Positions 1 to 63,996 of a stretch of 63,996 nucleotides of DNA are shown here, in pieces (position 1 is the stretch's first letter; each line of letters begins with the position of its first letter). The notes under the pieces are model-generated. The model was not told the origin of the DNA, did no database searches, and was given only the letters and a program-made list of their open reading frames with translations. This DNA is from Rhodopseudomonas infernalis (GTDB lineage Bacteria > Pseudomonadota > Alphaproteobacteria > Rhizobiales > Xanthobacteraceae). Where the stretch lies: assembly GCF_022271405.1 (NCBI RefSeq), contig NZ_JAJNAL010000030.1:1-63996 (forward strand), given 5' to 3'. The position numbers and the translations under genes were made by a program.

Positions 1-180
<180 letters not shown>

Positions 181-236
181 GAGGTCTAGCGCCGTGCTCA
201 GTCACTGATCGTAGTTAGTTCGCCCGCCCCACCCCC

Positions 237-356
237 GTCATTCCGGGGCGCTCGCGTCAGCGAGCGAACCCGGAATCTCGAGGTGATGGAAAAGAACCGG
301 CGCACAACAACTTCTGGATTCCGGGTTCGCGCGTTTCCCGCGCGCCCCGGAATGAC
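237..356. repeat. Dispersed palindromic repeat R1 (CATTCCGGGG type)
   Basis: Two inverted halves. The left half reads GTCATTCCGGGG and ends in GAACCCGGAATC; the right half starts GGATTCCGGGTTCGC and ends CCCCGGAATGAC. They are separated by a short A-rich spacer. Close copies lie at 4454-4566, 5225-5448 and 24552-24668, always between genes. The remaining bases 181-236 and 357-424 show no gene. Confidence 0.85.
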
Positions 357-424
357 GGAGTGTGGAGCTAGAAGAGTCGTTCTTTCCTGAAGTCCGCAAT
401 TAGTATGCGGGACGACAGCCGCTC

Positions 425-1936
425 TTACTTATAAATATCCTTGTACGTCTCGCGCAGGACGTTCTTCTGGACCTTGCCCATGGTGTTACGCGGCAGGTCG
501 TCGACGAAGATCACCTTCTTGGGCATCTTGAATTTGGCGATCTGGCCGTCGAGGCTCTTGATCACCTGCGTCTCGTCGATCGGCGCGCCCTTGGTCCGCA
601 CCACCACGGCGGTGACGCCTTCGCCGAAATCGGCATGGGGCACGCCGATCACGGCGGATTCGACCACGCCCGGCATGGCGTCGATCTCGCTTTCGATTTC
701 CTTCGGATAGACGTTGAACCCGCCGGTGATCACCAGATCCTTGCCGCGGCCGAGGATGTGGACGTAGCCGCGCTCGTCGATCTTGCCGAGGTCGCCGGTG
801 ATGAAGAAGCCGTCGTCACGGAATTCCGACTTGGTCTTCTCCGGCATCCGCCAATAGCCCTTGAACACGTTCGGGCCCTTCACCTCGATCATGCCGATCT
901 CGCCGATCGGCAACTCCCGGCCGGTCTCCGGATCGGTGACGCGCGCCGCGACGCCCGGCAGCGCCGGCCCGACCGCGCCGGGGACGCGGTCGCCGTCATA
1001 CGGGTTCGAGGTGTTCATGTTGGTCTCGGTCATGCCGTAGCGCTCGAGCACGGCGTGACCGGTGCGCGCCTGCCATTCGCGGTGCGTATCGGCGAGCAGC
1101 GGCGCTGATCCGGAGATGAACAGCCGCATGTGGCTGGTCGTTTCCTTGGTGAGCCGCGAGCTCTGCAGCAGGCGGGTGTAGAAGGTCGGCACGCCCATCA
1201 GCACGGTGGCACGCGCCATCAGGTCGATGATCTTGTCGGGATCGAGCCTCGGCAGGAAGATCATCGCGGCGCGGGCGAACAGCGTGACGTTGCTGGCCAC
1301 GAACAGGCCGTGCGTATGATAGATCGGCAGCGCGTGGATCAGCACATCGTCGGGCGTGAAGCGCCAGTAGTCCACCAGCGTCAGCGAGTTCGACGCCAGA
1401 TTGTCGTGGCTGAGCATCGCGCCCTTGGAGCGCCCCGTGGTGCCCGAGGTGTAGAGGATGGCGGCGAGATCGTCGGCGCCGCGCGGCACCGTCGCGAAGT
1501 CTTCGTTTGCCTGCGCGGCCGCATCCGTCAGCGAGCCCTGGCCGTCCGCCCCGAGCGTCTCGACGCGCGCGCCGACCTTGGCGGCGAGCTCGGCGATGCC
1601 GTCGCGCTTGCCAGGATCGCACACCACCAGCTTGGGCTCGGCGTCGCCGATGAAGTAATCGAGTTCGTGCAGCGTGTAGGCGGTGTTGAGCGGCAGATAC
1701 ACGGCGCCGGCCCGCACCGTCGCCAGATACAACACCAGCGCCTCGACCGATTTCTCGGTCTGCGCCGCCACGCGGTCGCCGGGCTGCACGCCGCGATCGA
1801 TCAGGACGTTGGCGACGCGTCCGGCGCGGGCCACCAGCTCGCCATAGCTGATCCGGCCGCCCTCCGCAGTTTCGATCGCGAGCTTGGCGGGATCGGCGAG
1901 CCCGTCGAACAGACGGGAAAACAGATTGGCGCTCAT
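425..1936 (-). CDS. matB: Malonyl-CoA synthetase (MatB)
   Basis: Adenylate-forming acyl-CoA ligase of 503 aa that activates malonate with ATP and CoA to give malonyl-CoA in the cytoplasm. The P-loop TSGTTGRSKG is at about residues 163-172, the YGMTETN A5-type motif is in the middle, and the hinge TGDLGKID leads into the small C-terminal domain. The C-terminal PRNTMGKVQK places the catalytic lysine at K488, the residue known to be acetylated in R. palustris MatB. Length and motifs agree with that enzyme. It starts at ATG 1936 and diverges from the fasciclin gene. Malonyl-CoA decarboxylase is about 19 kb away, not adjacent as in rhizobial matABC. Methylmalonate activation is a known side activity of the family. 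Confidence 0.93.
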   Translation of the reverse strand: MSANLFSRLFDGLADPAKLAIETAEGGRISYGELVARAGRVANVLIDRGVQPGDRVAAQTEKSVEALVLYLATVRAGAVYLPLNTAYTLHELDYFIGDAEPKLVVCDPGKRDGIAELAAKVGARVETLGADGQGSLTDAAAQANEDFATVPRGADDLAAILYTSGTTGRSKGAMLSHDNLASNSLTLVDYWRFTPDDVLIHALPIYHTHGLFVASNVTLFARAAMIFLPRLDPDKIIDLMARATVLMGVPTFYTRLLQSSRLTKETTSHMRLFISGSAPLLADTHREWQARTGHAVLERYGMTETNMNTSNPYDGDRVPGAVGPALPGVAARVTDPETGRELPIGEIGMIEVKGPNVFKGYWRMPEKTKSEFRDDGFFITGDLGKIDERGYVHILGRGKDLVITGGFNVYPKEIESEIDAMPGVVESAVIGVPHADFGEGVTAVVVRTKGAPIDETQVIKSLDGQIAKFKMPKKVIFVDDLPRNTMGKVQKNVLRETYKDIYK

Positions 1937-2209
1937 GGGGATGTTCCGTCAGGCTGCGAAAAGGCAGCACTGCAATAACAACAACGCCGATCCGAGCGCA
2001 ACGGCCGGCGACAGCCCAAGCGGCTAGGAACGGTCGACGCGGCGTTCGGTTTCGCCCTGCGACAAAAAAGAAATCCTGAAACGGCGCCCGAAACCTCCCG
2101 TAACTCCGCTCGACAAGGCACTCCGCCCACGGCGCTCTCGCCGGTGCGGGCCGGGTCATCAACCGCCCGCTTCACTTGCGCGGGTCTTCAACCAAACGGG
2201 AGACGAGAG

Positions 2210-2797
2210 ATGTCCAAGCGAATTGCTTTTCTGTCCGCCGCCGCGCTCAGCGTGCTGACCCTCAACGCCGTCGTGACGGTGCCGGCGTCGGCCGAAGACA
2301 AGATGATGATGAAGAAGAGCGAGATGAGCGGCGACAAGACCGTGATGGTCGGCGGCGCGCCGATGTATCCGTCGAAGAACATCGTCGAGAACGCGGTCAA
2401 CTCCAAGGATCACACCACCCTGGTCGCCGCCGTGAAGGCCGCCGGCCTCGTCAAGACGCTGGAAGGCAAGGGTCCGTTCACCGTGTTCGCCCCGACCAAC
2501 GCCGCCTTCGGCAAGCTTCCGGCCGGCACCGTCGACACGCTGGTGAAGCCGGAGAACAAGAAGCAGCTCACCAAGATCCTCACCTATCACGTCGTGCCCG
2601 GCAAACTCGTCGCCGCTGACCTGACCGACGGCAAGAAGCTGACCACCGTCGAAGGCGAGACGCTGACCGTGAAGCGCATGGGCGACCAGGTGATGCTGGT
2701 CGACTCCAAGGGCGGCAGCTCGACCGTGACGATCCCGAACGTCAATCAGTCCAACGGCGTGATCCACGTGGTCGATACCGTCCTGATGCCGTCCTAA
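2210..2797 (+). CDS. Secreted fasciclin (FAS1) domain protein
   Basis: A 195-aa exported protein. The ATG at 2210 follows GGGAGACGAGAG and opens a signal peptide (MSKRIAFLSAAALSVLTLNA, then a hydrophobic run to ASAED). A longer reading from 2144 would bury this signal, so 2210 is preferred. After cleavage comes a Met/Lys-rich stretch (KMMMKKSEM), then one FAS1 domain from about residue 55 to the end. It contains the GPFTVFAPTNAAF and LTYHVVPGK motifs and the closing NGVIHVVDTVLMP strand. FAS1 domains mediate adhesion or matrix contacts; the ligand here is unknown. It is monocistronic, with a hairpin immediately downstream. The 273-bp upstream gap shared with matB should hold both divergent promoters, but I see no convincing consensus. 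Confidence 0.88.
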   Translation: MSKRIAFLSAAALSVLTLNAVVTVPASAEDKMMMKKSEMSGDKTVMVGGAPMYPSKNIVENAVNSKDHTTLVAAVKAAGLVKTLEGKGPFTVFAPTNAAFGKLPAGTVDTLVKPENKKQLTKILTYHVVPGKLVAADLTDGKKLTTVEGETLTVKRMGDQVMLVDSKGGSSTVTIPNVNQSNGVIHVVDTVLMPS

Positions 2798-2804
2798 TCG
2801 GACA

Positions 2805-2838
2805 CCGGCCGCTCCTCACGTCCCCCGGGAGCGGCCGG
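2805..2838 (+). terminator. Hairpin after the fasciclin gene
   Basis: A perfect 10-bp inverted repeat (CCGGCCGCTC / GAGCGGCCGG) lies 8 nt after the stop codon with a 14-nt loop. No T tract follows, so this is a likely but not classical terminator. Confidence 0.5.
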
Positions 2839-3013
2839 ACGAAGTGGCTCCCTGGCCGCTTCGCGAGGCGCGGGCCGCATGCGGCTCGCGCTTTCGTGAT
2901 CACCACCTCGGTTCTATGCTGGCGATCGTGAGGGAGTGACCGTAACGAGGCGGGGTTATGGTTGGGCGAAACGCCTCCTCCACTTTGACCATCCCGTTTC
3001 AGGACAGTAGCCG

Positions 3014-3652
3014 ATGTCGAGCACGACGATCAGCGATCAGACCGGCGCCGCGCGCGTCGAGGGCGCCGCCAAAGTGATCCAGCCCGCCTGGGTGCGGATC
3101 ATGCACTGGATCAACGCGGCCGCGATGATCGCGATGATCATGTCGGGCTGGCAGATCTACAATGCCTCGCCGCTGTTCGACTTCCAGTTCTCGCGCAACA
3201 TCACGCTGGGCGGCTGGCTCGGCGGCGGATTGTTGTGGCACTTCGCCGCGATGTGGGTGCTGGTGATCAACGGCATCCTGTATGTGGCGCTCGGCTTCGC
3301 CACCGGCCGCTTCCGCCGCAAGCTGTGGCCGATCTCGCCGCGCGGCGTGGTGTCGGATCTCGCCAAGGCGGCGACCTTCCGGCTGTCGCATGCCGACCTG
3401 TCGGTTTACAACTACGTGCAGCGTCTGCTCTATGTCGGCATCCTGCTGGTCGGCGTGCTGATCGTGCTGTCCGGCCTGTCGATCTGGAAGCCGGTGCAAT
3501 TCCAGGCGCTCACCGCACTGTTCGGCGGCTACGACACCGCCCGCTACGTGCACTTCGCCGCCATGACGGCGATCTGCGCCTTCCTGGTCGTGCACATCCT
3601 GCTCGCGCTGCTGGTGCCGAAAAGCCTGCGCGCGATGATCATCGGGAGATAG
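3014..3652 (+). CDS. Cytochrome b561-type membrane subunit
   Basis: A 212-aa integral membrane protein with four predicted transmembrane helices: about residues 33-52, 70-96, 138-158 and 180-202. Histidines suitable for haem b ligation are visible in MHWINAAAM (helix 1), LLWHFAAMW (helix 2) and in YVHFAAM and VVHILL around helix 4. This is the pattern of the cytochrome b561 / NiFe-hydrogenase b-type family. It ends 3 bp before the molybdopterin oxidoreductase gene, so the two are almost certainly co-transcribed and form a membrane redox couple with the quinone pool. AGGA precedes the ATG. The natural substrate of the pair cannot be read from sequence. Confidence 0.85.
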   Translation: MSSTTISDQTGAARVEGAAKVIQPAWVRIMHWINAAAMIAMIMSGWQIYNASPLFDFQFSRNITLGGWLGGGLLWHFAAMWVLVINGILYVALGFATGRFRRKLWPISPRGVVSDLAKAATFRLSHADLSVYNYVQRLLYVGILLVGVLIVLSGLSIWKPVQFQALTALFGGYDTARYVHFAAMTAICAFLVVHILLALLVPKSLRAMIIGR

Positions 3653-3655
3653 GCC

Positions 3656-4435
3656 ATGATGCGTATCAAATCCCTGCTGATACCCGGTGTCGACAAGAAG
3701 CTGCTGGTCAAGGACGCCGCGGCGCTGATGCCGGACGTCAGCCGCCGGCGCTTCCTCACTGGCGGCGCCAGCCTCGGGGCGCTGACGCTGCTCACCGGCT
3801 GCGACGTGGTCGACGGCGCATCGGCCGAGACGCTGCTCGCCAAGGTGTCGAAATTCAACGACGCGGTGCAGGCGGCGATCTTCAATCCCGACACGCTGGC
3901 GCCGACCTATTCGGACAAGGACATCACCCGCCCGTTCCCGTTCAACGCGTTCTATTCACTGGACGACGCGCCGACCATCGACGGCAAGGAATGGGCGCTC
4001 GAAGTCACCGGGCTGGTCGATAACAAGAAGAGCTGGACGATCGAAGAGCTCGGCAAGTTGCCCGAGGTGAGCCAGATCACCAGGCACATTTGCGTCGAGG
4101 GCTGGAGCGCGATCGGCTCGTGGAGCGGCACGCCGCTGCGCGATTTCCTCAAGCTGGTCGGCGCCGACACCCGCGCCAAATACGTCTGGTTCCGCTGCGC
4201 CGACGACTACACCTCGCCGATCGACATGCCGACCGCGCTGCATCCGCAAACCCAGATGACGTTCAAATACGACGGCCAGGTGCTGCCGCGCGCCTACGGC
4301 TACCCGATGAAGATCCGCATCCCCACCAAGCTCGGCTTCAAGAATCCCAAATACGTCGTGTCGATGGAAGTCACCAACGACTACAAAGGCGGCTACTGGG
4401 AAGACCAGGGCTACAATTCGTTCAGCGGCCTCTGA
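3656..4435 (+). CDS. Tat-exported molybdopterin oxidoreductase (sulfite-oxidase fold)
   Basis: A 259-aa protein of the oxidoreductase molybdopterin-binding family (YedY/MsrP, SorT, sulfite oxidase). The N-terminus carries a twin-arginine motif (SRRRFLTGG, about residues 29-37), then a hydrophobic stretch ending in LLTGC. C49 could therefore be a lipidation site, making this a Tat lipoprotein. The Mo-ligating cysteine is C146 in RHICVEGWSAIG. It is translated right behind the b561 gene and should receive or donate electrons through it on the periplasmic side. It differs from MsrPQ, where the partner is a YedZ-type haem protein. Substrate unknown: methionine sulfoxide, sulfite or other S/N-oxides are possible. 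Confidence 0.88.
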   Translation: MMRIKSLLIPGVDKKLLVKDAAALMPDVSRRRFLTGGASLGALTLLTGCDVVDGASAETLLAKVSKFNDAVQAAIFNPDTLAPTYSDKDITRPFPFNAFYSLDDAPTIDGKEWALEVTGLVDNKKSWTIEELGKLPEVSQITRHICVEGWSAIGSWSGTPLRDFLKLVGADTRAKYVWFRCADDYTSPIDMPTALHPQTQMTFKYDGQVLPRAYGYPMKIRIPTKLGFKNPKYVVSMEVTNDYKGGYWEDQGYNSFSGL

Positions 4436-4453
4436 CGTCCCACCCCACCCACC

Positions 4454-4566
4454 GTCATTCCGGGGCGCGCAGCAAAGCTGCGCGAACCCGGAATCCAGAA
4501 GTGATGAAAAAGAACCAGCCACCGAGATTCCGGGTTCGCTCGCTGCCGCGAGCGCCCCGGAATGAC
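4454..4566. repeat. Dispersed palindromic repeat R1
   Basis: Same layout as 237-356: GTCATTCCGGGG left half and CCCCGGAATGAC right half, with a spacer containing GTGATGAAAAAGAACCAGCC. It fills much of the gap between the molybdoenzyme gene and sodC. The rest of that gap (4567-4694) has no gene apart from the sodC ribosome binding site GGGAGGG. Confidence 0.85.
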
Positions 4567-4694
4567 TCGTGGAGAGGCCCGTCCAGCCGCGCTGCTTGCG
4601 AAAAGTTCCCCGATGGCCCCGCGGCTGATGGCGTGTTGGCGGTGTCATCGCCGTGGTGATAGCGTCGCGCAGCAAATCGAAACGGGAGGGACGT

Positions 4695-5210
4695 ATGATT
4701 CGAGCCATGTTGTGCACCGCTGCGCTGATCGGCTTCACCGGCAGCGCGCTGGCGGCCGACACCGCCAAGGCGCTGCTGAAGAATGCCGCGGGCGCCGAGA
4801 TCGGCACCGCCACCCTCACCGAAGGCGCCAAGGGCGTCGCTATCAAGTTGAGTCTGAAGGGGCTGCCGCCCGGCGAGCACGCCTTCCACGTCCACGCCGT
4901 CGGCAAATGCGAGCCGCCGTTCACCTCGGCAGGCGGCCATTTCAATCCGGACAACAAGAAGCACGGCAAGATGGCCGAGGGCGGTGCCCATGCGGGCGAC
5001 ATGCCGAACCTCGAGATCCCGGCTTCGGGCGCACTCGACATCGACGTCACCAACGACGCGGTGACGCTCGCCAAGGGCAAACCGAATTCGGTGTTCAAGG
5101 ACGGCGGCACCGCGCTGGTGATCCACGCCAAGGCCGACGACTACAAGTCCGATCCCGCCGGCAACGCCGGCGACCGCATCGCCTGCGGGGTAATCGAACA
5201 GGCGAAGTAA
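4695..5210 (+). CDS. sodC: Periplasmic Cu/Zn superoxide dismutase
   Basis: A 171-aa secreted Cu/Zn SOD that dismutates superoxide in the periplasm. The ATG at 4695 follows a strong GGGAGGG; an upstream in-frame ATG would add a basic tail before the signal peptide and is less likely. The signal peptide ends near ALAADT. Metal-binding motifs are present: HAFHVHAVGKC (Cu ligands and the first disulfide Cys), SAGGHFNP, GGAHAGDMPN, and the closing DPAGNAGDRIACGVI with the second Cys and the active-site Arg. The gene stands alone between repeat blocks. Confidence 0.93.
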   Translation: MIRAMLCTAALIGFTGSALAADTAKALLKNAAGAEIGTATLTEGAKGVAIKLSLKGLPPGEHAFHVHAVGKCEPPFTSAGGHFNPDNKKHGKMAEGGAHAGDMPNLEIPASGALDIDVTNDAVTLAKGKPNSVFKDGGTALVIHAKADDYKSDPAGNAGDRIACGVIEQAK

Positions 5211-5224
5211 CCGTCCAGGCGACC

Positions 5225-5448
5225 GTCATCCCGGGGCGAGCGTCGCGTTTCCAGGGCATTTCATTCCGGGGCACGCGTCGGGTTTCAGGGCATGTCATCC
5301 CGGGGCGCGCGTCGCCTTTCCAAGGCACGTCATTCCGGGGCACGCGCGCAGCGCGTGAACCCGGAATCCCGACCTGTTCTGCGCCGACGCACGTCGCACC
5401 AACCACCGGATTCCGGGCTCGCTCGCTGCGCGAGCGCCCCGGAATGAC
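5225..5448. repeat. R1 repeat with a 35-bp tandem array of its left arm
   Basis: The left arm GTCAT(T/C)CCGGGGC(G/A) recurs at 5225, 5260, 5294 and 5329, about every 35 bp. Each is followed by a CGTCG(C/G)(G/C)TTTC-like spacer (absent from the last). The last copy runs into a complete R1 element ending CCCCGGAATGAC at 5448. This looks like local tandem amplification of a palindromic element. Confidence 0.85.
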
Positions 5449-5464
5449 GTCCGTGGGTGAATTA

Positions 5465-6685
5465 TTACTTCAGCGGCCGTTGAAACGCCGACAGCACCGC
5501 GCCGAGCGCCAGCGTCGCGGCCGACACCGCCAGCGCCGAGGACAGGTTGCCGATCGCATCGGTGATGGCGCCGACCACCAGCGGGCCCAGCGTCTGGCCG
5601 ATGCCGAACGCAATCGTCATGGCGGCGATCGCCCCCGGCCATTGCGCCTGGCTGTAGTTGAAGCGCACGAACGCGGTGGTCGAGGCCACCACGGCGAAGA
5701 ACGACACCCCGAACGCCAGCGCCGAAATCGCCAGCATCGCGGTCGACAGCCCGAACAACGGCAGCGCCGCGCCGATCGCGTTGACGGCCAGGATGATGGT
5801 GGTCGACAGCCCGCCGCGGTGCAGCGCCATCACCCGCCGCCAGACCCAGGGCGTCACGAAGGCGCTGCAGCCGATCAGGCACCAGAACGCGCTCTGCGCC
5901 GCGGCGCCGCCGCCGGCGTCGCGCACATAGGCGATCATGAAGGTCATGTAGGCGATGTAGCCGGCGCCGAACATGAAGTAGCCGGCCAGATAGATCAGCA
6001 CCGGCCGCACCCGGAAGCTCGCCGGCATCTCGCTGCTCATGGTGGCGTGGCTGTCGAGCGGCGCCAGCAGCAGCGGCAGCGTCATCGCGGCGCCCAGCGC
6101 CCCCATCACCAGCCAGCCGATCCACCATGAGCCAGGCCCCGCCGCCTGCAGCAGAAACGGCGTGATCAGCCCGGACGACAGAATGCCGATGCCGGGCCCC
6201 GCATAGAACAGGCTGAGCAGGAACGCCGAGCGCGCCGGTTGCGACTGCGCGATGATGGTGGCGAGCGCGCCGCCCGCCACGAACGCCAGCGCCGCCCCGA
6301 CCCCGGCGATCAGCCGCGCCGCCGACAGCAGAATGAAATTGCCCGACGCGGCGCAGATCGCCAGCGACAGCACGCAGGCCAGCGTCCCGGCGCGGACGAT
6401 CGCGGACAGCCCATAGCGCTGCACCAGCCGCGAGGTGATCAGCGCGCCGACCAGATACCCCGCCGCATTGACGGTGTTCATGAATCCGGCGGCCGAATAC
6501 GACCAGCCCAAGCTGTCGCGCATGTCCGGCAGCAGCAGCGAATAGGCGAAGCGGCCGATCCCGAGGCCGACCGTGGGTGCTAATGACAGGATCAGGATCA
6601 GGCGCGCGGCATGCGGCTGCGCCTCGGTGCGGTCGAGCAGGGTCAAGCGTTTCTCCCGCCGCCATAGTGACAGCGAGTTCGCCAT
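5465..6685 (-). CDS. MFS transporter, YbfB/YjiJ family
   Basis: A 406-aa inner-membrane protein with about twelve hydrophobic helices and the YbfB/YjiJ-type start of helix 1 ([16 protein letters not shown]). A long central loop lies near residues 195-210 ([18 protein letters not shown]). I use the ATG at 6685 ([17 protein letters not shown]), since the alternative 15 codons upstream adds only a poorly conserved tail. MFS transporters of this group are proton-coupled exporters or importers of small molecules; the cargo is unknown. It is convergent with sodC and diverges from leuB across an R2 repeat. Confidence 0.85.
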
Positions 6686-6766
6686 TTGGGCAACAGAGCC
6701 GCCCGCAACACTGTCTTGCCAAGCCCGCAACGGCGCTTTAGCACTCGCGCGGATTTCCCACAGGTC

Positions 6767-6843
6767 GTCATTGCCGGGCTCGACCCGGCAATCCAGCTTC
6801 TTCGCGAAAATGGATGGATGCCCGGGTCAAGCCCGGGCATGAC
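6767..6843. repeat. Dispersed palindromic repeat R2 (GTCAT...CCCGGGC...ATGAC)
   Basis: Two short inverted arms (GTCATTGCCGGGCTCGACCC and GGGTCAAGCCCGGGCATGAC) surround about 37 bp. Relatives are at 10287-10319, 22486-22557, 30834-30862 and 43602-43689. It sits immediately upstream of leuB. Confidence 0.8.
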
Positions 6844-6868
6844 GACCTTCCTAATATCGAGGTCTCAA

Positions 6869-7981
6869 ATGGCGACGCATAAACTCCTCCTTCTCCCCGG
6901 CGACGGCATCGGCACCGAAGTGATGGCCGAAGTCAGCCGGCTGATCGACTGGCTCAACAAGGCCGGCATCGCCAAATTCGAGACCGAACACGGCCTGGTC
7001 GGCGGCGCCGCCTATGACGCCGACAAGGTCGCGATCACCGACGCCACCATGGCGCTGGCGCAGGCCTCCGACGCAGTGATCTTCGGCGCGGTCGGCGGCC
7101 CGAAATGGGACGGCGTGCCCTACGAGGCGCGCCCCGAGGCCGGCCTGCTGCGGCTGCGCAAGGATCTGGCGTTGTTCGCCAATCTCCGCCCGGCGGTGTG
7201 CTACCCGGCGCTCGCCGAGGCCTCCAGCCTGAAGCCCGACGTGGTCGAAGGCCTCGACATCATGATCGTGCGCGAGCTGACCGGCGGCGTGTATTTCGGC
7301 GAGCCGAAGACCATCACGGATCTCGGCAACGGACAGAAGCGCGCGGTCGACACCCAGGTTTACGACACCTACGAGATCGAGCGGATCGGCCGGGTAGCGT
7401 TCGACCTCGCTCGCAAGCGCCGCAACAAGGTCACCTCGATGGAGAAGCGCAACGTCATGAAGACGGGCGTGCTCTGGAACGAGGTCATCACCCAGCTGCA
7501 CGGCCGCGACTACAAGGACGTCGAGCTCGAGCATCAGCTCGCCGATTCGGGCGGCATGAACCTGGTGAAGTGGCCGAAGCAGTTCGACGTCATCGTCACC
7601 GACAACCTGTTCGGCGACATGCTGTCCGACATCGCGGCGATGCTGACGGGGTCGCTCGGCATGCTGCCGTCGGCGTCGCTCGGCGAGGTCGACGCCAAGA
7701 CCGGCAAGCGCAAGGCGATGTACGAGCCGGTGCACGGCTCGGCGCCCGACATCGCCGGCAAGGGCATGGCCAATCCGGTGGCGATGCTGGCCTCGTTCGG
7801 CATGGCGCTGCGCTATTCGCTCGACATGGGCGAGCTCGCCGACAAGCTCGACGCCGCGATCGCCGCGGTGCTGGCCAAGGGCCTGCGCACCGCCGACATC
7901 AAGAGCGAAGGCTCGACCGTGGTGTCGACCAGCCAGATGGGCGAAGCCATCGTGGCCGAGCTGCAGGCGCTGCACGGCTGA
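6869..7981 (+). CDS. leuB: 3-Isopropylmalate dehydrogenase
   Basis: A 370-aa NAD-dependent enzyme that oxidises and decarboxylates 3-isopropylmalate to 2-oxoisocaproate in leucine biosynthesis. The N-terminal [12 protein letters not shown], the substrate loop [12 protein letters not shown], the K-rich NVMKTG segment, the metal-binding [20 protein letters not shown] and the NAD-binding [18 protein letters not shown] are all present. The ATG at 6869 gives the family's usual N-terminus; longer readings run into the upstream repeat. It is followed by an R3 repeat and a bidirectional terminator, so it is transcribed alone or as the last gene. Confidence 0.96.
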
Positions 7982-8014
7982 GGCTGAGGCGGGCCGCTTC
8001 GCCGGCCGCTCCCC

Positions 8015-8108
8015 GTAGGGTGGGCAAAGCGAAGCGTGCCCACGCCGACGCCTGAGTGGTGAACGCCGAACCCGTGGGCACGGCGCTGCGCGCCTTTGCC
8101 CACCCTAC
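8015..8108. repeat. Dispersed inverted repeat R3 (GTAGGGTGGGCAAAG type), intact copy
   Basis: The left arm begins GTAGGGTGGGCAAAGCGAAG and the right arm ends CGCCTTTGCCCACCCTAC. They are separated by 28 bp of unrelated sequence. A second copy at 38851-39183 has been split by another repeat, so this one is the reference structure. Confidence 0.85.
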
Positions 8109-8122
8109 GGGCCCAGGTCCAT

Positions 8123-8151
8123 AAAAAATGCCCGGCTCAGCCGGGCATTTT
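8123..8151. terminator. Bidirectional rho-independent terminator
   Basis: AAAAAATGCCCGGCT, a 1-nt spacer, then AGCCGGGCATTTT. The stem is GC-rich with an A tract on one side and a T tract on the other. It therefore ends both leuB (plus strand) and the minus-strand gene at 8187-8567. Confidence 0.85.
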
Positions 8152-8186
8152 CGGTTCTGGATGTCTTATCCCGATCTCGGCGTCGC

Positions 8187-8567
8187 TCAGTACAGCGGGA
8201 AGCCGGTCGGGTAGCCGCCCAAATCCGACGGCGGGTTGAGCGGGGCGCGGTCGATCGGGCGCTGGCCATTCTCGCGGGCAAAGGAGTAGCCGGGCGGGTT
8301 GGCATAGTCGGTGAACTTGCGGTCGCCCGGCAGCACTTCGGTGCCGGCATCGAGCCACGAGCGCTTGGTGATGTAGACGCGGGTGCGCGGGCCCGACTGG
8401 TACGACACGTTCGGACCGCGGTCGCCATAGCGAACCTGGTCGTTCGACCGGTAGACACGCTTCTTGGAGGCCTGCTGCGCGTCTGCGGAGGGGATGCCGG
8501 TCGCGATCACGGCTGCCGTCGCGAGCAGCACCGCAAACGTCTTGGCGGCATTGAATTTCAGGGTCAT
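8187..8567 (-). CDS. Small secreted protein of unknown function
   Basis: A 126-aa protein. The ATG at 8567 opens a clear signal peptide (MTLKFNAAKTFAVLLATAAV, cleaved near SADAQQ). The mature part is rich in Arg, Tyr, Gly and Pro, with repeated YGDRGPN / YQSGPR-like turns and a C-terminal Pro/Gly-rich tail ending YPTGFPLY. I do not recognise a catalytic motif. Proteins of this composition are common in Nitrobacteraceae; a periplasmic or envelope location is inferred from the signal only. The gene ends at the shared terminator with leuB. The upstream gap 8568-8730 shows no further gene. Confidence 0.75.
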   Translation of the reverse strand: MTLKFNAAKTFAVLLATAAVIATGIPSADAQQASKKRVYRSNDQVRYGDRGPNVSYQSGPRTRVYITKRSWLDAGTEVLPGDRKFTDYANPPGYSFARENGQRPIDRAPLNPPSDLGGYPTGFPLY

Positions 8568-8730
8568 CGGGTCCTCATCGACAGACGCATTGCGAATTAC
8601 GCCTCTTTCTAGCCGTGCCTGTGGCATTGCCACAAGGTCAATCGGGCAACACCGCGAGCAATAATGCAATCCGGGCCTTGCCAGAATGTTGCATCGATTC
8701 CAGCGCTTTAATCCATTGCGCGAATCATTG

Positions 8731-9066
8731 TCATAACGCCCCGCGCAACCCGAAAGGTGGCGCGCCCGAGGCTGTCCGGCCTGCCGCGCCCGGCGCCGGG
8801 CGGCGCGCCGTGTCCCTGCGGCCGCCATCGGCATCCGCGCCGGCGTCGCTGGCCAGATCGATCCGGCCCGCGAAAGCGTCCGTCGCCGCCGTGATCGCCA
8901 TGTCGGTCAGCGGTGCGGCGGCGTAAACGACGGCGCTGCCGATCAGCGCCAGAGCACCTACATAGACCACGAGGCCCATCAGCGTGCGGCCGCAGTCCTC
9001 CGCAAATCCGGCGAGCGCCGGGTGGGTCCGAGAGGCATCAGCCTGGCGTGGCGGGTTGGGTCGCAT
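8731..9066 (-). CDS. Possible small membrane protein
   Basis: An open frame of 111 aa from an ATG at 9066 (an upstream ATG at 9096 is also possible). It has one clear hydrophobic segment, LMGLVVYVGALALIGSAVVY, and an acidic/alanine-rich middle. The last 25 residues are Arg/Gly/Pro-rich and look like read-through of non-coding GC-rich DNA. I do not recognise the family. It diverges from asd, whose start is 158 bp away. The frame could be spurious; the N-terminal half looks more protein-like than the rest. Confidence 0.42.
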   Translation of the reverse strand: MRPNPPRQADASRTHPALAGFAEDCGRTLMGLVVYVGALALIGSAVVYAAAPLTDMAITAATDAFAGRIDLASDAGADADGGRRDTARRPAPGAAGRTASGAPPFGLRGAL

Positions 9067-9223
9067 CGGCAAAGCTCCAGGCGGAAGGGCACGCAAAACG
9101 CCGGTGCGGCGGATGCCGCAAGGCAGGTATCAAGTTGTGTTGCGGGCGTTTCTCGCATAGAAGCGCTGGCTTCTCCTTTCCGCGCCTGGGCGCGGCGAAG
9201 CGAATTTCTTCGGAGAGTGAACG

Positions 9224-10258
9224 ATGGGTTATAAAGTCGCGGTGGTGGGTGCGACCGGCAATGTCGGGCGCGAGATGCTCGGCATTCTGGACGAACGCAA
9301 GTTCCCGGCCGACGAGGTGGTGGCGCTGGCGTCGCGCCGCTCGGTCGGCGTCGAGGTGAGCTACGGCGACAAGACCCTGAAATGCAAGGCGCTGGAGCAT
9401 TACGACTTCAGCGACGTCGACATCTGCCTGATGTCGGCGGGCGGCGAGGTGTCGAAGGAATGGTCGCCCAAGATCGGCGCGCAGGGCGCGGTCGTGATCG
9501 ACAATTCGTCGGCGTGGCGGATGGATCCGGACGTGCCGCTGATCGTGCCGGAGGTGAACGCCGCGGCTGCCGCCGGCTTCACCAAGAAGAACATCATCGC
9601 CAATCCGAACTGCTCGACCGCGCAGCTTGTGGTGGCGCTGAAGCCGCTGCACGACTTCGCCACCATCAAGCGCGTGGTGGTGTCGACCTATCAGTCGGTG
9701 TCGGGCGCCGGCAAGGATGGCATGGACGAATTGTTCTCGCAGACCAAGGCCGTCTACACCAACTCCGAGCTGGTGAATAAGAAATTCCCGAAGCGGATCG
9801 CCTTCAACCTCATCCCGCAGATCGACGTCTTCATGGAAGACGGCTTTACCAAGGAAGAGTGGAAGATGGTTGTCGAGACCAAGAAGATTCTCGATCCCAA
9901 GATCAAGCTGACCGCCACCTGCGTGCGGGTGCCGGTGTTCGTCAGCCATTCGGAATCGGTCAATATCGAGTTCGAGAATCCGATCTCGGTCGACGAGGCG
10001 CGCAACATCCTGCGCAGCGCGCCGGGCTGCCTGGTGATCGACAAGCACGAGCCCGGCGGCTACGTCACGCCGTATGAAGCCGCCGGCGAGGATGCGACCT
10101 ATATCAGCCGCATCCGCACCGACCCGACCGTCGACAACGGCCTGGTGCTGTGGTGCGTGTCCGACAATCTGCGCAAGGGCGCAGCGCTGAACGCGATCCA
10201 GATCGCCGAAGTGCTGATCAACCGCAAGCTGATCACCGCCAAGCAGAAAGCGGCGTAG
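9224..10258 (+). CDS. asd: Aspartate-semialdehyde dehydrogenase
   Basis: A 344-aa NADPH-dependent enzyme that reduces aspartyl phosphate to aspartate semialdehyde, the branch point to lysine/diaminopimelate, threonine and methionine. It has the nucleotide-binding AVVGATGNVGREML, the catalytic cysteine C130 in NPNCSTAQLV, and YQSVSGAGK. The start follows GGAGAG. It lies two genes from leuB, and both are amino-acid biosynthesis genes, though not an operon. Confidence 0.96.
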   Translation: MGYKVAVVGATGNVGREMLGILDERKFPADEVVALASRRSVGVEVSYGDKTLKCKALEHYDFSDVDICLMSAGGEVSKEWSPKIGAQGAVVIDNSSAWRMDPDVPLIVPEVNAAAAAGFTKKNIIANPNCSTAQLVVALKPLHDFATIKRVVVSTYQSVSGAGKDGMDELFSQTKAVYTNSELVNKKFPKRIAFNLIPQIDVFMEDGFTKEEWKMVVETKKILDPKIKLTATCVRVPVFVSHSESVNIEFENPISVDEARNILRSAPGCLVIDKHEPGGYVTPYEAAGEDATYISRIRTDPTVDNGLVLWCVSDNLRKGAALNAIQIAEVLINRKLITAKQKAA

Positions 10259-10286
10259 TCCGTCGTCTGACAGGTCACGACAGCGT

Positions 10287-10319
10287 GCCGGGCTTGATGC
10301 CGTCGAGCCCGGCGATGAC
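10287..10319. repeat. Short R2 repeat remnant
   Basis: CCGGGCTTGATGCCGTCGAG followed by CCCGGCGATGACG keeps the inverted GGGCTTG/CCCGG arms and the ATGAC end of R2, in degraded form, between asd and the metallo-hydrolase gene. Confidence 0.5.
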
Positions 10320-10376
10320 GGATCCTTGGTGCGCGGTCCGTTTTGACTGGCCCTCCCCGACAGGCAGTGTTGATCC

Positions 10377-11033
10377 ATGACCGAGACTCAGACCAGAGCA
10401 AAAGCCGGCGCCACCATCATTCCGGTGACGCCGTTTCAGCAGAACTGCACGCTGCTGTGGTGCGAGGCCACGCGGAAGGCGGTGGTGATCGATCCGGGCG
10501 GGGACGTGCCGGAGATTCTGGCGGCGATCGAGAAGGTCGGCGTCAGCGTCGAGGCGATCTGGCTGACGCATGGCCACATCGATCACGTCGGCGGCGCCGC
10601 CGAGCTGCGCGACGCGTTGAAGGTGCAGATCATCGGGCCGCATCGCGACGATCAGTTTCTGCTCGACAACGTCGTGAACAGCGGCCGCAGCTTCGGCATC
10701 GACGGCGTGCGCGATGTCACCACCGATCGCTGGCTCGACCAGGGCGACAGCGTCGAGATCGGCGAGCTTAAATTCCAGGTACTGCATTGCCCCGGCCATT
10801 CGCCCGGCAGCGTGGTGTTCTTCAACGAGGCGATGCGCTTTGCGCTGGTCGGCGACGTGCTGTTCGCCGGCTCGGTCGGCCGCACCGATCTGCCCGGCGG
10901 CAACCACGCGACGCTGATCAGCTCGATCAACGACAAGCTGCTGCCGCTCGGCGACGACGTCGGATTCATCTGCGGCCATGGCCCCGGATCGAGCATCGGC
11001 CAGGAGCGCTTGACGAATCCATTTCTGACCTGA
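10377..11033 (+). CDS. MBL-fold metallo-hydrolase, glyoxalase II-like
   Basis: A 218-aa metallo-beta-lactamase-fold protein. The binuclear metal motif THGHIDH supplies H65, H67, D69 and H70. Further ligands are in LHCPGHSPGS, the bridging Asp in ALVGDVLFAGSVGRTD, and the last His in ICGHGPGSS. The short single-domain form matches the YcbL/GloB-like group that hydrolyses thioesters such as S-D-lactoylglutathione. It could also be a persulfide dioxygenase relative, but the GRTD loop and small size favour the type II glyoxalase-like group. Substrate not certain. Confidence 0.88.
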   Translation: MTETQTRAKAGATIIPVTPFQQNCTLLWCEATRKAVVIDPGGDVPEILAAIEKVGVSVEAIWLTHGHIDHVGGAAELRDALKVQIIGPHRDDQFLLDNVVNSGRSFGIDGVRDVTTDRWLDQGDSVEIGELKFQVLHCPGHSPGSVVFFNEAMRFALVGDVLFAGSVGRTDLPGGNHATLISSINDKLLPLGDDVGFICGHGPGSSIGQERLTNPFLT

Positions 11034-11082
11034 CGCTGGTGCGTTCTGGTGCAGCCGGACGCGCAAAGGCCAGACGCGCAAA

Positions 11083-11109
11083 GGACGGACCGCGCGAAGC
11101 GGCCCGTCC
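11083..11109. terminator. Hairpin between convergent genes
   Basis: GGACGG and CCGTCC enclose an inner CCGC/GCGG stem, between the metallo-hydrolase and the minus-strand DUF1236 gene. It lacks a T tract, so its activity is uncertain. Just upstream the 12-mer GACGCGCAAAGG occurs twice, 15 bp apart. Confidence 0.4.
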
Positions 11110-11136
11110 CGTGCACTCATTCAAGACTCAGCCGGA

Positions 11137-11556
11137 TCAGTCGATGATTTCGACGATGCGGTGGGTACGCGGCTCGACCAGCACGGTGCGGCCGTTGACC
11201 ACCGTGTAGCGATAGTCACGCGCGGCGCTGAAATTATCCGGGACTTCGTAGTAGGTCACGCCATCGGCCGGCAACACGGCACCGACGCGGACTTCGTCAC
11301 GATACGAGTAGGACGGCCGGCGCTGCTCGACGACGTAGGAGCGGAAGCGCGGACGGTCGTCGACGCCGAGGATGCCGCTGACACCGCCGACTACGCCACC
11401 GATGGTGCCGCCGACGACTGCGCCGATCGGGCCGGCGGCGCGCTCGCCTTCACGCGCGCCGCGCTCGACGCCGCCCGGGACGCCCTGGGCGTTGGCGACG
11501 GCAGGAGCAGCAAGCGCGAGAATAACAGCGGCAGTTCCGACAAAGCGATTGAACAT
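11137..11556 (-). CDS. Secreted DUF1236-domain protein
   Basis: A 139-aa protein. The ATG at 11556 follows GGAG and opens a signal peptide ending near ANAQGV. Next comes a glycine-rich segment (GGTIGGVVGGVSGILG, about residues 48-63) that could insert into or coat a membrane. The C-terminal half has the DUF1236 pattern VTYYEVPDNF and YTVVNGRTVLVEPRTHRIVE. The family is abundant in Rhizobiales envelopes and has no established function. It is monocistronic. Confidence 0.82.
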   Translation of the reverse strand: MFNRFVGTAAVILALAAPAVANAQGVPGGVERGAREGERAAGPIGAVVGGTIGGVVGGVSGILGVDDRPRFRSYVVEQRRPSYSYRDEVRVGAVLPADGVTYYEVPDNFSAARDYRYTVVNGRTVLVEPRTHRIVEIID

Positions 11557-11708
11557 GATTGAAGCTCCATAAGTAGGAAAGGTGCATGACAAGTCGCCGC
11601 ACGATGATCCGTTCCGGCGCTGCAGCACGTCACCTGCAGAAGAATCGGCGCCCCGCCGCTGCGATGAACGGACGTTCAGACTGGAACGAAGCCGAACGGG
11701 GAATCGAA

Positions 11709-14192
11709 CTACGCGTTGGCCAGCATCGCGCGGACGCGCGCCAGCATGTCGCCGAGATCGAACGGCTTGGTCATCAGCTCCATGCCGGCCTGGGCGATGT
11801 CTTCGGTCATCGCCGCGCTCTCGGCGTAGCCGGTCATCAGCAGCACCTTGAGACCGGGCCGCAGGACGCGCGCCTGATCGGCAAGCTGGCGACCGTTCAG
11901 ACCGGGCAGGCCGATGTCCGACAGCAGCAGGTCGATCGGCTCGCCGCTCTGCACGAACGCCAGCCCCGACGGGCCGTCGATCGCTTCACGCACCCGGTAA
12001 CCGTGATCACGCAACATCTCGACGATCACGCCGCGCACCACCGCCTCGTCTTCGATTACCAGCACGGTCTCGCCGCGCGCCGCGTGGTCGTGCGTCGGCT
12101 TCGCCGAATCCGGCCCTGCCGATGCCTCGCCGTAATCGCGCGGCAGATACAGCGTCACCGACGTGCCTTCGGCAGGCTTGCTGGCGATGCTGGCATGGCC
12201 GTGCGACTGCTGCGCGAAGCCGTAGATCATCGACAGACCAAGGCCCGTGCCCTGCCCCAGCGGCTTGGTGGTGAAGAACGGATCGAATGCGCGAGCCGCG
12301 ATCTCCTCGGTCATGCCGGAGCCGGTGTCGGCCACGGTGAGGCAGACGTAGTCGCCCGGCACCAGCGCCGGCATCTCGGCGGCATCGAAGCTGCTGTTGC
12401 GGGTGGAGATCGTCAGCCGACCGCCGTCCGGCATCGCGTCGCGGGCGTTGATGGCGAGATTGAGCAGCGCGCTCTCGAGCTGATTGGGATCGCACAGTGT
12501 CAGCCACACGCCAGGCTCCGGCTTGATCGACAGATCGATCGCCTCGCCGATCGTTCGCCGCAGCAGATCTTCGAGCGACACCACGAGCTGATTGACGTCG
12601 ACCGGCTTGGGCACCAGCGGTTGCCGCCGCGCGAAGGCGAGCAACCGATGCGTCAGCGCCGCCGCGCGATTGGCCGAGGTCATCGCGGCGCCGATATAGC
12701 GATCGAGTGAATCGAGGCGGCCCTGCCCGAGCCGCGTCTGCATCAGATCGAGCGAGCCGACGATGCCGGTCAGCAGGTTGTTGAAGTCGTGCGCGATGCC
12801 GCCGGTGAGCTGGCCGACCGCCTCCATCTTTTGCGATTGCCGCAGCGCCTCTTCGGCGAGGCGAAGCCGTTCGGCGGCGGCCTTCTCGGCGGTGACGTCG
12901 CGCGCCACCGCGTAGACCGCCTCGGCATCCGAGACGCCTGTCCAGGACAGCCAGCGATAGCTGCCGTCCCTGTGGCGGATGCGGCTCTCGAACCGAACGG
13001 TGCCGCCGCTGGCGAGCCGGGCGAATTGCCGCCGCGTGATCGCCTCGTCGGCCGGGTGCTCGAGCCATTCGGAGGTCTTGTCGAGCAGTTCATCGGCGCG
13101 CCAGCCCAGCGTCGCGGTCCAGGCCGGATTGACCGTGCGCCACACGCCGTCCTGATCGGCGACCAGCAGCAAATCCTGCGAGACGTTCCAGATCCGGTCA
13201 CGCTCGCGCGTCTTCTCCTGCACGCGCTGCTCGAGCGTGGTGTTGAGCTGCGCCAGTTGATCGGCCAGCCGGCGCGCGGCCTCTTCGCTGGCCTGCAGCC
13301 GCTGCTCGGCTTCGACCTGCTCGGTGACGTCGATATGCGCGCCGACCAGTCGCAGCGGCGCGCCGTCCTCGTCGCGCTCGATCACCGAGCGCACCGAGAT
13401 CCACCGCGTCTCGCCGTCGCTCGGGCGGATGATCCTGTAGCGGGCCGTGTAGTCGCGCGTCCCGCCTTTCACCGCATCGACGAATTGTCGTTCCGTGGCC
13501 TCACGGTCCTCGGGATGAACCCGCCGAACCCAATCCTCGTGGGTCTCGTTGGTCGCATCCGGCGGCAGGCCGTGGACCAGCAGATATTCCGGTGAACGCC
13601 GGTTGCGGAATCCCGAACGCAGGTCGACCTCGAGTCCGCCGATCCGGCCGATCTGCTGGACCCGCGCCAGCTCGGCCTCGCGTTCGCGCAGCCGCCGCGA
13701 CGCCAGCACGTCGCCGGTCACGTCGCGGCACACCACCAGCACGCCGCCGATGTCGCCGTCCTGATCTATCGGGCTGAACCCATAGGTCCAATAGACGTCT
13801 TCGAGCCGGCCGTGGCGCAGCACCGGCACCAGCTCGTTCTCGCGCCAGATCGGCTCGCCGCCGCTCAACGTCTGCTCGATCTTCGGCGCGAGCTGGTCCC
13901 AGAATTCCGGCCAGCATTCGCGCGCCCCTTGACCGAGCGCACCGGGATGGCGCTCGGGCCCGATCAGTTCGCGATAGGCGTCGTTGTAGAACTGGATCAG
14001 GTCGGGACCCCACCACACCAGCATCGGATGCCGGGTTGTGAGGACCAGCCGCAGCACGGTGCGCAGCCCCTGGGGCCAGCCCTGCGGCGGTCCCAGCGGC
14101 GAGTTCGCCCAGTCATATGCACGGATCAGCGCGCCGAGCTCACCGCCGCGAGCGAGAAAACTTGCAGTGTGGGAGGGTTTTGGGTCCAGCAT
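11709..14192 (-). CDS. Hybrid PAS histidine kinase with C-terminal receiver
   Basis: An 827-aa cytoplasmic-type sensor with no transmembrane segments. The N-terminal PAS-like module (about 1-165) is followed by two PAS/PAC units (about 180-295 and 335-435). A HisKA domain follows with the H-box [14 protein letters not shown], phospho-acceptor H468. The HATPase domain shows [16 protein letters not shown] and [10 protein letters not shown]. The receiver domain has its phospho-accepting Asp near D759 in [10 protein letters not shown] start at ATG 14192, where the family similarity begins ([17 protein letters not shown]); no strong ribosome site is visible. Proteins of this layout respond to intracellular light, redox or ligand cues through PAS cofactors; the cofactor cannot be told. 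No separate response regulator is adjacent, so output is probably through an unlinked partner. Confidence 0.88.
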
Positions 14193-14305
14193 GTGCCAGC
14201 AGACGATGTCGCGCGTGGCGAGGAACGGCAACCTAACACCGCTTTCCCCGCCCGCAAACCGAGCCCCATACATGGAACTGCCGCCGGCCTCAGCCGGCGA
14301 CGAAA

Positions 14306-15463
14306 CTACTTCATCAGGCCGGCCGCCGTGAGGGCGCGGGTGATCACGGCATTGACGTCGAGGCCCCGACCTCGCCCCTGCCCGCGTCCGGACGACGGCC
14401 GTGCGCGAAAGGTGCCCGCACGAGCATCCGCTTCACTCTCCAGCTTCGGCGCCGGTTTCACCACCGCTGTCTTGCGCTGAACCACACGTCCGGTGAGGCC
14501 GAAAAATTCGGCGATCAGATGCGACGACGAAATGCCCGCTTCAAGCAAATACGGGCCGGCGACGCCGTAGGCCTCGTCGTCACCACGGCCGAGCGGCGTG
14601 CCGTGCGCCATGCCGGTGACGGTGTAGGACTCGACGGCGATCTCGCCGCGCGGATTCCGCCACACCTGATGCGGAAAGCCGTCGACCTCGCCCTGTTCGG
14701 TCGGCACTTCCGGCAGGCCGTTGAGGTCCAGCCATTGCCGGACCAGCGCATCGGCATTGCCGGAATCCACAGTGCGGTCGGCCGTGCCGTGCCAGACCGA
14801 CAGCTTCGGCCACGGGCCGCGATGCGACGAGGCGTGGCGCACCAGATCGCCCAAGGCGCGGGCGGACTGCGGCGAGGACTGCCGCATCTCCTTCAGCGCC
14901 TGCCGCACATTGGTGGCGACACCGTAGGGCAGCCCCGCGATCACGGCGCCTGCGGCGAACACGTCGGGATAGGTCGCCAGCATCACCGCGGCCATCCCGC
15001 CGCCCGCGGATAGGCCGGTGACGTAGATCCGCGCATCGTCGATGCCGTGGTGCCGGGTCATATGCTCGACCATCTGCCGGATTGATCCGGCCTCACCGTG
15101 ATCGCGCCGGATATCCTCGGACGCGAACCAGTTGAAGCAGTTGTTCGGGTTGTTGGCGCGCTTCTGCTCCGGCATCAGCAGGGCGAAGCCATACCGCTCC
15201 GCCAATGACGACCAGCCGGTCCCTACTTCATAACCGGCGGCGGTCTGGGTGCAGCCATGCAGCACGACGACGAGGGGAATGCGCTTCGCGCCGACCTCCG
15301 GCGCGTACGACAACATTCGCAAATTACCCGGATTGGCGCCGAAATCGGTTGTCTCGGTCAGCCGGCTGGCAGGTTCAGAAGCACCGCCACTCTCGCTCAA
15401 CCCGCTGAAGCCGTTAATCTTTCGAAGATGGGCGAGAAAATCGATTGTGTTCTTGAGAGACAC
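14306..15463 (-). CDS. PHB-depolymerase-family esterase
   Basis: A 385-aa alpha/beta hydrolase of the extracellular catalytic-domain type 1 PHB depolymerase group. I choose the GTG at 15463 because GGAG lies 6 nt before it; longer readings enter non-coding sequence. The catalytic triad is visible: nucleophile S142 in the lipase box GLSAGG, Asp at D219 in GTADRTVDS, and His at H277 in GMAHGTPL. The oxyanion region is VVLHGCTQTAAGYEVG (about 66-81). There is no signal peptide, so it may act on intracellular short-chain polyhydroxyalkanoate or on other esters. The last 40 residues are Arg/Gly-rich. A TGCATTGCA palindrome lies upstream. Confidence 0.87.
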   Translation of the reverse strand: MSLKNTIDFLAHLRKINGFSGLSESGGASEPASRLTETTDFGANPGNLRMLSYAPEVGAKRIPLVVVLHGCTQTAAGYEVGTGWSSLAERYGFALLMPEQKRANNPNNCFNWFASEDIRRDHGEAGSIRQMVEHMTRHHGIDDARIYVTGLSAGGGMAAVMLATYPDVFAAGAVIAGLPYGVATNVRQALKEMRQSSPQSARALGDLVRHASSHRGPWPKLSVWHGTADRTVDSGNADALVRQWLDLNGLPEVPTEQGEVDGFPHQVWRNPRGEIAVESYTVTGMAHGTPLGRGDDEAYGVAGPYLLEAGISSSHLIAEFFGLTGRVVQRKTAVVKPAPKLESEADARAGTFRARPSSGRGQGRGRGLDVNAVITRALTAAGLMK

Positions 15464-15506
15464 GGCAGCTCCTATTCCGGCAGCCCACAGGCCCTGGCAC
15501 ATATAG

Positions 15507-15520
15507 TTGCTGCATTGCAA
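15507..15520. promoter_or_regulatory. TTGC-N6-GCAA inverted repeat, PhaR-like
   Basis: TTGCTGCATTGCAA lies 44 bp upstream of the depolymerase start codon in an unusually AT-rich patch. PhaR repressors of PHA granule genes in alphaproteobacteria recognise CTGC-N3-GCAG-type, TGC-rich sites; CTGCATTGCAA differs at one core base. The gap 15464-16030 otherwise contains no gene I can support, only GC-rich frames without family resemblance. Confidence 0.35.
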
Positions 15521-16030
15521 TATGGAATGGATTGCACGCTGCTTTGTGCGTTGCGGCACATGGTCGGAAGATTCGAAGCCCTTGAAGGTTCCTGGCTCGG
15601 CCGCACACCAGCCCGGCCCAGGTGCAGCCCGAGCCCGGAGCCGGCGCAAAGCAGCAGCACGATCGCGGTACCGACCTTGAAGCGCAACACCGCCACCATC
15701 GCGGCGGCAACCGGCCGAGCGGTTGGCGAGCGAAACGCCGTGCACAGGCCCGGCGGCCGAATCCGGCTGGGAATAGCTGTGCTCAAGCCCGCGCTCGCCG
15801 CGCGTGGCGCAACGCTAACAACTCCGCGGCGGCGCCTCGACCGTCGCCCTGGCGCAGACTTCGACAACATCTCGCGCGGCGTGCCGCAGCGGCGCGGGCC
15901 CGGCTCGGCGCGCCATTCGGTCGCCGCAACGAAGGTCGATTTGACAACCGCTCCGAAAACCCCGAGCAACCTGACAGCGCCGCGACCATGCAGCCTCGGC
16001 GTGCTGCAATGCGCCCGGACGGAGTGCGAC

Positions 16031-16504
16031 TTGTCGGACCATATGTACGACGTCTTCAAATTTCTCCATGTCGTCGGCGTGGTGGTGCTGGTCGGGAATG
16101 TCACCATCACGGCGTTCTGGAAGGCGTTCTCCGACATGACGCGCGACCCCAAGATCATCGCCCACGCGCAACGCGGCGTCACCGTGTCGGATTTCATCTT
16201 CACGGTGATCGGCATCGTGCTGGTGATGGTCGGCGGCTACGGCGCCGCGCTGGTCCGCGACGTCCCGCTGTTCACCTCGTTCTGGCTGGTCGCCGGCCAG
16301 ATCCTGTTCGCGATCTCGGGGCTGATGTGGCTGGGCGTGCTGATCCCGCTGCAGATCCGCCAGGCGCGGGCGGCGCGCGGCTTCGCCGACGGCAGCCCGA
16401 TCCCCGACAGCTATTGGCGCGATGCCAAGCGCTGGCTGGTCTGGGGCATCATCGCCACCGTGCCTCTGGTGGCGGCGATCTTCTTCATGGTGGTCAAGTT
16501 CTGA
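16031..16504 (+). CDS. DUF2269-family membrane protein
   Basis: A 157-aa protein with four hydrophobic segments, starting (after MSDH) MYDVFKFLHVVGVVVLVGNV. The family shows this short N-terminus followed by four helices and no catalytic motif; its function is unknown. GGAG at 16021-16024 is ideally spaced for a TTG start at 16031, whereas the ATG at 16043 has no nearby ribosome site, so I prefer TTG. The next two small genes follow at 29 and 44 bp, suggesting a three-gene transcript. Confidence 0.8.
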   Translation: MSDHMYDVFKFLHVVGVVVLVGNVTITAFWKAFSDMTRDPKIIAHAQRGVTVSDFIFTVIGIVLVMVGGYGAALVRDVPLFTSFWLVAGQILFAISGLMWLGVLIPLQIRQARAARGFADGSPIPDSYWRDAKRWLVWGIIATVPLVAAIFFMVVKF

Positions 16505-16533
16505 CCGCCGCAGAGCCAGCGCCGAGGGGTCCG

Positions 16534-17007
16534 ATGCCTGTTCGGGAAATTCGGCCGACCGTCGAGCGCGACGTGCTGCTGCCCGGCGCGCAGTTCGTCG
16601 ACGCCTTCTGCATCGGGATCGGCGACCGGGCGCTCGATGCCCGCACCGCGGCGGTCCGGATGATCGAACAGGGCCCAAGCTGGATCGGCATGCTGATGCG
16701 GCTGCGCAATCTTATCGTGGCGCCGTTCGGACTGAAGACACCAACCCGCGATCGGCCGGCCCACGGCGACACCATCGGGATCTTTCCGGTGCGGAGCGAG
16801 ACGCCGCAGCGCATCGTCGCCGGCTTCGACGACAGCCATCTCGACTTCCGCGTCGTGATCGATGTCGAGGGTGGGGAAAACGGCCGCAGGGTCGTCGCCT
16901 CGACGCTGGTGCGAACCAACAATCGGATCGGCCGGATCTATCTGGCGACCATTATGCCGTTCCACCGCGCGGTGGTGCGTGCGATGCTGCGACAGCTCGC
17001 GGATTGA
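16534..17007 (+). CDS. DUF2867-domain protein
   Basis: A 157-aa soluble protein. The ATG at 16534 follows GAGGGG. Characteristic stretches are the N-terminal MPVREIRPTVERDVLLPGAQ, then PSWIGMLMRLRN and DDSHLDFRVVIDVE, and a C-terminal helix IYLATIMPFHRAVVRAML. DUF2867 has no firm biochemical role; in some proteins it is fused to NAD(P)-binding epimerase domains, and here it stands alone. It lies in a short run with the DUF2269 gene before it and the hypothetical gene after it. Confidence 0.82.
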   Translation: MPVREIRPTVERDVLLPGAQFVDAFCIGIGDRALDARTAAVRMIEQGPSWIGMLMRLRNLIVAPFGLKTPTRDRPAHGDTIGIFPVRSETPQRIVAGFDDSHLDFRVVIDVEGGENGRRVVASTLVRTNNRIGRIYLATIMPFHRAVVRAMLRQLAD

Positions 17008-17051
17008 CGGCGCGCGACGGAACTTCAGGGAACGGCAGCGGTTGGCGCAGC

Positions 17052-17561
17052 GTGGACGGTGACATCGACAACACGACCGGCGTATCGCCCCCCGACGAGC
17101 ACACCGCAGCGCTGGCGCGGGCGTTCGACAGCGCCTGGGAGCGCTTCGTCGAGGTCGAAGGCTCGCGCGTCGACACCGAGGACAACCGCAAGCGGCTGGC
17201 AGCCCGGATCGTCGCGCTGTCCCGCGCCGGCGAGACCGACGAAGATGCACTGGCGCAGTCGGCGCTGATCCATCTGTGCGTGATGGAAGAAGCCGCCCGG
17301 CTCGGCAGCAAATTGAAGACCACCGCAGACTCGCCGGTGCCGCCACCAGGCGAGGTGTCGCCGACGGCGCATGCCTTCAGCCCGCAGGTGGTGGCGGCGA
17401 TGTCCGAGGCGCTCGAGCGCTGCATCGAGACGCTGCCACTGCAGGCGCCGTCGAGCGCCTTGCAATTCCTTTCCGACCATATCCTCGAAGACGCCTCGCG
17501 CGGCGAACACGACCCGGAGCGGCTCAGCCAGCTCGCTCTGGAAGCGCTGCGCACGCGCTGA
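17052..17561 (+). CDS. Conserved hypothetical helical protein
   Basis: A 169-aa acidic, mainly helical protein with no recognisable motif or signal peptide. The N-terminal part contains ALARAFDSAWERFVEVEGSR, the middle a Pro-rich linker (about 96-104), and the C-terminus repeated short helices. The GTG at 17052 is the best start, although its ribosome site is weak. A TTG at 17004 overlapping the previous stop codon (TTGA) would allow translational coupling and add 16 residues. It probably shares a transcript with the DUF2269 and DUF2867 genes. Confidence 0.65.
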   Translation: MDGDIDNTTGVSPPDEHTAALARAFDSAWERFVEVEGSRVDTEDNRKRLAARIVALSRAGETDEDALAQSALIHLCVMEEAARLGSKLKTTADSPVPPPGEVSPTAHAFSPQVVAAMSEALERCIETLPLQAPSSALQFLSDHILEDASRGEHDPERLSQLALEALRTR

Positions 17562-17572
17562 CGGACGGGCCC

Positions 17573-18688
17573 TCAGCCTGCCGGCGCCGTCGCGGCGGCG
17601 CCTGACTTCGTCCACTCTCCCACGCGCATTTCCAGATCGACGAAATTCTGCCGCAGCTGTTCCATGGCGAAGCCGAGCGCGAAGAACCGCTCGGCCTGTT
17701 CGCCCGACAGGCTGCGGGTCAGTCCGTCCTGCCGCACCGTCTGGACCTCTGCCGAATAGGCATCGAGCGCCGCGGTCACCGCCCGCAGCGGCGGCGGCGG
17801 CGTGCGATCGCGCAGCGCCGCGGCGCTGGCGGCGAGATGCAGCGTCGCCGCCGATCGGAACGACTCCAGCGACGGACCCAAACGATCTTTCAGCGGCTGC
17901 GGGAAGGGCGCCGTCACGGCGCGGCCGATCATCACCAGATCGTGCCGCAACCGCAGCAGCGTGCGGCTGAGCGGTGCCAGATCCGGCCCCGGTGACACCC
18001 CGGTGGCGCGTTCATGCTCGGCCTCGCCGCCGATCTCGGTCAGCTTCACCAGCGATTCGCCGATGCCGTCCTGCAGCCGGTGCAGCGCCTCGGTATCGAG
18101 CCCTCTGGTGAGGCCGTTGAGCAATTCGCCGAGCGCCACCGCCATCAGGTCGAGCGCGCGCGCGGCCGAGCCGAGCGCCAGCCCCTGGGCGCGCGACGGC
18201 AGCACCAGGAACGACACCAGCAGTCCGGTCAGCGCCCCGACCGCGACTTCCAGCACCCGGTCGATCGCCGAATCCAGCGGCGCCACCTTGGTCATGGTCG
18301 GCACCAGCAGCACGATGATCGCCGTGACGGTGGCGACGTTGAAATACGGTTTGATGGCGGTGAGCAGCGCCAGCGGCGCCACCACCAGCGCCAGCACGCC
18401 GAGCAGCTCCAGCTCGTTGTGATGCGGCAGCAGGATGGTGATGGCGCCGCCATAGATCGCGCCGCCGATGGTGCCGACCAGATAGTCGAACGCGATCTGC
18501 ACCGAGCGGCCGACGCTGAGCTGGGTGACGATGATGGCGGTCAGCACCGCCCAGAGCGGCAGCCGCAGATGCAGAGCCTGGGCGATGGCGAGCGCCAGCA
18601 ACGACGCCAGCGTGACCCGCAGCGCCAGCCCCCATTGCGGCCGGCGCGGGCGCCATTGTGCGGGGTATCGGGACCAGAATGGCTTCAT
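17573..18688 (-). CDS. FUSC/aromatic-acid-exporter-family membrane protein
   Basis: A 371-aa protein with about six closely packed N-terminal transmembrane helices (roughly residues 20-165, for example LPLWAVLTAIIVTQLSVGRS and VGTIGGAIYGGAITILLP). A long cytoplasmic C-terminal helical domain follows (170-371). This is the half-size layout of the fusaric acid resistance / aromatic acid exporter family (YhfK, AaeB-like). Members export aromatic carboxylates; the substrate here is unknown, and no membrane-fusion partner is adjacent. It is convergent with the preceding small gene, 11 bp apart, and diverges from the MmgE/PrpD gene. Confidence 0.82.
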   Translation of the reverse strand: MKPFWSRYPAQWRPRRPQWGLALRVTLASLLALAIAQALHLRLPLWAVLTAIIVTQLSVGRSVQIAFDYLVGTIGGAIYGGAITILLPHHNELELLGVLALVVAPLALLTAIKPYFNVATVTAIIVLLVPTMTKVAPLDSAIDRVLEVAVGALTGLLVSFLVLPSRAQGLALGSAARALDLMAVALGELLNGLTRGLDTEALHRLQDGIGESLVKLTEIGGEAEHERATGVSPGPDLAPLSRTLLRLRHDLVMIGRAVTAPFPQPLKDRLGPSLESFRSAATLHLAASAAALRDRTPPPPLRAVTAALDAYSAEVQTVRQDGLTRSLSGEQAERFFALGFAMEQLRQNFVDLEMRVGEWTKSGAAATAPAG

Positions 18689-18841
18689 GCTGAAGGAATC
18701 GTCGCAACGGTGATGATCGGGCTGACAGAGCATAGCGGCTGCTGCGGTGCAATTGCGGCCGCAGCCCGGCCCTGCGGCCGCGTGGCTTGAACCGCGTCGC
18801 CGGCCCGCCTAACGTGCCGCGCAAAACAACAGGGAGCCCCC

Positions 18842-20218
18842 ATGGCCAACGAAACCGCCACGCTCGCCGGCTATGTGGCCGCGCTGCGCTTCGACGACAT
18901 TCCGCAGGACGTGCTGGCGCGGGCCAAGGTGCTCACCCTCGATTTCCTCGGCAGCGCGATCCGCGCGCGGCGCGACGCCGAATCGACGCCGTCGCTGCTG
19001 GCGATGCTGCAGGCGCTGTCGCTCGACGCCGATGGCGAGGCGACCGTGTTCGGCGACGACAAGGGCCGCACGCCGGCGATCGCAGCCCTGCTCAACGGCG
19101 CGTTCGGCCATTCGCTCGATTTCGACGACACCCACGCCGACTCCTCGCTGCACCCCTCGGCCCCGGTGGTGCCGGCCGCGTTCGCGGTCGGCGAAATGGT
19201 CGGCGCCTCGGGCCGTGACGTGCTGACCGCGATCGTCGCCGGCTACGAGGTGTGCTGCCGGCTCGGCAACGCGCTCGATCCGACCTCGCATTACGCCCGC
19301 GGCTTTCACCCGACCGCCACAGCCGGCACCTACGGGGCCGCCGCCGCGGCCGCCAAGCTGTACGGCCTGTCGGCGGATCAGATCGTGTCGGCGTTCGGCG
19401 TCTCTGGCAGCCAGGCCGCCGGCTCGCTGCAGTTCCTGGTCAACGGCGCCTGGAACAAGCGCTATCAGGTCGGCGCCGCCGCGATGAACGGCGTCGTCGC
19501 CGCCACGCTGGCCAAGAACGGCTTCATCGGCTCGACCGAATCGGTCGAGGGCATCCACGGCCTGCTGGTCGGCTACACCGACACGCCGCATCACGACAAG
19601 GCGGTCGCCGATCTCGGCCGCGTCTACGAGACCATGAAGATCGGCGTGAAGCCGTATCCGAGCTGCCGCTACACCCACGCGGCGATCGACACGCTGATCG
19701 CGATGCGCCGCGAGCACAATCTGGCGCCGGATCAGATCAAGCGCGTCGAGATCGGGCTGCACCGCAACGGCATCACGCTGACCGGCGACGCCGCCACCAA
19801 GCGGCATCCGTCCTCGATCGTCGGCGGCCAGTTCTCGATGTTCTTCACCGGCGCGCTGGCGCTGGAGCAGGGCAGCTTCGGCTGGGACGACTATGCCCGG
19901 CTCGGCGATGCGGCGGTCGATGCGCTCGCCGACAAGTTCGACGTCGTCCGCGACGAGCGGCTCGAAGGCAAGACCCATCCGTTCGGCGCGCGGGTGTCGG
20001 TCACCACCGACGACGGCACCCACGAGCGGTTCGCGGCCGATCCGCCCGGCGAGCCCGAGACCTTCCCGTCCGATCAGGCGATGGCGCAGAAGTTCCTGCA
20101 GCTCGCCCGCCCGGTGCTGGACGGTCAGGCGCAGCGCTTCGCCGACGCCATTCTGACGCTGGAACGCCAGGACAAGGTCGCCGACGCGACGAGACTGGCC
20201 CGCGCGCCTGTCTGCTAG
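18842..20218 (+). CDS. MmgE/PrpD family protein
   Basis: A 458-aa protein of the MmgE/PrpD superfamily, which includes 2-methylcitrate dehydratase and cis-aconitate decarboxylase. Family signatures are the early VLTLDFLGSAI, the HSLDFDDTHADSSLHPSAPV active-site region (about residues 95-114), GYEVCCRLGNAL and the Lys-rich KPYPSCRYTHAAID. A GGGAG site precedes the ATG. No prpB/prpC or acnD neighbour is present, so a 2-methylcitrate role is not supported; in alphaproteobacteria solo members often act on other tricarboxylates or in racemisation. Confidence 0.85.
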   Translation: MANETATLAGYVAALRFDDIPQDVLARAKVLTLDFLGSAIRARRDAESTPSLLAMLQALSLDADGEATVFGDDKGRTPAIAALLNGAFGHSLDFDDTHADSSLHPSAPVVPAAFAVGEMVGASGRDVLTAIVAGYEVCCRLGNALDPTSHYARGFHPTATAGTYGAAAAAAKLYGLSADQIVSAFGVSGSQAAGSLQFLVNGAWNKRYQVGAAAMNGVVAATLAKNGFIGSTESVEGIHGLLVGYTDTPHHDKAVADLGRVYETMKIGVKPYPSCRYTHAAIDTLIAMRREHNLAPDQIKRVEIGLHRNGITLTGDAATKRHPSSIVGGQFSMFFTGALALEQGSFGWDDYARLGDAAVDALADKFDVVRDERLEGKTHPFGARVSVTTDDGTHERFAADPPGEPETFPSDQAMAQKFLQLARPVLDGQAQRFADAILTLERQDKVADATRLARAPVC

Positions 20219-20221
20219 GTA

Positions 20222-20249
20222 TTGACTTACTCACAATCTAAAGTAGCTA
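20222..20249 (+). promoter_or_regulatory. Putative sigma-70-like promoter of the PAS gene
   Basis: An AT-rich island with TTGACT and, 16 nt later, TAGCTA, 34 bp before the ATG of the PAS protein and right after the MmgE/PrpD stop. The -35 is good and the -10 weak. Confidence 0.35.
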
Positions 20250-20282
20250 ATCCTCGTCGCATCAATTATTTGGCGAGGTGGC

Positions 20283-20888
20283 ATGCAGCGGTTCGTCTGC
20301 GAGCAGAACATCGCGCATTTCGATCGGTTGCTCGAGAGCGCTGCTGACGAAACCTTGCGCCGGACGCTGCTGAAACTGCTCGCCTTGAACAAGCGCGAGC
20401 TGGCATTGCTGAATTCGCAGCTCTCCGGCGCGGATCTGTTGCCGATTGCGGCGCGGCGACGCAGTGGTGATCACGAAGGCGGCCTCACGCGGTTGTGGAG
20501 CAACTTCGACACCTCCGTCGATCCCTACATGCTGATCGACTCCGGCCCCGGGCTGAAGATCATCGCCATCAACGAAGCCTACGGCCGCGCCACCTACACA
20601 AACCACCGCGAGGTTGCGGGCAAGCCACTGTTCGACGTGCTTCCCGACAATCCGGCGATCGAGACCGCCGACGGCGTCAGCAACCTCTACAACTCGCTGC
20701 GCGCGGTGGCCGAAACCGGCCAGCCGCATGCTTTGCCGGTTCAGCGCTACGACGTCCGCGACGGCTCTGCGGCATTCATCGAGCGCTATTGGCTGATGAT
20801 CAACACGCCGCTGCACGCCGCCGACGGAAAACTGATCTGCCTGCTGAATCACATCGAAGACATCACCGCCGAAGTGCTGGCGAACTGA
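20283..20888 (+). CDS. PAS-domain-only protein
   Basis: A 201-aa soluble protein with a helical N-terminus (about 1-60, including TLRRTLLKLLALNKRELALL) and one PAS domain (about 75-198: DPYMLIDSGPGLKIIAINEAY to LLNHIEDITAEVL). There is no kinase, GGDEF, HTH or other output domain. PAS domains bind small ligands or mediate dimerisation. Such single-domain proteins act in trans on kinases or regulators, but the partner is unknown. The hybrid kinase is 6 kb away and on the other strand. GCGAGGTG precedes the ATG. Confidence 0.8.
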   Translation: MQRFVCEQNIAHFDRLLESAADETLRRTLLKLLALNKRELALLNSQLSGADLLPIAARRRSGDHEGGLTRLWSNFDTSVDPYMLIDSGPGLKIIAINEAYGRATYTNHREVAGKPLFDVLPDNPAIETADGVSNLYNSLRAVAETGQPHALPVQRYDVRDGSAAFIERYWLMINTPLHAADGKLICLLNHIEDITAEVLAN

Positions 20889-21020
20889 TCGCCGCCGATC
20901 ACGATGCCGTGGCGCAACCATCTGCGGCGTCGCGCGTCTGGAACAGGTCGCGCGGCGCCTCTATGCTTTGCGCATAGCGAAGGCGCGACACCGCACCATG
21001 CATGCCAGAGGGAGAATTGA

Positions 21021-22439
21021 ATGCCGCAAGCGACCGTCGATCGCGCGTCGGAATTCCTTGGCGGGCTGTTCACCAGCCTCACCGAACGCGGCCGCAGCCT
21101 GTTCCGGTCGAACAACAATCAGCCGAAGACCAAAGACGAGTTGATCGCGCTCGGCGAAACGCTGCTGTCGCGCCGCGGCGAAGCCACCGGCGTCGTGCTC
21201 GCGAGCACGCTGCTGTCCGGCTATGACGATGCCGACGAAGCGGACCAGATCGGCTTTCTCGATGCGCTGGCCGAAGAGTTCGGTCCCGACCTCGCGCAGC
21301 TCACTGCGGCGGTCGAAGCGTTTCACGTCAGCGGCGCGTCACCGGACGCGGCAGGCCGTCTGCTCGAGGCCGCCGAGCCGCGCCGGCAGGAGCTGATCCG
21401 CCGCCTCAACCTCGCGCCGGGCGGCACCGCGTCGCTGGTGCGGATGCGCGAGGGCGTGCTGCGGCATCTCGGCGATCATCCGCAGCTCAAACATGTCGAC
21501 GACGACTTCGTGCATCTATTCACCTCGTGGTTCAACCGCGGCTTTCTGGTGCTGCAACGGATCGACTGGAATACGCCGGCGAACATTCTCGAGAAGATCA
21601 TTCGCTACGAGCAGGTCCATGCCATTCACAACTGGGACGATCTGCGCGCGCGGCTCGCGCCGCCGGACCGCCGCTGCTACGGCTTCTTTCATCCGCAGCT
21701 GGTCGACGAGCCGCTGATCTTCGTCGAGGTCGCGCTGACGCTGGAGCGTCCGAACGCGATCGCGCCGCTGCTCGATCTCGACCGCGCGCCGATCTCGCCG
21801 AAGGATGCGACGACCGCGGTGTTCTACTCGATCTCGAATACGCAAAAGGGCCTCGCCGGCATTTCGTTCGGCAATTTCCTGATCAAGCAGGTGGTCGAGG
21901 AGATCAAGCGCGAGCTGCCCAACGTGCAGAGCTTCGTGACGCTGTCGCCGGTGCCGGGCTTCGCCAAATGGCTGGCGCGCGAACGCGCCAACGCCGACTC
22001 CGTGCTGCTCGACGCGTCCGCACGCGCGGCGCTCGAGGTGCTCGACACACCGGACTGGTTCGAGGACCCGGAGACGGCCGATCACATCAAGCCGTTGTTG
22101 TTGCCGCTCGCCGCCGCGTACTTCCTGCAGGCCAAGAACCCGCGCGGCCTGCCGCTCGACCCGGTGGCGCGCTTCCATCTCGGCAACGGCGCGCGGCTCG
22201 AAGCCCTCAACTTCCTCGGCGACCGCTCGCCCAACGGCATGCGGCAGTCGCACGGGCTGATGGTGAACTACCTGTATGCGCTCGGCGAGATCGAGACCAA
22301 CCACGAGGCCTTCGCCGAACGCGCCCAGATCGCCGCCGCCTCGGCGGTGCGCAAGCAACTGCCGTCGAAGCCGCTGACCAGCGAACCCCGCAAGACCAAC
22401 GGCAAGGCGGCTCCGCTGGCCATCGCGCCGCCGGCGTAA
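21021..22439 (+). CDS. matA: Malonyl-CoA decarboxylase
   Basis: A 472-aa enzyme decarboxylating malonyl-CoA to acetyl-CoA, of the eukaryote/rhizobial MLYCD-MatA type, not the multi-subunit Mdc type. The N-terminal four-helix domain (about 30-150) is followed by the acetyltransferase-like catalytic domain. Signature segments are FFHPQLVDEPLIFVEVALT, FYSISNTQKGLAGISFGNFL, the TLSPVPGFAKWL serine region and the RFHLGNGA histidine region. GAGGGAGA precedes the ATG. It would counterbalance MatB (425-1936). An R2 repeat follows. Confidence 0.93.
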   Translation: MPQATVDRASEFLGGLFTSLTERGRSLFRSNNNQPKTKDELIALGETLLSRRGEATGVVLASTLLSGYDDADEADQIGFLDALAEEFGPDLAQLTAAVEAFHVSGASPDAAGRLLEAAEPRRQELIRRLNLAPGGTASLVRMREGVLRHLGDHPQLKHVDDDFVHLFTSWFNRGFLVLQRIDWNTPANILEKIIRYEQVHAIHNWDDLRARLAPPDRRCYGFFHPQLVDEPLIFVEVALTLERPNAIAPLLDLDRAPISPKDATTAVFYSISNTQKGLAGISFGNFLIKQVVEEIKRELPNVQSFVTLSPVPGFAKWLARERANADSVLLDASARAALEVLDTPDWFEDPETADHIKPLLLPLAAAYFLQAKNPRGLPLDPVARFHLGNGARLEALNFLGDRSPNGMRQSHGLMVNYLYALGEIETNHEAFAERAQIAAASAVRKQLPSKPLTSEPRKTNGKAAPLAIAPPA

Positions 22440-22485
22440 GGCGCACGCGGACGATGTGATGCAGGCAAACGTCGTCACAATCACC

Positions 22486-22557
22486 GTCATGCCCGGCCGG
22501 GCCTTCGCCGCGCCGAAGGGGCTTCGGCCCCGCAGGCGGGACAAGCCCGGCCATGAC
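22486..22557. repeat. Dispersed palindromic repeat R2
   Basis: GTCATGCCCGGCCGGG at the left and GGACAAGCCCGGCCATGAC at the right, with an inner GGGGCTTCGGCCCC hairpin. It occupies the middle of the 179-bp gap between malonyl-CoA decarboxylase and pirin. Confidence 0.8.
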
Positions 22558-22618
22558 GGAAGTAACAAGTTGACCGAGCCGCGCGTCTCGCCGGCTATAG
22601 GAAGAAAGAGGGCCCACC

Positions 22619-23536
22619 ATGAGCTGGATGCCGACCGACGATCCCGTGCTTGGCGACCCGAAGACCTGCGACGCGCTCGATCTCGTCATCGTGCCGCGCA
22701 CGCGTGACCTCGGCGACGGCTTCGCGGTGCGCCGCGCGTTGCCGCACGGCAAGCGGCAGATGGTCGGGCCGTTCATTTTCTTCGATCATTTCGGCCCGGT
22801 GCAGTTCATCGCCGGCAAGGGCATGGACGTGCGGCCGCATCCGCATATCGGGCTCGCCACCGTCACCTATCTGTTCGACGGCAAGATCATGCATCGCGAC
22901 AGCGAGGGCAACATCCAGGAGATCGCGCCCGGCGCGATGAACCTGATGACCGCCGGCCGCGGCATCGCGCATTCGGAGCGCACGCCGGAGGTCGAACGCC
23001 GCGACGGCCAGAACATGCTCGGCCTGCAGAGCTGGATCGCGCTGCCGAAGGGCTCGGAAGAGATCGCTCCGTCGTTTCAGCATTTCGCCGCCGGCACGCT
23101 GCCGACCGTCGAGACCTCCGGCTTCACCGCGCGCGTGATCGCCGGCAGCGCGTTCGGCAAGTCGTCGCCGGTAACGATGGTGTCGCCGTGGTTCTATGCC
23201 GAGGTCAACGCCCGCGCCGGGACCTCGGTGCCGCTCGATCCCGACCACGAGGAGCGCGCCATCTATCTGGTCGACGGCGAGATCGAGATCGCCGGCGACC
23301 GCCATGTCGGGCCGCAGCTCTTGATCTTCCGCCCCGGCGACCGCATCACCGTCCGGGTTCAGACCGACACGCGGATGATGTTTCTGGGCGGCGACGCGCT
23401 GGAGGGGCCGCGCCACATCTGGTGGAATTTCGTCTCGTCCAGCAACGAGCGCATCGAACAGGCCAAACAGGACTGGAAAACCGGCCGTTTTGCCGCCGTT
23501 CCGAACGAGAGCGAGTTCATTCCGCTGCCGGAATGA
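22619..23536 (+). CDS. Pirin family protein
   Basis: A 305-aa bicupin. The N-terminal pirin domain contains the metal-site region FDHFGPVQF and RPHPHIGLATVTYLFDG (His residues for the metal). The C-terminal cupin (about 190-300) includes DHEERAIYLVDGEIEIAG. Pirins bind iron. Some oxidise quercetin, others modulate enzymes such as pyruvate dehydrogenase, so the role here is open. GAGGGCCC precedes the ATG. It is followed by purC on the same strand after 71 bp. Confidence 0.9.
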   Translation: MSWMPTDDPVLGDPKTCDALDLVIVPRTRDLGDGFAVRRALPHGKRQMVGPFIFFDHFGPVQFIAGKGMDVRPHPHIGLATVTYLFDGKIMHRDSEGNIQEIAPGAMNLMTAGRGIAHSERTPEVERRDGQNMLGLQSWIALPKGSEEIAPSFQHFAAGTLPTVETSGFTARVIAGSAFGKSSPVTMVSPWFYAEVNARAGTSVPLDPDHEERAIYLVDGEIEIAGDRHVGPQLLIFRPGDRITVRVQTDTRMMFLGGDALEGPRHIWWNFVSSSNERIEQAKQDWKTGRFAAVPNESEFIPLPE

Positions 23537-23607
23537 TAAAGTCCCGCTTCCGATTGTTGCGCACCGCCGGCCGCCGGCGGTCGCCTGCTGCGTGAAAGAC
23601 CGGGCCC

Positions 23608-24525
23608 ATGACCACGATGCTCTCGAGCGACCTGCCGCTGACCAAGATCGGCCGCGGCAAGGTCCGCGACATCTACGCCGTCGACGACGAGCGCCTGCTG
23701 CTCGTCACCACCGACCGGATCAGCGCGTTCGACGTGGTGATGGGCGAGACCATCCCGATGAAGGGCGCGGTGCTCACCCAGGTCAGCGCGTTCTGGTTCA
23801 GCCAGCTCGGCGGCGTGGTGCCGCACCACATGATCAGCGCCGACACCGACGAGATCGTCGACGCCGTGCCGGCGCTGGCGCCGCACCGCGCCGAGATCGC
23901 CGGCCGCACCATGCTGTGCCGTCGCACCACGGTGTTTCCGATCGAATGCGTGATTCGCGGCTACATCACCGGCTCGGCCTGGAAGGAATACGCCGCCTCC
24001 GGCACGCTCGCCGGCGAGCAGCTGCCCGAGGGCCTGCTTGAAAGCGGCAAGCTGACGCCGCCGATCTTTTCCCCGGCCACCAAGGCCGAGACCGGCCACG
24101 ACGAGAACATCACCATCGGCCGGATGCGCGAGATCGTCGGCGAGGAAGACGCCTTCACGCTCGAACACATGACGCGGGCGATCTACACGCTGGGCGAACA
24201 GATCGCCCGCGAGCGCGGCATCATCATCGCCGACACCAAATTCGAATTCGGCCGCGACACCGATGGCCGCATCATCCTGATCGACGAGGTGATGACGCCG
24301 GATTCGTCGCGGTTCTGGGCCGCCGACGCGTATCAGCCCGGCCGGCCGCAGCCCTCCTTCGACAAGCAGCCGCTGCGCGACCACCTCGACGCCGAACGCC
24401 GCGCCGGCCGCTGGAACGGCGAAGCCCCGCCGCCCAAGCTACCCGACGACGTCGTCACCGCGACCTCGCAGCGATATCTCGAAGCCTATCGGCGGCTGAC
24501 GGGGACCGATTTGGTGGTGAAGTAA
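23608..24525 (+). CDS. purC: SAICAR synthetase
   Basis: A 305-aa phosphoribosylaminoimidazole-succinocarboxamide synthase, which adds aspartate to CAIR in purine synthesis using ATP. The N-terminal glycine loop [23 protein letters not shown], the [16 protein letters not shown] segment, the conserved DTKFEFG and the [12 protein letters not shown] motif are all present. Its length is that of the longer, yeast Ade1-like type, not the ~240-aa bacterial type. Rhizobiales commonly carry both, so a second purC elsewhere would not be surprising. Confidence 0.92.
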
Positions 24526-24551
24526 CGCCGCCCCATCCGCGTCCCCTCCCC

Positions 24552-24668
24552 GTCATTCCGGGGAGTGCGCGGAACGCGCACGAACCCGGAATCCCGCAGT
24601 TGTGGAAACCACTGAGTCGCAGAACACTTCGGGATTCCGGGTTCGCGCTTCGCGCGCCCCGGAATGAC
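24552..24668. repeat. Dispersed palindromic repeat R1
   Basis: GTCATTCCGGGGAGTGCGCG at the left and GCGCGCCCCGGAATGAC at the right. It has the same arms and spacing as the copies at 237, 4454 and 5225, and lies between purC and the enoyl-CoA hydratase gene. Confidence 0.85.
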
Positions 24669-24778
24669 AACCGCGGGGGGACCGCCTTTGATACTCATCA
24701 ACGTCGGCGGCTGAGCCGCAGTTGATATCCGCTCCAACCCCACCCGCCCCTGACCTCGCAAGACGACGGAGTTTCCGC

Positions 24779-25561
24779 ATGCCCAAGGATACGGTGCTGA
24801 TCAATCGCGACGGACCGGTGACGATCGTGTCGATCAACCGGCCGGAGCGCCGCAACGCGGTCGACGGCGCCACCGCCAAGAAGCTGTACGACGCCTTCCT
24901 GGCGTTCGATGCCGACGAGACGTCGTCGGTGGCGGTGCTGACCGGCACCGGCGGCACGTTCTGCGCCGGCGCCGACCTCAAGGCGGTCGCGGCGGGCGAC
25001 GCCGAGCGCCGGCGCGATATCGCCGGCCATGGCAGCATCGCCCCGATGGGCCCGAGCCGGCTGCGGCTGAGCAAGCCCGTGATCGCCGCGATCGAAGGCT
25101 TTGCTGTCGCCGGCGGGCTCGAACTGGCGCTGTGGGCCGACATGCGGGTCGCCGCCGACGACGCCACCTTCGGGGTGTTCTGCCGCCGCTTCGGCGTGCC
25201 GCTGATTGATCTCGGCACCATCCGGCTGCCGCGGCTGATCGGCCATTCGCACGCCATGGACCTGATCCTCACCGGCCGCGCCGTGTCGGGCATCGAGGCC
25301 CACCGCATCGGCCTCGCCAACCGGCTGGTCCACCGCGGCGAAGCAGCGCTGTGCGCCATCACGCTCGCCAAGGAGATCGCCCAGTTCCCGCAGACCTGCA
25401 TGCGCGCCGACCGGCTATCAGCCCTGCAGCAATGGGACATGCCGGAAGACGACGCGATCATGAACGAAATGCGCGGCGGCCTGCAGGTGATCGACAGCGG
25501 CGAAACCCTCCAGGGCGCCGAACGCTTCACCCAGGGCGAAGGCCGGCACGGGGCGTTCTGA
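24779..25561 (+). CDS. Enoyl-CoA hydratase/isomerase family protein
   Basis: A 260-aa crotonase-fold enzyme. The N-terminal VSINRPERRNAVDG, the first oxyanion segment CAGADLKAVAAGD, and the second oxyanion region AIEGFAVAGGLELALWADMR are typical. The following VFCRRFGVPLIDLGTIRLPR keeps the substrate loop, but the position usually filled by the second catalytic Glu is Asp or Leu-Gly, so hydratase activity is not guaranteed. The ATG at 24779 gives the family's usual start. It stands alone between repeats, so the pathway is unknown. Confidence 0.87.
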   Translation: MPKDTVLINRDGPVTIVSINRPERRNAVDGATAKKLYDAFLAFDADETSSVAVLTGTGGTFCAGADLKAVAAGDAERRRDIAGHGSIAPMGPSRLRLSKPVIAAIEGFAVAGGLELALWADMRVAADDATFGVFCRRFGVPLIDLGTIRLPRLIGHSHAMDLILTGRAVSGIEAHRIGLANRLVHRGEAALCAITLAKEIAQFPQTCMRADRLSALQQWDMPEDDAIMNEMRGGLQVIDSGETLQGAERFTQGEGRHGAF

Positions 25562-25596
25562 GGGGCTGCTCAGTTATTAAGACATCCGCCCTCTCC

Positions 25597-25680
25597 CCGT
25601 GATTGCGAGGAGCGAAGCGACGAAGCAATCCAGCTCAGTGCACCGCGCTGGATTGCTTCGCTTCGCTCGCAATGACGGGG
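25597..25680. repeat. Dispersed inverted repeat (GATTGCGAGGAGCGAAG type)
   Basis: GATTGCGAGGAGCGAAGCG plus GAAGCAATCCAG, mirrored by CTGGATTGCTTCGCTTCGC and GCAATGACGGGG. It is a long imperfect hairpin between the enoyl-CoA hydratase gene and the 3' end of radC. Only one copy is in this window. Confidence 0.75.
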
Positions 25681-25690
25681 CTGGCGCTTG

Positions 25691-26440
25691 TTAAAACAAC
25701 TTCATCCCCTTCAAACTCGCGTGCCCGTTCTTGCCGACGATGATGTGGTCGTGGACGGCGACGCCGAGCGGGTCGGCGATAGCCGCGATCTGCTTGGTCA
25801 TCTGGATGTCGGCCTGCGACGGCGTCGGATCGCCGGACGGGTGGTTGTGGACCAGGATCACCGCGGTCGCCGATAGCTCCAGCGCGCGCTTGACGATTTC
25901 GCGTGGATACACCGGGGTGTGGTCGACGGTGCCGACCTGTTGCAATTCGTCGGCGATCAGCTGATTGCGCTTGTCGAGAAACAGGATGCGAAACTGCTCC
26001 TTGTCGGCGAACGCCATGGTAGTGCGGCAGTAATCGATCACCACCGACCACGACGACAGCACCGTGCGCTGCTTCACCTGCCCCTTGGTGACTCGCGCCG
26101 CCGCCGCGGCGATCAGCTTGATCTCGGTAATCGCCGATTCGCCGAGCCCGCTAACTTCGCCCAGCCGCGCCTCCGGCGCCTGGACGGCTTCGGCGAACGA
26201 GCCGAACTTCGCGATCAACGCCTTGGCGAGCGGCTTGACATCGCGGCGCGGCAGCGCGCGGAACAGCACCATCTCCAGCAGTTCGTAGTCCGACAGCGCG
26301 TCGGCACCGGCCTCGCGAAACCGTTCGCGCAGCCGCTCGCGATGGCCGTGATAATGCGGCGCCTCGGCGAAACCGGGCTGCTGATGCTTATCATCCCGAT
26401 CGAACGGCATGTGGTCTGCTGACATGTGGTCTGCCGACAT
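25691..26440 (-). CDS. radC: RadC/YeeS family JAB-domain protein
   Basis: A 249-aa protein of the RadC family. The N-terminal helix-hairpin-helix part has [20 protein letters not shown] and [13 protein letters not shown]. The C-terminal JAMM/MPN+ metalloprotease-like domain carries the metal motif [14 protein letters not shown]. RadC was once called a DNA repair protein; its biochemical role is unresolved. The first 11 codons are made of a 15-bp repeat that supplies three in-frame ATGs (26440, 26425, 26410), so the true start is ambiguous. Homology begins only near residue 30. Confidence 0.9.
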
Positions 26441-26455
26441 GGGGCCTGCTGACTT
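26407..26455. repeat. 15-bp tandem repeat across the radC start
   Basis: Three units of the form CATGTGGTCTGC(T/C)GA, the last diverged, are followed by a fragment. Read on the minus strand each of the first two encodes MSADH. Confidence 0.8.
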
Positions 26456-26544
26456 GGCGGGCGCGAGTCCTCACGGCCTCAACCATGCCGGGCGCGGCTG
26501 CTTTTGCAACCGGGAATTCTGCGTTTCCCAAACCGGCCGAAGGC

Positions 26545-26796
26545 TCAGTCCGCCGTCGGCAGCCGCCGCATGGTAAACTCGATGGTATCATCCGGCAGTT
26601 CGCGCCAGCTTTCGACGCCCGACATATAGGCCGCCTTCGGCCAGGCCTCGAAGAAGGCCCGAGCCTTCGCCCGCGCGTCCTGCCGCGGCAGCACGAAGGT
26701 TTCCCGCACGAAGCCATCGGCCTTGCTGCGCCGCGCCATGCGTTCCGCAAGGTCGCGGGGCTGATCGTGGGGCGCATTCCGGCTGCGATCGACCAT
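26545..26796 (-). CDS. Small conserved hypothetical protein
   Basis: An 83-aa, mostly charged protein. The N-terminal half is Arg/Asp-rich (MVDRSRNAPHDQPRDLAERM). The C-terminal half has a compact pattern with AFFEAWPKAAYMSGVESW and the closing IEFTMRRLP. There is no signal or membrane segment. I do not recognise a named family, but composition and codon use look coding. It lies divergent to Ku. Confidence 0.68.
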   Translation of the reverse strand: MVDRSRNAPHDQPRDLAERMARRSKADGFVRETFVLPRQDARAKARAFFEAWPKAAYMSGVESWRELPDDTIEFTMRRLPTAD

Positions 26797-26939
26797 CCTG
26801 GTACTCCGAACAACAGCGAATGGGTATCAAGGCAACGGTATATGGGGACTCCTGGAACGAATCCGAGCCCCTGCGCTTGAGTCCCGGTTCCAAGGGGCCG
26901 GTCCGGGCTCAGTTTGTTGCGTCAGTGGAGTATGCGTCA

Positions 26940-27929
26940 ATGGCCCCTCGCGCCAATTGGAAAGGCTTTTTGCGGCTGTCGCTGGTGACCTGCCCGGTGG
27001 CGCTGTTTCCCGCCACCTCCGACGCCGAAAAGATCAGCTTCAACCAGATCAACCGGAGCACCGGCCACCGCATCAAGTACCTCAAGGTCGATGCCGAGAC
27101 CGGCGAAGAGGTGTCGTCCGACGACATCATGAAGGGCTACAAGGTCGATTCCGACACGTATATCGAGATCACCCGCGACGAGCTCGACGCCCTCGCGCTG
27201 GAATCCACCCGCACCATCGAGATCGATCAGTTCGTGCCGAAGTCGGAGATCGACGACCTCTATTTGGTCAGACCCTACTACATCGTGCCGGACGGCAAGG
27301 TCGGCCATGACGCCTATGCGGTGATCCGCGAGACCATCCGGTCGATGGACCGCGTCGCGCTGGCCCGCGTGGTGCTGACCAATCGCGAGCACGTCATCGC
27401 GCTGGAAGCGCGCGACAACGGCCTGATGGGCATGCTGCTGCGCTACCCCTACGAAGTGCGCGACTCCGCCGATTACTTCGACGACATCCAGGACGTCAAG
27501 ATCACCAAGGACATGCTCGACCTCGCCCGGCACATCGTCGAGCAGAAGTCCGGCCACTTCCAGCCCGAGCTGTTCGAGGACCACTACGAGACCGCGCTGA
27601 CCGAACTGATCAACAAGAAGGTCGCCGGCCAGCCGATCGCCGCCAAGGCCCGCCCGCGCGGCGACAACGTCGTCGACCTGATGGAAGCACTGCGCCGCAG
27701 CCTCGGCCAGGGCGACAAGCCAGCCCCGGCCGCCAAGAAGGCCGACGCGTCCGACAAGACCGCGACCGCCAAACCGGCCCGCGCCAAGAAGCGCAAGACC
27801 GCGCCCGGCCAGAAGGAAATGCTGCTGCCGATCTCGGGCAGCGGTGCCGGCAAGGCGAAGGAAGAGACCGCAAAGCCCAGGAAGCCCGCACGCACTCCGG
27901 CGAGTAGCAAGGCGCGGAAGGCGGGTTAG
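26940..27929 (+). CDS. ku: Non-homologous end-joining protein Ku
   Basis: A 329-aa bacterial Ku that homodimerises as a ring on DNA double-strand ends. The start MAPRANWKGFLRLSLVTCPV is the family's usual N-terminus, so I use the ATG at 26940; an in-frame ATG 40 codons upstream adds unrelated sequence. The Ku core covers about residues 1-255, with KSEIDDLYLVRPYYIVPDGK and the QPELFEDHYETAL region. The C-terminal 75 residues are Lys/Ala-rich and should bind DNA or LigD. No ligD is adjacent; many Rhizobiales carry several ku/ligD sets elsewhere. Confidence 0.94.
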   Translation: MAPRANWKGFLRLSLVTCPVALFPATSDAEKISFNQINRSTGHRIKYLKVDAETGEEVSSDDIMKGYKVDSDTYIEITRDELDALALESTRTIEIDQFVPKSEIDDLYLVRPYYIVPDGKVGHDAYAVIRETIRSMDRVALARVVLTNREHVIALEARDNGLMGMLLRYPYEVRDSADYFDDIQDVKITKDMLDLARHIVEQKSGHFQPELFEDHYETALTELINKKVAGQPIAAKARPRGDNVVDLMEALRRSLGQGDKPAPAAKKADASDKTATAKPARAKKRKTAPGQKEMLLPISGSGAGKAKEETAKPRKPARTPASSKARKAG

Positions 27930-27952
27930 TTTATCGCAAAATCACTGCCCGT

Positions 27953-28117
27953 GTCGCCCTCACCCCAACCCTCTCCCGCACGCGGGAGAGGGAGTTCGCT
28001 GTGCTTGGGGAGATGCGTACATCGAACGAGAGGGCGTTTCGGCAATCCATGAACGTCGCGCCGAGGCACGGCGCGCCCCCTCTCCCGCTTGCGGGAGAGG
28101 GTTGGGGTGAGGGCGAC
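27953..28117. repeat. R4 hairpin pair (CTCTCCCGC type), gene-less copy
   Basis: Two inverted R4 units. The left one reads GTCGCCCTCACCCC then CTCTCCCGCACGCGGGAGAG; the right one is the reverse complement form ending GGGGTGAGGGCGAC. About 80 bp of non-repeated sequence lies between. Other pairs are at 36376, 38913, 41662 and 42235. Confidence 0.9.
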
Positions 28118-28157
28118 GCGAGTCGTAAGCTAACGGCGGGGCGCGACGGCCTGACGC

Positions 28158-29600
28158 TCATCGCCACCAGGACGGCGTGCCGCTCGCCGTCGCCGGCGGG
28201 CGTTCGGGCTGACGCCGCGGTTCGCGGCGCTGCCTTTGCTTCCTCGCCGGCTTCTCCGCCTCAGGCTCCTTCACCGGGCCGATCCGTTTCAGCGCCGCGT
28301 CGGCGGCGCGTTCGCCGGAGTCCCAGGCGCCCTGCACGGTGCCCCACAGATCCTCGCTGGTGGCCTCGCCGGCGATCAGCAGATTGCCGAGCGGCTCGCC
28401 CAGCACCTTGCGGGACGGCTGCGCGCCGGGCGCCGCCGCCGACATCGCCCCCAGCACATACGGGTTGGCGTTCCAGCGCGTCACCGCCTGGCGCTCGACC
28501 GACCGGGCGATCTCGCTGCCGAACAGCTTGCCGAGCCATTCCAGCGCGAACGCCTGCATGGCGGCCTCGCCCTGCGCCGACAGATCGCGGCCGAAGCTGC
28601 CGGCGATGTCGACGACGCACAGCGATGAACCATTGATATTGGCATAGAGCGCGGCGGTGCGCGGGCCGCTGCTCTGCTCGATCAGCAGCTCGTCGCGCGA
28701 CAGCCCGAGCGGGTTGCCTTTGAACTGCAGCGCGATGCGATCGGTGCTGCCGAGCTGGAGCTTGCCGGCGGCGTCGAGCTGACGCTTCGGCAGCTCCGGC
28801 GTGAACTTGATCGCGCCCGAGCTCAGCACATTGGTGGACACGGTGAGGATCACCGCCTTGGCGGCGATGCGCCCCGCCGCGGTTTCGACCCCGGTGTCGC
28901 GGCCGTTCCAGACGATGCGGCTGACCGGCGTCGACGTCACCATCGGCAGCGGCGCCGCCAGCCGCGCCAGCAGCGTACCGAGGCCCTGGCGGGCGCCGGC
29001 CAGCGCGTTGCGATCCGGCGCGCGACTCTCGTCGCTCGCCGACAGATCCTTCAGGTCGGTGCCGCTGGCGTAGGGGCCGAGCACGTAGTCGATGGTCGGG
29101 CCCCACTCGCCGAGATCCTTCGGCAGCGCCGCCGCGCAGGCGACGTCGACCCTGCCGCGCGCCGCCTCGTCGATCGCGCGGCTGGCGCGCACCAGCGTCG
29201 CCAGATAGTCCTCGGTCTCGCGCGCACGCGCGTTGCGGCGGCCGATCCGGATCTTCTGCCCCGGCGGCGCCGGCACGATGTCGATGCCGACGCTGCGCGC
29301 CTGCTTGGCGATCGGGTTGCGGTCCGGATTGTGCAGAAACCGCGCGCCGCGATCGAACGGCGCCGCGAAGCTCTCGGTGTCGGTGACGCAGCGGCCGCCG
29401 GGCTGCGCCGCGGCCTCGACGATCAGCACCTTGCGGCCGGCCGCAACGATTCGCCGGGCGGCCGCGATGCCGGCAGCGCCGGCGCCGACCACCACGACGT
29501 CGACCTCGCGCGGCAACGCCGCGCGCGCCCGCGAGGCGAAAGCGGGCACCAGCACGAGGCCGGCCGAGGCCGTCAGGAAGCGGCGGCGGGAGATTGTCAT
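28158..29600 (-). CDS. Tat-exported FAD-dependent amine-oxidase-like protein
   Basis: A 480-aa flavoprotein. The start at ATG 29600 gives a twin-arginine signal (SRRRFLTASAGLVLVPAFAS). The Rossmann dinucleotide motif VVVGAGAAGIAAARRI is followed by VLIVEAAAQPGGRC, as in flavin monoamine oxidases. The C-terminal FAD segment is NLLIAGEATSEDLWGTVQGA. Family members oxidise amines or amino acids with O2 or a quinone. The last 35 residues are Arg/Pro-rich and look like a low-complexity tail. It diverges from the YiiX-type gene; the 301-bp gap between them shows no gene. Confidence 0.85.
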   Translation of the reverse strand: MTISRRRFLTASAGLVLVPAFASRARAALPREVDVVVVGAGAAGIAAARRIVAAGRKVLIVEAAAQPGGRCVTDTESFAAPFDRGARFLHNPDRNPIAKQARSVGIDIVPAPPGQKIRIGRRNARARETEDYLATLVRASRAIDEAARGRVDVACAAALPKDLGEWGPTIDYVLGPYASGTDLKDLSASDESRAPDRNALAGARQGLGTLLARLAAPLPMVTSTPVSRIVWNGRDTGVETAAGRIAAKAVILTVSTNVLSSGAIKFTPELPKRQLDAAGKLQLGSTDRIALQFKGNPLGLSRDELLIEQSSGPRTAALYANINGSSLCVVDIAGSFGRDLSAQGEAAMQAFALEWLGKLFGSEIARSVERQAVTRWNANPYVLGAMSAAAPGAQPSRKVLGEPLGNLLIAGEATSEDLWGTVQGAWDSGERAADAALKRIGPVKEPEAEKPARKQRQRREPRRQPERPPATASGTPSWWR

Positions 29601-29901
29601 GGCATGGTTTCCAAAGGCTTGTGCGGTCGCGGACAGAGCCGCGATCCTGGCGGGATCGCCGGCCGCTGCGTCTTGCTCAGTCTGCCGGTCGACCCCGTCA
29701 AAACCATGATCCCCTTGGGTTTCGCACCCCGTACCGAAGCCGCATCCGGTCGCCGCCGCCGCCAACTTGCCGGAATCGCTGCAGCGCGGCAACGGGCATG
29801 GTGAACGAGATGTCGCCGCGGTCCGGAACCGATGAACTAAATTGCAACCGCTGTGGCCAATCATCATTCAGGACACGCGAAGCCCCGGGCGGAGCAGACA
29901 G

Positions 29902-30789
29902 ATGGGTTTGGTGCTCGATGCGCTCGGCAAGATGATTGCCGGCTATCTGCAGAAGGAAGAACCCGGCTATGAGCCATTCACGCCGAGCGACCCCGATCAG
30001 TTGCGCACGATCCTGCAGCCCGGCGACGTGCTGCTGGTCGAGGGCAATGCGCGGATCTCCGGCATCATCAAATATCTGACGCAGTCGACCTGGTCGCACG
30101 CGGCGCTGTATGTCGGGCCGATCGACGGCGCCGCCGAGCCGGACGGCGAACCCCACGTGCTGATCGAGGCGAATATCGGCGAGGGCGTCTCGTCGTCGCC
30201 GCTGTCGCGGCATCTCGGCTATCACACCCGCGTGTGCCGGCCGGTCGGGCTATCCTTTGAGGATCGCCACACCGTGTGCCGCTACGCCATCAACCGGATC
30301 GGCTTCGGCTACGACACCAAGAACATCATCGACCTGATGCGTTACCTCGTTCCGCTGCCGGTGCCGCAGCGCTGGCGCCGGCGGATGATCGCGCTCGGCT
30401 CCGGCGATCCGACCAAGATCATCTGCTCGGCGCTGATCGCGCAGGCGTTCGATGCGGTGCGCTATCCGATCCTGCCGAAGATCACCAAGGCCGGCAGTCG
30501 CGCGGCGCGGCGCGAGATCCTGCACATTCGCGATTCCTCGCTGTACATGCCGCGCGACTTCGATATCTCGCCGTATTTCGAGGTCGTCAAGCCATCGATC
30601 GTGGGCGGCTTCGACTACACGACGCTGCATTGGGCCGACAAGCAGAAGCCGCTCGCGGAGACAGCGGGCCCGTTCACCACCTGCCAAGATCCCGTCGACC
30701 CGGCGCTGCTGCTTCGTGAAACGCCCGACGCGGAGACGCCGCAACGCGCCCCGGAGCTGACGCTGGCCGAGCCGTCTCACGAGCGATGA
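29902..30789 (+). CDS. YiiX/C92-type permuted papain-like hydrolase
   Basis: A 295-aa protein of the YiiX/YebB (peptidase C92, permuted NlpC/P60-like) family. The characteristic order is the His motif STWSHAALYVG (H66) first, then the acidic LIEANIGEG, then the nucleophile KIICSALIAQAF (C175). There is no signal peptide. The family cleaves amide or thioester bonds in lipid-linked or peptidoglycan-type substrates; the substrate here is unknown. The ATG at 29902 with GGAG upstream is chosen over one 20 codons earlier that lacks a ribosome site. The C-terminal 60 residues are Pro/Glu-rich and not conserved. Confidence 0.82.
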   Translation: MGLVLDALGKMIAGYLQKEEPGYEPFTPSDPDQLRTILQPGDVLLVEGNARISGIIKYLTQSTWSHAALYVGPIDGAAEPDGEPHVLIEANIGEGVSSSPLSRHLGYHTRVCRPVGLSFEDRHTVCRYAINRIGFGYDTKNIIDLMRYLVPLPVPQRWRRRMIALGSGDPTKIICSALIAQAFDAVRYPILPKITKAGSRAARREILHIRDSSLYMPRDFDISPYFEVVKPSIVGGFDYTTLHWADKQKPLAETAGPFTTCQDPVDPALLLRETPDAETPQRAPELTLAEPSHER

Positions 30790-30833
30790 ACCGAGAGCGA
30801 CTTTCCAGATCGCTCGATCAGCTAACAAATTCC

Positions 30834-30862
30834 GTCATGGCCGAGCTCGTTCCGGGCATGAC
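30834..30862. repeat. Short R2-type palindrome
   Basis: GTCATGGCCGAGCTCGTTCC followed by GGGCATGAC keeps the GTCATG/CATGAC ends of R2. It sits between the convergent YiiX-type and GGDEF-EAL genes. Confidence 0.6.
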
Positions 30863-30906
30863 GGGTGGAGACGGAATCGCCTGATTTCAATGGGTGCTTT
30901 TTCCGG

Positions 30907-33183
30907 TCAGGCTCTGAGGAGCCCGGCGCAGCCGGGCGTCTCCTCCGCTACGCGCGCGGAATCGCCCGCGGCGGCGGCGGTGCGCTGGAGTTCGAGCAGG
31001 CCGTTGATCTCGTCGTTCGGCCGCGCCGGGCTGAACAGGAAGCCTTGCGCTTCGTGGCAGCCTTCGGAGCGCAGCCAGCTCAGCTCGGCTTCGGTTTCGA
31101 CGCCTTCCGCCGTGATGGTGACGCCGAGCCCCATGCCGAGGCTGATGATGGCGCGGACGATCGCCTGCGAATCGCGGTTGTCGCACAGCCCGCGCACGAA
31201 CGACTGATCGATCTTGATCTTGTCGAACGGGAAGCTGCGCAGATAGCTCAGCGACGAATAGCCGGTGCCGAAATCGTCCATCGAGATCCGCACGCCGAGC
31301 GCCCGCAGCGCGTGCAGCGTGGCGATCACCTGGCTGCTCTTCTCGAGCAGCAGCGTCTCGGTGATCTCGAGTTCGAGCCGGCGCGGCGGCAGGCCGGATT
31401 GCTTCAGCGCGTCCATCACGGTCGCCATCAGATTGCCGACACGAAACTGCAGCGGCGACAGATTGACGGCGACGCAAACCTCGCCCGGCCAGCGCGCGGC
31501 ATCGAGGCAGGCCTGGCGCAGCACCTGGGCGCCGATCGCGTTGATCAGGCCGGTGTCCTCGGCGACCGGGATGAATTCCGCCGGCGAGATCATGCCGCGC
31601 TCCGGATGCGGCCAGCGCACCAGCGCCTCGCAGCCGGTGATACGCCCGCTCTCCAGCCCGATCAGCGGCTGGTAGTACGGCCGCAGCACATCATGGCGCA
31701 GCGCGGCGCGCAGATCGGTCTCGATCTTGCGCCGCGCCTGGGCGCGCGCGTCCATGCCGGGTTCGAAGAAGCTGAAGCTGCCGCGCGAATCCTTCTTGGC
31801 GCGCGACAGCGCCATGTCGGCGTTCATCAGCAGCTTCTCGGAATCGTCGCCGTCGAGCGGCGCCACCGCGATGCCGATGCTGGCGCTGGCGACCACCGAA
31901 TGGCCTTCGAGCAGATACGGTTCGGCGATCGCGTTGAGCAGCCGCTTGGCCAGCAGCGTGATGTCTTCGGGCCGCTTGATGCCGGTCTGGATCACGGCGA
32001 ATTCGTCGGAGTTGAGCCGCGCCAGCGGATCCTCCTCGCGCAGCGTCGAGCGCAGCCGCCGCGCGATGCCGCGCAGCAGCTTGTCGCCGACCGCGTGGCC
32101 GAGCGTGTCGTTGACCGCCTTGAAGTGATCGACGCCGATGAACAGCACGGCGATCTTCTCGCCGGTGCGCCGTGTCTGCGCCAGCAATTCGTCGAGCCGC
32201 TTGCGCAGCAGATTGCGGTTCGGCAGCCCGGTCAGGCCATCGTGATGCGCCATGAAGGCGAGCCGCATTTCAGCGCGCTTGCGCTCGGTGATGTCCATCA
32301 GGGCAAGCAGCACCGCAGGCTCGCCGTTGTAGATCAGCTGCCGCGCGTAGATCGCCAGATCGATCAGCGAACCATCGGCTTTGACGTGTTTCCAGGTCTT
32401 CGCCGCGCGCTCCTCGCTGCTGGCGTCGCCGGCCCACGGCAGTTCGGTCTCGAAAGCCTGCAGCCGGCGCAGCGTCAGTTCGGCGAACTCGGCCGGCGAA
32501 TAGCCGTAATGCTCGACGGCGGCCTCGTTGACGGCGAGGATGCGCTCGTTCTGCAACGCGCAGACGATCATCGGCACCGGATTGCTGTCGAACATCAGCC
32601 GGAACGAGGCCTCGCGCTGCTTCAGCTCGGTGATGTCGACGCGCAGGCCGATCACCCCGCCGTCGGAGGTGGTGCGTTCCTCGATCTGGATGCAGCGGCC
32701 ATCGGCCAGCACCTGCTCGTGGCTGTGGCCGGGATGAAACAGCCGGCGCATCCGCTCGGCGATCCATTCCTCCTCGTGGCCGATCGCCTCCGGGTAGTCG
32801 CCGCGCGCGACGCCGACCCGCATCGTGTCCCCGATCCGCGCGCCGGGTTTGAACAGATCGGCGCTCGCCTTGTAGATCTCGGCATAACGCTTGTTCCAGA
32901 GAATGTAGCGCCCTTCGGCATCGAGGAACACGATACCCTGCGGCAGGATGTCGATCGCCTCGCGCAACCGTTCATGCGATTTGCTCGCCTGCGCCAACGC
33001 CGCCGCAAGCGCGCCCTTGCGCTCGGCGACGACGGTCGGGCGCGGCCTCCGCTTCAACACCACCGACGACTTGACGGTCTTGGCGGCGGCTTTGACGCTG
33101 GCATTGGCGACGGAACGCTTCGATTCACGGCTGTGCGTACATCGCTTGGATGTCTTGTTGGTCCTCAGCCGGATCTGCGGCAT
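30907..33183 (-). CDS. PAS-GGDEF-EAL protein with degenerate GGDEF site
   Basis: A 758-aa cyclic-di-GMP protein with no membrane segments. The basic N-terminus (1-60) precedes two PAS units (about 70-185 and 192-300), a GGDEF domain (about 305-470) and an EAL domain (about 485-735). In the GGDEF domain the signature is NSDEF (391-395) instead of GG(D/E)EF, and the first metal-binding Asp is Gly (FIGVDHFK, G350), so cyclase activity is probably lost. The EAL domain looks intact: EALVRW (519-524), NLSPLQF, ELEITE, DDFGTGYSSLSYL and KIDQSF. It most likely hydrolyses c-di-GMP under PAS control, with the GGDEF part acting as a GTP sensor or scaffold. The 380-bp gap to mepA (33184-33563) holds no gene I can support. 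Confidence 0.9.
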   Translation of the reverse strand: MPQIRLRTNKTSKRCTHSRESKRSVANASVKAAAKTVKSSVVLKRRPRPTVVAERKGALAAALAQASKSHERLREAIDILPQGIVFLDAEGRYILWNKRYAEIYKASADLFKPGARIGDTMRVGVARGDYPEAIGHEEEWIAERMRRLFHPGHSHEQVLADGRCIQIEERTTSDGGVIGLRVDITELKQREASFRLMFDSNPVPMIVCALQNERILAVNEAAVEHYGYSPAEFAELTLRRLQAFETELPWAGDASSEERAAKTWKHVKADGSLIDLAIYARQLIYNGEPAVLLALMDITERKRAEMRLAFMAHHDGLTGLPNRNLLRKRLDELLAQTRRTGEKIAVLFIGVDHFKAVNDTLGHAVGDKLLRGIARRLRSTLREEDPLARLNSDEFAVIQTGIKRPEDITLLAKRLLNAIAEPYLLEGHSVVASASIGIAVAPLDGDDSEKLLMNADMALSRAKKDSRGSFSFFEPGMDARAQARRKIETDLRAALRHDVLRPYYQPLIGLESGRITGCEALVRWPHPERGMISPAEFIPVAEDTGLINAIGAQVLRQACLDAARWPGEVCVAVNLSPLQFRVGNLMATVMDALKQSGLPPRRLELEITETLLLEKSSQVIATLHALRALGVRISMDDFGTGYSSLSYLRSFPFDKIKIDQSFVRGLCDNRDSQAIVRAIISLGMGLGVTITAEGVETEAELSWLRSEGCHEAQGFLFSPARPNDEINGLLELQRTAAAAGDSARVAEETPGCAGLLRA

Positions 33184-33563
33184 TTCTACGCCCCACGCAA
33201 TCTGCGACTACGTTGTGCAATATGTGTCTGAAAAAAGGTGTAATGGAGCACGGGCGGGCCTCGGCTACCTGCTGCTTGGCAGCTCGGCAGCGCGGCTGCT
33301 CATTGGTGGAGCAACCGAATTGCCGAGTTTCGCGCAAGGCGGCCGCACTGACCGTTTCCGGACAGCTGTCAGAATGAGGTTTTGGGTATTTCTGTGCAGC
33401 CCATAGGCGCACCCGACCGATCAGACCAATTCTGCGCCAATGCCGAGAATGGTTGCCGGCCTCTTAACGGCGCGTCCGGGCGCGCCCGCTTCGTCCGTCA
33501 TGCGTACGCTGCCGCATCTCTGCCTGGCTGATTTTACCAGCCGAGTCGGCTATCATCGGGCCG

Positions 33564-34520
33564 ATGCATCGCCGATCGATTCCCCTCCGATTGTTACTTG
33601 CCGCCACGCTGCTCGGCAGCTCGGCCGCGGTTGCGTGCGCCCAGGACAGGGGCACGGTCAATCCGAAGCCGCTGCCGCCGCTCGCCAATCCGAACGACCC
33701 CGGCCTGCCGGCGCGCGAGCTGTTCGCCCGCAGATATCTGCCGGCGGCGTTGCCGCCGCGACCGATCGGGTTCTATGCCCATGGCTGCCTCGCCGGCGGC
33801 GAGGCGCTGCCGATCACCGGCAGGACCTGGCAGGTGATGCGGCTGTCGCGCAACCGCTACTACGCCTATCCGGCGATGGTCGATCTGGTGGCGCGGCTGT
33901 CCGCGAAGGCGCAGCGCGACGCCGGCTGGCCCGGCATTCTGGTCGGCGACATGTCGCAGCCGCGCGGCGGGCCGATGCTGACCGGCCATGCCAGCCATCA
34001 GGTCGGACTCGACGCCGACATCTGGCTGACGCCGATGCCGAACCGGCAGCTATCCCGCAACGAGCGCGAGGAGATGTCGGCGGTGATGATGGTACGGCCG
34101 GACCGGCTCGACATCGATCCCAAAGCCTGGACGCCGACCCACTGGAAAGTGATCCGCGCCGCCGCGCAGGAGCCGGCAGTCGAACGCATCTTCGTCAACG
34201 CGGCGATCAAGAAGGCGCTGTGCCGCGAGGCCAAGGGCGACCGCGGCTGGCTCGGCAAGGTGCGGCCGATGTGGGGGCACGACTATCACTTCCACATCCG
34301 GATTTCCTGTCCGCACGGCAGCCCGGGGTGCGAATCGCAGCCGGAGCCGCCGGCCGGCGAAGGCTGCGCGCCGGCGGACCTCGCCTATTGGTTCTCCGAC
34401 GCGGTGCTGCACCCGAAGCCGCCGAAAGAACCGCCGAAGCCCAAGAAGCCGCTGACGCTGGCGGACCTGCCGACCGAATGCCGCGCCGTCCTGGCGGCGC
34501 CTGATCAGCGGCCGGACTGA
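33564..34520 (+). CDS. mepA: Penicillin-insensitive murein endopeptidase
   Basis: A 318-aa LAS-type zinc peptidase cleaving D-Ala-mesoDAP cross-links in periplasmic peptidoglycan. It has a signal peptide ending near VACAQD. The zinc ligands are in MLTGHASHQVGLDADIWL and the C-terminal MWGHDYHFHIRI; FYAHGCLAGGEALP is a family segment. The tail after about residue 270 is Pro/Lys-rich. Its stop codon abuts the stop of the convergent antiporter gene with no bases between. Confidence 0.93.
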   Translation: MHRRSIPLRLLLAATLLGSSAAVACAQDRGTVNPKPLPPLANPNDPGLPARELFARRYLPAALPPRPIGFYAHGCLAGGEALPITGRTWQVMRLSRNRYYAYPAMVDLVARLSAKAQRDAGWPGILVGDMSQPRGGPMLTGHASHQVGLDADIWLTPMPNRQLSRNEREEMSAVMMVRPDRLDIDPKAWTPTHWKVIRAAAQEPAVERIFVNAAIKKALCREAKGDRGWLGKVRPMWGHDYHFHIRISCPHGSPGCESQPEPPAGEGCAPADLAYWFSDAVLHPKPPKEPPKPKKPLTLADLPTECRAVLAAPDQRPD

Positions 34521-36311
34521 TCAGACCCCCGACAGCGCGGTCCAGACCTTCGACAATTCGCGCTTCAGCTTCTGCGCGCGGGTCGGCGGGGCGTCGTCCT
34601 CGTCCTCGGGCAGCCGCAGGCCGACGACGTTGACCCTTCCGCCGCCGAGGCTGCGCGCCACCAGCACGATCGCATCCAGCTGCAGTTCGGCCCCCACGGT
34701 CGGCGCGCGGTCGAGGTGGATGTCGAAGTAGTCCGCCAGCGTCAGCGCCTCCTCGCCGGGCTTGACGCTGACCCCGTAGGCGCCGGCGAGGTCGCCGAGC
34801 GAGGTCTCGCCCGGCACCACGAAATCGCCGAGCAGATGCGGGTCGGGCGCGGCCGAGGGCGGCATGTCGACGAAGAAACGGTCGAGCGACTCGGCCTTTT
34901 CTGGCGGCGCCAGCAGATAAAGATAATCGCCGGGCGCGATCGGCTCGGCCTCCTCGGGCGTCAGGATCCGTTCGTCGCGGATCACCAGGGTCGGCTTCGA
35001 CCAGGACGGGATCAGCCCGCGCCTGAGATACAGGCTCTTGGCGCGCACCGGATAGCCGACTAGCTGCTGCTCGAGCTGGCCGGGCAGGTCGAGCTCGATA
35101 CGGCGCGGGCCGCGGTCGGTGCGCGGCAGCGCGACGTGCAGCTTGCGGGCCGCGGGTCCGAGCGTCCAGCCCTGCAGCAGCAGCGAGATGATCACCACCA
35201 CGAAGGCGACGTCGAAATACAGATACGCCTTCGGCAGCCCGACCAGCATCGGGATCGACGCCAGGAAGATCGCCACCGCGCCGCGCAAGCCCACCCAGGC
35301 GATGAACAGCCGCTCGCGCCAGTTGAAGCGGAACGGCGCCAGGCACAGGAACACCGCGGCGGGCCGCGCCACCAGCATCAGCACCAGCGCCACCAGGATC
35401 GCCGGCCCGACGCTGCCCATCAGCCGCTGCGGCGACACCAGCAGGCCGAGCAGCACGAACATCACGATCTGCGCCAGCCAGGTCGCGGCGTCGAGAAACG
35501 CCACCACCGAATTATGCGCGCGGGTCGGCTGATTGCCGATGATCATGCCGGCCAGATACACGGCGAGAAAGCCGGACGCGTGGGTGATCTGCGAGGCGCC
35601 GAACACGACCAGCGCCGCGGTGGTGACGAACGGCGCGTGCAGCCCCTGCGGCAGCGCCACGCGGTTCAGCGCCATCACCACGGCCCGGCCGCCGACCACG
35701 CCGATCAGTGCGCCGAGCGCCGCCTCGCGGACGAATTCGACGATGACATGCAGGGTCGAGCTTTCGCCGCGCGAGATCAGCTCGACCAGCATCAGGGTGA
35801 GAAACACCGCGAACGGATCGTTGGTGCCGGATTCGACCTCCAGCGTGGCGCCGACGCGGGGGCGCAGCCGCAGGCCTTGCGAATGCACCAGCAGGAACAC
35901 CGCGGCCGCATCGGTCGACGCCACCACGGCGCCGGCCAGCAGCGCCTCGGTCCAGTTGAGGTCGAGCGCGTAGCGCGCCACCGGCGCGGTGATCAGCGCC
36001 GTCACCAGCACGCCGAGCGTCGCCAGCCCCATCGACGGCGCCAGCACCGTCTTGATGCTGGAAAACCGCGTCCGCAATCCGCCGTCGAACAGGATCAGCG
36101 CCAGCGCCACCGAGCCGACCAGATAGGCGGTGCTGAGATCGTCGAATTTCAGCCCGCCCGGGCCGGACTCACCCGCCAGCATGCCGAGCAGCAGAAATAC
36201 CAGCAGCAACGGCGCGCCGAACCGCAGCGCCAGCAGGCTCGACAGGATCCCCGCCATCACCAGGATGGCGCCAAGCAGGATTGCGATGCTGACGGTGTCG
36301 AGCGACTCCAT
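34521..36311 (-). CDS. cvrA: Potassium/proton antiporter, CvrA/NhaP2 type
   Basis: A 596-aa CPA1-family antiporter with about twelve or thirteen helices (roughly 10-390). The ion-path motif ASTDAAAVFLLVHSQGL and VESGTNDPFAVFLTL are clear. Then come an RCK/TrkA-C regulatory segment (about 430-500, RIELDLPGQLEQQLVGYPVR) and a CorC/HlyC-like C-terminal domain. This domain order fits K+/H+ antiporters NhaP2/CvrA of E. coli and Vibrio. The ATG at 36311 begins MESLDTVSIAILLG just before helix 1. Confidence 0.9.
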   Translation of the reverse strand: MESLDTVSIAILLGAILVMAGILSSLLALRFGAPLLLVFLLLGMLAGESGPGGLKFDDLSTAYLVGSVALALILFDGGLRTRFSSIKTVLAPSMGLATLGVLVTALITAPVARYALDLNWTEALLAGAVVASTDAAAVFLLVHSQGLRLRPRVGATLEVESGTNDPFAVFLTLMLVELISRGESSTLHVIVEFVREAALGALIGVVGGRAVVMALNRVALPQGLHAPFVTTAALVVFGASQITHASGFLAVYLAGMIIGNQPTRAHNSVVAFLDAATWLAQIVMFVLLGLLVSPQRLMGSVGPAILVALVLMLVARPAAVFLCLAPFRFNWRERLFIAWVGLRGAVAIFLASIPMLVGLPKAYLYFDVAFVVVIISLLLQGWTLGPAARKLHVALPRTDRGPRRIELDLPGQLEQQLVGYPVRAKSLYLRRGLIPSWSKPTLVIRDERILTPEEAEPIAPGDYLYLLAPPEKAESLDRFFVDMPPSAAPDPHLLGDFVVPGETSLGDLAGAYGVSVKPGEEALTLADYFDIHLDRAPTVGAELQLDAIVLVARSLGGGRVNVVGLRLPEDEDDAPPTRAQKLKRELSKVWTALSGV

Positions 36312-36375
36312 CGCACTGGTGTAGCCGAGCGACCCGCCGCTGTCGTCCCTATCGTCGCACAGGCGCTGTGCTTGC

Positions 36376-36536
36376 GTCGCCCTCACCCGCCCCCTCCCCC
36401 GCACGCGGGGGAGGGGGCTCGCCGTGCAGGGGGAGAGGGCTTTTGTTTAGAACTATGCAGACGCCCCGCATCGCAGCAGGCTCCCTCTCCCGCGTGCGGG
36501 AGAGGGCTGGGGTGAGGGCGCCCCAGGCACTGAGCT
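36376..36536. repeat. R4 hairpin pair, gene-less copy
   Basis: The left unit is GTCGCCCTCACCCGCCCC plus a CCCCCGCACGCGGGGG hairpin; the right unit is CTCTCCCGCGTGCGGGAGAG plus GGGGTGAGGGCGCCCCAGGC and ACTGAGCT. The right-hand extension matches, inverted, the left extension of the copy at 38913. It lies between the antiporter and MscS genes. Confidence 0.9.
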
Positions 36537-36600
36537 ACTGGTCCAAATCACGGACGCCCGGTAAGAGAAAGTCGCCATCCAGCGGAGCGCGGCGCGGACG

Positions 36601-37914
36601 ATGATCGATCTGACACAGGCTTACGAGGCGCTGCTGGGGGCGGCGAGCTCGATCGGCGCGGAATTCACCTCGCCCTGGTTCTACACCCAGCTCGGCATGA
36701 TCATCGCGGCGCTCGGCGTCGGCCATGGCGGCGGCGCCCTGATCAAGGCGCGGGTCGACATGCCCCGGCTGACGATGGGCTGGCCGGCGCCGCTGCGGAT
36801 GTTTCTACGGGTGGTGGTCGACAGCGCCTGGACGGCGATTTTCGCCGTGGTGGTGATCGCCATTCGGCTGGTGATGCTGCAGGCGACCTGGCCGAGCCGC
36901 AGCTACCTGATCGGCATCTCGGCCAAGCTGGCGCTGGCCTGGCTGGTGATCCGGCTGGTCACCAGCATCCTGCGCAACGCGTTCCTGATCCGGGTGGTGT
37001 CGGTGTCGGCCTGGTGCATCGCCGCGCTCAGCATCGTCGGGCAGCTGTTTCCGGTACTCGAAGCGCTCGACTCCGTCGCGATCGTGGTCGGCGATCTGCG
37101 GCTGTCGCCGCTGCTGGTGCTGAAGCTCACCGTGCTGCTGGCGGTGGCGCTGTGGCTCGCCAATATCGGCAGCAATTTTTTCGAAGGCCGCATCAAGCAG
37201 ACCGCCGATCTGACGCCTTCGATTCAAGTGCTGCTGATCAAGCTGATGCGGATCGGCCTGATGGTGGCGGCGATCGCGCTGGTGATGAGCGCGGTCGGCA
37301 TCAACCTGCAGGCGCTGGCGGTGTTCTCCGGCGCGGTCGGCGTCGGCATCGGCTTCGGCCTGCAGAAGATCTTCGGCAATTTCATCTCCGGCGTGATCCT
37401 GCTGGCCGACAAGTCGGTCAAGCCCGGCGACCTCGTCACCATCGGCGACAGCTCCGGCCGGATCAGCGCGATGAACACCCGCTACATTTCGGTCGCCGCC
37501 GGCGACGGCCGCGAGTTCCTGATCCCCAACGAGGACCTGATCACCCAGAAGGTGGTGAACTGGACCTACACCGACAAGAACACGCTGGTGAAGGTCGCCT
37601 TCGCCACCAATTACGATGCCGATCCGCGCATCGTCTGCAAGCTGGCGGTCGAGGTCGCGGCGGCGGTGCCGCGGGCGTCCAAGACCAAGCCGCCGGGCTG
37701 CATCCTGACCGAATTCACCGACACCGGCATGAAGTTCGCGCTGACGTTCTGGATCGCCGAACCCGACGGCATGGACGGCGTCAGGAGCGAGGCGATGCTC
37801 GGGCTGTGGGACGCGTTCAAGCGCGAGGGCATCCGCGTTCCCTATCCGGTGCGCGAATTGCGGGTGCGCGGCGGCGCGCTGCCGGTCGAGACCATCGTCG
37901 AGACGCCGCAATAA
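36601..37914 (+). CDS. MscS-family mechanosensitive channel
   Basis: A 437-aa membrane channel with about four extra N-terminal helices (40-200). Next come the pore-lining helix with the glycine/alanine pattern LAVFSGAVGVGIGFGLQKIF (about 240-259) and the beta domain (GNFISGVILLADKSVKPGDL, IPNEDLITQKVVNW). These are hallmark MscS motifs; the channel opens on membrane tension to release solutes. Its length matches medium-size YnaI/YbdG-like members. The terminator hairpin overlaps its stop codon. Confidence 0.93.
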   Translation: MIDLTQAYEALLGAASSIGAEFTSPWFYTQLGMIIAALGVGHGGGALIKARVDMPRLTMGWPAPLRMFLRVVVDSAWTAIFAVVVIAIRLVMLQATWPSRSYLIGISAKLALAWLVIRLVTSILRNAFLIRVVSVSAWCIAALSIVGQLFPVLEALDSVAIVVGDLRLSPLLVLKLTVLLAVALWLANIGSNFFEGRIKQTADLTPSIQVLLIKLMRIGLMVAAIALVMSAVGINLQALAVFSGAVGVGIGFGLQKIFGNFISGVILLADKSVKPGDLVTIGDSSGRISAMNTRYISVAAGDGREFLIPNEDLITQKVVNWTYTDKNTLVKVAFATNYDADPRIVCKLAVEVAAAVPRASKTKPPGCILTEFTDTGMKFALTFWIAEPDGMDGVRSEAMLGLWDAFKREGIRVPYPVRELRVRGGALPVETIVETPQ

Positions 37915-37942
37915 GCGGCTCCGGGCTCGCCCGGAGCCGCTT
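37913..37942 (+). terminator. Strong hairpin overlapping the MscS stop codon
   Basis: A perfect 13-bp stem (AAGCGGCTCCGGG / CCCGGAGCCGCTT) with a CTCG tetraloop begins inside the TAA codon. There is no long T tract, but the stem is very stable. Confidence 0.7.
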
Positions 37943-38012
37943 CGGCTTGCGTGCGGCGCCGTGATGACTAGATTGCATGAATCCTTCCCGTTCCCCGAAC
38001 CAGACCGGCCCG

Positions 38013-38837
38013 ATGAGCTACGTGGACGCCTCCGACGCCGCCCTCCGCAAGACAGGGCAGATCAAATTGCACGGCGCCGCCGGCTTCGCCGGCATGCGCA
38101 AGGCCGGCCAGGTCGTGGCGCAGTGCCTCGACGAGCTGGTCGACATCGTGAAGCCCGGCGTGCCGACGTCGCGGATCGACGATTTCGTGCGCGACTTCGC
38201 CTTCAGCCACGGCGCCTTCCCGGCGACGCTGATGTATCGCGGCTATCGCTATTCGACCTGCACGTCGATCAATCACGTGGTCTGCCACGGCATGCCGGGC
38301 GACCGGCCGCTGAAGGAAGGCGACATCGTCAATGTCGACGTCACCATGATCGTCGACGGCTGGTACGGCGATTCGAGCCGCATGTACCCGATCGGCCCGA
38401 TCGCCCGTAAGGCCGAGCGGCTGATCGACGTCACCTACGAGTCGCTGCTGCGCGGCATCGCAGCCGTGAAGCCGGGCGCCACCACCGGCGACATCGGGCA
38501 TGCGATCCAGAGCTTCGTCGAACCGCAGCAGATGACCGTGGTGCGCGACTTCTGCGGTCACGGCCTCGGCCGGCTGTTCCACGACGAGCCGAACATCATC
38601 CACGTCGGCAGCCCCGGCCAGGGCGCGGTGCTCAAGCCCGGCATGTTCTTCACCATCGAGCCGATGATCAATCTCGGCAAACCCTATGTGAAGATCCTGT
38701 CCGACGGCTGGACCGCCGTGACCCGCGACCGCTCGCTGTCGGCGCAGTTCGAGCACTCGATCGGCGTGACGGAAACCGGCTGCGAGATTTTTACGCTGTC
38801 GCCCAAGGGCCTCGACAAGCCACCATTCGTGAGCTGA
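38013..38837 (+). CDS. map: Methionine aminopeptidase, type I
   Basis: A 274-aa enzyme removing N-terminal Met from new proteins. The metal site is complete: His in CHGMPGDRPLK; Asp in VNVDVTMIVDGWYGDSSR; His in FCGHGLGRLFHDEPNI; Glu in FFTIEPMIN; and Glu in QFEHSIGVTE. The start MSYVDASDAALRKTGQIKLHG matches the short N-terminus of alphaproteobacterial MetAP. An ATG 12 codons upstream (37977) is possible; neither has a clear ribosome site. It lies upstream of a cluster of nested repeats. Confidence 0.94.
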   Translation: MSYVDASDAALRKTGQIKLHGAAGFAGMRKAGQVVAQCLDELVDIVKPGVPTSRIDDFVRDFAFSHGAFPATLMYRGYRYSTCTSINHVVCHGMPGDRPLKEGDIVNVDVTMIVDGWYGDSSRMYPIGPIARKAERLIDVTYESLLRGIAAVKPGATTGDIGHAIQSFVEPQQMTVVRDFCGHGLGRLFHDEPNIIHVGSPGQGAVLKPGMFFTIEPMINLGKPYVKILSDGWTAVTRDRSLSAQFEHSIGVTETGCEIFTLSPKGLDKPPFVS

Positions 38838-38850
38838 GTTCGTCGACCAT

Positions 38851-38905
38851 GTAGGGTGGGCGACGATGTAGGGTGGGCAAAGGCGCGCAGCGCCGTGCCC
38901 ACGCG
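38851..38905. repeat. R3 left arms (one truncated, one full)
   Basis: A truncated GTAGGGTGGGC unit is followed 17 bp later by a full left arm (GTAGGGTGGGCAAAGGCGCG ... GTGCCCACG). The matching right arm is displaced to 39154-39183 by an R4 pair. Confidence 0.85.
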
Positions 38906-38912
38906 CGCCATC

Positions 38913-39120
38913 AGCTCACTGCCTGGGGCACCCTCACCCCACCCCTCTCCCGCAAGTGGGAGAGGGAGCAGGCTGCCTGCGGAGAGAGGCTGTGCGCTAT
39001 CCTTGAGACAAAACGATCAGCTCTGAGACCGAGATCATCACTCGCCCCCTCCCCGCGCACGGCGAGCCCCCTCTCCCGCTTGCGGGAGAGGGTTGGGGTG
39101 AGGGCGACGCGGGCACTGAG
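38913..39120. repeat. R4 hairpin pair inserted inside R3
   Basis: It begins AGCTCACTGCCTGGGGCACC then CTCACCCC and a CTCTCCCGCAAGTGGGAGAG hairpin. It ends with CTCTCCCGCTTGCGGGAGAG, GGGGTGAGGGCGAC and GGCACTGAG. An extra CCCCTCCCCGCGC segment lies inside. It sits precisely between the two arms of an R3 element. Confidence 0.9.
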
Positions 39121-39153
39121 GTCGTTACTTCAACGCCGCAGCCCCCTGCTCCG

Positions 39154-39183
39154 CGTGGGCACGCTTCGCTTTGCCCACCCTAC
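39154..39183. repeat. R3 right arm
   Basis: CGTGGGCACGCTTCGCTTTG continuing to GCCCACCCTAC, complementary to the left arm at 38868-38905. It ends 7 bp before the pheT stop codon. Confidence 0.85.
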
Positions 39184-39189
39184 GGATAA

Positions 39190-41598
39190 CTAACCGCGCA
39201 GCGTGCCGCCGGTTTTCTTCGTCACTTCCGCCACGATCTTGGCGCCGACGGCGTCGATCTCCGAATCCGTCATGGTCTTGTCGCGCGGCTGCAGCGTCAC
39301 GGCGATCGCCACCGACTTCTTGTCGGGATCGATACCCTTGCCCTCATAGACGTCGAACACGCCCACGGACGTAATCAGCTTCTTGTCGACGCCCTGCGCG
39401 GCGCGGACCAGATCGGCGGCCGCGACCTTGCGGTCGACGATGAAGGCGAAGTCGCGCGACACCGGATGGAACGCCGACAACTCCAGCGCCGGCTTGGCGC
39501 GGGTCGGGCGCTGCTTGGCGTCGGGGATCTTGTCGAGGATCACTTCGAACGCCACCAGCGGGCCAGCGGCGTGCAGCTGCTCGAGCACGCGCGGATGCAG
39601 CTCGCCGAAGTAACCGAGCACGTTCTGCGGCCCGATCTGGATCGCGCCGGAGCGGCCCGGATGCAGCCACGCCGGCAGCTTGTTAGTGGCGATCTGCAGC
39701 CCCGCCATCGGCGCGCCGGCCGCGGCCAGCACCGCGAACGCATCCGCCTTGGCGTCGAGCGCGGACGCCGGCGCAGAGCCCGACCAGTGCCGGCCGAGCC
39801 CGGCCGACGAGGCGACGCCGCGGCGTACGCCGCTGGCCGCAATGAACTGATCCTGCGGCCGGTCACCCTTGAAGATCTGCCCGACCTCGAACAGCGCCAG
39901 ATCCGGGAAGCCGCGATCGGCATTGGCCTGCGCTGAAGCGATCAGCCCGGGCAGCAGGCTCGGCCGCATGTCGGACAGATCCGACGCGATCGGATTGGCC
40001 AGCGACAATTCGGGCTGACCGCCACCGAACAGCTCGGCCGCCGGTTTGGCGATGAACGACCAGGTCACCGCTTCGGTGAGGCCGCGCGCCGCCAGCGCGC
40101 GCTTGGCGCGGCGGGTGCGGGTCTGGATCTGGGTCAGCACCGGCTTGCGGGGAGTCTCGCCGCGGTCGAACGGCGTCATCGGCACCTTGTCGACGCCGAC
40201 GATGCGGACGATTTCCTCGACGATGTCGGCCTTGCCGTGGACGTCGCTGCGCCACGACGGCACCGCCACCTTCACCACCGCGCCGGTGCCGGCCACCATG
40301 AAGCCGAGCTGCGTCAGGATGCGGCGCGCTTCGGTGAACGACACTTCGATGCCGGCGAGCCGCTTCACTTCGCTGAGCGGGAAGTCGATGACCCGGTCTT
40401 CGCCGAACGCATTGCCGACGACGATCGCCTCCGACGGCGTGCCGCCGCAGAATTCCATCACCAGCCTGGTGGCGAGATCGAGCCCCGGCACCATGAAGGC
40501 CGGATCGACGCCGCGCTCGAAGCGATAGCGCGCGTCGGTGTTGATCCCGAGCCGGCGGCCGGTCTGGGCGATGTTGATCTCGTTCCACAGCGCCGATTCG
40601 ATCAGCACGTCGGTGGTCTCGGCCGAGCAGCCGGACGCTTCGCCGCCCATGATGCCGGCGAGCGATTCGACGCCATGCTCATCGGCGATGACGCAGACGT
40701 TGTTATCAAGCGTGTAGGTGCGACCGTCGAGCGCCAGCAGCGTCTCGCCATCCCTGGCGCGGCGCACCACGAGGTTGCCCTTCACCTTGGCGGCGTCGAA
40801 CACGTGCAGCGGGCGGCTCCGGTCGAACGTCAGGTAGTTGGTGATGTCGACCAGCGCGTTGATCGGGCGCAGCCCGATCGCGGCGAGCCGCTTCTGCAGC
40901 CACTCCGGCGACGGCCCGTTCTTGACGCCCTTCACCAGCCGCAGCGCGAAGCCGGGGCACAGCTTGGTGTCCTCGACCGTCACGCTCACCGGGCACGGGA
41001 ACTCGCCCTTGATCGGCTTGACCGACGGATCCTTGAACTTGCCCATGCCGGCGGCGGCGAGATCGCGCGCGATGCCCGACACGCCGGCGCAATCCTGCCG
41101 GTTCGGCGTCAGATTGATATCAAGCACCGGATCGCCGAGCCCGGCCCAGGCCGCATAGGCGGCGCCGACCGGCGCATCGGCCGGCAGCTCGATGACGCCG
41201 TCGTGATCCTCGGAGATTTCGAGTTCGGCCGCCGAGCACATCATGCCGCGGCTTTCGACGCCGCGAATATTGCCGATGCCGAGCGTGAAATCCTTCGCCG
41301 GGATGTAGGTGCCGGGCGCCGCGAACACGGTGAGGAGACCCGCCCGCGCATTCGGCGCGCCGCACACCACCTGCACCGGCGCGCCCTCGCCGGTGTCGAC
41401 GCTGCAGACCTGCAGCTTGTCGGCGTTCGGATGCTTCTCGGCAGTGAGCACCTTGGCGATCGTGAACGGCGCCAGCGCCTTGGCCTTGTCCTCGATGCCC
41501 TCGACCTCGAGCCCGATCATGGTGAGCTTGTCGGCAAGCGCACCCAGTTGCTCGTCGGTGTCGAGATGATCTTTCAGCCAGGAGAGGGTGAGTTTCAT
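39190..41598 (-). CDS. pheT: Phenylalanyl-tRNA synthetase beta subunit
   Basis: An 802-aa subunit that pairs with PheS as an alpha2-beta2 enzyme charging tRNA-Phe. The N-terminal [18 protein letters not shown] and the EMAP-II-like tRNA-binding domain (about 40-150, [17 protein letters not shown]) lead into the B3/B4 editing domain ([14 protein letters not shown]) and B5 domain. The core is catalytic-like, and the C-terminal anticodon-binding FDX-ACB domain ([19 protein letters not shown]) closes the protein. It is transcribed from the same strand as pheS but separated from it by nearly 900 bp carrying a DUF559 gene and repeats. Confidence 0.96.
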
Positions 41599-41661
41599 CG
41601 GTTGTTACTTCCGTCTGGCGCAGTGCGTGGATCGTTCTTTGTCGAGAAGCTGTGCCGCGCG

Positions 41662-41830
41662 TCGCCCTCACCCCAACCCTCTCCCGCAAGCGGGAGAGGG
41701 AGTCGGCCGTGCCGAATGGAGAGGCGGCGGGTCATGCGGTTAGTCCGAACTATCTGGTGTAGGCCGCGGCTTGGCCGCGCGCGCGGCGCGCTCCCTCTCC
41801 CGCTTGCGGGAGAGGGTTGGGGTGAGGGCC
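41662..41830. repeat. R4 hairpin pair on the 3' side of DUF559 gene 1
   Basis: The left unit is GTCGCCCTCACCCCAACC plus a CTCTCCCGCAAGCGGGAGAG hairpin. The right unit has the inverted form ending GGGGTGAGGGCC at 41830. The right unit encodes the C-terminal residues (LTPTLSRKRERE) of the DUF559 protein on the minus strand. Confidence 0.92.
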
Positions 41831-42216
41831 CTTGCGGCGAGCTCAGTCGCAATGCTCTGCAACACCCCGTCACGATTGTTCATCACGTCGGCATTGCTGA
41901 GGCGGATCACCCGAAACCCGCGCGCCTCGATCGCCGCCGTGCGAGCCGCATCGGCGCGCTCGGCATCGTCGGAATAGTGCTGACCGCCGTCGAGCTCGAC
42001 CACCAGCTTCTTCGCATGGCAGGCGAAGTCCGCGATGAACGGCCCGATCGGGACCTGACGCTTGAATGAAAAGCCATCGAGCTGCTTGTCGCGCAGCGCC
42101 GCCCACATCAGCCGCTCGGCGTCGGTCGACTTCTTCCGCAGCTCGCGCGCGTGGCGGCGCTGGCCCGGAGATACATTCCAGGTCGGTTTCGGCGTCGGCT
42201 GCTTCGGATCGTCCAT
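41740..42216 (-). CDS. DUF559 (Vsr-like) endonuclease-domain protein 1
   Basis: A 158-aa protein of the DUF559 family, distantly related to the very-short-patch-repair nuclease fold. The N-terminal helix RRHARELRKKSTDAERLMW is followed by the putative PD-(D/E)xK core: ADFACHAKKLVVELDGGQH, with D63, E74, D76 and H80 in place. I choose the ATG at 42216; upstream codons would translate the R4 repeat. Residues 131-158 are encoded by the R4 repeat at 41787-41830 and flanking DNA, so the tail is repeat-derived. The gene splits the pheS-pheT pair. Nuclease activity is predicted from fold only. The second copy (61850-62245) has the same arrangement with a different repeat subtype. Confidence 0.88.
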   Translation of the reverse strand: MDDPKQPTPKPTWNVSPGQRRHARELRKKSTDAERLMWAALRDKQLDGFSFKRQVPIGPFIADFACHAKKLVVELDGGQHYSDDAERADAARTAAIEARGFRVIRLSNADVMNNRDGVLQSIATELAARALTPTLSRKRERERAARAAKPRPTPDSSD

Positions 42217-42234
42217 CGCAAGCTCCGTCCCCGT

Positions 42235-42417
42235 GTCGCCCTCACCCCACCCCTCTCCCGCAAGCGGGAGAGGGAGCGCGCCGTGCGCAATGGCGAGGTC
42301 TTCAATCATCTCGACGACAAATCTTTTCAACTAGCCGACAGCGTTTGAGCAATGAGCTCCCGCAAGCGCGGCCTGCTCCCTCTCCCGCTTGCGGGAGAGG
42401 GCTGGGGTGAGGGCGAC
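42235..42417. repeat. R4 hairpin pair on the 5' side of DUF559 gene 1
   Basis: GTCGCCCTCACCCCACCC with a perfect CTCTCCCGCAAGCGGGAGAG hairpin starts 18 bp upstream of the DUF559 ATG. The inverted right unit ends GGGGTGAGGGCGAC at 42417. Its tail sequence faces the gene, as does that of the pair on the other side. Confidence 0.92.
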
Positions 42418-42476
42418 GCGAGTCGCAGCTTCAACGTCCAGCCGGACAAGCGCACTAGCGCCAGCGAATACCAAAC

Positions 42477-43559
42477 TCACGAACTCAATCCGCCCGCCAG
42501 CGACGGAATATCCAGCGGCTTGAAGCCGTAGTGATTGAGCCACCTTGCGTCGGCTTCGAACAGCTGCCGCAGATCGCTCATGCCGTATTTCAGCATCGCG
42601 ATGCGGTCGATGCCCATGCCCCAGGCGAAGCCCTGGTACACGTCGGGATCGAGGCCGCAGGCGGTGAGCACGTTGGGGTGCACCATGCCGCAGCCGAGAA
42701 TCTCCAGCCAGTCCTCGCCCTCGCCGAACCGGATCTCGTCCTTGCCGCGGCGGCACTGGATGTCGACTTCCAGCGACGGCTCGGTGAACGGGAAGAACGA
42801 CGGCCGGAACCGCATGTTGACGTTGTCGACCTCGAAGAACGCCTTGCAGAATTCGTGCAGGATCCACTTCAGGTGACCGAGATGGCTGCCCTTGTCGATG
42901 ACGAGGCCTTCGACCTGATGAAACATCGGCGTGTGAGTCTGATCGCTGTCGCTGCGATAGGTGCGGCCCGGACAGATCACGCGGATCGGCGGCTTCTGGC
43001 TCAGCATGGTGCGGACCTGCACCGGCGAGGTGTGAGTCCGCAGCAACAGGCGCGAGCCGTCTTCCTTCGGGTTGAAGTAGAAGGTGTCGTGCATCTCGCG
43101 GGCCGGATGGCCCTCGGGGAAGTTCAGCTTGGTGAAGTTGTAGTCGTCGGTCTCGATGTCCGGACCTTCGGCGACCGCAAAGCCCATGTCGGCGAAGATC
43201 GTCGTAACCTCGTCCCACACCTGGCTGAGCGGATGAAGCCGGCCGGCCTCCGCCAGCGGCTCGCGCAGCGGCAGCGTGACGTCGATGGTCTCGGCCGCCA
43301 GCTTGGCGTCGAGCGCTGCAGCCTTGAGCACGTCGCGGCGCGCGGTGAGCGCTTCGTTGACGGCATCCTTGGCGCGATTGATCGCGGCGCCTTCGGTCTT
43401 GCGCTGCTCGGGGTCCATCTTGCCGAGCGTGGCAAGCAGCGCCGAGACGGAGCCCTTCTTGCCGAGCGCGCCGACGCGCACCGCCTCGAGCGCAGCCTCA
43501 TCGGAGGCGGCGGCGATATCGGCGAGGATCTGGGTTTGCAAAATAGAGAGGTCGGTCAT
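42477..43559 (-). CDS. pheS: Phenylalanyl-tRNA synthetase alpha subunit
   Basis: A 360-aa class II synthetase subunit holding the active site. An N-terminal coiled coil (1-90) is followed by motif 1 ([13 protein letters not shown] region), motif 2 ([14 protein letters not shown]) and [12 protein letters not shown]. Motif 3 is [18 protein letters not shown] near the C-terminus. It forms an operon with the downstream pheT despite the inserted DUF559 module, and rplT lies upstream on the same strand. Confidence 0.96.
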
Positions 43560-43601
43560 GACGATCCTTCATGAGGATGCTTGAACCGGCTCTCCATGTC
43601 C

Positions 43602-43689
43602 GTCATGCTCGGGCTTGTCCCGGGCATCCACGCCTTGCGGCATGGCCAACAGAGAAGACGTGGATGGCCGGGACGAGCCCGGCCATGAC
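43602..43689. repeat. Dispersed palindromic repeat R2
   Basis: GTCATGCTCGGGCTTGTCCC at the left and GGGACGAGCCCGGCCATGAC at the right, with two ATCCACG/CGTGGAT inner arms. It sits between rplT and pheS, inside the translation cluster. Confidence 0.85.
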
Positions 43690-43743
43690 GACTTCAATGC
43701 TTGCACAGACAGGCGCGACCGGGACGCCTGTTGTGAGACGACC

Positions 43744-44103
43744 TCAGGCCGCGAGCGCGGCCTTGGCCTTCTCGGCAATCGCCTGGAACGCCGCCGGTTC
43801 GGTGATCGCGAGGTCGGACAGCACCTTGCGGTCGACGACGATGCCGGACTTCGACAGGCCGTTGATGAACACGCTGTAGGTCATGCCGAACGGACGCACC
43901 GCGGCGTTGATGCGCTGGATCCACAGCGCGCGGAACGTCCGCTTCTTGCGCTTGCGATCGCGGAACGCGTACTGGCCGGCCTTATCGACCGCGGCCTTGG
44001 CGGCCCGGATGGTGTTCTTGCGGCGACCACGGAAACCCTTGGCGGCCTTGTAGACTTTCTTATGCTTGGCGTGAGCCGTCACACCGCGTTTGACGCGAGC
44101 CAT
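43744..44103 (-). CDS. rplT: 50S ribosomal protein L20
   Basis: A 119-aa, highly basic ribosomal protein, full length: [59 protein letters not shown] and the SYSVFINGL-like [11 protein letters not shown]. It binds 23S rRNA early in 50S assembly and in many bacteria represses the rpmI-rplT mRNA. It lies 92 bp downstream of rpmI in the same transcript. Confidence 0.97.
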
Positions 44104-44195
44104 GACTGATCTCCTTCATCTGAAATTGGTTTGCTTGGCCGCGCGCACGCGGCCCGATGATGAGGTTGCCGCGCTTGAGGGCGCGGCCAGAACGG

Positions 44196-44396
44196 TCAGG
44201 CGTTCGGCAAGAAGTACTTCTTGATGTTGTCGCCGTCGGTCTTGAAGATCACGCGGGTGCCGCGAAGCTGACGGATCTGCTTCTTGGTACGCTTGATCAT
44301 GCCGTGGCGCTTGCCGCGCTGGGCGGACATCACCTTGCCGGTGGCGGTGACTTTGAAGCGCTTTTTGGCGCCCGATTTGGTCTTCAACTTGGGCAT
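44196..44396 (-). CDS. rpmI: 50S ribosomal protein L35
   Basis: A 66-aa basic protein of full family length: [20 protein letters not shown] and a C-terminal [16 protein letters not shown]. The start follows AGGAGAG. It is the first gene of the rpmI-rplT transcript here, because infC is separated from it by a convergent gene. A stable UUCG hairpin lies just upstream. Confidence 0.96.
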
Positions 44397-44422
44397 TTGG
44401 CTCTCCTATGCCACGCGCGAAT

Positions 44423-44438
44423 AGCGCCCGAAGGCGCT
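44423..44438 (-). promoter_or_regulatory. UUCG-tetraloop hairpin in the rpmI leader
   Basis: Read on the minus strand the sequence is AGCGCC-TTCG-GGCGCT, a perfect 6-bp stem closed by an exceptionally stable UUCG loop. It lies 27 bp upstream of the rpmI start and close to its ribosome site. It could be part of an L20-responsive leader or only a structural element. The rest of the leader/intergenic region (44439-44749) shows no gene. Confidence 0.5.
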
Positions 44439-44749
44439 GCGGCGGCGAATATGCTCGTTAGAGCGTTGAAAATGCTCGATCTATCTCAACCAGACAGGTC
44501 GGCAGGGCTCACCGCCACGGCAGCCCTTGATCAGCCGGGCGATGAAGCAACGGCTTATGGCAGAGCGCAGCCGGATTGGCAACGCCAAACGGACGCCGGC
44601 CGGGCGGGCGGCGCGGCACATCGCTTGCCGGACGAATTTACGGTCGCGGTCGAACCTGACGGCTCCTATCCTTGTCGCATCGTTGTGACACATTGCGCGG
44701 CGCCGACCGCAGCCCGACCCGCGGCCCACGACCAGATCTGGAGATCGAC

Positions 44750-45163
44750 ATGTCCCCCCTCCGTCCGCAACCTCCGCGCTCCCGGCCCGGCTTTGCTCGC
44801 ATCGGTCTGCTGACGGCCGCCGGCCTGCTGGCCGCGCTGACGACCTCGGACGCCGAAGCCGCCCGGCGCCGCGCCGCCAATTTCGACGGCACCTGGAACG
44901 TGGTTTTCGCCACCCGCGCCGGCAATTGCAGCCCGACCTACAACGCGCCATTCGCCGTGCAGGGCCGCCGCGTCGCCTCGGCCGGCGGCGGCAAGGTGAC
45001 GGGCGGCATCACCGGCGGCGGCAACGTCGCGGTGCGAATCTCGGTCGGCGCCTCGGTCGCCAACGGCCGCGGCCGCCTCGCCGGCACCACCGGCACCGGC
45101 ACCTGGAGCGGCGTGATCCAGGGCGACCGCTGCCACGGCGTCTGGCAGGCGACGCGGAGCTAG
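44750..45163 (+). CDS. Small secreted conserved hypothetical protein
   Basis: A 137-aa protein. The ATG at 44750 follows GGAG and opens a basic N-terminus (MSPLRPQPPRSRPGF) and signal-type hydrophobic stretch (IGLLTAAGLLAALTT). The mature domain is a Gly/Thr-rich beta pattern: FDGTWNVVFATRAGNC at the start and GTGTWSGVIQGDRCHGVW at the end. The two Cys could form a disulfide. Similar small beta proteins are frequent in Nitrobacteraceae; function unknown. It lies between infC and rpmI on the opposite strand, interrupting the usual infC-rpmI-rplT operon. Confidence 0.78.
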   Translation: MSPLRPQPPRSRPGFARIGLLTAAGLLAALTTSDAEAARRRAANFDGTWNVVFATRAGNCSPTYNAPFAVQGRRVASAGGGKVTGGITGGGNVAVRISVGASVANGRGRLAGTTGTGTWSGVIQGDRCHGVWQATRS

Positions 45164-45240
45164 GTCGGTTCTTTTCCAGCGCGCGCCTTTTCGCCCGCGG
45201 CTCCCTCGCCTCAGGCACTGCGCGCCGACGGAGCTTCAAC

Positions 45241-45274
45241 AAGAAAACGGCCCGTCAGATGAGCTGACGGGCCG
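45241..45274 (-). terminator. Rho-independent terminator of infC
   Basis: On the minus strand an 11-bp stem (CGGCCCGTCAG / CTGACGGGCCG) with a 5-nt loop is followed by TTTTCTT. It lies 31 bp after the infC stop and ends infC before the opposing gene. Confidence 0.88.
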
Positions 45275-45304
45275 GACGCGTGATCAAATCTGAAACTGCT
45301 GCGC

Positions 45305-45844
<540 letters not shown>

Positions 45845-46179
45845 GGTGGCTTCTCCAAAATTGTGAACGTTGGTGGCGAACGATCGATCACGGCATCACG
45901 CAGCGGCACCCACCGACTGCACCGATCCGATCACGCTCCATATAGGTCACAGCGTGACCAGACGCAAAACGGCGACCGGGCTCAACACCACGGCCATGCG
46001 CTTTTCTGATCGCGGCGCAGTTTGACGGAAGAAGCCCCGACCAGCAAGCAGACTTCCGCATAACCAGCGAAAACTGGTGCCGATCCGCGTCTTTTCCGTC
46101 ACGCAGCGCCCGCATCTGCCTCGATTGACGGCGCGGCCGAACGTACTGCAAAGCAAATCCGCAACGAGGCACTTGATCC

Positions 46180-46965
46180 ATGACAAATCAGCAAATCGCC
46201 AGTCCGGAGTTCATCACTGTCGGCGAGGGCCCGGCTCAGCGCCGGATCGCGGTCCGGTCCCGGCCCGGCAGCGGGCCCGGCCTGTTCTGGCTCGGCGGCT
46301 TCAACTCCGACATGACCGGCACCAAGGCGGTGGCGCTCGACGCCTTCGCGGCGGAGCGCGGCCGCGCCTGCATCCGGTTCGATTATTCCGGCCATGGCGA
46401 ATCCTCCGGGGCCTTCGCGGACGGCACCATCGGCCGCTGGCTCGAGGATGCGCTTGCGGTGTTCGACCGCTTCGCCAAGGGCCCGCAGGTGGTGATCGGC
46501 TCGTCGATGGGCGGCTGGATGGCGCTGCTGCTGGCGCGCGAACTGATCCGCCGCGGCGGCACGGGCCCGGCCTCGCTGGCCGGCCTGGTGCTGATCGCGC
46601 CGGCGCCGGACTTCACCGAAGCGCTGATGTGGAAAGGCTTTTCGCCCGAGATCCGGCGCCAGATCGAGACCGAGGGGGTCTGGATGCGGCCCTCGGAGTA
46701 TGGCGAGCCCTATCCGATCACCCGGGCGCTGATCGAGGACGGCCGCAACCATTTGCTGCTCGGCGGCACGATCAGCACCGGCTGCCCGATCCGAATCCTT
46801 CAGGGCAAGCAGGACCCCGACGTGCCCTGGACCCACGCCTTCGCGCTCACCGAGCACCTGCCCTGCGAAGACGTCGTACTGACCCTGATCCAGGACGGCG
46901 ACCACCGCCTCTCCCGCCCGCAAGACATCGCCCGGATGCTGGCCGCGGTGGAGGAGTTCGGGTGA
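46180..46965 (+). CDS. Alpha/beta hydrolase
   Basis: A 261-aa cytoplasmic alpha/beta hydrolase. The nucleophile elbow is IGSSMGGWMALL; the acid and histidine are in LQGKQDPDVPW and LIQDGDHRLSRPQD. The N-terminal strand pattern GLFWLGGFNSDMTGTKA and RFDYSGHGESSG match the ABHD10-like subgroup, which includes thioesterases. Substrate unknown. The 335-bp gap to infC (45845-46179) contains infC's leader and probably divergent promoters, with no gene. Confidence 0.85.
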   Translation: MTNQQIASPEFITVGEGPAQRRIAVRSRPGSGPGLFWLGGFNSDMTGTKAVALDAFAAERGRACIRFDYSGHGESSGAFADGTIGRWLEDALAVFDRFAKGPQVVIGSSMGGWMALLLARELIRRGGTGPASLAGLVLIAPAPDFTEALMWKGFSPEIRRQIETEGVWMRPSEYGEPYPITRALIEDGRNHLLLGGTISTGCPIRILQGKQDPDVPWTHAFALTEHLPCEDVVLTLIQDGDHRLSRPQDIARMLAAVEEFG

Positions 46966-46991
46966 GCCGAGGTGACGTCACCCCAATCCCC

Positions 46992-47024
46992 GCCGTCATC
47001 GCCCGCGAAGGCGGGGGATGACGG
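46992..47024. repeat. Short palindrome (CCGTCATC...GATGACGG)
   Basis: GCCGTCATCGCCCGC and GCGGGGGATGACGG form a near-perfect hairpin between the hydrolase and queG genes. It resembles the ends of R2 but is too short to assign firmly. Confidence 0.6.
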
Positions 47025-47058
47025 CTGACAGTGGCGCAGCGTCATGCGCTTCAGCGCG

Positions 47059-48264
47059 CTAGCTCGTCAGGCCCCACTCCGCCCGCACACTCTCATCGAC
47101 CTCGTCGCCGAGATGCCGTTCGCGCAGCGCCGCGAACTGATCGTGCGCAACTAACCGCCCCAGCGCCCACACCGCCGCGCCGCGCACCGCCGGATCGGCG
47201 TCGCCGAGCAGCCGCTCCGCATCCTGAGCGAGACCTGCATCCCCCGAATTGCCGATCGCGATCAGCACGTTGCGGACGAAGCGGTCGCGGCCGATGCGCT
47301 TGACCGGGGACTTGGTGAACAGCGCCCGAAACGCCGAATCGTCGAGCCGGACCAGTTCGGCCAGCGGCCGCGCCCGCAGTCCGTCGCGAGACGCCAGCTT
47401 CGCCTCGCGGCCCGCTTGCGCGAACTTGTTCCACGGGCACACCGCGAGGCAATCGTCGCAGCCGTAAATACGGTTACCAAGTTGTTGACGGAATTCGTGC
47501 GGGATCGGGCCTTTGTGCTCGATGGTCAGATACGAGATGCAGCGCCGCGCATCGAGCCGGTACGGCGCCGGAAACGCCGCGGTCGGACAGGCATCGAGAC
47601 AGTTCCGACACGAGCCGCAATGATCGCGCTCGGCGGCGTCGGGCGGCAGCTCCAGCGTGGTGAAGATCGCGCCGAGAAACAGCCAGGAGCCGAACTCGCG
47701 CGACACGAGATTGCTGTGCTTGCCCTGCCAGCCGACGCCGGCCGCATGAGCGAGCGGTTTTTCCATCACGGCCGCTGTGTCGACGAACACCTTGAGCTCG
47801 CCGCCCGCAGTGGCGACCAGCCAGCGCGCCAGTTGCTTCAGCCGCGCCTTGATGACGTCGTGATAATCGTCGCCCTGCGCATAGACCGAGATCGCCCCGC
47901 GATCTCTCTTGCCCGCCACCGCCAGCGGATCCGTTGTAGGACCATAGTTGACGCCGAGCATGATCACGGAGCGCACCTCGCTCCACATCACCCGCGGATC
48001 GGCACGCCGCTCCGGCCGGTCTGCCAGCCAGGCCATCTGCCCATGATAATCAGCAGCGAGGTAGTCGCGCAGATGTCCGAGCGCCTCGGGGATGGCATCC
48101 GGTGCGCAGACACCGATCGATCCGAAGCCGAGCGCAAGCGCCTGCGCGGCCAGCTCTGCCTTCAGTTTGCCGCAAGCATTTTCGGACGAATCCGGCGCCG
48201 GTCCGGCCCGGTTCAGAAGTCGAGATCCACGTAGGTCCGCGACGCCGGCACCCCCGCCAGCCAC
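47059..48264 (-). CDS. queG: Epoxyqueuosine reductase
   Basis: A 401-aa enzyme doing the final step of queuosine synthesis in tRNA, using cobalamin and two 4Fe-4S clusters. Cluster motifs are [13 protein letters not shown] and [11 protein letters not shown]; the N-domain has [10 protein letters not shown] and [22 protein letters not shown]-terminal HEAT-like repeat ([20 protein letters not shown]) is present, as in the family. No ATG lies near the true N-terminus. The in-frame GTG at 48264 is the only plausible standard start and makes the gene overlap the upstream GST gene by 52 bp. Conserved sequence begins about 25 residues later, so the start is uncertain. Confidence 0.9.
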
Positions 48265-48905
48265 TCGCTCAGCAGCGGACGGAATGACGGCCGCGACTTG
48301 ATCCGCGCGTACCAGGCCTTGGCGGCTTCGTCCTCGATCCATGGCACGTCGCCCAAATAATCGATCGCCGACAAATGCGCCGCAGCGGCGAGGTCGGCGT
48401 AAGTCATCCGGTCGCCGGCGAGAAAGTTCCGCGTCCGCGCCAGCCAGCCGATATAGGCCAGATGATAGCGCACGTTGGCGGTCGCGGCGCGGATCACGTC
48501 CATGGCCGGCGGGCCGCCGCCGTCCTCTTCGCTCATGAAGCGCTTGTAGATGCGCTCGGTCACCAGCGGGCCGCTGGCTTCCTCGAAGAACTTGTCGTTG
48601 AACCAGTCCAGCAGCCGACGCACTTCGATCCGCTCGGCGATCGATTGCGGCAACAGCCGCCGGTCGCCGAAGCCTGCGCCATGTGACTCGTCGAGAAACT
48701 CGGCGATCACGCCGGCGCCCGGAACCGGCGGCTGCCCTTCGGCAATCAGCACCGGCGTCGTACCGGCCGGATTGAGCGCCAGGAACGCGGTTCGGCGCTC
48801 CCACGGGCGCTCTTCAACCAGCCGCAAGTCCAGACCGTGTTCACCGAGCGCAAGCCGCACGAACCGGGATTGCGGGCAGAACGGGTGGTGAAACAGGGTG
48901 TACAT
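48213..48905 (-). CDS. Glutathione S-transferase family protein
   Basis: A 230-aa GST with an N-terminal thioredoxin-like domain (about 1-80: [20 protein letters not shown] and [20 protein letters not shown]) and an all-helical C-terminal domain (90-225). [10 protein letters not shown] supplies the Ser/Cys region near the glutathione thiol. Substrate class cannot be decided. It overlaps queG at its 3' end, so the two are probably co-transcribed. Confidence 0.88.
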
Positions 48906-49129
48906 GGCGACCTTGATAGTTACGCAGGCTTAACAAACTGTGGCCGACAATCGGCGGTCGTGATCGCGGCGCGGCCCGCGGCGGCGCCAAACTACTGAAG
49001 TGCGGCGCGCTGGCAAGGCGGCTTTTGGCAAGGCAGCTCCGGCACATTTTTGACATTGCGGCCCGCTACCGAATGCGCGACAAGGTTCCGCCTGTCCGAG
49101 ACTGATCCCCCTTCCAGCGGACTACCCCC

Positions 49130-49936
49130 ATGCTTTCCGATATCATCAGGGCTGTCATTCTCGGCATCGTCGAGGGTGTAACCGAGTTTCTGCCGGTGTC
49201 CTCGACCGGCCATCTGCTGCTCGTCGGTCGTTTCTTCAATCTCGGCGAGGACGCGTTCTGGAAAAGCTTCGCGGTGCTGATCCAGCTCGGCGCGATCCTG
49301 GCGATCCTGTCGATCTATTTCGCCAAATTGTGGCGGATTGCGCTCGGGATGTTTTCCGACCCGGCCGCGCAGCGCTTCGTCATCGGCGTCTTGGTGGCAT
49401 TTCTGCCTGCCGCCGTGATCGGCGCGGCGGCAGGTTCCTACATCAAGGCCTATCTGTTCAATCCTTGGGTGGTGTGTTTCTCGCTGATCGTCGGCGGCGC
49501 CATCCTGCTGTGGGTCGATCAGCTCGACCTCAACCCGCAGCACCACGACGCCACCGCGTTTCCGATCAAGATGTATTTCTACATCGGCTGCGCCCAGTGC
49601 ATGGCGATGATCCCCGGCGTGTCACGCTCGGGCGCCAGCATCGTCGCGGCGATGCTGTTCGGCGCCGACAAGCGCTCGGCCGCGGAGTTCTCGTTCTTCC
49701 TGGCGATCCCCACCATGGTGGGGGCATTCGCGTACGACTTCTACAAGAACCGCGGCGAGATGACGACCGATCACCTCACTATCGTGGCGGTCGGCTTCGT
49801 GGTGTCGTTCATCACCGCGGTGATCGTGGTGAAGACGTTCCTCGGCTACGTCACCCGGCACGGCTTCGAGCTGTTCGCCTGGTGGCGCGTCGTGGTCGGC
49901 ACGCTCGGCCTGATCGCGCTGGCGATGGGCCGCTGA
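49130..49936 (+). CDS. uppP: Undecaprenyl-diphosphatase
   Basis: A 268-aa membrane enzyme (UppP/BacA) that recycles the undecaprenyl carrier for peptidoglycan and confers bacitracin tolerance. Both active-site motifs are intact: EGVTEFLPVSSTGHLLL (about 17-33) and PGVSRSGASI (about 162-171). There are about eight transmembrane helices. It is monocistronic and convergent with the following epimerase-like gene; the 224-bp upstream gap (48906-49129) has no gene. Confidence 0.96.
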   Translation: MLSDIIRAVILGIVEGVTEFLPVSSTGHLLLVGRFFNLGEDAFWKSFAVLIQLGAILAILSIYFAKLWRIALGMFSDPAAQRFVIGVLVAFLPAAVIGAAAGSYIKAYLFNPWVVCFSLIVGGAILLWVDQLDLNPQHHDATAFPIKMYFYIGCAQCMAMIPGVSRSGASIVAAMLFGADKRSAAEFSFFLAIPTMVGAFAYDFYKNRGEMTTDHLTIVAVGFVVSFITAVIVVKTFLGYVTRHGFELFAWWRVVVGTLGLIALAMGR

Positions 49937-49982
49937 TCGGCCCGGCATCGCCGGCATCGCCGCATCAGGCGGCGCGGCGATG

Positions 49983-50954
49983 TCACGCTCCGACGTTTTT
50001 GCGCGCGAACTGACCGGTGGCGCGGAAGCGCCAGAGATAGGACGGCACGATCGCCTGCATCGAGTCCGGCGTGATGCCGAGGCCCTGCAGCGTCAGCCCG
50101 GCGCTAACGGCAGCTTCCGACACGACGTTGTCCACCTTCAGCAGCGAAACCTGATCGGGCGTCAGCTTGAAATCGCCGGGGGCAAACTGCAGCAAGCCCG
50201 CCTGCAGGCTGGCGAGCCCGAACGGCAGCGGCAGCAGCCACCGCTTGCGATCGACGGTGTCGAGAATCAGCTGGATGATCTCGCGCATCGTCATCTGCTC
50301 GGGACCGCCGAGTTCGTAGGTCGCGCCCGGGCGGGCATGGCCCTCGACCGCCTCGGCGACCGCGCGCGCGACATCGCCGACATAGACCGGCTGCAGCTTG
50401 GTGTCGGCGCCGACCAGCGGCAGCACCGGGGAAATCCGCGCCAGCGTGGCGAAGCGATTGGTGAACTGATCTTCAGGCCCGAACACAACCGAGGGCCGCA
50501 GGATCGTGGCCTGCGGCACGGCCGCCAGCACGGCCTGTTCGCCGGCCGCCTTGGAGCGGGCGTAACGCGCCGCTGAGTTGGCATCGGCGCCGATCGCCGA
50601 GACATGCACCATCCGGGCGCCGACCGCCGCAGCCGCGTTGGCGATCGCCGCCGCGCCGTCGGCCTGCACCGCATCGAATTTCTGGGCGCCGCCCTCGGCC
50701 AGGATCCCGACCAGATTGATCGCCACGTGCGCGCCACGCATCGCCGCCGCCACCGATTCGGGGTAGCGCAGATTGGCCTGCACGGCGTGGATCTGTCCGA
50801 CCCGGCCGAGCGGCTGCAGATGCCCGGCAAGCTCCGGACGCCGCACCGCCACCCTGATTCGGTAGTCCCGCCGGGCCAGCGCGCTGACCACATGGCGGCC
50901 GATGAAGCCCGAACCGCCGAAAACCGTGACGAGGGTGTCGATATTGGAATGCAT
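49983..50954 (-). CDS. NDUFA9-like NAD(P)-binding protein
   Basis: A 323-aa atypical short-chain dehydrogenase/epimerase of the complex I NDUFA9 subunit family. The Rossmann motif is VFGGSGFIGRHVVSAL (about residues 11-26), followed by VHVSAIGADANSAARYARSK (the Tyr-x-x-x-Lys-like YARSK), RPSVVFGPED, QPVYVGDVARAV and YELGGPEQMTM. In mitochondria this subunit stabilises complex I; in alphaproteobacteria a similar role is inferred but not proved. The ATG at 50954 is preceded by AGGA at good spacing; the ATG at 50963 is the alternative. Confidence 0.87.
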   Translation of the reverse strand: MHSNIDTLVTVFGGSGFIGRHVVSALARRDYRIRVAVRRPELAGHLQPLGRVGQIHAVQANLRYPESVAAAMRGAHVAINLVGILAEGGAQKFDAVQADGAAAIANAAAAVGARMVHVSAIGADANSAARYARSKAAGEQAVLAAVPQATILRPSVVFGPEDQFTNRFATLARISPVLPLVGADTKLQPVYVGDVARAVAEAVEGHARPGATYELGGPEQMTMREIIQLILDTVDRKRWLLPLPFGLASLQAGLLQFAPGDFKLTPDQVSLLKVDNVVSEAAVSAGLTLQGLGITPDSMQAIVPSYLWRFRATGQFARKNVGA

Positions 50955-51112
50955 ACGGATCATCCTGGGTCGGAAAGGCGCGCCGGAAAGCTCCGGCAAT
51001 CGCCCTTATTCTGGCGGTTTCGCGTTAAGCCATCAACCTTTCGCTGTACAGCGGAATTGGCAACGCAAAGCAATTTGACATTTCCGTATCGGGTCCCTAT
51101 CAACCCGCCCGG

Positions 51113-51197
51113 GCCCAGGTGGCGGAATTGGTAGACGCGCTGGTTTCAGGTACCAGTGGGTAACACCGTGGAGGTTCGAGTCCTCTCCTGGGCACCA
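51113..51197 (+). tRNA. tRNA-Leu (CAG)
   Basis: An 85-nt class II tRNA with a long variable arm. The acceptor stem is GCCCAGG/CCTGGGC, followed by ACCA encoded in the DNA. The D-arm is TGGCGGAATTGGTAGACGC. The anticodon stem-loop is CTGGT-TTCAGGT-ACCAG with anticodon CAG. The T-arm is GAGGTTCGAGTCCTC. It reads CUG codons, the dominant Leu codon in this GC-rich genome. Confidence 0.97.
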
Positions 51198-51369
51198 TTG
51201 CCCTGCCCGCAGCTCTTTGCTGTTTCTTGTTGTGGCTGCCCCTTCCCGCCCTCCTCTCGTTGATGTCGGCATCTCGGCCGCATGGCTCGCCACTTGCTGG
51301 CTCGAGCGTTAGGTTGAGCGGCGCTTCGAGGCGTCGGCCTCGTCTTCCCAAACAACGGTTTGCCTGACC

Positions 51370-51984
51370 ATGACCATTCGACTGCACCGCGGCGATCTGC
51401 CGGATCTTTCGCGCTACACCACCTCTGTGGCGATCGACACCGAGACGATGGGGCTGCATCCGCATCGCGACCGGCTGTGCGTGGTACAATTGTCGAACGG
51501 CGACGGCAGCGCCGATGTGGTGCAGATCCCGCGCGGCCACAGCGACGCACCGAACCTGAAGCGGCTGCTGGCCGACCCCGGCATCGTGAAGATCTTCCAC
51601 TTCGCCCGGTTCGACCTCGCCGCTCTCTACAACGGGCTCGGCGTGATGCCGCAGCCGGTGTACTGCACCAAGATCGCCTCCCGGCTGTCGCGCACCTACA
51701 CCGATCGCCACGGCCTCAAGGATCTGGTCCGCGAGCTGCTGAACGTCGATCTGTCGAAGCAGCAGCAGTCGAGCGACTGGGGTGCCGAAACGCTGAGCGA
51801 CGCCCAGCTCGCCTATGCGGCGTCGGACGTGCTGCATCTGCACGCGCTGCGCGACAAGCTCGATGTCATGCTGGCCCGCGAGAACCGAACCGAGCTGGCA
51901 CAGGCCTGCTTCGCGTTCCTGCCGCATCGCTCCCGTCTCGACCTCGAGGGCTGGAGCGAGGAAGACATCTTCGCGCATTCCTAG
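51370..51984 (+). CDS. rnd: Ribonuclease D (short form)
   Basis: A 204-aa DEDD-family 3'-5' exonuclease. The first acidic motif is VAIDTETMGL; further acidic residues are in FHFARFDLAALYNG, and YAASDVLHLHAL gives the Tyr/Asp motif. It lacks the HRDC domains of full-length E. coli RNase D (375 aa), as is common in alphaproteobacteria. It would trim tRNA or other RNA 3' ends; fittingly it lies 172 bp after a tRNA gene. Lipid A export genes follow on the same strand. Confidence 0.92.
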   Translation: MTIRLHRGDLPDLSRYTTSVAIDTETMGLHPHRDRLCVVQLSNGDGSADVVQIPRGHSDAPNLKRLLADPGIVKIFHFARFDLAALYNGLGVMPQPVYCTKIASRLSRTYTDRHGLKDLVRELLNVDLSKQQQSSDWGAETLSDAQLAYAASDVLHLHALRDKLDVMLARENRTELAQACFAFLPHRSRLDLEGWSEEDIFAHS

Positions 51985-52220
51985 ATTCGCGTGATTTAAC
52001 GGGCGGAATCGCCCCGTTTCGGTCATACTCGTCGTCCTGATGGGCTTGTGATCGGCTCGGCTCCTGGGTCCCCTCGCCTGTCGCGTTGATTGCGACTATC
52101 TGGGGTTGCTCCTCCGCGTCGGATTGCTGCCGGCCGGTTCCCTGTCCGGAGCAAAGATTGGAAACGGCAAGGTGCGCGACTGGCTGCTGAGGCCTGTCCC
52201 GGCCTCGCGCGGGAGCGGCG

Positions 52221-52979
52221 GTGGCATCAGTTCAGACGGCGACCTATCGGACCAGCATGGAGGCGCGCTTCGCGGCAGCGGCGCGTCACAGCCGGCTGGT
52301 GCGGACGCTGCGCCTGGCGGTGCCGCTCGCGGTGGCTCTCTCGCTCGCCGCGATCCTCGCCATCTCGGTATTCAACCCGTTCCGCATGCTGGCAAAATTG
52401 CCGCTCGACGTCGGCGACCTGGTGGTCTCCGGCACCAAGATCACGATGGAATCGCCGCATCTGGCCGGCTTCACCAATGACGGCCGCCCGTACGAGATGT
52501 GGGCGCGCTCGGCGACCCAGGATCTCACCAGCGCCGACCACGTCGACCTGCACACCCTGCGGGCCAAGGTGGTCAACGACGATCAGTCGACGGTGGTGAT
52601 CGAAGCCCGGGACGGCAAATTCAACACCAAGGCGCAGATGTTGAACCTGCAGAAGGACGTCTATCTGCGCACCTCGACCGGCAGCGAAGCCTGGATGACA
52701 CAGGCCGATATCGATATGGGCAAGGGCAACGTGTCGTCGGACGAGCCGGTCGACGTCAAATGGCTTGGCGGCAAGTTGCGCGGCCAACGGCTGCGGCTTA
52801 CCGAGAAAGGCGATGTGATCCGATTCGAAGGCGGGGTTGTGATGAACCTGGACAATGCCAGCCTTCCGGCCGCTCCGGAAGACGCCGAAGCGCAGCCGCC
52901 GACCGCCCCCGCACCGCGAGCGGAGCAGACGGCGAAAGCCAAGTCGGCTCCCCGCCAACGTGAAGTGACCCGTCCATGA
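52221..52979 (+). CDS. lptC: LPS export protein LptC
   Basis: A 252-aa single-pass inner-membrane protein of the LPS transport bridge. A short N-terminus is followed by the transmembrane segment VPLAVALSLAAILAISVF (about 34-51) and a periplasmic OstA-like beta-jellyroll (TKITMESPHLAGFTNDGRP, EARDGKFNTKAQMLNLQKD). The start is GTG 52221 with GGAG upstream. The C-terminal 40 residues are Pro/Ala/Lys-rich, longer than in enterics. Its stop overlaps the lptA ATG (ATGA), implying coupled translation. Confidence 0.92.
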   Translation: MASVQTATYRTSMEARFAAAARHSRLVRTLRLAVPLAVALSLAAILAISVFNPFRMLAKLPLDVGDLVVSGTKITMESPHLAGFTNDGRPYEMWARSATQDLTSADHVDLHTLRAKVVNDDQSTVVIEARDGKFNTKAQMLNLQKDVYLRTSTGSEAWMTQADIDMGKGNVSSDEPVDVKWLGGKLRGQRLRLTEKGDVIRFEGGVVMNLDNASLPAAPEDAEAQPPTAPAPRAEQTAKAKSAPRQREVTRP

Positions 52980-53644
52980 CCACTGCCAGTTCTCGTCCCG
53001 CCCGCCGCATGCTGTGTGCGATTGCTGGCGCCGCGCTGCTGGCCGGCGCGACGGGAAGCGGCGCCTCGGCGCAGAGCGCCGTGCAGGGCGTTCCGAACGC
53101 CATGCAGGGCTTCTCGCAGAACCGCGACCAGCCGATCCAGATCGAATCCGACACGCTGGAAGTCCGCGACAAGAAAAAAGAGGCGACCTTCGCGGGCAGC
53201 GTCAAAGTGGTGCAGGGCGACACCACCATGACCTCCAAGAGTCTCGTGGTGTTCTATGATCAGGACCCGCCCGACGCCGGCCCGACCAAGCAGGCCAAGC
53301 GCAAGGCGATGCCGGCGGCGACGCCCGGCCCCGGCGGCACCTCGTCGATCCGCCGGCTCGAAGCCAAGGGCAATGTGGTCGTCACCCAGAAGGACCAGGT
53401 CGTGACCGGCGACAGCGCAGTGTTCGACACCAAGACCAATCTGGTGACGATGCTGGGCAATGTGGTGCTGACCCAGGCCAAGAACGTGGTCCGGGGCGAT
53501 CGGCTGCTGGTCGACATGACGACCGGCGTGTCGCGGGTCGAGTCCAACACCGGCCGCGTGCAGGGCTTGTTTCAGTCGTCCGGCAATGGCAGCACCGGCA
53601 ACCCGCTCGGCATCGGCGCTCCGGCAGCCGGTCAGAAGAAATGA
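52976..53644 (+). CDS. lptA: LPS transport periplasmic protein LptA
   Basis: A 222-aa secreted protein forming the periplasmic LPS filament between LptC and LptD. The signal peptide runs to about ATGSGASAQS. The OstA domain includes QPIQIESDTLEVRDKKKEAT, FAGSVKVVQGDTTM and RLEAKGNVVVTQKDQVV. A Pro/Lys-rich insertion of about 25 residues (GPTKQAKRKAMPAATPGPGG) interrupts the domain. It follows lptC with a 4-bp overlap and precedes lptB. Confidence 0.93.
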   Translation: MTTASSRPARRMLCAIAGAALLAGATGSGASAQSAVQGVPNAMQGFSQNRDQPIQIESDTLEVRDKKKEATFAGSVKVVQGDTTMTSKSLVVFYDQDPPDAGPTKQAKRKAMPAATPGPGGTSSIRRLEAKGNVVVTQKDQVVTGDSAVFDTKTNLVTMLGNVVLTQAKNVVRGDRLLVDMTTGVSRVESNTGRVQGLFQSSGNGSTGNPLGIGAPAAGQKK

Positions 53645-53701
53645 TCGCGCGATGGCGCCGACCCGCAGCACGGCGAACCGCGAAACTTGATCGGTGACGG
53701 A

Positions 53702-54658
53702 ATGGTGGATCTTCTCGGCATGTTCCGGCGGCGAGACACGAAGCGGCCGGGCGTTGCTCGGCCTGGCCCGGATATCACCGCCCTGCAGGCCGAAGTTGGC
53801 GAGTTGCTGACTGCGCCGGTCCGCGACGCTCCGGTTGATCGTGCCGCCGGCCAGGAGGCGCCGCTGGCTCCCACCCCCGCCCCGCAGCGGCAACGCCGGC
53901 CGTCGGCAGCGCCGATGCAGGAGCGCGTGGCCCATGCCGGCTATCTGGCGGTCCACAGCATCGAGAAGAGCTTCGGCACCCGCAAGATCGTCCGCGGCGT
54001 CAGCATCTATGTCCGCCGCGGCGAAGCGGTCGGCCTGCTTGGTCCGAACGGTGCCGGCAAGACCACCGTGTTCTATATGATCACCGGCCTGATCAAGGCA
54101 GACCGCGGTGCGATCGAGCTCGACGGGCACGACGTCACCAAGCTGCCGATGTATCAGCGCGCCCGGCTCGGCATCGGCTATCTGCCCCAGGAGGCCTCGA
54201 TCTTTCGCGGCCTGAATGTCGAGCAGAATATCATGGCGGTGCTCGAGGCGGTCGAGCCGGACAAGCGCAAGCGTGAGGCCGAGCTCGACAACCTGCTGCA
54301 GGAGTTCAACATCGAACGATTGCGCAAGTCGCCGTCGATCGCGCTGTCGGGCGGCGAACGTCGCCGCGTCGAAATTGCGCGGGCACTGGCGAGCCGGCCG
54401 AACTACATGCTGCTCGACGAGCCGTTCGCCGGCATCGACCCGATCGCGGTCGGCGACATTCAGGATCTGGTGCGCCACCTCACCAATCGCGGTATTGGCG
54501 TACTAATTACCGACCATAACGTCCGTGAGACACTTGGTCTCACCGACCGTGCCTACATCGTTTATGCGGGCGAAATCCTGACCGAAGGCACGCCAGAGGA
54601 GATCGTCAACAACCCGGATGTCCGCCGCCTTTACCTTGGCGAGGAATTCCGCCTGTAA
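53702..54658 (+). CDS. lptB: LPS export ABC ATPase LptB
   Basis: A 318-aa ABC ATPase energising LPS extraction. The Walker A is GPNGAGKTT, the signature ALSGGERRRVEIARAL, the Walker B LLDEPFAGIDP and the H-loop LITDHNVRE. LPS-type features are GYLPQEASIFRGLNVEQNI. Relative to E. coli LptB (241 aa), about 78 residues precede the ABC fold and are Pro/Arg-rich (MVDLLGMFRRRDTKRPGVAR and onward). An internal ATG at 53915 would give the ordinary short form, so the extension needs confirming. Confidence 0.93.
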   Translation: MVDLLGMFRRRDTKRPGVARPGPDITALQAEVGELLTAPVRDAPVDRAAGQEAPLAPTPAPQRQRRPSAAPMQERVAHAGYLAVHSIEKSFGTRKIVRGVSIYVRRGEAVGLLGPNGAGKTTVFYMITGLIKADRGAIELDGHDVTKLPMYQRARLGIGYLPQEASIFRGLNVEQNIMAVLEAVEPDKRKREAELDNLLQEFNIERLRKSPSIALSGGERRRVEIARALASRPNYMLLDEPFAGIDPIAVGDIQDLVRHLTNRGIGVLITDHNVRETLGLTDRAYIVYAGEILTEGTPEEIVNNPDVRRLYLGEEFRL

Positions 54659-54825
54659 TCGGTTGCAGTCCGGGCGACGACGCGGCATGCTACCGGTCCC
54701 TTGCTCCCGCCGCCCAACTAACCGGCTGAGCCGCCTACTCCAAATTTCCAATTCGTCAAGGCGTATACATCAGCTTGGGAAAGGCGTAAGCAAGAAACGG
54801 ACCAACTTGGATCGTTCTTGCCGCC

Positions 54826-56466
54826 ATGGCACTTACTCAACGCCTCGAGTTCCGACAGTCGCAGTCGCTGGTGATGACGCCGCAGTTGATGCAGGCGATC
54901 AAGCTGCTGCAACTGTCCAATCTGGATCTAGCGACTTTCGTCGAAGACGAACTCGAGAAGAACCCTCTGCTGGACCGCGCGACCGATACGCCCGAGGCGC
55001 CCGTCGCGGGCGAACCGTCGATGGAGCGCGGCGAAGCCGGCGGCAGTGAGTTCGGCGGCGATGAGTTCAGCGGCGGCGGCGATCTAGAAAGCGGAGAGTT
55101 CGCAAGCGGCGACTCGTTCGAGCCGGGCACCGAAGATTGGATGCACCGCGATCTCGGCAGCCGCAGCGACATCGAGCAGACTCTCGACACCGGCATGGAG
55201 AACGTCTTCCCCGAGGAGCCGGCCGAGGCCGCGGCGCGCGCCGCGCAAGACGTCGCGCCCGCGTCCTACACCGAATGGGGCGGCGGCGCGTCCAGTGACG
55301 AGGGATATAATCTCGAAGCTTTCGTTGCTGCCGAAAGCTCGCTGGCGGATCATCTGTCCGAGCAACTCGCGGTCGCGCTGACAAATCCGTCGCAACGCAT
55401 GATCGGGCAGTACCTGATCGATCTCGTCGACGACGCCGGCTATCTGCCGGCCGATCTCGGCGACGCCGCCGAGCGGCTCGGCACCACGCAGGCCGACGTC
55501 GAAGCCGTGGTCGGCGTGCTGCAAACGTTCGATCCGCCCGGCATCTGCGCGCGCTCGCTGGCGGAATGTTTGGCGATACAGCTGCGCGAACTCGACCGCT
55601 TCGATCCAGCCATGCAGGCGCTGATCGAGCATCTCGACCTGCTCGCCAAACGCGACATCACCAACCTGCGCAAGATCTGCGGCGTCGACGACGAGGACCT
55701 CGCCGATATGATCGGCGAAATCCGGCATCTCGACCCCAAGCCCGGCCTGAAGTTCGGCACATCGCGCGTTCAGACCGTGGTGCCGGACGTATTCGTCCGG
55801 CCCGGCCCCGATGGCGGCTGGCTGGTCGAACTCAACAGCGACACGCTGCCGAAGGTGTTGGTCAATCAGTCGTACTACTCGGAGCTGTCGAAGACGATCC
55901 GCAAGGACGGCGACAAGTCGTACTTCTCGGATTGCCTGCAGAATGCCACCTGGCTGGTACGCGCCCTCGACCAACGGGCTCGCACCATTCTGAAGGTCGC
56001 GACCGAGATCGTGCGCCAACAAGACGGCTTCTTCACCTTCGGCGTTGCCCATCTGCGGCCGCTGAATCTGAAGGCCGTCGCCGACGCGATCCAGATGCAC
56101 GAATCGACGGTGTCGCGCGTCACCGCCAACAAGTACATGGCGACCAACCGCGGCACTTTCGAGCTCAAGTATTTCTTTACCGCGTCGATAGCGTCCGCGG
56201 ACGGCGGCGAGGCTCATTCGGCCGAAGCGGTGCGTCATCACATCCGGCAATTGATCGATGGCGAAGATCCATCGGGGATTCTCTCCGACGACACCATCGT
56301 CGAGAAGCTGCGCGCAGCAGGCATCGATATTGCGCGCCGCACCGTGGCGAAGTATCGCGAGGCGATGCGCATTCCCTCCTCCGTGCAACGGCGCCGCGAC
56401 AAGCAGAGCGTGCTCGGCTCGGCCCTGTCGACGGCGGATCGCTCCCGCGACATCGCCCCGGCTTGA
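54826..56466 (+). CDS. rpoN: RNA polymerase sigma-54 factor
   Basis: A 546-aa sigma factor for promoters of the TGGC-N8-TTGC class, which needs AAA+ activators. Region I starts MALTQRLEFRQSQSLVMTPQ and has LMQAIKLLQLSNLDL. An acidic Gly/Ser-rich region II covers about 45-150. The core-binding and DNA-binding parts follow, with the HTH near QMHESTVSRVTANKYM. The C-terminal RpoN box is ARRTVAKYREAM. The gene follows lptB by 167 bp, within the common lptB-rpoN-hpf-ptsN order. Confidence 0.96.
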   Translation: MALTQRLEFRQSQSLVMTPQLMQAIKLLQLSNLDLATFVEDELEKNPLLDRATDTPEAPVAGEPSMERGEAGGSEFGGDEFSGGGDLESGEFASGDSFEPGTEDWMHRDLGSRSDIEQTLDTGMENVFPEEPAEAAARAAQDVAPASYTEWGGGASSDEGYNLEAFVAAESSLADHLSEQLAVALTNPSQRMIGQYLIDLVDDAGYLPADLGDAAERLGTTQADVEAVVGVLQTFDPPGICARSLAECLAIQLRELDRFDPAMQALIEHLDLLAKRDITNLRKICGVDDEDLADMIGEIRHLDPKPGLKFGTSRVQTVVPDVFVRPGPDGGWLVELNSDTLPKVLVNQSYYSELSKTIRKDGDKSYFSDCLQNATWLVRALDQRARTILKVATEIVRQQDGFFTFGVAHLRPLNLKAVADAIQMHESTVSRVTANKYMATNRGTFELKYFFTASIASADGGEAHSAEAVRHHIRQLIDGEDPSGILSDDTIVEKLRAAGIDIARRTVAKYREAMRIPSSVQRRRDKQSVLGSALSTADRSRDIAPA

Positions 56467-56519
56467 TTACGCCGCCGCTCGGACTACTGTCAGTACCCCA
56501 AAGACAAACGAGGCATCCC

Positions 56520-57128
56520 ATGACCATCCGGGTCTCCGGCAAAAGCATCAGCGTCGGCGAAGCCCTGCGCGGCCGCGTCAGCGAACGCACCGAAGAGGTG
56601 TTGCGCAAATATTTCGACGGCAACTACTCGGGCCACATCACGCTGAGCAAAGACGGCTTCGGATTCCGCACCGACTGTGCGCTGCACCTCGATTCCGGCA
56701 TCACGCTGGAAGCCGAGTCGAACGCGGCAGACGCTTATGCGAGCGCCGACCAGGCGCTGCTGCAGATCGAAAAGCGGCTGCGCCGCTACAAGAGCCGGCT
56801 GAAGGATCGCTCGGCCCGCAAGGCGCATGCCGAGGCCGCCGCCATCGCCGAATTGGGCGCCCCGCCGGTCGATGCCCCGAGCTACGTCATCGAAGCGCCT
56901 GGCGACGAGGAGCATCACGAGGAGGCTTACAACCCGGTGATCATCGCCGAAGCCACCACGTCGATGAAGCGGCTGTCGGTGAGCGAAGCGGTGGTGGAAC
57001 TCGACCTGACCGGTGCGCCGGTGATGGTGTTCCTGCATGGCGGCTCGGGGCGCGTGAACATCATCTATCGTCGAGCCGACGGAAATATCGGTTGGATCGA
57101 TCCGCCCACCGTGAACGCTGCCGCCTGA
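56520..57128 (+). CDS. hpf: Ribosome hibernation promoting factor (long form)
   Basis: A 202-aa long HPF. The N-terminal RMF/YfiA-like domain (about 1-105: MTIRVSGKSISVGEALRGRV ... YKSRLKD) sits on the 30S in the tRNA/mRNA channel. A linker (110-140) joins the C-terminal dimerisation domain (about 145-202: MKRLSVSEAVVELDLTG, VFLHGGSGRVNIIYRR), which joins two 70S into 100S particles in stationary phase. AGGCATCCC precedes the ATG at 56520. The gene lies 53 bp after rpoN. Confidence 0.94.
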   Translation: MTIRVSGKSISVGEALRGRVSERTEEVLRKYFDGNYSGHITLSKDGFGFRTDCALHLDSGITLEAESNAADAYASADQALLQIEKRLRRYKSRLKDRSARKAHAEAAAIAELGAPPVDAPSYVIEAPGDEEHHEEAYNPVIIAEATTSMKRLSVSEAVVELDLTGAPVMVFLHGGSGRVNIIYRRADGNIGWIDPPTVNAAA

Positions 57129-57141
57129 CGGTGGTTGGGAG

Positions 57142-57174
57142 ATGGCCGTCCCGTGTTGCATACGAGACGGCCAT
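57142..57174 (+). terminator. Hairpin after hpf
   Basis: ATGGCCGTC and GACGGCCAT form a 9-bp stem 13 bp after the hpf stop, with an inner CGT/ACG pair. There is no T tract. The following stretch to ptsN (57175-57395) shows no gene, so ptsN probably has its own promoter. Confidence 0.6.
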
Positions 57175-57395
57175 TGACGCCCGGTGGCGGCTCTGCCTAT
57201 GGTCCGCCGCCTTCTGAGCCGGTGCCGGAAGCTTCGACTTTGCCACCGCCGGCAGGGATGATAGATTAGCTAGGCCGATGAATTGATGAAGATTTTCGAG
57301 CTCAGAGGGCTGAGTGGATCTTCTCGATCGAGCTTGACGCAGACTACCCCTGTCCTATTTCACAACGACCGCAAAGCACATCCTCGGAACGCCGT

Positions 57396-57857
57396 ATGAC
57401 GATTACCGATCTGGTCGCGCCCGAGGCCGTCATTCCGGCGTTGAAGGTCATCAGTAAGAAGCAAGCCCTGCAGGAACTCGCCGCGCGTGCCGCGGAGCTT
57501 TCTGGGCAGAATGAGCGGGCGATCTTCGAGGTTCTGCTGCAGCGCGAGAAGCTCGGCACCACCGCGGTCGGTTACGGCGTTGCCATCCCCCACGGCAAGC
57601 TCCCGAAGCTGGACAAACTGTTCGGCCTGTTTGCACGGCTCGAACGGCCGATCGACTTCGAGGCGATGGACGGCCAGCCGGTCGATCTGATCTTCCTGCT
57701 GCTGGCTCCGGAAGGCGCGGGAGCCGATCACCTAAAGGCCCTGGCACGGATCGCTCGCCTGCTGCGCGATCAGGACGTCGCCAAGAAGCTGCGCGCCTCG
57801 CGCGACGCGCAAGCGATCTATTCGGTGCTGGCGCTGCCGCCGGCAACCGCTGCGTAA
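57396..57857 (+). CDS. ptsN: PTS IIA-like nitrogen regulatory protein
   Basis: A 153-aa EIIA(Ntr) protein of the nitrogen phosphotransferase system. The phospho-acceptor is H66 in GYGVAIPHGKLPKL. The fold segments KKQALQELAARAAEL and DLIFLLLAPEGAGADHLKAL match the family. It relays phosphate state to regulators of K+ transport, PHB storage and nitrogen control. Its position after rpoN-hpf is conserved. Confidence 0.94.
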   Translation: MTITDLVAPEAVIPALKVISKKQALQELAARAAELSGQNERAIFEVLLQREKLGTTAVGYGVAIPHGKLPKLDKLFGLFARLERPIDFEAMDGQPVDLIFLLLAPEGAGADHLKALARIARLLRDQDVAKKLRASRDAQAIYSVLALPPATAA

Positions 57858-58017
57858 CTGCTGCCGCAGATTTCGACGATTAATAATTGGAATCTGTATA
57901 AGCGAACGAGGTTCGCGCAGGTCGTTGATCGCCGCAGGTCGTTGATCGCCAACGTGTATCAACGCAGTCACGCGGGGTCCGTCTCCGGACACCGCGTCTG
58001 CCTGGTAGCTCAGGGGA

Positions 58018-58299
58018 TCAGTGCACGCTCACCGCTTGGAGCTCCTGGCTCCAGGCATTGGCCACAGCGGCTTCGCGGCTGTCGGTCAGCATGATCGGCG
58101 TGCCGTCGGCCGAATGCAACGCGAACAGCTTGATGCCGGGCGCGATCTGCGGCGCCTGCGGGAACAGGCCGGGCACGTCCTCGGAGCGGATCTGCTTCAC
58201 ATAGGCGATGTGGCCTTCGCCCAGATGCGCCAACGCTTCCGGCGTGACGTGGACATTCTCGCGGGTGGCCGAATCTTCGTGTGTACCCAAGTCAGTCAT
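58018..58299 (-). CDS. DUF1150-family protein
   Basis: A 93-aa acidic protein typical of Rhizobiales: LAHLGEGHIAYVKQIRSEDV, FALHSADGTPIMLTDSREAA and a C-terminal NAWSQELQAVSVH. The family nearly always neighbours a small heat-shock protein, as here (Hsp20 50 bp upstream), suggesting a shared stress transcript. Function unknown. The region 57858-58017 between ptsN and this gene is AT-rich in part and has no gene. Confidence 0.87.
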   Translation of the reverse strand: MTDLGTHEDSATRENVHVTPEALAHLGEGHIAYVKQIRSEDVPGLFPQAPQIAPGIKLFALHSADGTPIMLTDSREAAVANAWSQELQAVSVH

Positions 58300-58349
58300 G
58301 GTCTCGACTCCTGTGTCAGACTAAGCGGTCGAGTCCGCTACTCGTTCCA

Positions 58350-58775
58350 TTATTCGTGCTCGGTGATGGCAATTGTCTTAATCACCCGCTCGGGCTCAGG
58401 CCTGACCAGATCGATGGACAACAACCCGTTCTTCAGATCCGCACCCAGCACTTGCATCCCCTCCGCCAGCACGAAGGTGCGCTGGAAGTGGCGCGCGGCG
58501 ATGCCGCGATGGATGTATTGCCGGGCTTTGTCATCCTGCTGGCGACCCCTGATGACGAGTTGATTTTCCTCAATCGTCACATCGAGTTGATCACGGGTGA
58601 AACCCGCGACCGCGAGCGTGATCCGGAGCTTTTCGGGATCCCCGCTGCTGCGTTCGCAGCGCTCGATGTTGTAGGGCGGGTAGCCGTCGGCACCCTTGAC
58701 GACGCGGTCGAGCGCACGCTCGATCTCGTCGAATCCCAGCAGAAAGGGACTGGATAACGTAGGAACACGAGACAT
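58350..58775 (-). CDS. Small heat-shock protein (Hsp20/IbpA type)
   Basis: A 141-aa alpha-crystallin-domain chaperone that holds unfolding proteins. The N-terminal SSPFLLGFDEIERALDRVV is the IbpA-like start. The ACD covers about 35-125 (PPYNIERCERSSGDPEKLRI, LAVAGFTRDQLDV, RTFVLAEGM). The C-terminal tail carries no clear IXI motif beyond IKTIAITEHE. ATG 58775 is used because homology begins there; a longer frame extends into non-conserved sequence. It forms a likely operon with the DUF1150 gene. Confidence 0.92.
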   Translation of the reverse strand: MSRVPTLSSPFLLGFDEIERALDRVVKGADGYPPYNIERCERSSGDPEKLRITLAVAGFTRDQLDVTIEENQLVIRGRQQDDKARQYIHRGIAARHFQRTFVLAEGMQVLGADLKNGLLSIDLVRPEPERVIKTIAITEHE

Positions 58776-58919
58776 CACAAAGTCCTCTCGAAGCGACTTT
58801 GAGGGGGTCCTTGCGGCACCCCGCTGACCGTCCGGCATCGTGCCGGCCGGTCGAAACCAATATGGGCAGTGCAAGATACCGGTGCAAGCCACCCGAAACA
58901 ACGAAATTTCCTTGCCGGC

Positions 58920-60008
<1,089 letters not shown>

Positions 60009-60025
60009 GCGCGCGCTCCGCGCGC

Positions 60026-60114
60026 GAGAGCGAATGGCGAATAGCGAGTGGCGAATGGAAGGACGGATCGGCGTCGGCTCGGCTATTCGCTACTCGCCAT
60101 TCGCTACTCGCCAT
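60026..60114. repeat. Inverted array of about 8-bp units (GCGAATGG/GCGAATAG)
   Basis: On one side GCGAATGGCGAATAGCGAGT and GGCGAATGG; on the other CTATTCGCTACTCGCCATTC and GCTACTCGCCAT. Each arm is itself made of a short repeated unit. It lies in the ugpE-ugpC gap and could fold into a long hairpin in the operon mRNA. Confidence 0.85.
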
Positions 60115-60116
60115 CT

Positions 60117-60965
60117 TCACTTCTCCGTCTCGACCAGTCCGCGCACGAACAGCTTCTGCATCAGCACCACTACGGCGACCGGCGGCAGCATCGCCAGCAC
60201 CGCGGTCGCCATCACGATCGGCCACTCGGTCAGCGCATCCGACGTCACGATCATCTTGCGGATGCCGATCTGGATGGTCTGCATGTCGTCGCGCGTGGTA
60301 ATCAGCAGCGGCCACAGATATTGATTCCAGCCGAGGATGAACAGGATCACGAACAGCGCCGCCATGTTGGTGCGCGACAGCGGCAGCAGCGTATCCCAGA
60401 AGAACCGGAACGGCCCGGCGCCGTCGATCCGCGACGCTTCGAGCAGTTCGTCCGGCACCGTCATGAAGAACTGCCGGAACAGCAGCGTCGCGGTCGCAGA
60501 CGCAATCAGCGGCAGCGTCAGGCCCGCATAGCTGTCGAGCAGATTGAGGTCGGCGACGATCTTGTAGGTCGGGTAGATCCGGACCTCGACCGGCAGCATC
60601 AGGGTGATGAAGATGATCCAGAAGATCGTCATCCGGAACGGAAACCGGAAATACACGATCGCATAGGCGGAGATCAGCGAGATCGCGATCTTGCCGACCG
60701 CAATCAGCATCGCCATCACGAACGAGTTGAACAGCATGGTGCCGACCGGCTCGCGGGTGGTGCCCGAGGTGCCGACGAACAGCGTCTGGTAGTAGGTGTC
60801 GAGAAAATGCCCGCCCGGCAGCAGCGACATCTGGCCGTTGGCGATGGTGGCGTTGTCCTGGGTCGAGGCCACGAAAGCGATGTAGACCGGAAACGCCACG
60901 ATCAGCACCCCGGTCCACAGCATCAGATGCGGCAGCAGATTTCCGAAGCGGCGGTGCTCGACCAT
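60117..60965 (-). CDS. ugpE: Glycerol-3-phosphate ABC importer, permease UgpE
   Basis: A 282-aa permease with six transmembrane helices. The EAA loop that contacts the ATPase is ELLEASRIDGAGPFRFFWDT. The N-terminal LMLWTGVLIVAFPVYIAFVA is helix 1. Its ATG overlaps the ugpA stop (TGATG), so the two are translationally coupled. Together with UgpA it forms the heterodimeric channel. Confidence 0.92.
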   Translation of the reverse strand: MVEHRRFGNLLPHLMLWTGVLIVAFPVYIAFVASTQDNATIANGQMSLLPGGHFLDTYYQTLFVGTSGTTREPVGTMLFNSFVMAMLIAVGKIAISLISAYAIVYFRFPFRMTIFWIIFITLMLPVEVRIYPTYKIVADLNLLDSYAGLTLPLIASATATLLFRQFFMTVPDELLEASRIDGAGPFRFFWDTLLPLSRTNMAALFVILFILGWNQYLWPLLITTRDDMQTIQIGIRKMIVTSDALTEWPIVMATAVLAMLPPVAVVVLMQKLFVRGLVETEK

Positions 60966-61846
60966 CAGTAGTTCACCTTGCGCTCGACGAAGCGGAACTG
61001 GAATGCGGTGAGCGCGATGACGATGCCCATCAGGATCACCGACTGCGCCGCCGAGCTGCCCAGATTGCCGCCCAGCAGGCCGTCGCTGTAGACCTTGTAG
61101 ACCAGCGTTTCGGTGGCCTTGGCGGGGCCGCCGCGGGTCATGGTGTCGATGATGCCGAAGGTGTCGAAGAACGCGTAGACGATGTTGACGACGATCAGGA
61201 AGAAGATGGTCGGCGACAGCAGCGGGAAGATGATGGTCCAGAACCGCCGCATCGGCCGCGCGCCGTCGATCGCCGCCGCCTCGATCACGCTGGCAGGGAT
61301 CGCCTGCAGGCCGGCGAGAAAGAACAGGAAATTGTAGGAGATCTGCTTCCACGCCGCGGCCAGGATGATGAGCGTCGCCGCCTGGTTGCCGTCGAGCAGC
61401 GGGTTCCAGTCGACGCCAAGATTGCGCAGCGCGTGCGCGATCACGCCGAGCGACGGGTTGAGCATGAACACCCACAGCACGCCGACCACCGGCGGCGCCA
61501 CCGCATAGGGCCAGATCAGCAGCGTGCGATAGAACATCGAGCCGCGCAGCGGCCGGTCCGCCATCACCGCCAGCAGCAGCGCCAGCGACAGCGACGACAG
61601 CGCGATCAGAACCGAGAACACGAAGGTGCGCAGGATGGCGGCGAAGTAATCCGGGTCGCTGAGCAGCTCCTGATAGTTCTCGAACCACACGAAGGTGGTC
61701 GACAACCCGAACGCGTCCTGCAGCAGGAACGACTGGATTACCGCCTGCAGCGCCGGCCAATAGAAAAACACCAGCACCACCGCAAGCTGCGGCAGAACCA
61801 GCAGATAGGGCAGGAATTTGGACTGGAAGACGGCCTGCTTGAGCAT
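60965..61846 (-). CDS. ugpA: Glycerol-3-phosphate ABC importer, permease UgpA
   Basis: A 293-aa permease with six helices; the EAA loop is [20 protein letters not shown] and the first helix [19 protein letters not shown]. Its ribosome site (GGGGAG, 7 nt before the ATG) lies in the hairpin repeat that ends the DUF559 gene 3 bp upstream, so insertion of that module has replaced the original leader. It precedes ugpE with a one-base overlap. Confidence 0.92.
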
Positions 61847-61849
61847 GGA

Positions 61850-62245
61850 CTAACTCCCCTCCCCCCGCTCTTGCGGCGGGGAGGGGTCGGGGGTGGGGGG
61901 AGCCGCGCGCACAGCGTCTACGATGCTCTGCATCACGCCCTCGATGTTCTGCAGGACATCGTTATTCCAGAAACGCAGCACGCGGTAGCCCGCAGTATTG
62001 AGATAGTTCGTTCGAACGACATCGGCGGCCGATCCATCGTGCTGGCCGCCGTCGATTTCAATGACGAGGCGGAGGGCATGGCAGGCAAAGTCCGCAAAGT
62101 ATGGGCCGATCGTCGCCTGTCGGCGAAAATGGGCCTCGCCGAATGCGGGGCGACGCAGTCGTTGCCACAGCTTCCGCTCGGCGTCCGTCGGATTTTGACG
62201 GAGGCTCCGAGCGCGTGGGATCCGGTGGTCGACTGTGCGTGCCAT
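61850..62245 (-). CDS. DUF559 (Vsr-like) endonuclease-domain protein 2
   Basis: A 131-aa relative of the protein at 41740-42216. The start MARTVDHRIPRARSLRQNPT is followed by the helix DAERKLWQRL and the core ADFACHALRLVIEIDGGQH with D52, E63, D65 and H69. The two proteins are clearly homologous but differ at roughly half of the aligned core positions. Residues about 116-131 (PTPDPSPPQERGEG) are encoded by the R5 repeat. The gene ends 3 bp before ugpA and sits between ugpB and ugpA. Activity is predicted from fold only. Confidence 0.88.
   Translation of the reverse strand: MARTVDHRIPRARSLRQNPTDAERKLWQRLRRPAFGEAHFRRQATIGPYFADFACHALRLVIEIDGGQHDGSAADVVRTNYLNTAGYRVLRFWNNDVLQNIEGVMQSIVDAVRAAPPTPDPSPPQERGEGS
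61854..61904. repeat. R5 hairpin repeat at the 3' end of DUF559 gene 2
   Basis: CTCCCCTCCCCCCGCTCTTG, CGGCGGGGAGGGG and then the tail TCGGGGGTGGGGGGAGCC, which faces the gene. It is an inverted copy of 62262-62310. It encodes the protein's C-terminus and provides the ugpA ribosome site. Confidence 0.9.
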
Positions 62246-62261
62246 CAGCGTTCGTGCCTGG

Positions 62262-62310
62262 GGCCCCCCCACCCCCGACCCCTCCCCGCCGCAAGGGCGG
62301 GGGGAGGGGG
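62262..62310. repeat. R5 hairpin repeat at the 5' end of DUF559 gene 2
   Basis: GGCCCCCCCACCCCCGACCC then CTCCCCGCCGCAAGGGCGGG and GGGAGGGGG. Its tail faces the DUF559 start codon 17 bp away. With 61854-61904 it makes a pair of about 50-bp terminal inverted repeats enclosing the gene. Confidence 0.9.
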
Positions 62311-62332
62311 AAGGCCGTACGCGGGGAAAGAA

Positions 62333-63658
62333 CTACTTCACCGCCGTCTTTTCAAACTGCCGCAGCATGGTGTTGCCACGCGTCACCGCAGCATCCAGGG
62401 CTTCCTTGGCGGTCTTCTTGCCGGCCAGCGCCTGCTCGATTTCCTCGGCCCAGACGTCGCGCAGCTGCACCATGTTGCCGAGCCGCAGGCCGCGCGAGTT
62501 CTCGGTCGGGGGCTTGTTGGTCAGTTCCTTGATCGGTGTCTCGAGATAGGGCTGATCCTTGTAGAAGCCCTCGGCCTTGGCCTTCTCATACGCCGCCTTG
62601 GTAATCGGCAGATAGCCCGATGCCTTGTGGATCGCGACCTGGCGGTCGGTGTCGGACAGGAAGGCGAGGAACTTGGCGACGCCCTTGTATTCGTCCGGGG
62701 TCTTGCCGCCCATCACCCACAGCGAGGCGCCGCCGATGATCGAATTCTGTGGCGCGCCCGGGGCGTCCGGGTAGTACGGCATCGGCGCGTTGGTCCAGTT
62801 GAACTTGGCCTGGTTCTTGACGTTGCCGAAAAAGCCCGAGGAGGTCAGGAACAGCGGGCACTCGCCCGATGTGAAGCGGCCTTCGCCGGTGTTGGTGCGA
62901 CCGGAGTAATCGTAGGTCTTGTCCTTCTGCAGCTCGATCAGTTTTTCGAGGTGCTTGACCTGCAGCGTGCCGTTGAATTCGAGCTTGGTATCGAAGCCGT
63001 CGAGGCCGTTGGCCTTGGACGCCAGCGGGACATTGTGCCAGGCCGAGAGCTGCTCGATGTTCGCCCAAGTCACCCAGGCGGTCGAGAAGCCGCAGGTCGC
63101 GTAGCCGGCGGCCTTCAGCTTCTTGGCATCCTCGAACACTTCGGGCCAGGTCTTCGGGATCTCAGTGATGTTGGCCTTCTTCAGGGCGTCGAGATTGACC
63201 CACATCACCATCGACGACGAGTTGAAGGGGAACGACAGCATCTCGCCCTTGGAGGTCGAGTAGTAGCCGGTGATCGCCGGCAGATAGGCGTTCGGATCGA
63301 ACGGTTCGCCGGTTTCCTGCATCAGCTTGTAGACCGGCTTCACCGCGCCGGTGGCGGCCATCATGGTGGCAGTGCCGACTTCGAACACCTGCATGATGTG
63401 CGGCGCGTTGCCGGCGCGGAACGCCGCGATGCCGGCGTTCATCGTGTCGGCATAGCCGCCCTTGTAGGTCGGGACGACCTTGTAGTCGCTCTGCGAGGCG
63501 TTGAAGTCGTTCGCGAGCTTGACGACGACGTCGTTGTTGCCGCCGGTCATGGCGTGCCACCACTGAATCTCGGTGGCCGCCTGCGCTGGCGAGGCGAGCG
63601 CCAAGGTACCGGCGACGGATACGGCGAGAGCCGTCAGGCTGAAGGAGCGAAACGTCAT
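62333..63658 (-). CDS. ugpB: Glycerol-3-phosphate ABC importer, binding protein
   Basis: A 441-aa periplasmic binding protein. The signal peptide ends near PAQAATE. The mature protein resembles E. coli UgpB throughout: VPTYKGGYADTMNAGIAAFR, QVFEVGTATMMAATGAVKPV, SIIGGASLWVMGGK, SGYLPITKAAYEKAKAEGFY and the end AVTRGNTMLRQFEKTAVK. It binds sn-glycerol-3-phosphate and possibly its diesters. The start ATG 63658 follows GGGAGGT. It is the first gene of the ugpBAEC order. Confidence 0.94.
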   Translation of the reverse strand: MTFRSFSLTALAVSVAGTLALASPAQAATEIQWWHAMTGGNNDVVVKLANDFNASQSDYKVVPTYKGGYADTMNAGIAAFRAGNAPHIMQVFEVGTATMMAATGAVKPVYKLMQETGEPFDPNAYLPAITGYYSTSKGEMLSFPFNSSSMVMWVNLDALKKANITEIPKTWPEVFEDAKKLKAAGYATCGFSTAWVTWANIEQLSAWHNVPLASKANGLDGFDTKLEFNGTLQVKHLEKLIELQKDKTYDYSGRTNTGEGRFTSGECPLFLTSSGFFGNVKNQAKFNWTNAPMPYYPDAPGAPQNSIIGGASLWVMGGKTPDEYKGVAKFLAFLSDTDRQVAIHKASGYLPITKAAYEKAKAEGFYKDQPYLETPIKELTNKPPTENSRGLRLGNMVQLRDVWAEEIEQALAGKKTAKEALDAAVTRGNTMLRQFEKTAVK

Positions 63659-63786
63659 CAAGGACCTCCCGAACGAGCGTCATCTTCGTGAGCGCGCGTT
63701 AGCAGCGCCGGATGACAGTCACATGACCGTATATGCGACGCCATCGTTAGGAGGAAGCGGTCCGGGTGCAAAGCACGGAAAAAGAA

Positions 63787-63875
63787 CTAAGCCGTCTTGC
63801 GGCGGCGCAGCAGGAACCCGGCAGCGGATCCGCGATCGGGGTCCGCGATGATGTTGATCTCGGCCGAACAGCCGG

Positions 63876-63880
<5 letters not shown>
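63787..63880 (-). CDS. Possible 3' end of a truncated gene
   Basis: On the minus strand an open frame ends at TAG (63787-63789) and reads CSAEINIIADPDRGSAAGFL then LRRRKTA before the stop. It looks protein-like but runs into the G-rich artefact, so only about 30 residues are visible. No family is recognised. The gap 63659-63786 before it must contain the ugpB promoter. Confidence 0.25.

Positions 63881-63996
<116 letters not shown>

Follow-up and report, generated by a model that had tools for sequence, protein, structure and literature searches.

Short DUF559 nuclease genes between inverted, triplex-motif hairpin repeats that diverge with the nuclease

Two bracketed nuclease genes in Rhodopseudomonas infernalis

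The window, a stretch of 63,996 nucleotides of Rhodopseudomonas infernalis DNA, contains two genes for DUF559 nucleases, both with clean translations on the reverse strand. P0001 (41740..42216, 158 aa) sits between pheS and pheT, both of which match their own Pfam domains, and P0002 (61850..62245, 131 aa) has genes for a transport permease and a solute-binding protein as its Pfam-identified neighbours. Both proteins belong to PF04480 (DUF559), with E values of 3.1e-36 and 4.1e-37 and scores of 124 and 126.8 bits, respectively, against a gathering score of 20.6.

Four units of a hairpin repeat, R4, surround P0001 in the layout pair, gene, pair, with a second R4 beyond each inner one. The inner units have their tails toward the gene: one lies within the coding sequence on its 3′ side (41793..41828, forward strand), where translation shows that it encodes LTPTLSRKRERE, and the other lies on its 5′ side (42239..42274, reverse strand). 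The outer units, like the 5′ inner one located by hairpin scan and R4 pattern, complete a pheT-side pair (41665..41700, reverse strand, with the hairpin at 41677-41700 followed by the tail) and a pheS-side pair (42378..42413, forward strand). P0002 is bracketed by a different repeat, R5, again with both tails toward the gene, and the sequence and hairpin scan place one copy within the 3′ end of the coding sequence (61856..61900, forward strand; hairpin 61856-61886 plus a G-rich tail) and one upstream (62265..62309, reverse strand; hairpin at about 62279-62309). The 3′ repeat extends into each reading frame, and the C-terminus of both proteins is repeat-encoded. The original prediction had described this arrangement, namely an R4 pair on each side of P0001, mutually inverted nearest units facing the gene, a repeat-encoded C-terminus and the same geometry with R5 at P0002, and each element of it was recovered. 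It had also assigned both proteins a D...E-x-D...H core, which agrees with the invariance of D63, E74, D76 and H80 in an alignment of 59 sequences.

In the window units the tails read GGGGTGAGGG (R4) and TCGGGGGTGGGG (R5), and no GTAG tag stands beside the hairpin. Three gene-less R4 pairs, recorded without strand and all with outward tails, were found by hairpin scan and R4 pattern at 27957..28113, 36380..36518 (its left unit has diverged and lies outside the R4 pattern) and 38931..39104. Such hairpins occupy 5 of the 35 window gaps, two of the five belonging to the P0001 gene, and Rfam gave 0 matches in 41500-42600. Of the 92 R4 matches in the genome, nine fall in the 14.5 kb at 27957-42413, where the diverged unit makes a tenth, and another contig (C53) has 6 R4 matches within about 16 kb. 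Palindromic repeats of a further family, with GTCATTCCGGGGCGC at their ends, occur at 220-357, 4482-5450 and 24535-24673 and perhaps correspond to the CGTC-tagged repeats described in the available part of PMC3733652. The long poly-C/poly-G low-complexity stretches at 1-200 and 63872-63996 are nearly complementary and probably assembly artefacts.

Flanking hairpins and nuclease-repeat co-divergence

Short DUF559 genes are generally flanked by hairpins. Pooling three locus sets, with five double-entry loci (L122, L172, L178, L214 and L223) and nine edge cases removed, we counted 223 distinct genes, of which 180 are bracketed by hairpins, 32 have them on one side and 11 on neither; by comparison, hairpins occur in 8 of 108 other intergenic gaps, a small control set taken from the same loci away from the DUF559 gene. 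This difference is not due to chance, and the prospect that DUF559 homologues at large lack such hairpins, which the original prediction had named as its own counter-evidence, is not borne out for the short subfamily. The hairpin filter was set initially at 85% purine/pyrimidine, which missed arms with inner GC (69 genes flanked on both sides, 31 on one, 14 on none; n = 114), and was relaxed to 70% after that result was known (92, 20 and 2; n = 114). The controls were mostly coding windows at the 85% filter (3/444), then intergenic gaps (2/20, later the 8/108).

The first set of 116 loci combined 7 from the same genome as the window, 29 among the best listed places of a PF04480 search and 80 chosen by coordinates; 114 exceeded the score limit, and of the 113 left after one edge case 91 were bracketed by hairpins, 20 had them on one side and 2 on neither. 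The second set comprised 80 loci from named genomes, taken as best matches to nine flanked family genes and hence biased to this subfamily; after removal of 6 edge cases, 56 of 74 were flanked on both sides, 11 on one and 7 on none. By record titles, many of them those of MAGs, the second set spans alpha-, beta- and gammaproteobacteria, Deltaproteobacteria, Nitrospirae, Dehalococcoidia and Gastranaerophilales, and some of its loci have flanks of 32-43% GC; the association reaches far beyond Rhodopseudomonas. Four of its hairpin-free loci (L133, L144, L155 and L189) carry flanking inverted matches with raw scores of 64, 252, 61 and 52.

PF04480 is present in 138 of 149 genomes of a family sample. 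Of the 7 matches in the R. infernalis genome, the 5 to short genes are all bracketed by hairpins, every gene with its own hairpin type. Across 16 Rhodopseudomonas genomes there are 88 DUF559 matches, of which the 61 scoring at least 99 bits could all be typed (59 flanked, 57 on both sides); from the other 27, which are weaker and longer proteins, we looked at L006 and L007 alone, weaker matches in longer frames of the R. infernalis genome, and both are hairpin-free. A two-hairpin-type DUF559 gene in that genome (L002, G000:C3:141866-142180) has an in-frame TAA near its C-terminus, and the genome keeps 54 matches to the repeat pattern.

In 230 of 237 genes, duplicates included, the repeat could be typed, and the more alike two proteins are, the more alike are their repeats. 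When repeats were shuffled among paralogues of the same genome, the correlation of 0.61 dropped to 0.04 (sd 0.025) and was reached in 0 of 500 shuffles (114 genes, 37 genomes). It remained at 0.28 for pairs below 70% identity and at 0.13 below 60%, each with 0/500 within-genome shuffles. We also dropped pairs with homologous outer flanks to remove inheritance at one site, and the remaining pairs, which are non-independent, gave r = 0.27 versus -0.007 (sd 0.025; 0/500). Among pairs at different sites, a shared repeat was found in 26% of 425 at 60-65% identity, 68% of 104 at 65-70% and 92% of 39 at 70-80%. For one nuclease (L101), all of the best 20 matches, counting itself and reaching down to 53% identity, have an adjacent ACCCTCCCC-type hairpin; among the next 10 loci this type occurs only in L294 and L298, in the latter as an extra unit beside its own type. 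The co-divergence postulated from the two window genes is strong and holds after within-genome shuffling and restriction to different sites. Nuclease and repeat almost certainly belong together.

The repeat as a triplex motif, its gene-less copies and their number

The bracketed units have a compact geometry, with a median of 454 bp between outer hairpin edges (quartiles 439 and 472; 186 genes). The tail faces the gene in 346 flanks and the outer side in 23, with 15 tied. In 49 of 54 tests, against 22 expected, the two copies flanking a gene were, within their genome, each other's best match. Allowing A to stand for A or T, we found a tail that mirrors the 3′ arm without a mismatch in 318 of 388 flanks, and where the arms are asymmetric (n = 254) mirror relations number 207 and direct ones 61. 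True tails scored 0.916 as mirrors versus 0.759 (sd 0.007) for tails dealt to other loci (397 flanks), so stem and tail change together. A tail that mirrors the 3′ arm and changes with it identifies the flanking unit as the published intrastrand triplex motif (TM, earlier PIT), which has a pyrimidine arm, a purine arm and a mirror-related third strand; our units have all three, by a comparison with the TMECO table made by eye.

According to the available part of Holder et al. 2015 (PMC4666352), TMECO consists of these three strands, forms a stable triplex in vitro and is found in >260 genomes; a stable triplex in vivo is described there as without support, and transposases or integrases as never found around E. 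coli TM sites. The DUF559 flanks share this architecture and have near-identical sequence, for example CCCTCTCCCTGTGGGAGAGGGCCGGGGTGAGGG. They differ from what that part of the article covers, which reports no mobility gene at the E. coli sites, in their link to DUF559 and in the further sequence types found here.

Two-hairpin types carry, between arm and tail, an additional hairpin of variable sequence, which in this position would act as a structured linker. Its sequence varies freely, even within one genome (for example L339-L357), and it seemingly stays paired. Stem mismatches read on the tail strand comprise 28 of T-G or G-T, 11 of C-A or A-C and 30 others, many of them orthologous, a pattern that mildly favours the tail strand as the folding strand.

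Gene-less pairs also occur outside the window. We read 16 of the ACCCTCCCC type, of 137-170 bp, in G024, G105, G086, G122 and G064 (one genus code) and G014 (another), in the order stem, CG, variable hairpin, GGGGTGGGGTGA-like tail and short spacer, followed by the whole inverted. One G105 locus, L348, has a DUF559 frame between ends like those of the 16 pairs, as compared by eye. The pairs relate to L348 as a miniature to its element, and in this one repeat type gene-less copies share the ends of the putative autonomous element, as in MITEs. The gene-less R4 pairs have outward tails, and the ACCCTCCCC pairs and four E. coli pairs that we read have inward ones; as tail direction differs by repeat type, no single definition of the unit covers every type.

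At the pheS-pheT site, pair-gene-pair with R4 was found in 13 of 16 Rhodopseudomonas genomes, so no hopping of the R4 gene is seen there. In the remaining genomes, the G149 gap holds a different DUF559 gene (L317) with a different repeat, the G125 gap holds unrelated sequence with no hairpins, and G089 yielded no gap.

R4 with its tail (at most 2 mismatches) matches the R. infernalis genome 92 times, and the reversed pattern 0 times. In Rhodopseudomonas it numbers 27-115 in the 13 genomes with the R4 gene and 0, 1 and 20 in the three without (exact one-sided p = 0.0018 over 16 genomes, kinship ignored). In the family sample 5 genomes, all Rhodopseudomonas, have an orthologue with 82% identity or more, and they contain 31-113 R4 copies; the other 144 have at most 20, and 119 have 0. 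The contrast is weaker for the two-hairpin type, whose median is 58 copies in the 5 genomes with the gene (in one of them with a stop) versus 26 in 11 without, by a pattern whose palindromic core counts some copies twice. For the ACCCTCCCC type, two flanking copies being subtracted, the median is 5 where the clade is present (21 genomes) versus 0 in 128 without. The original prediction had singled out equal repeat numbers in gene-free genomes as evidence against it. Copies are indeed fewer without the cognate gene, but there are exceptions without a detected one (two-hairpin type, 74 in G155, 48 in G067, 47 in G028 and 41 in G150; ACCCTCCCC type, 67 in G053), and the contrast is confounded by lineage.

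E. coli offers a further comparison. In MG1655, ycjD is annotated as DUF559 and is 46% identical to P0002; the PF04480 panel was silent for E. coli and therefore has misses. Near K-12 ycjD a single clear TM lies about 170 bp downstream, and the hairpin on the upstream side is a different one; TM copy number is higher in E. coli with ycjD; this contrast and that in Rhodopseudomonas follow lineage (E. coli groups and sister genomes, respectively). Strains lacking ycjD were considered as empty sites and set aside, as the three read, in all of which the match ends at query base 123 and one of which is O157:H7 FRIK944, have a TetR/RND operon beside fabI. At the alx-sstT site three strains have a hairpin scar and appear to have lost the TM pair rather than never to have had one, so the gene may serve to keep existing repeats and not to multiply them. 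The gcvP-ygfF site shows a larger deletion, the best 20 rows for a Cedecea query in E. coli match the neighbouring bcsG gene only, and no clean pre-insertion site was found among the E. coli sites examined.

A nuclease that may act on its own repeat

Structural comparison by VIA-align placed the predicted fold of the DUF559 proteins closest to the homing endonuclease I-Bth0305I and to Vsr, that is, a predicted Vsr/EDxHD-type fold. Among relatives with a solved structure and a known function, the homing endonuclease is the nearest; its sequence relation to DUF559 is weak, and the predicted structure conforms to the EDxHD fold of I-Bth0305I (PDB 3r3p; PMC3943268, in the part available). The difference from that system lies in the DUF559 gene being solitary between inverted repeats. 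One genome paper, in its available part, places a DUF559 gene under EDxHD (PMC9403480). The fold is also common to E. coli Vsr and Caulobacter VsrA, and the available text of the VsrA study (PMC12907096) describes a DUF559 domain in VsrA, proposes a role in T:G mismatch repair and leaves palindromes unmentioned. PADLOC gave only weak matches (E 0.002 to 0.09), to other proteins, and was rejected as a lead.

RAYT/REP/REPIN systems (Bertels and Rainey 2011, PMC3116915, available part) likewise have hairpin repeats as dispersed inverted doublets with a gene near its own type. They differ in the enzyme, an HUH tyrosine transposase unrelated to DUF559, in the tail, which here mirrors a stem arm, and in the GTAG tag, which R4 and R5 lack. 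No HUH Y1 transposase lies between the repeats, where the bracketed gene is DUF559. A RAYT was considered as the partner of R4 and rejected, since the sole Y1_Tnp match of the R. infernalis genome (L241, G000:C41; 26.2 bits, at a contig end) lies beside an R4 pair and is not bracketed. CGTC-tagged REPs, in the available part of PMC3733652, are abundant alphaproteobacterial palindromes without transposase genes, as here, and have a different sequence tag.

We propose, with a probability of about 0.6, that TM/PIT repeats have their cognate enzymes in the short solitary DUF559 proteins and that the nuclease acts on and spreads its repeat. The gene-bearing unit would be a nuclease reading frame between two inverted triplex-forming repeats, and the gene-less inverted pairs (about 85-175 bp) would be its dispersed non-autonomous copies. 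Where DNA is exposed as a single strand, as at a replication fork, the protein would recognise and nick the hairpin or triplex of its cognate repeat, and host repair or replication would then copy or conserve the nicked repeat. Such a cycle would therefore work in the manner of RAYT/REPIN, with a metal-dependent hydrolytic nuclease in place of the HUH tyrosine enzyme; by this analogy the system is RAYT/REPIN-like in its presumed working and not a RAYT/REPIN member. No transposition event was seen at the loci and sites examined.

The same nicking could serve upkeep alone, if a nuclease that nicks its own repeats forces recombinational repair or gene conversion and so keeps copies and flanks alike, spread being rare or otherwise caused. 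We consider this unlikely; by itself it leaves unexplained both the many dispersed copies of each type and the presence of gene-bearing units with one repeat type at separate places in the chromosome. A selfish, homing-like gene, which cuts repeat loci and is copied in by repair, with the repeats as landing sites and remnants, would fit the sequence and fold relation to I-Bth0305I and the different DUF559/repeat unit in the G149 pheS-pheT gap. It accords poorly with flanking copies that are inverted with tails inward, each unit having its own repeat type, since homing into one repeat would be expected to split it or leave direct halves, and we regard it as improbable.

Two further readings detach the nuclease from the repeat. 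The Vsr-like fold and the Caulobacter VsrA study (PMC12907096, available part) would suit VSP-type mismatch-repair enzymes beside which the repeats are incidental insulators or leftovers, a reading with quite poor prospects: repeats of that kind would show no co-divergence with the nuclease, either against within-genome shuffles or between different sites. That another enzyme, such as a RAYT, spreads the repeats and DUF559 genes are passengers draws on the one Y1_Tnp match adjoining an R4 pair, but this is a single gene with R4 on one side only, whereas each of five DUF559 genes is bracketed by a repeat type of its own and repeat type follows DUF559 sequence; we give this reading hardly any credence.

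The proposal of cognate, repeat-spreading nucleases has a wider form, to which we give an even chance: short DUF559 proteins, YcjD included, may be the autonomous enzymes of bacteria-wide minimal mobile elements with triplex ends, a second, independent RAYT-like solution that uses a hydrolytic homing-type nuclease and is the origin of TM/PIT in >260 genomes. If true, this would be a kind of mobile element with three-stranded DNA ends and an enzyme that is not a transposase. No paper among the matches listed linked DUF559 to palindromic, REP or triplex repeats, in a search whose coverage mostly excludes subscription papers and preprints. The mirror third-strand form of the tail, the reach beyond the genus and the homing-endonuclease relative are additions to the original prediction. 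The repeat link gives a widespread domain of unknown function a hypothesis of function, and the presence of ycjD in E. coli K-12 makes the origin and upkeep of TM/PIT repeats testable. Downstream of K-12 ycjD, at about 2740-2908 of the locus (L358), lies a partial duplication of the ycjD C-terminal region with degenerate repeat remnants.
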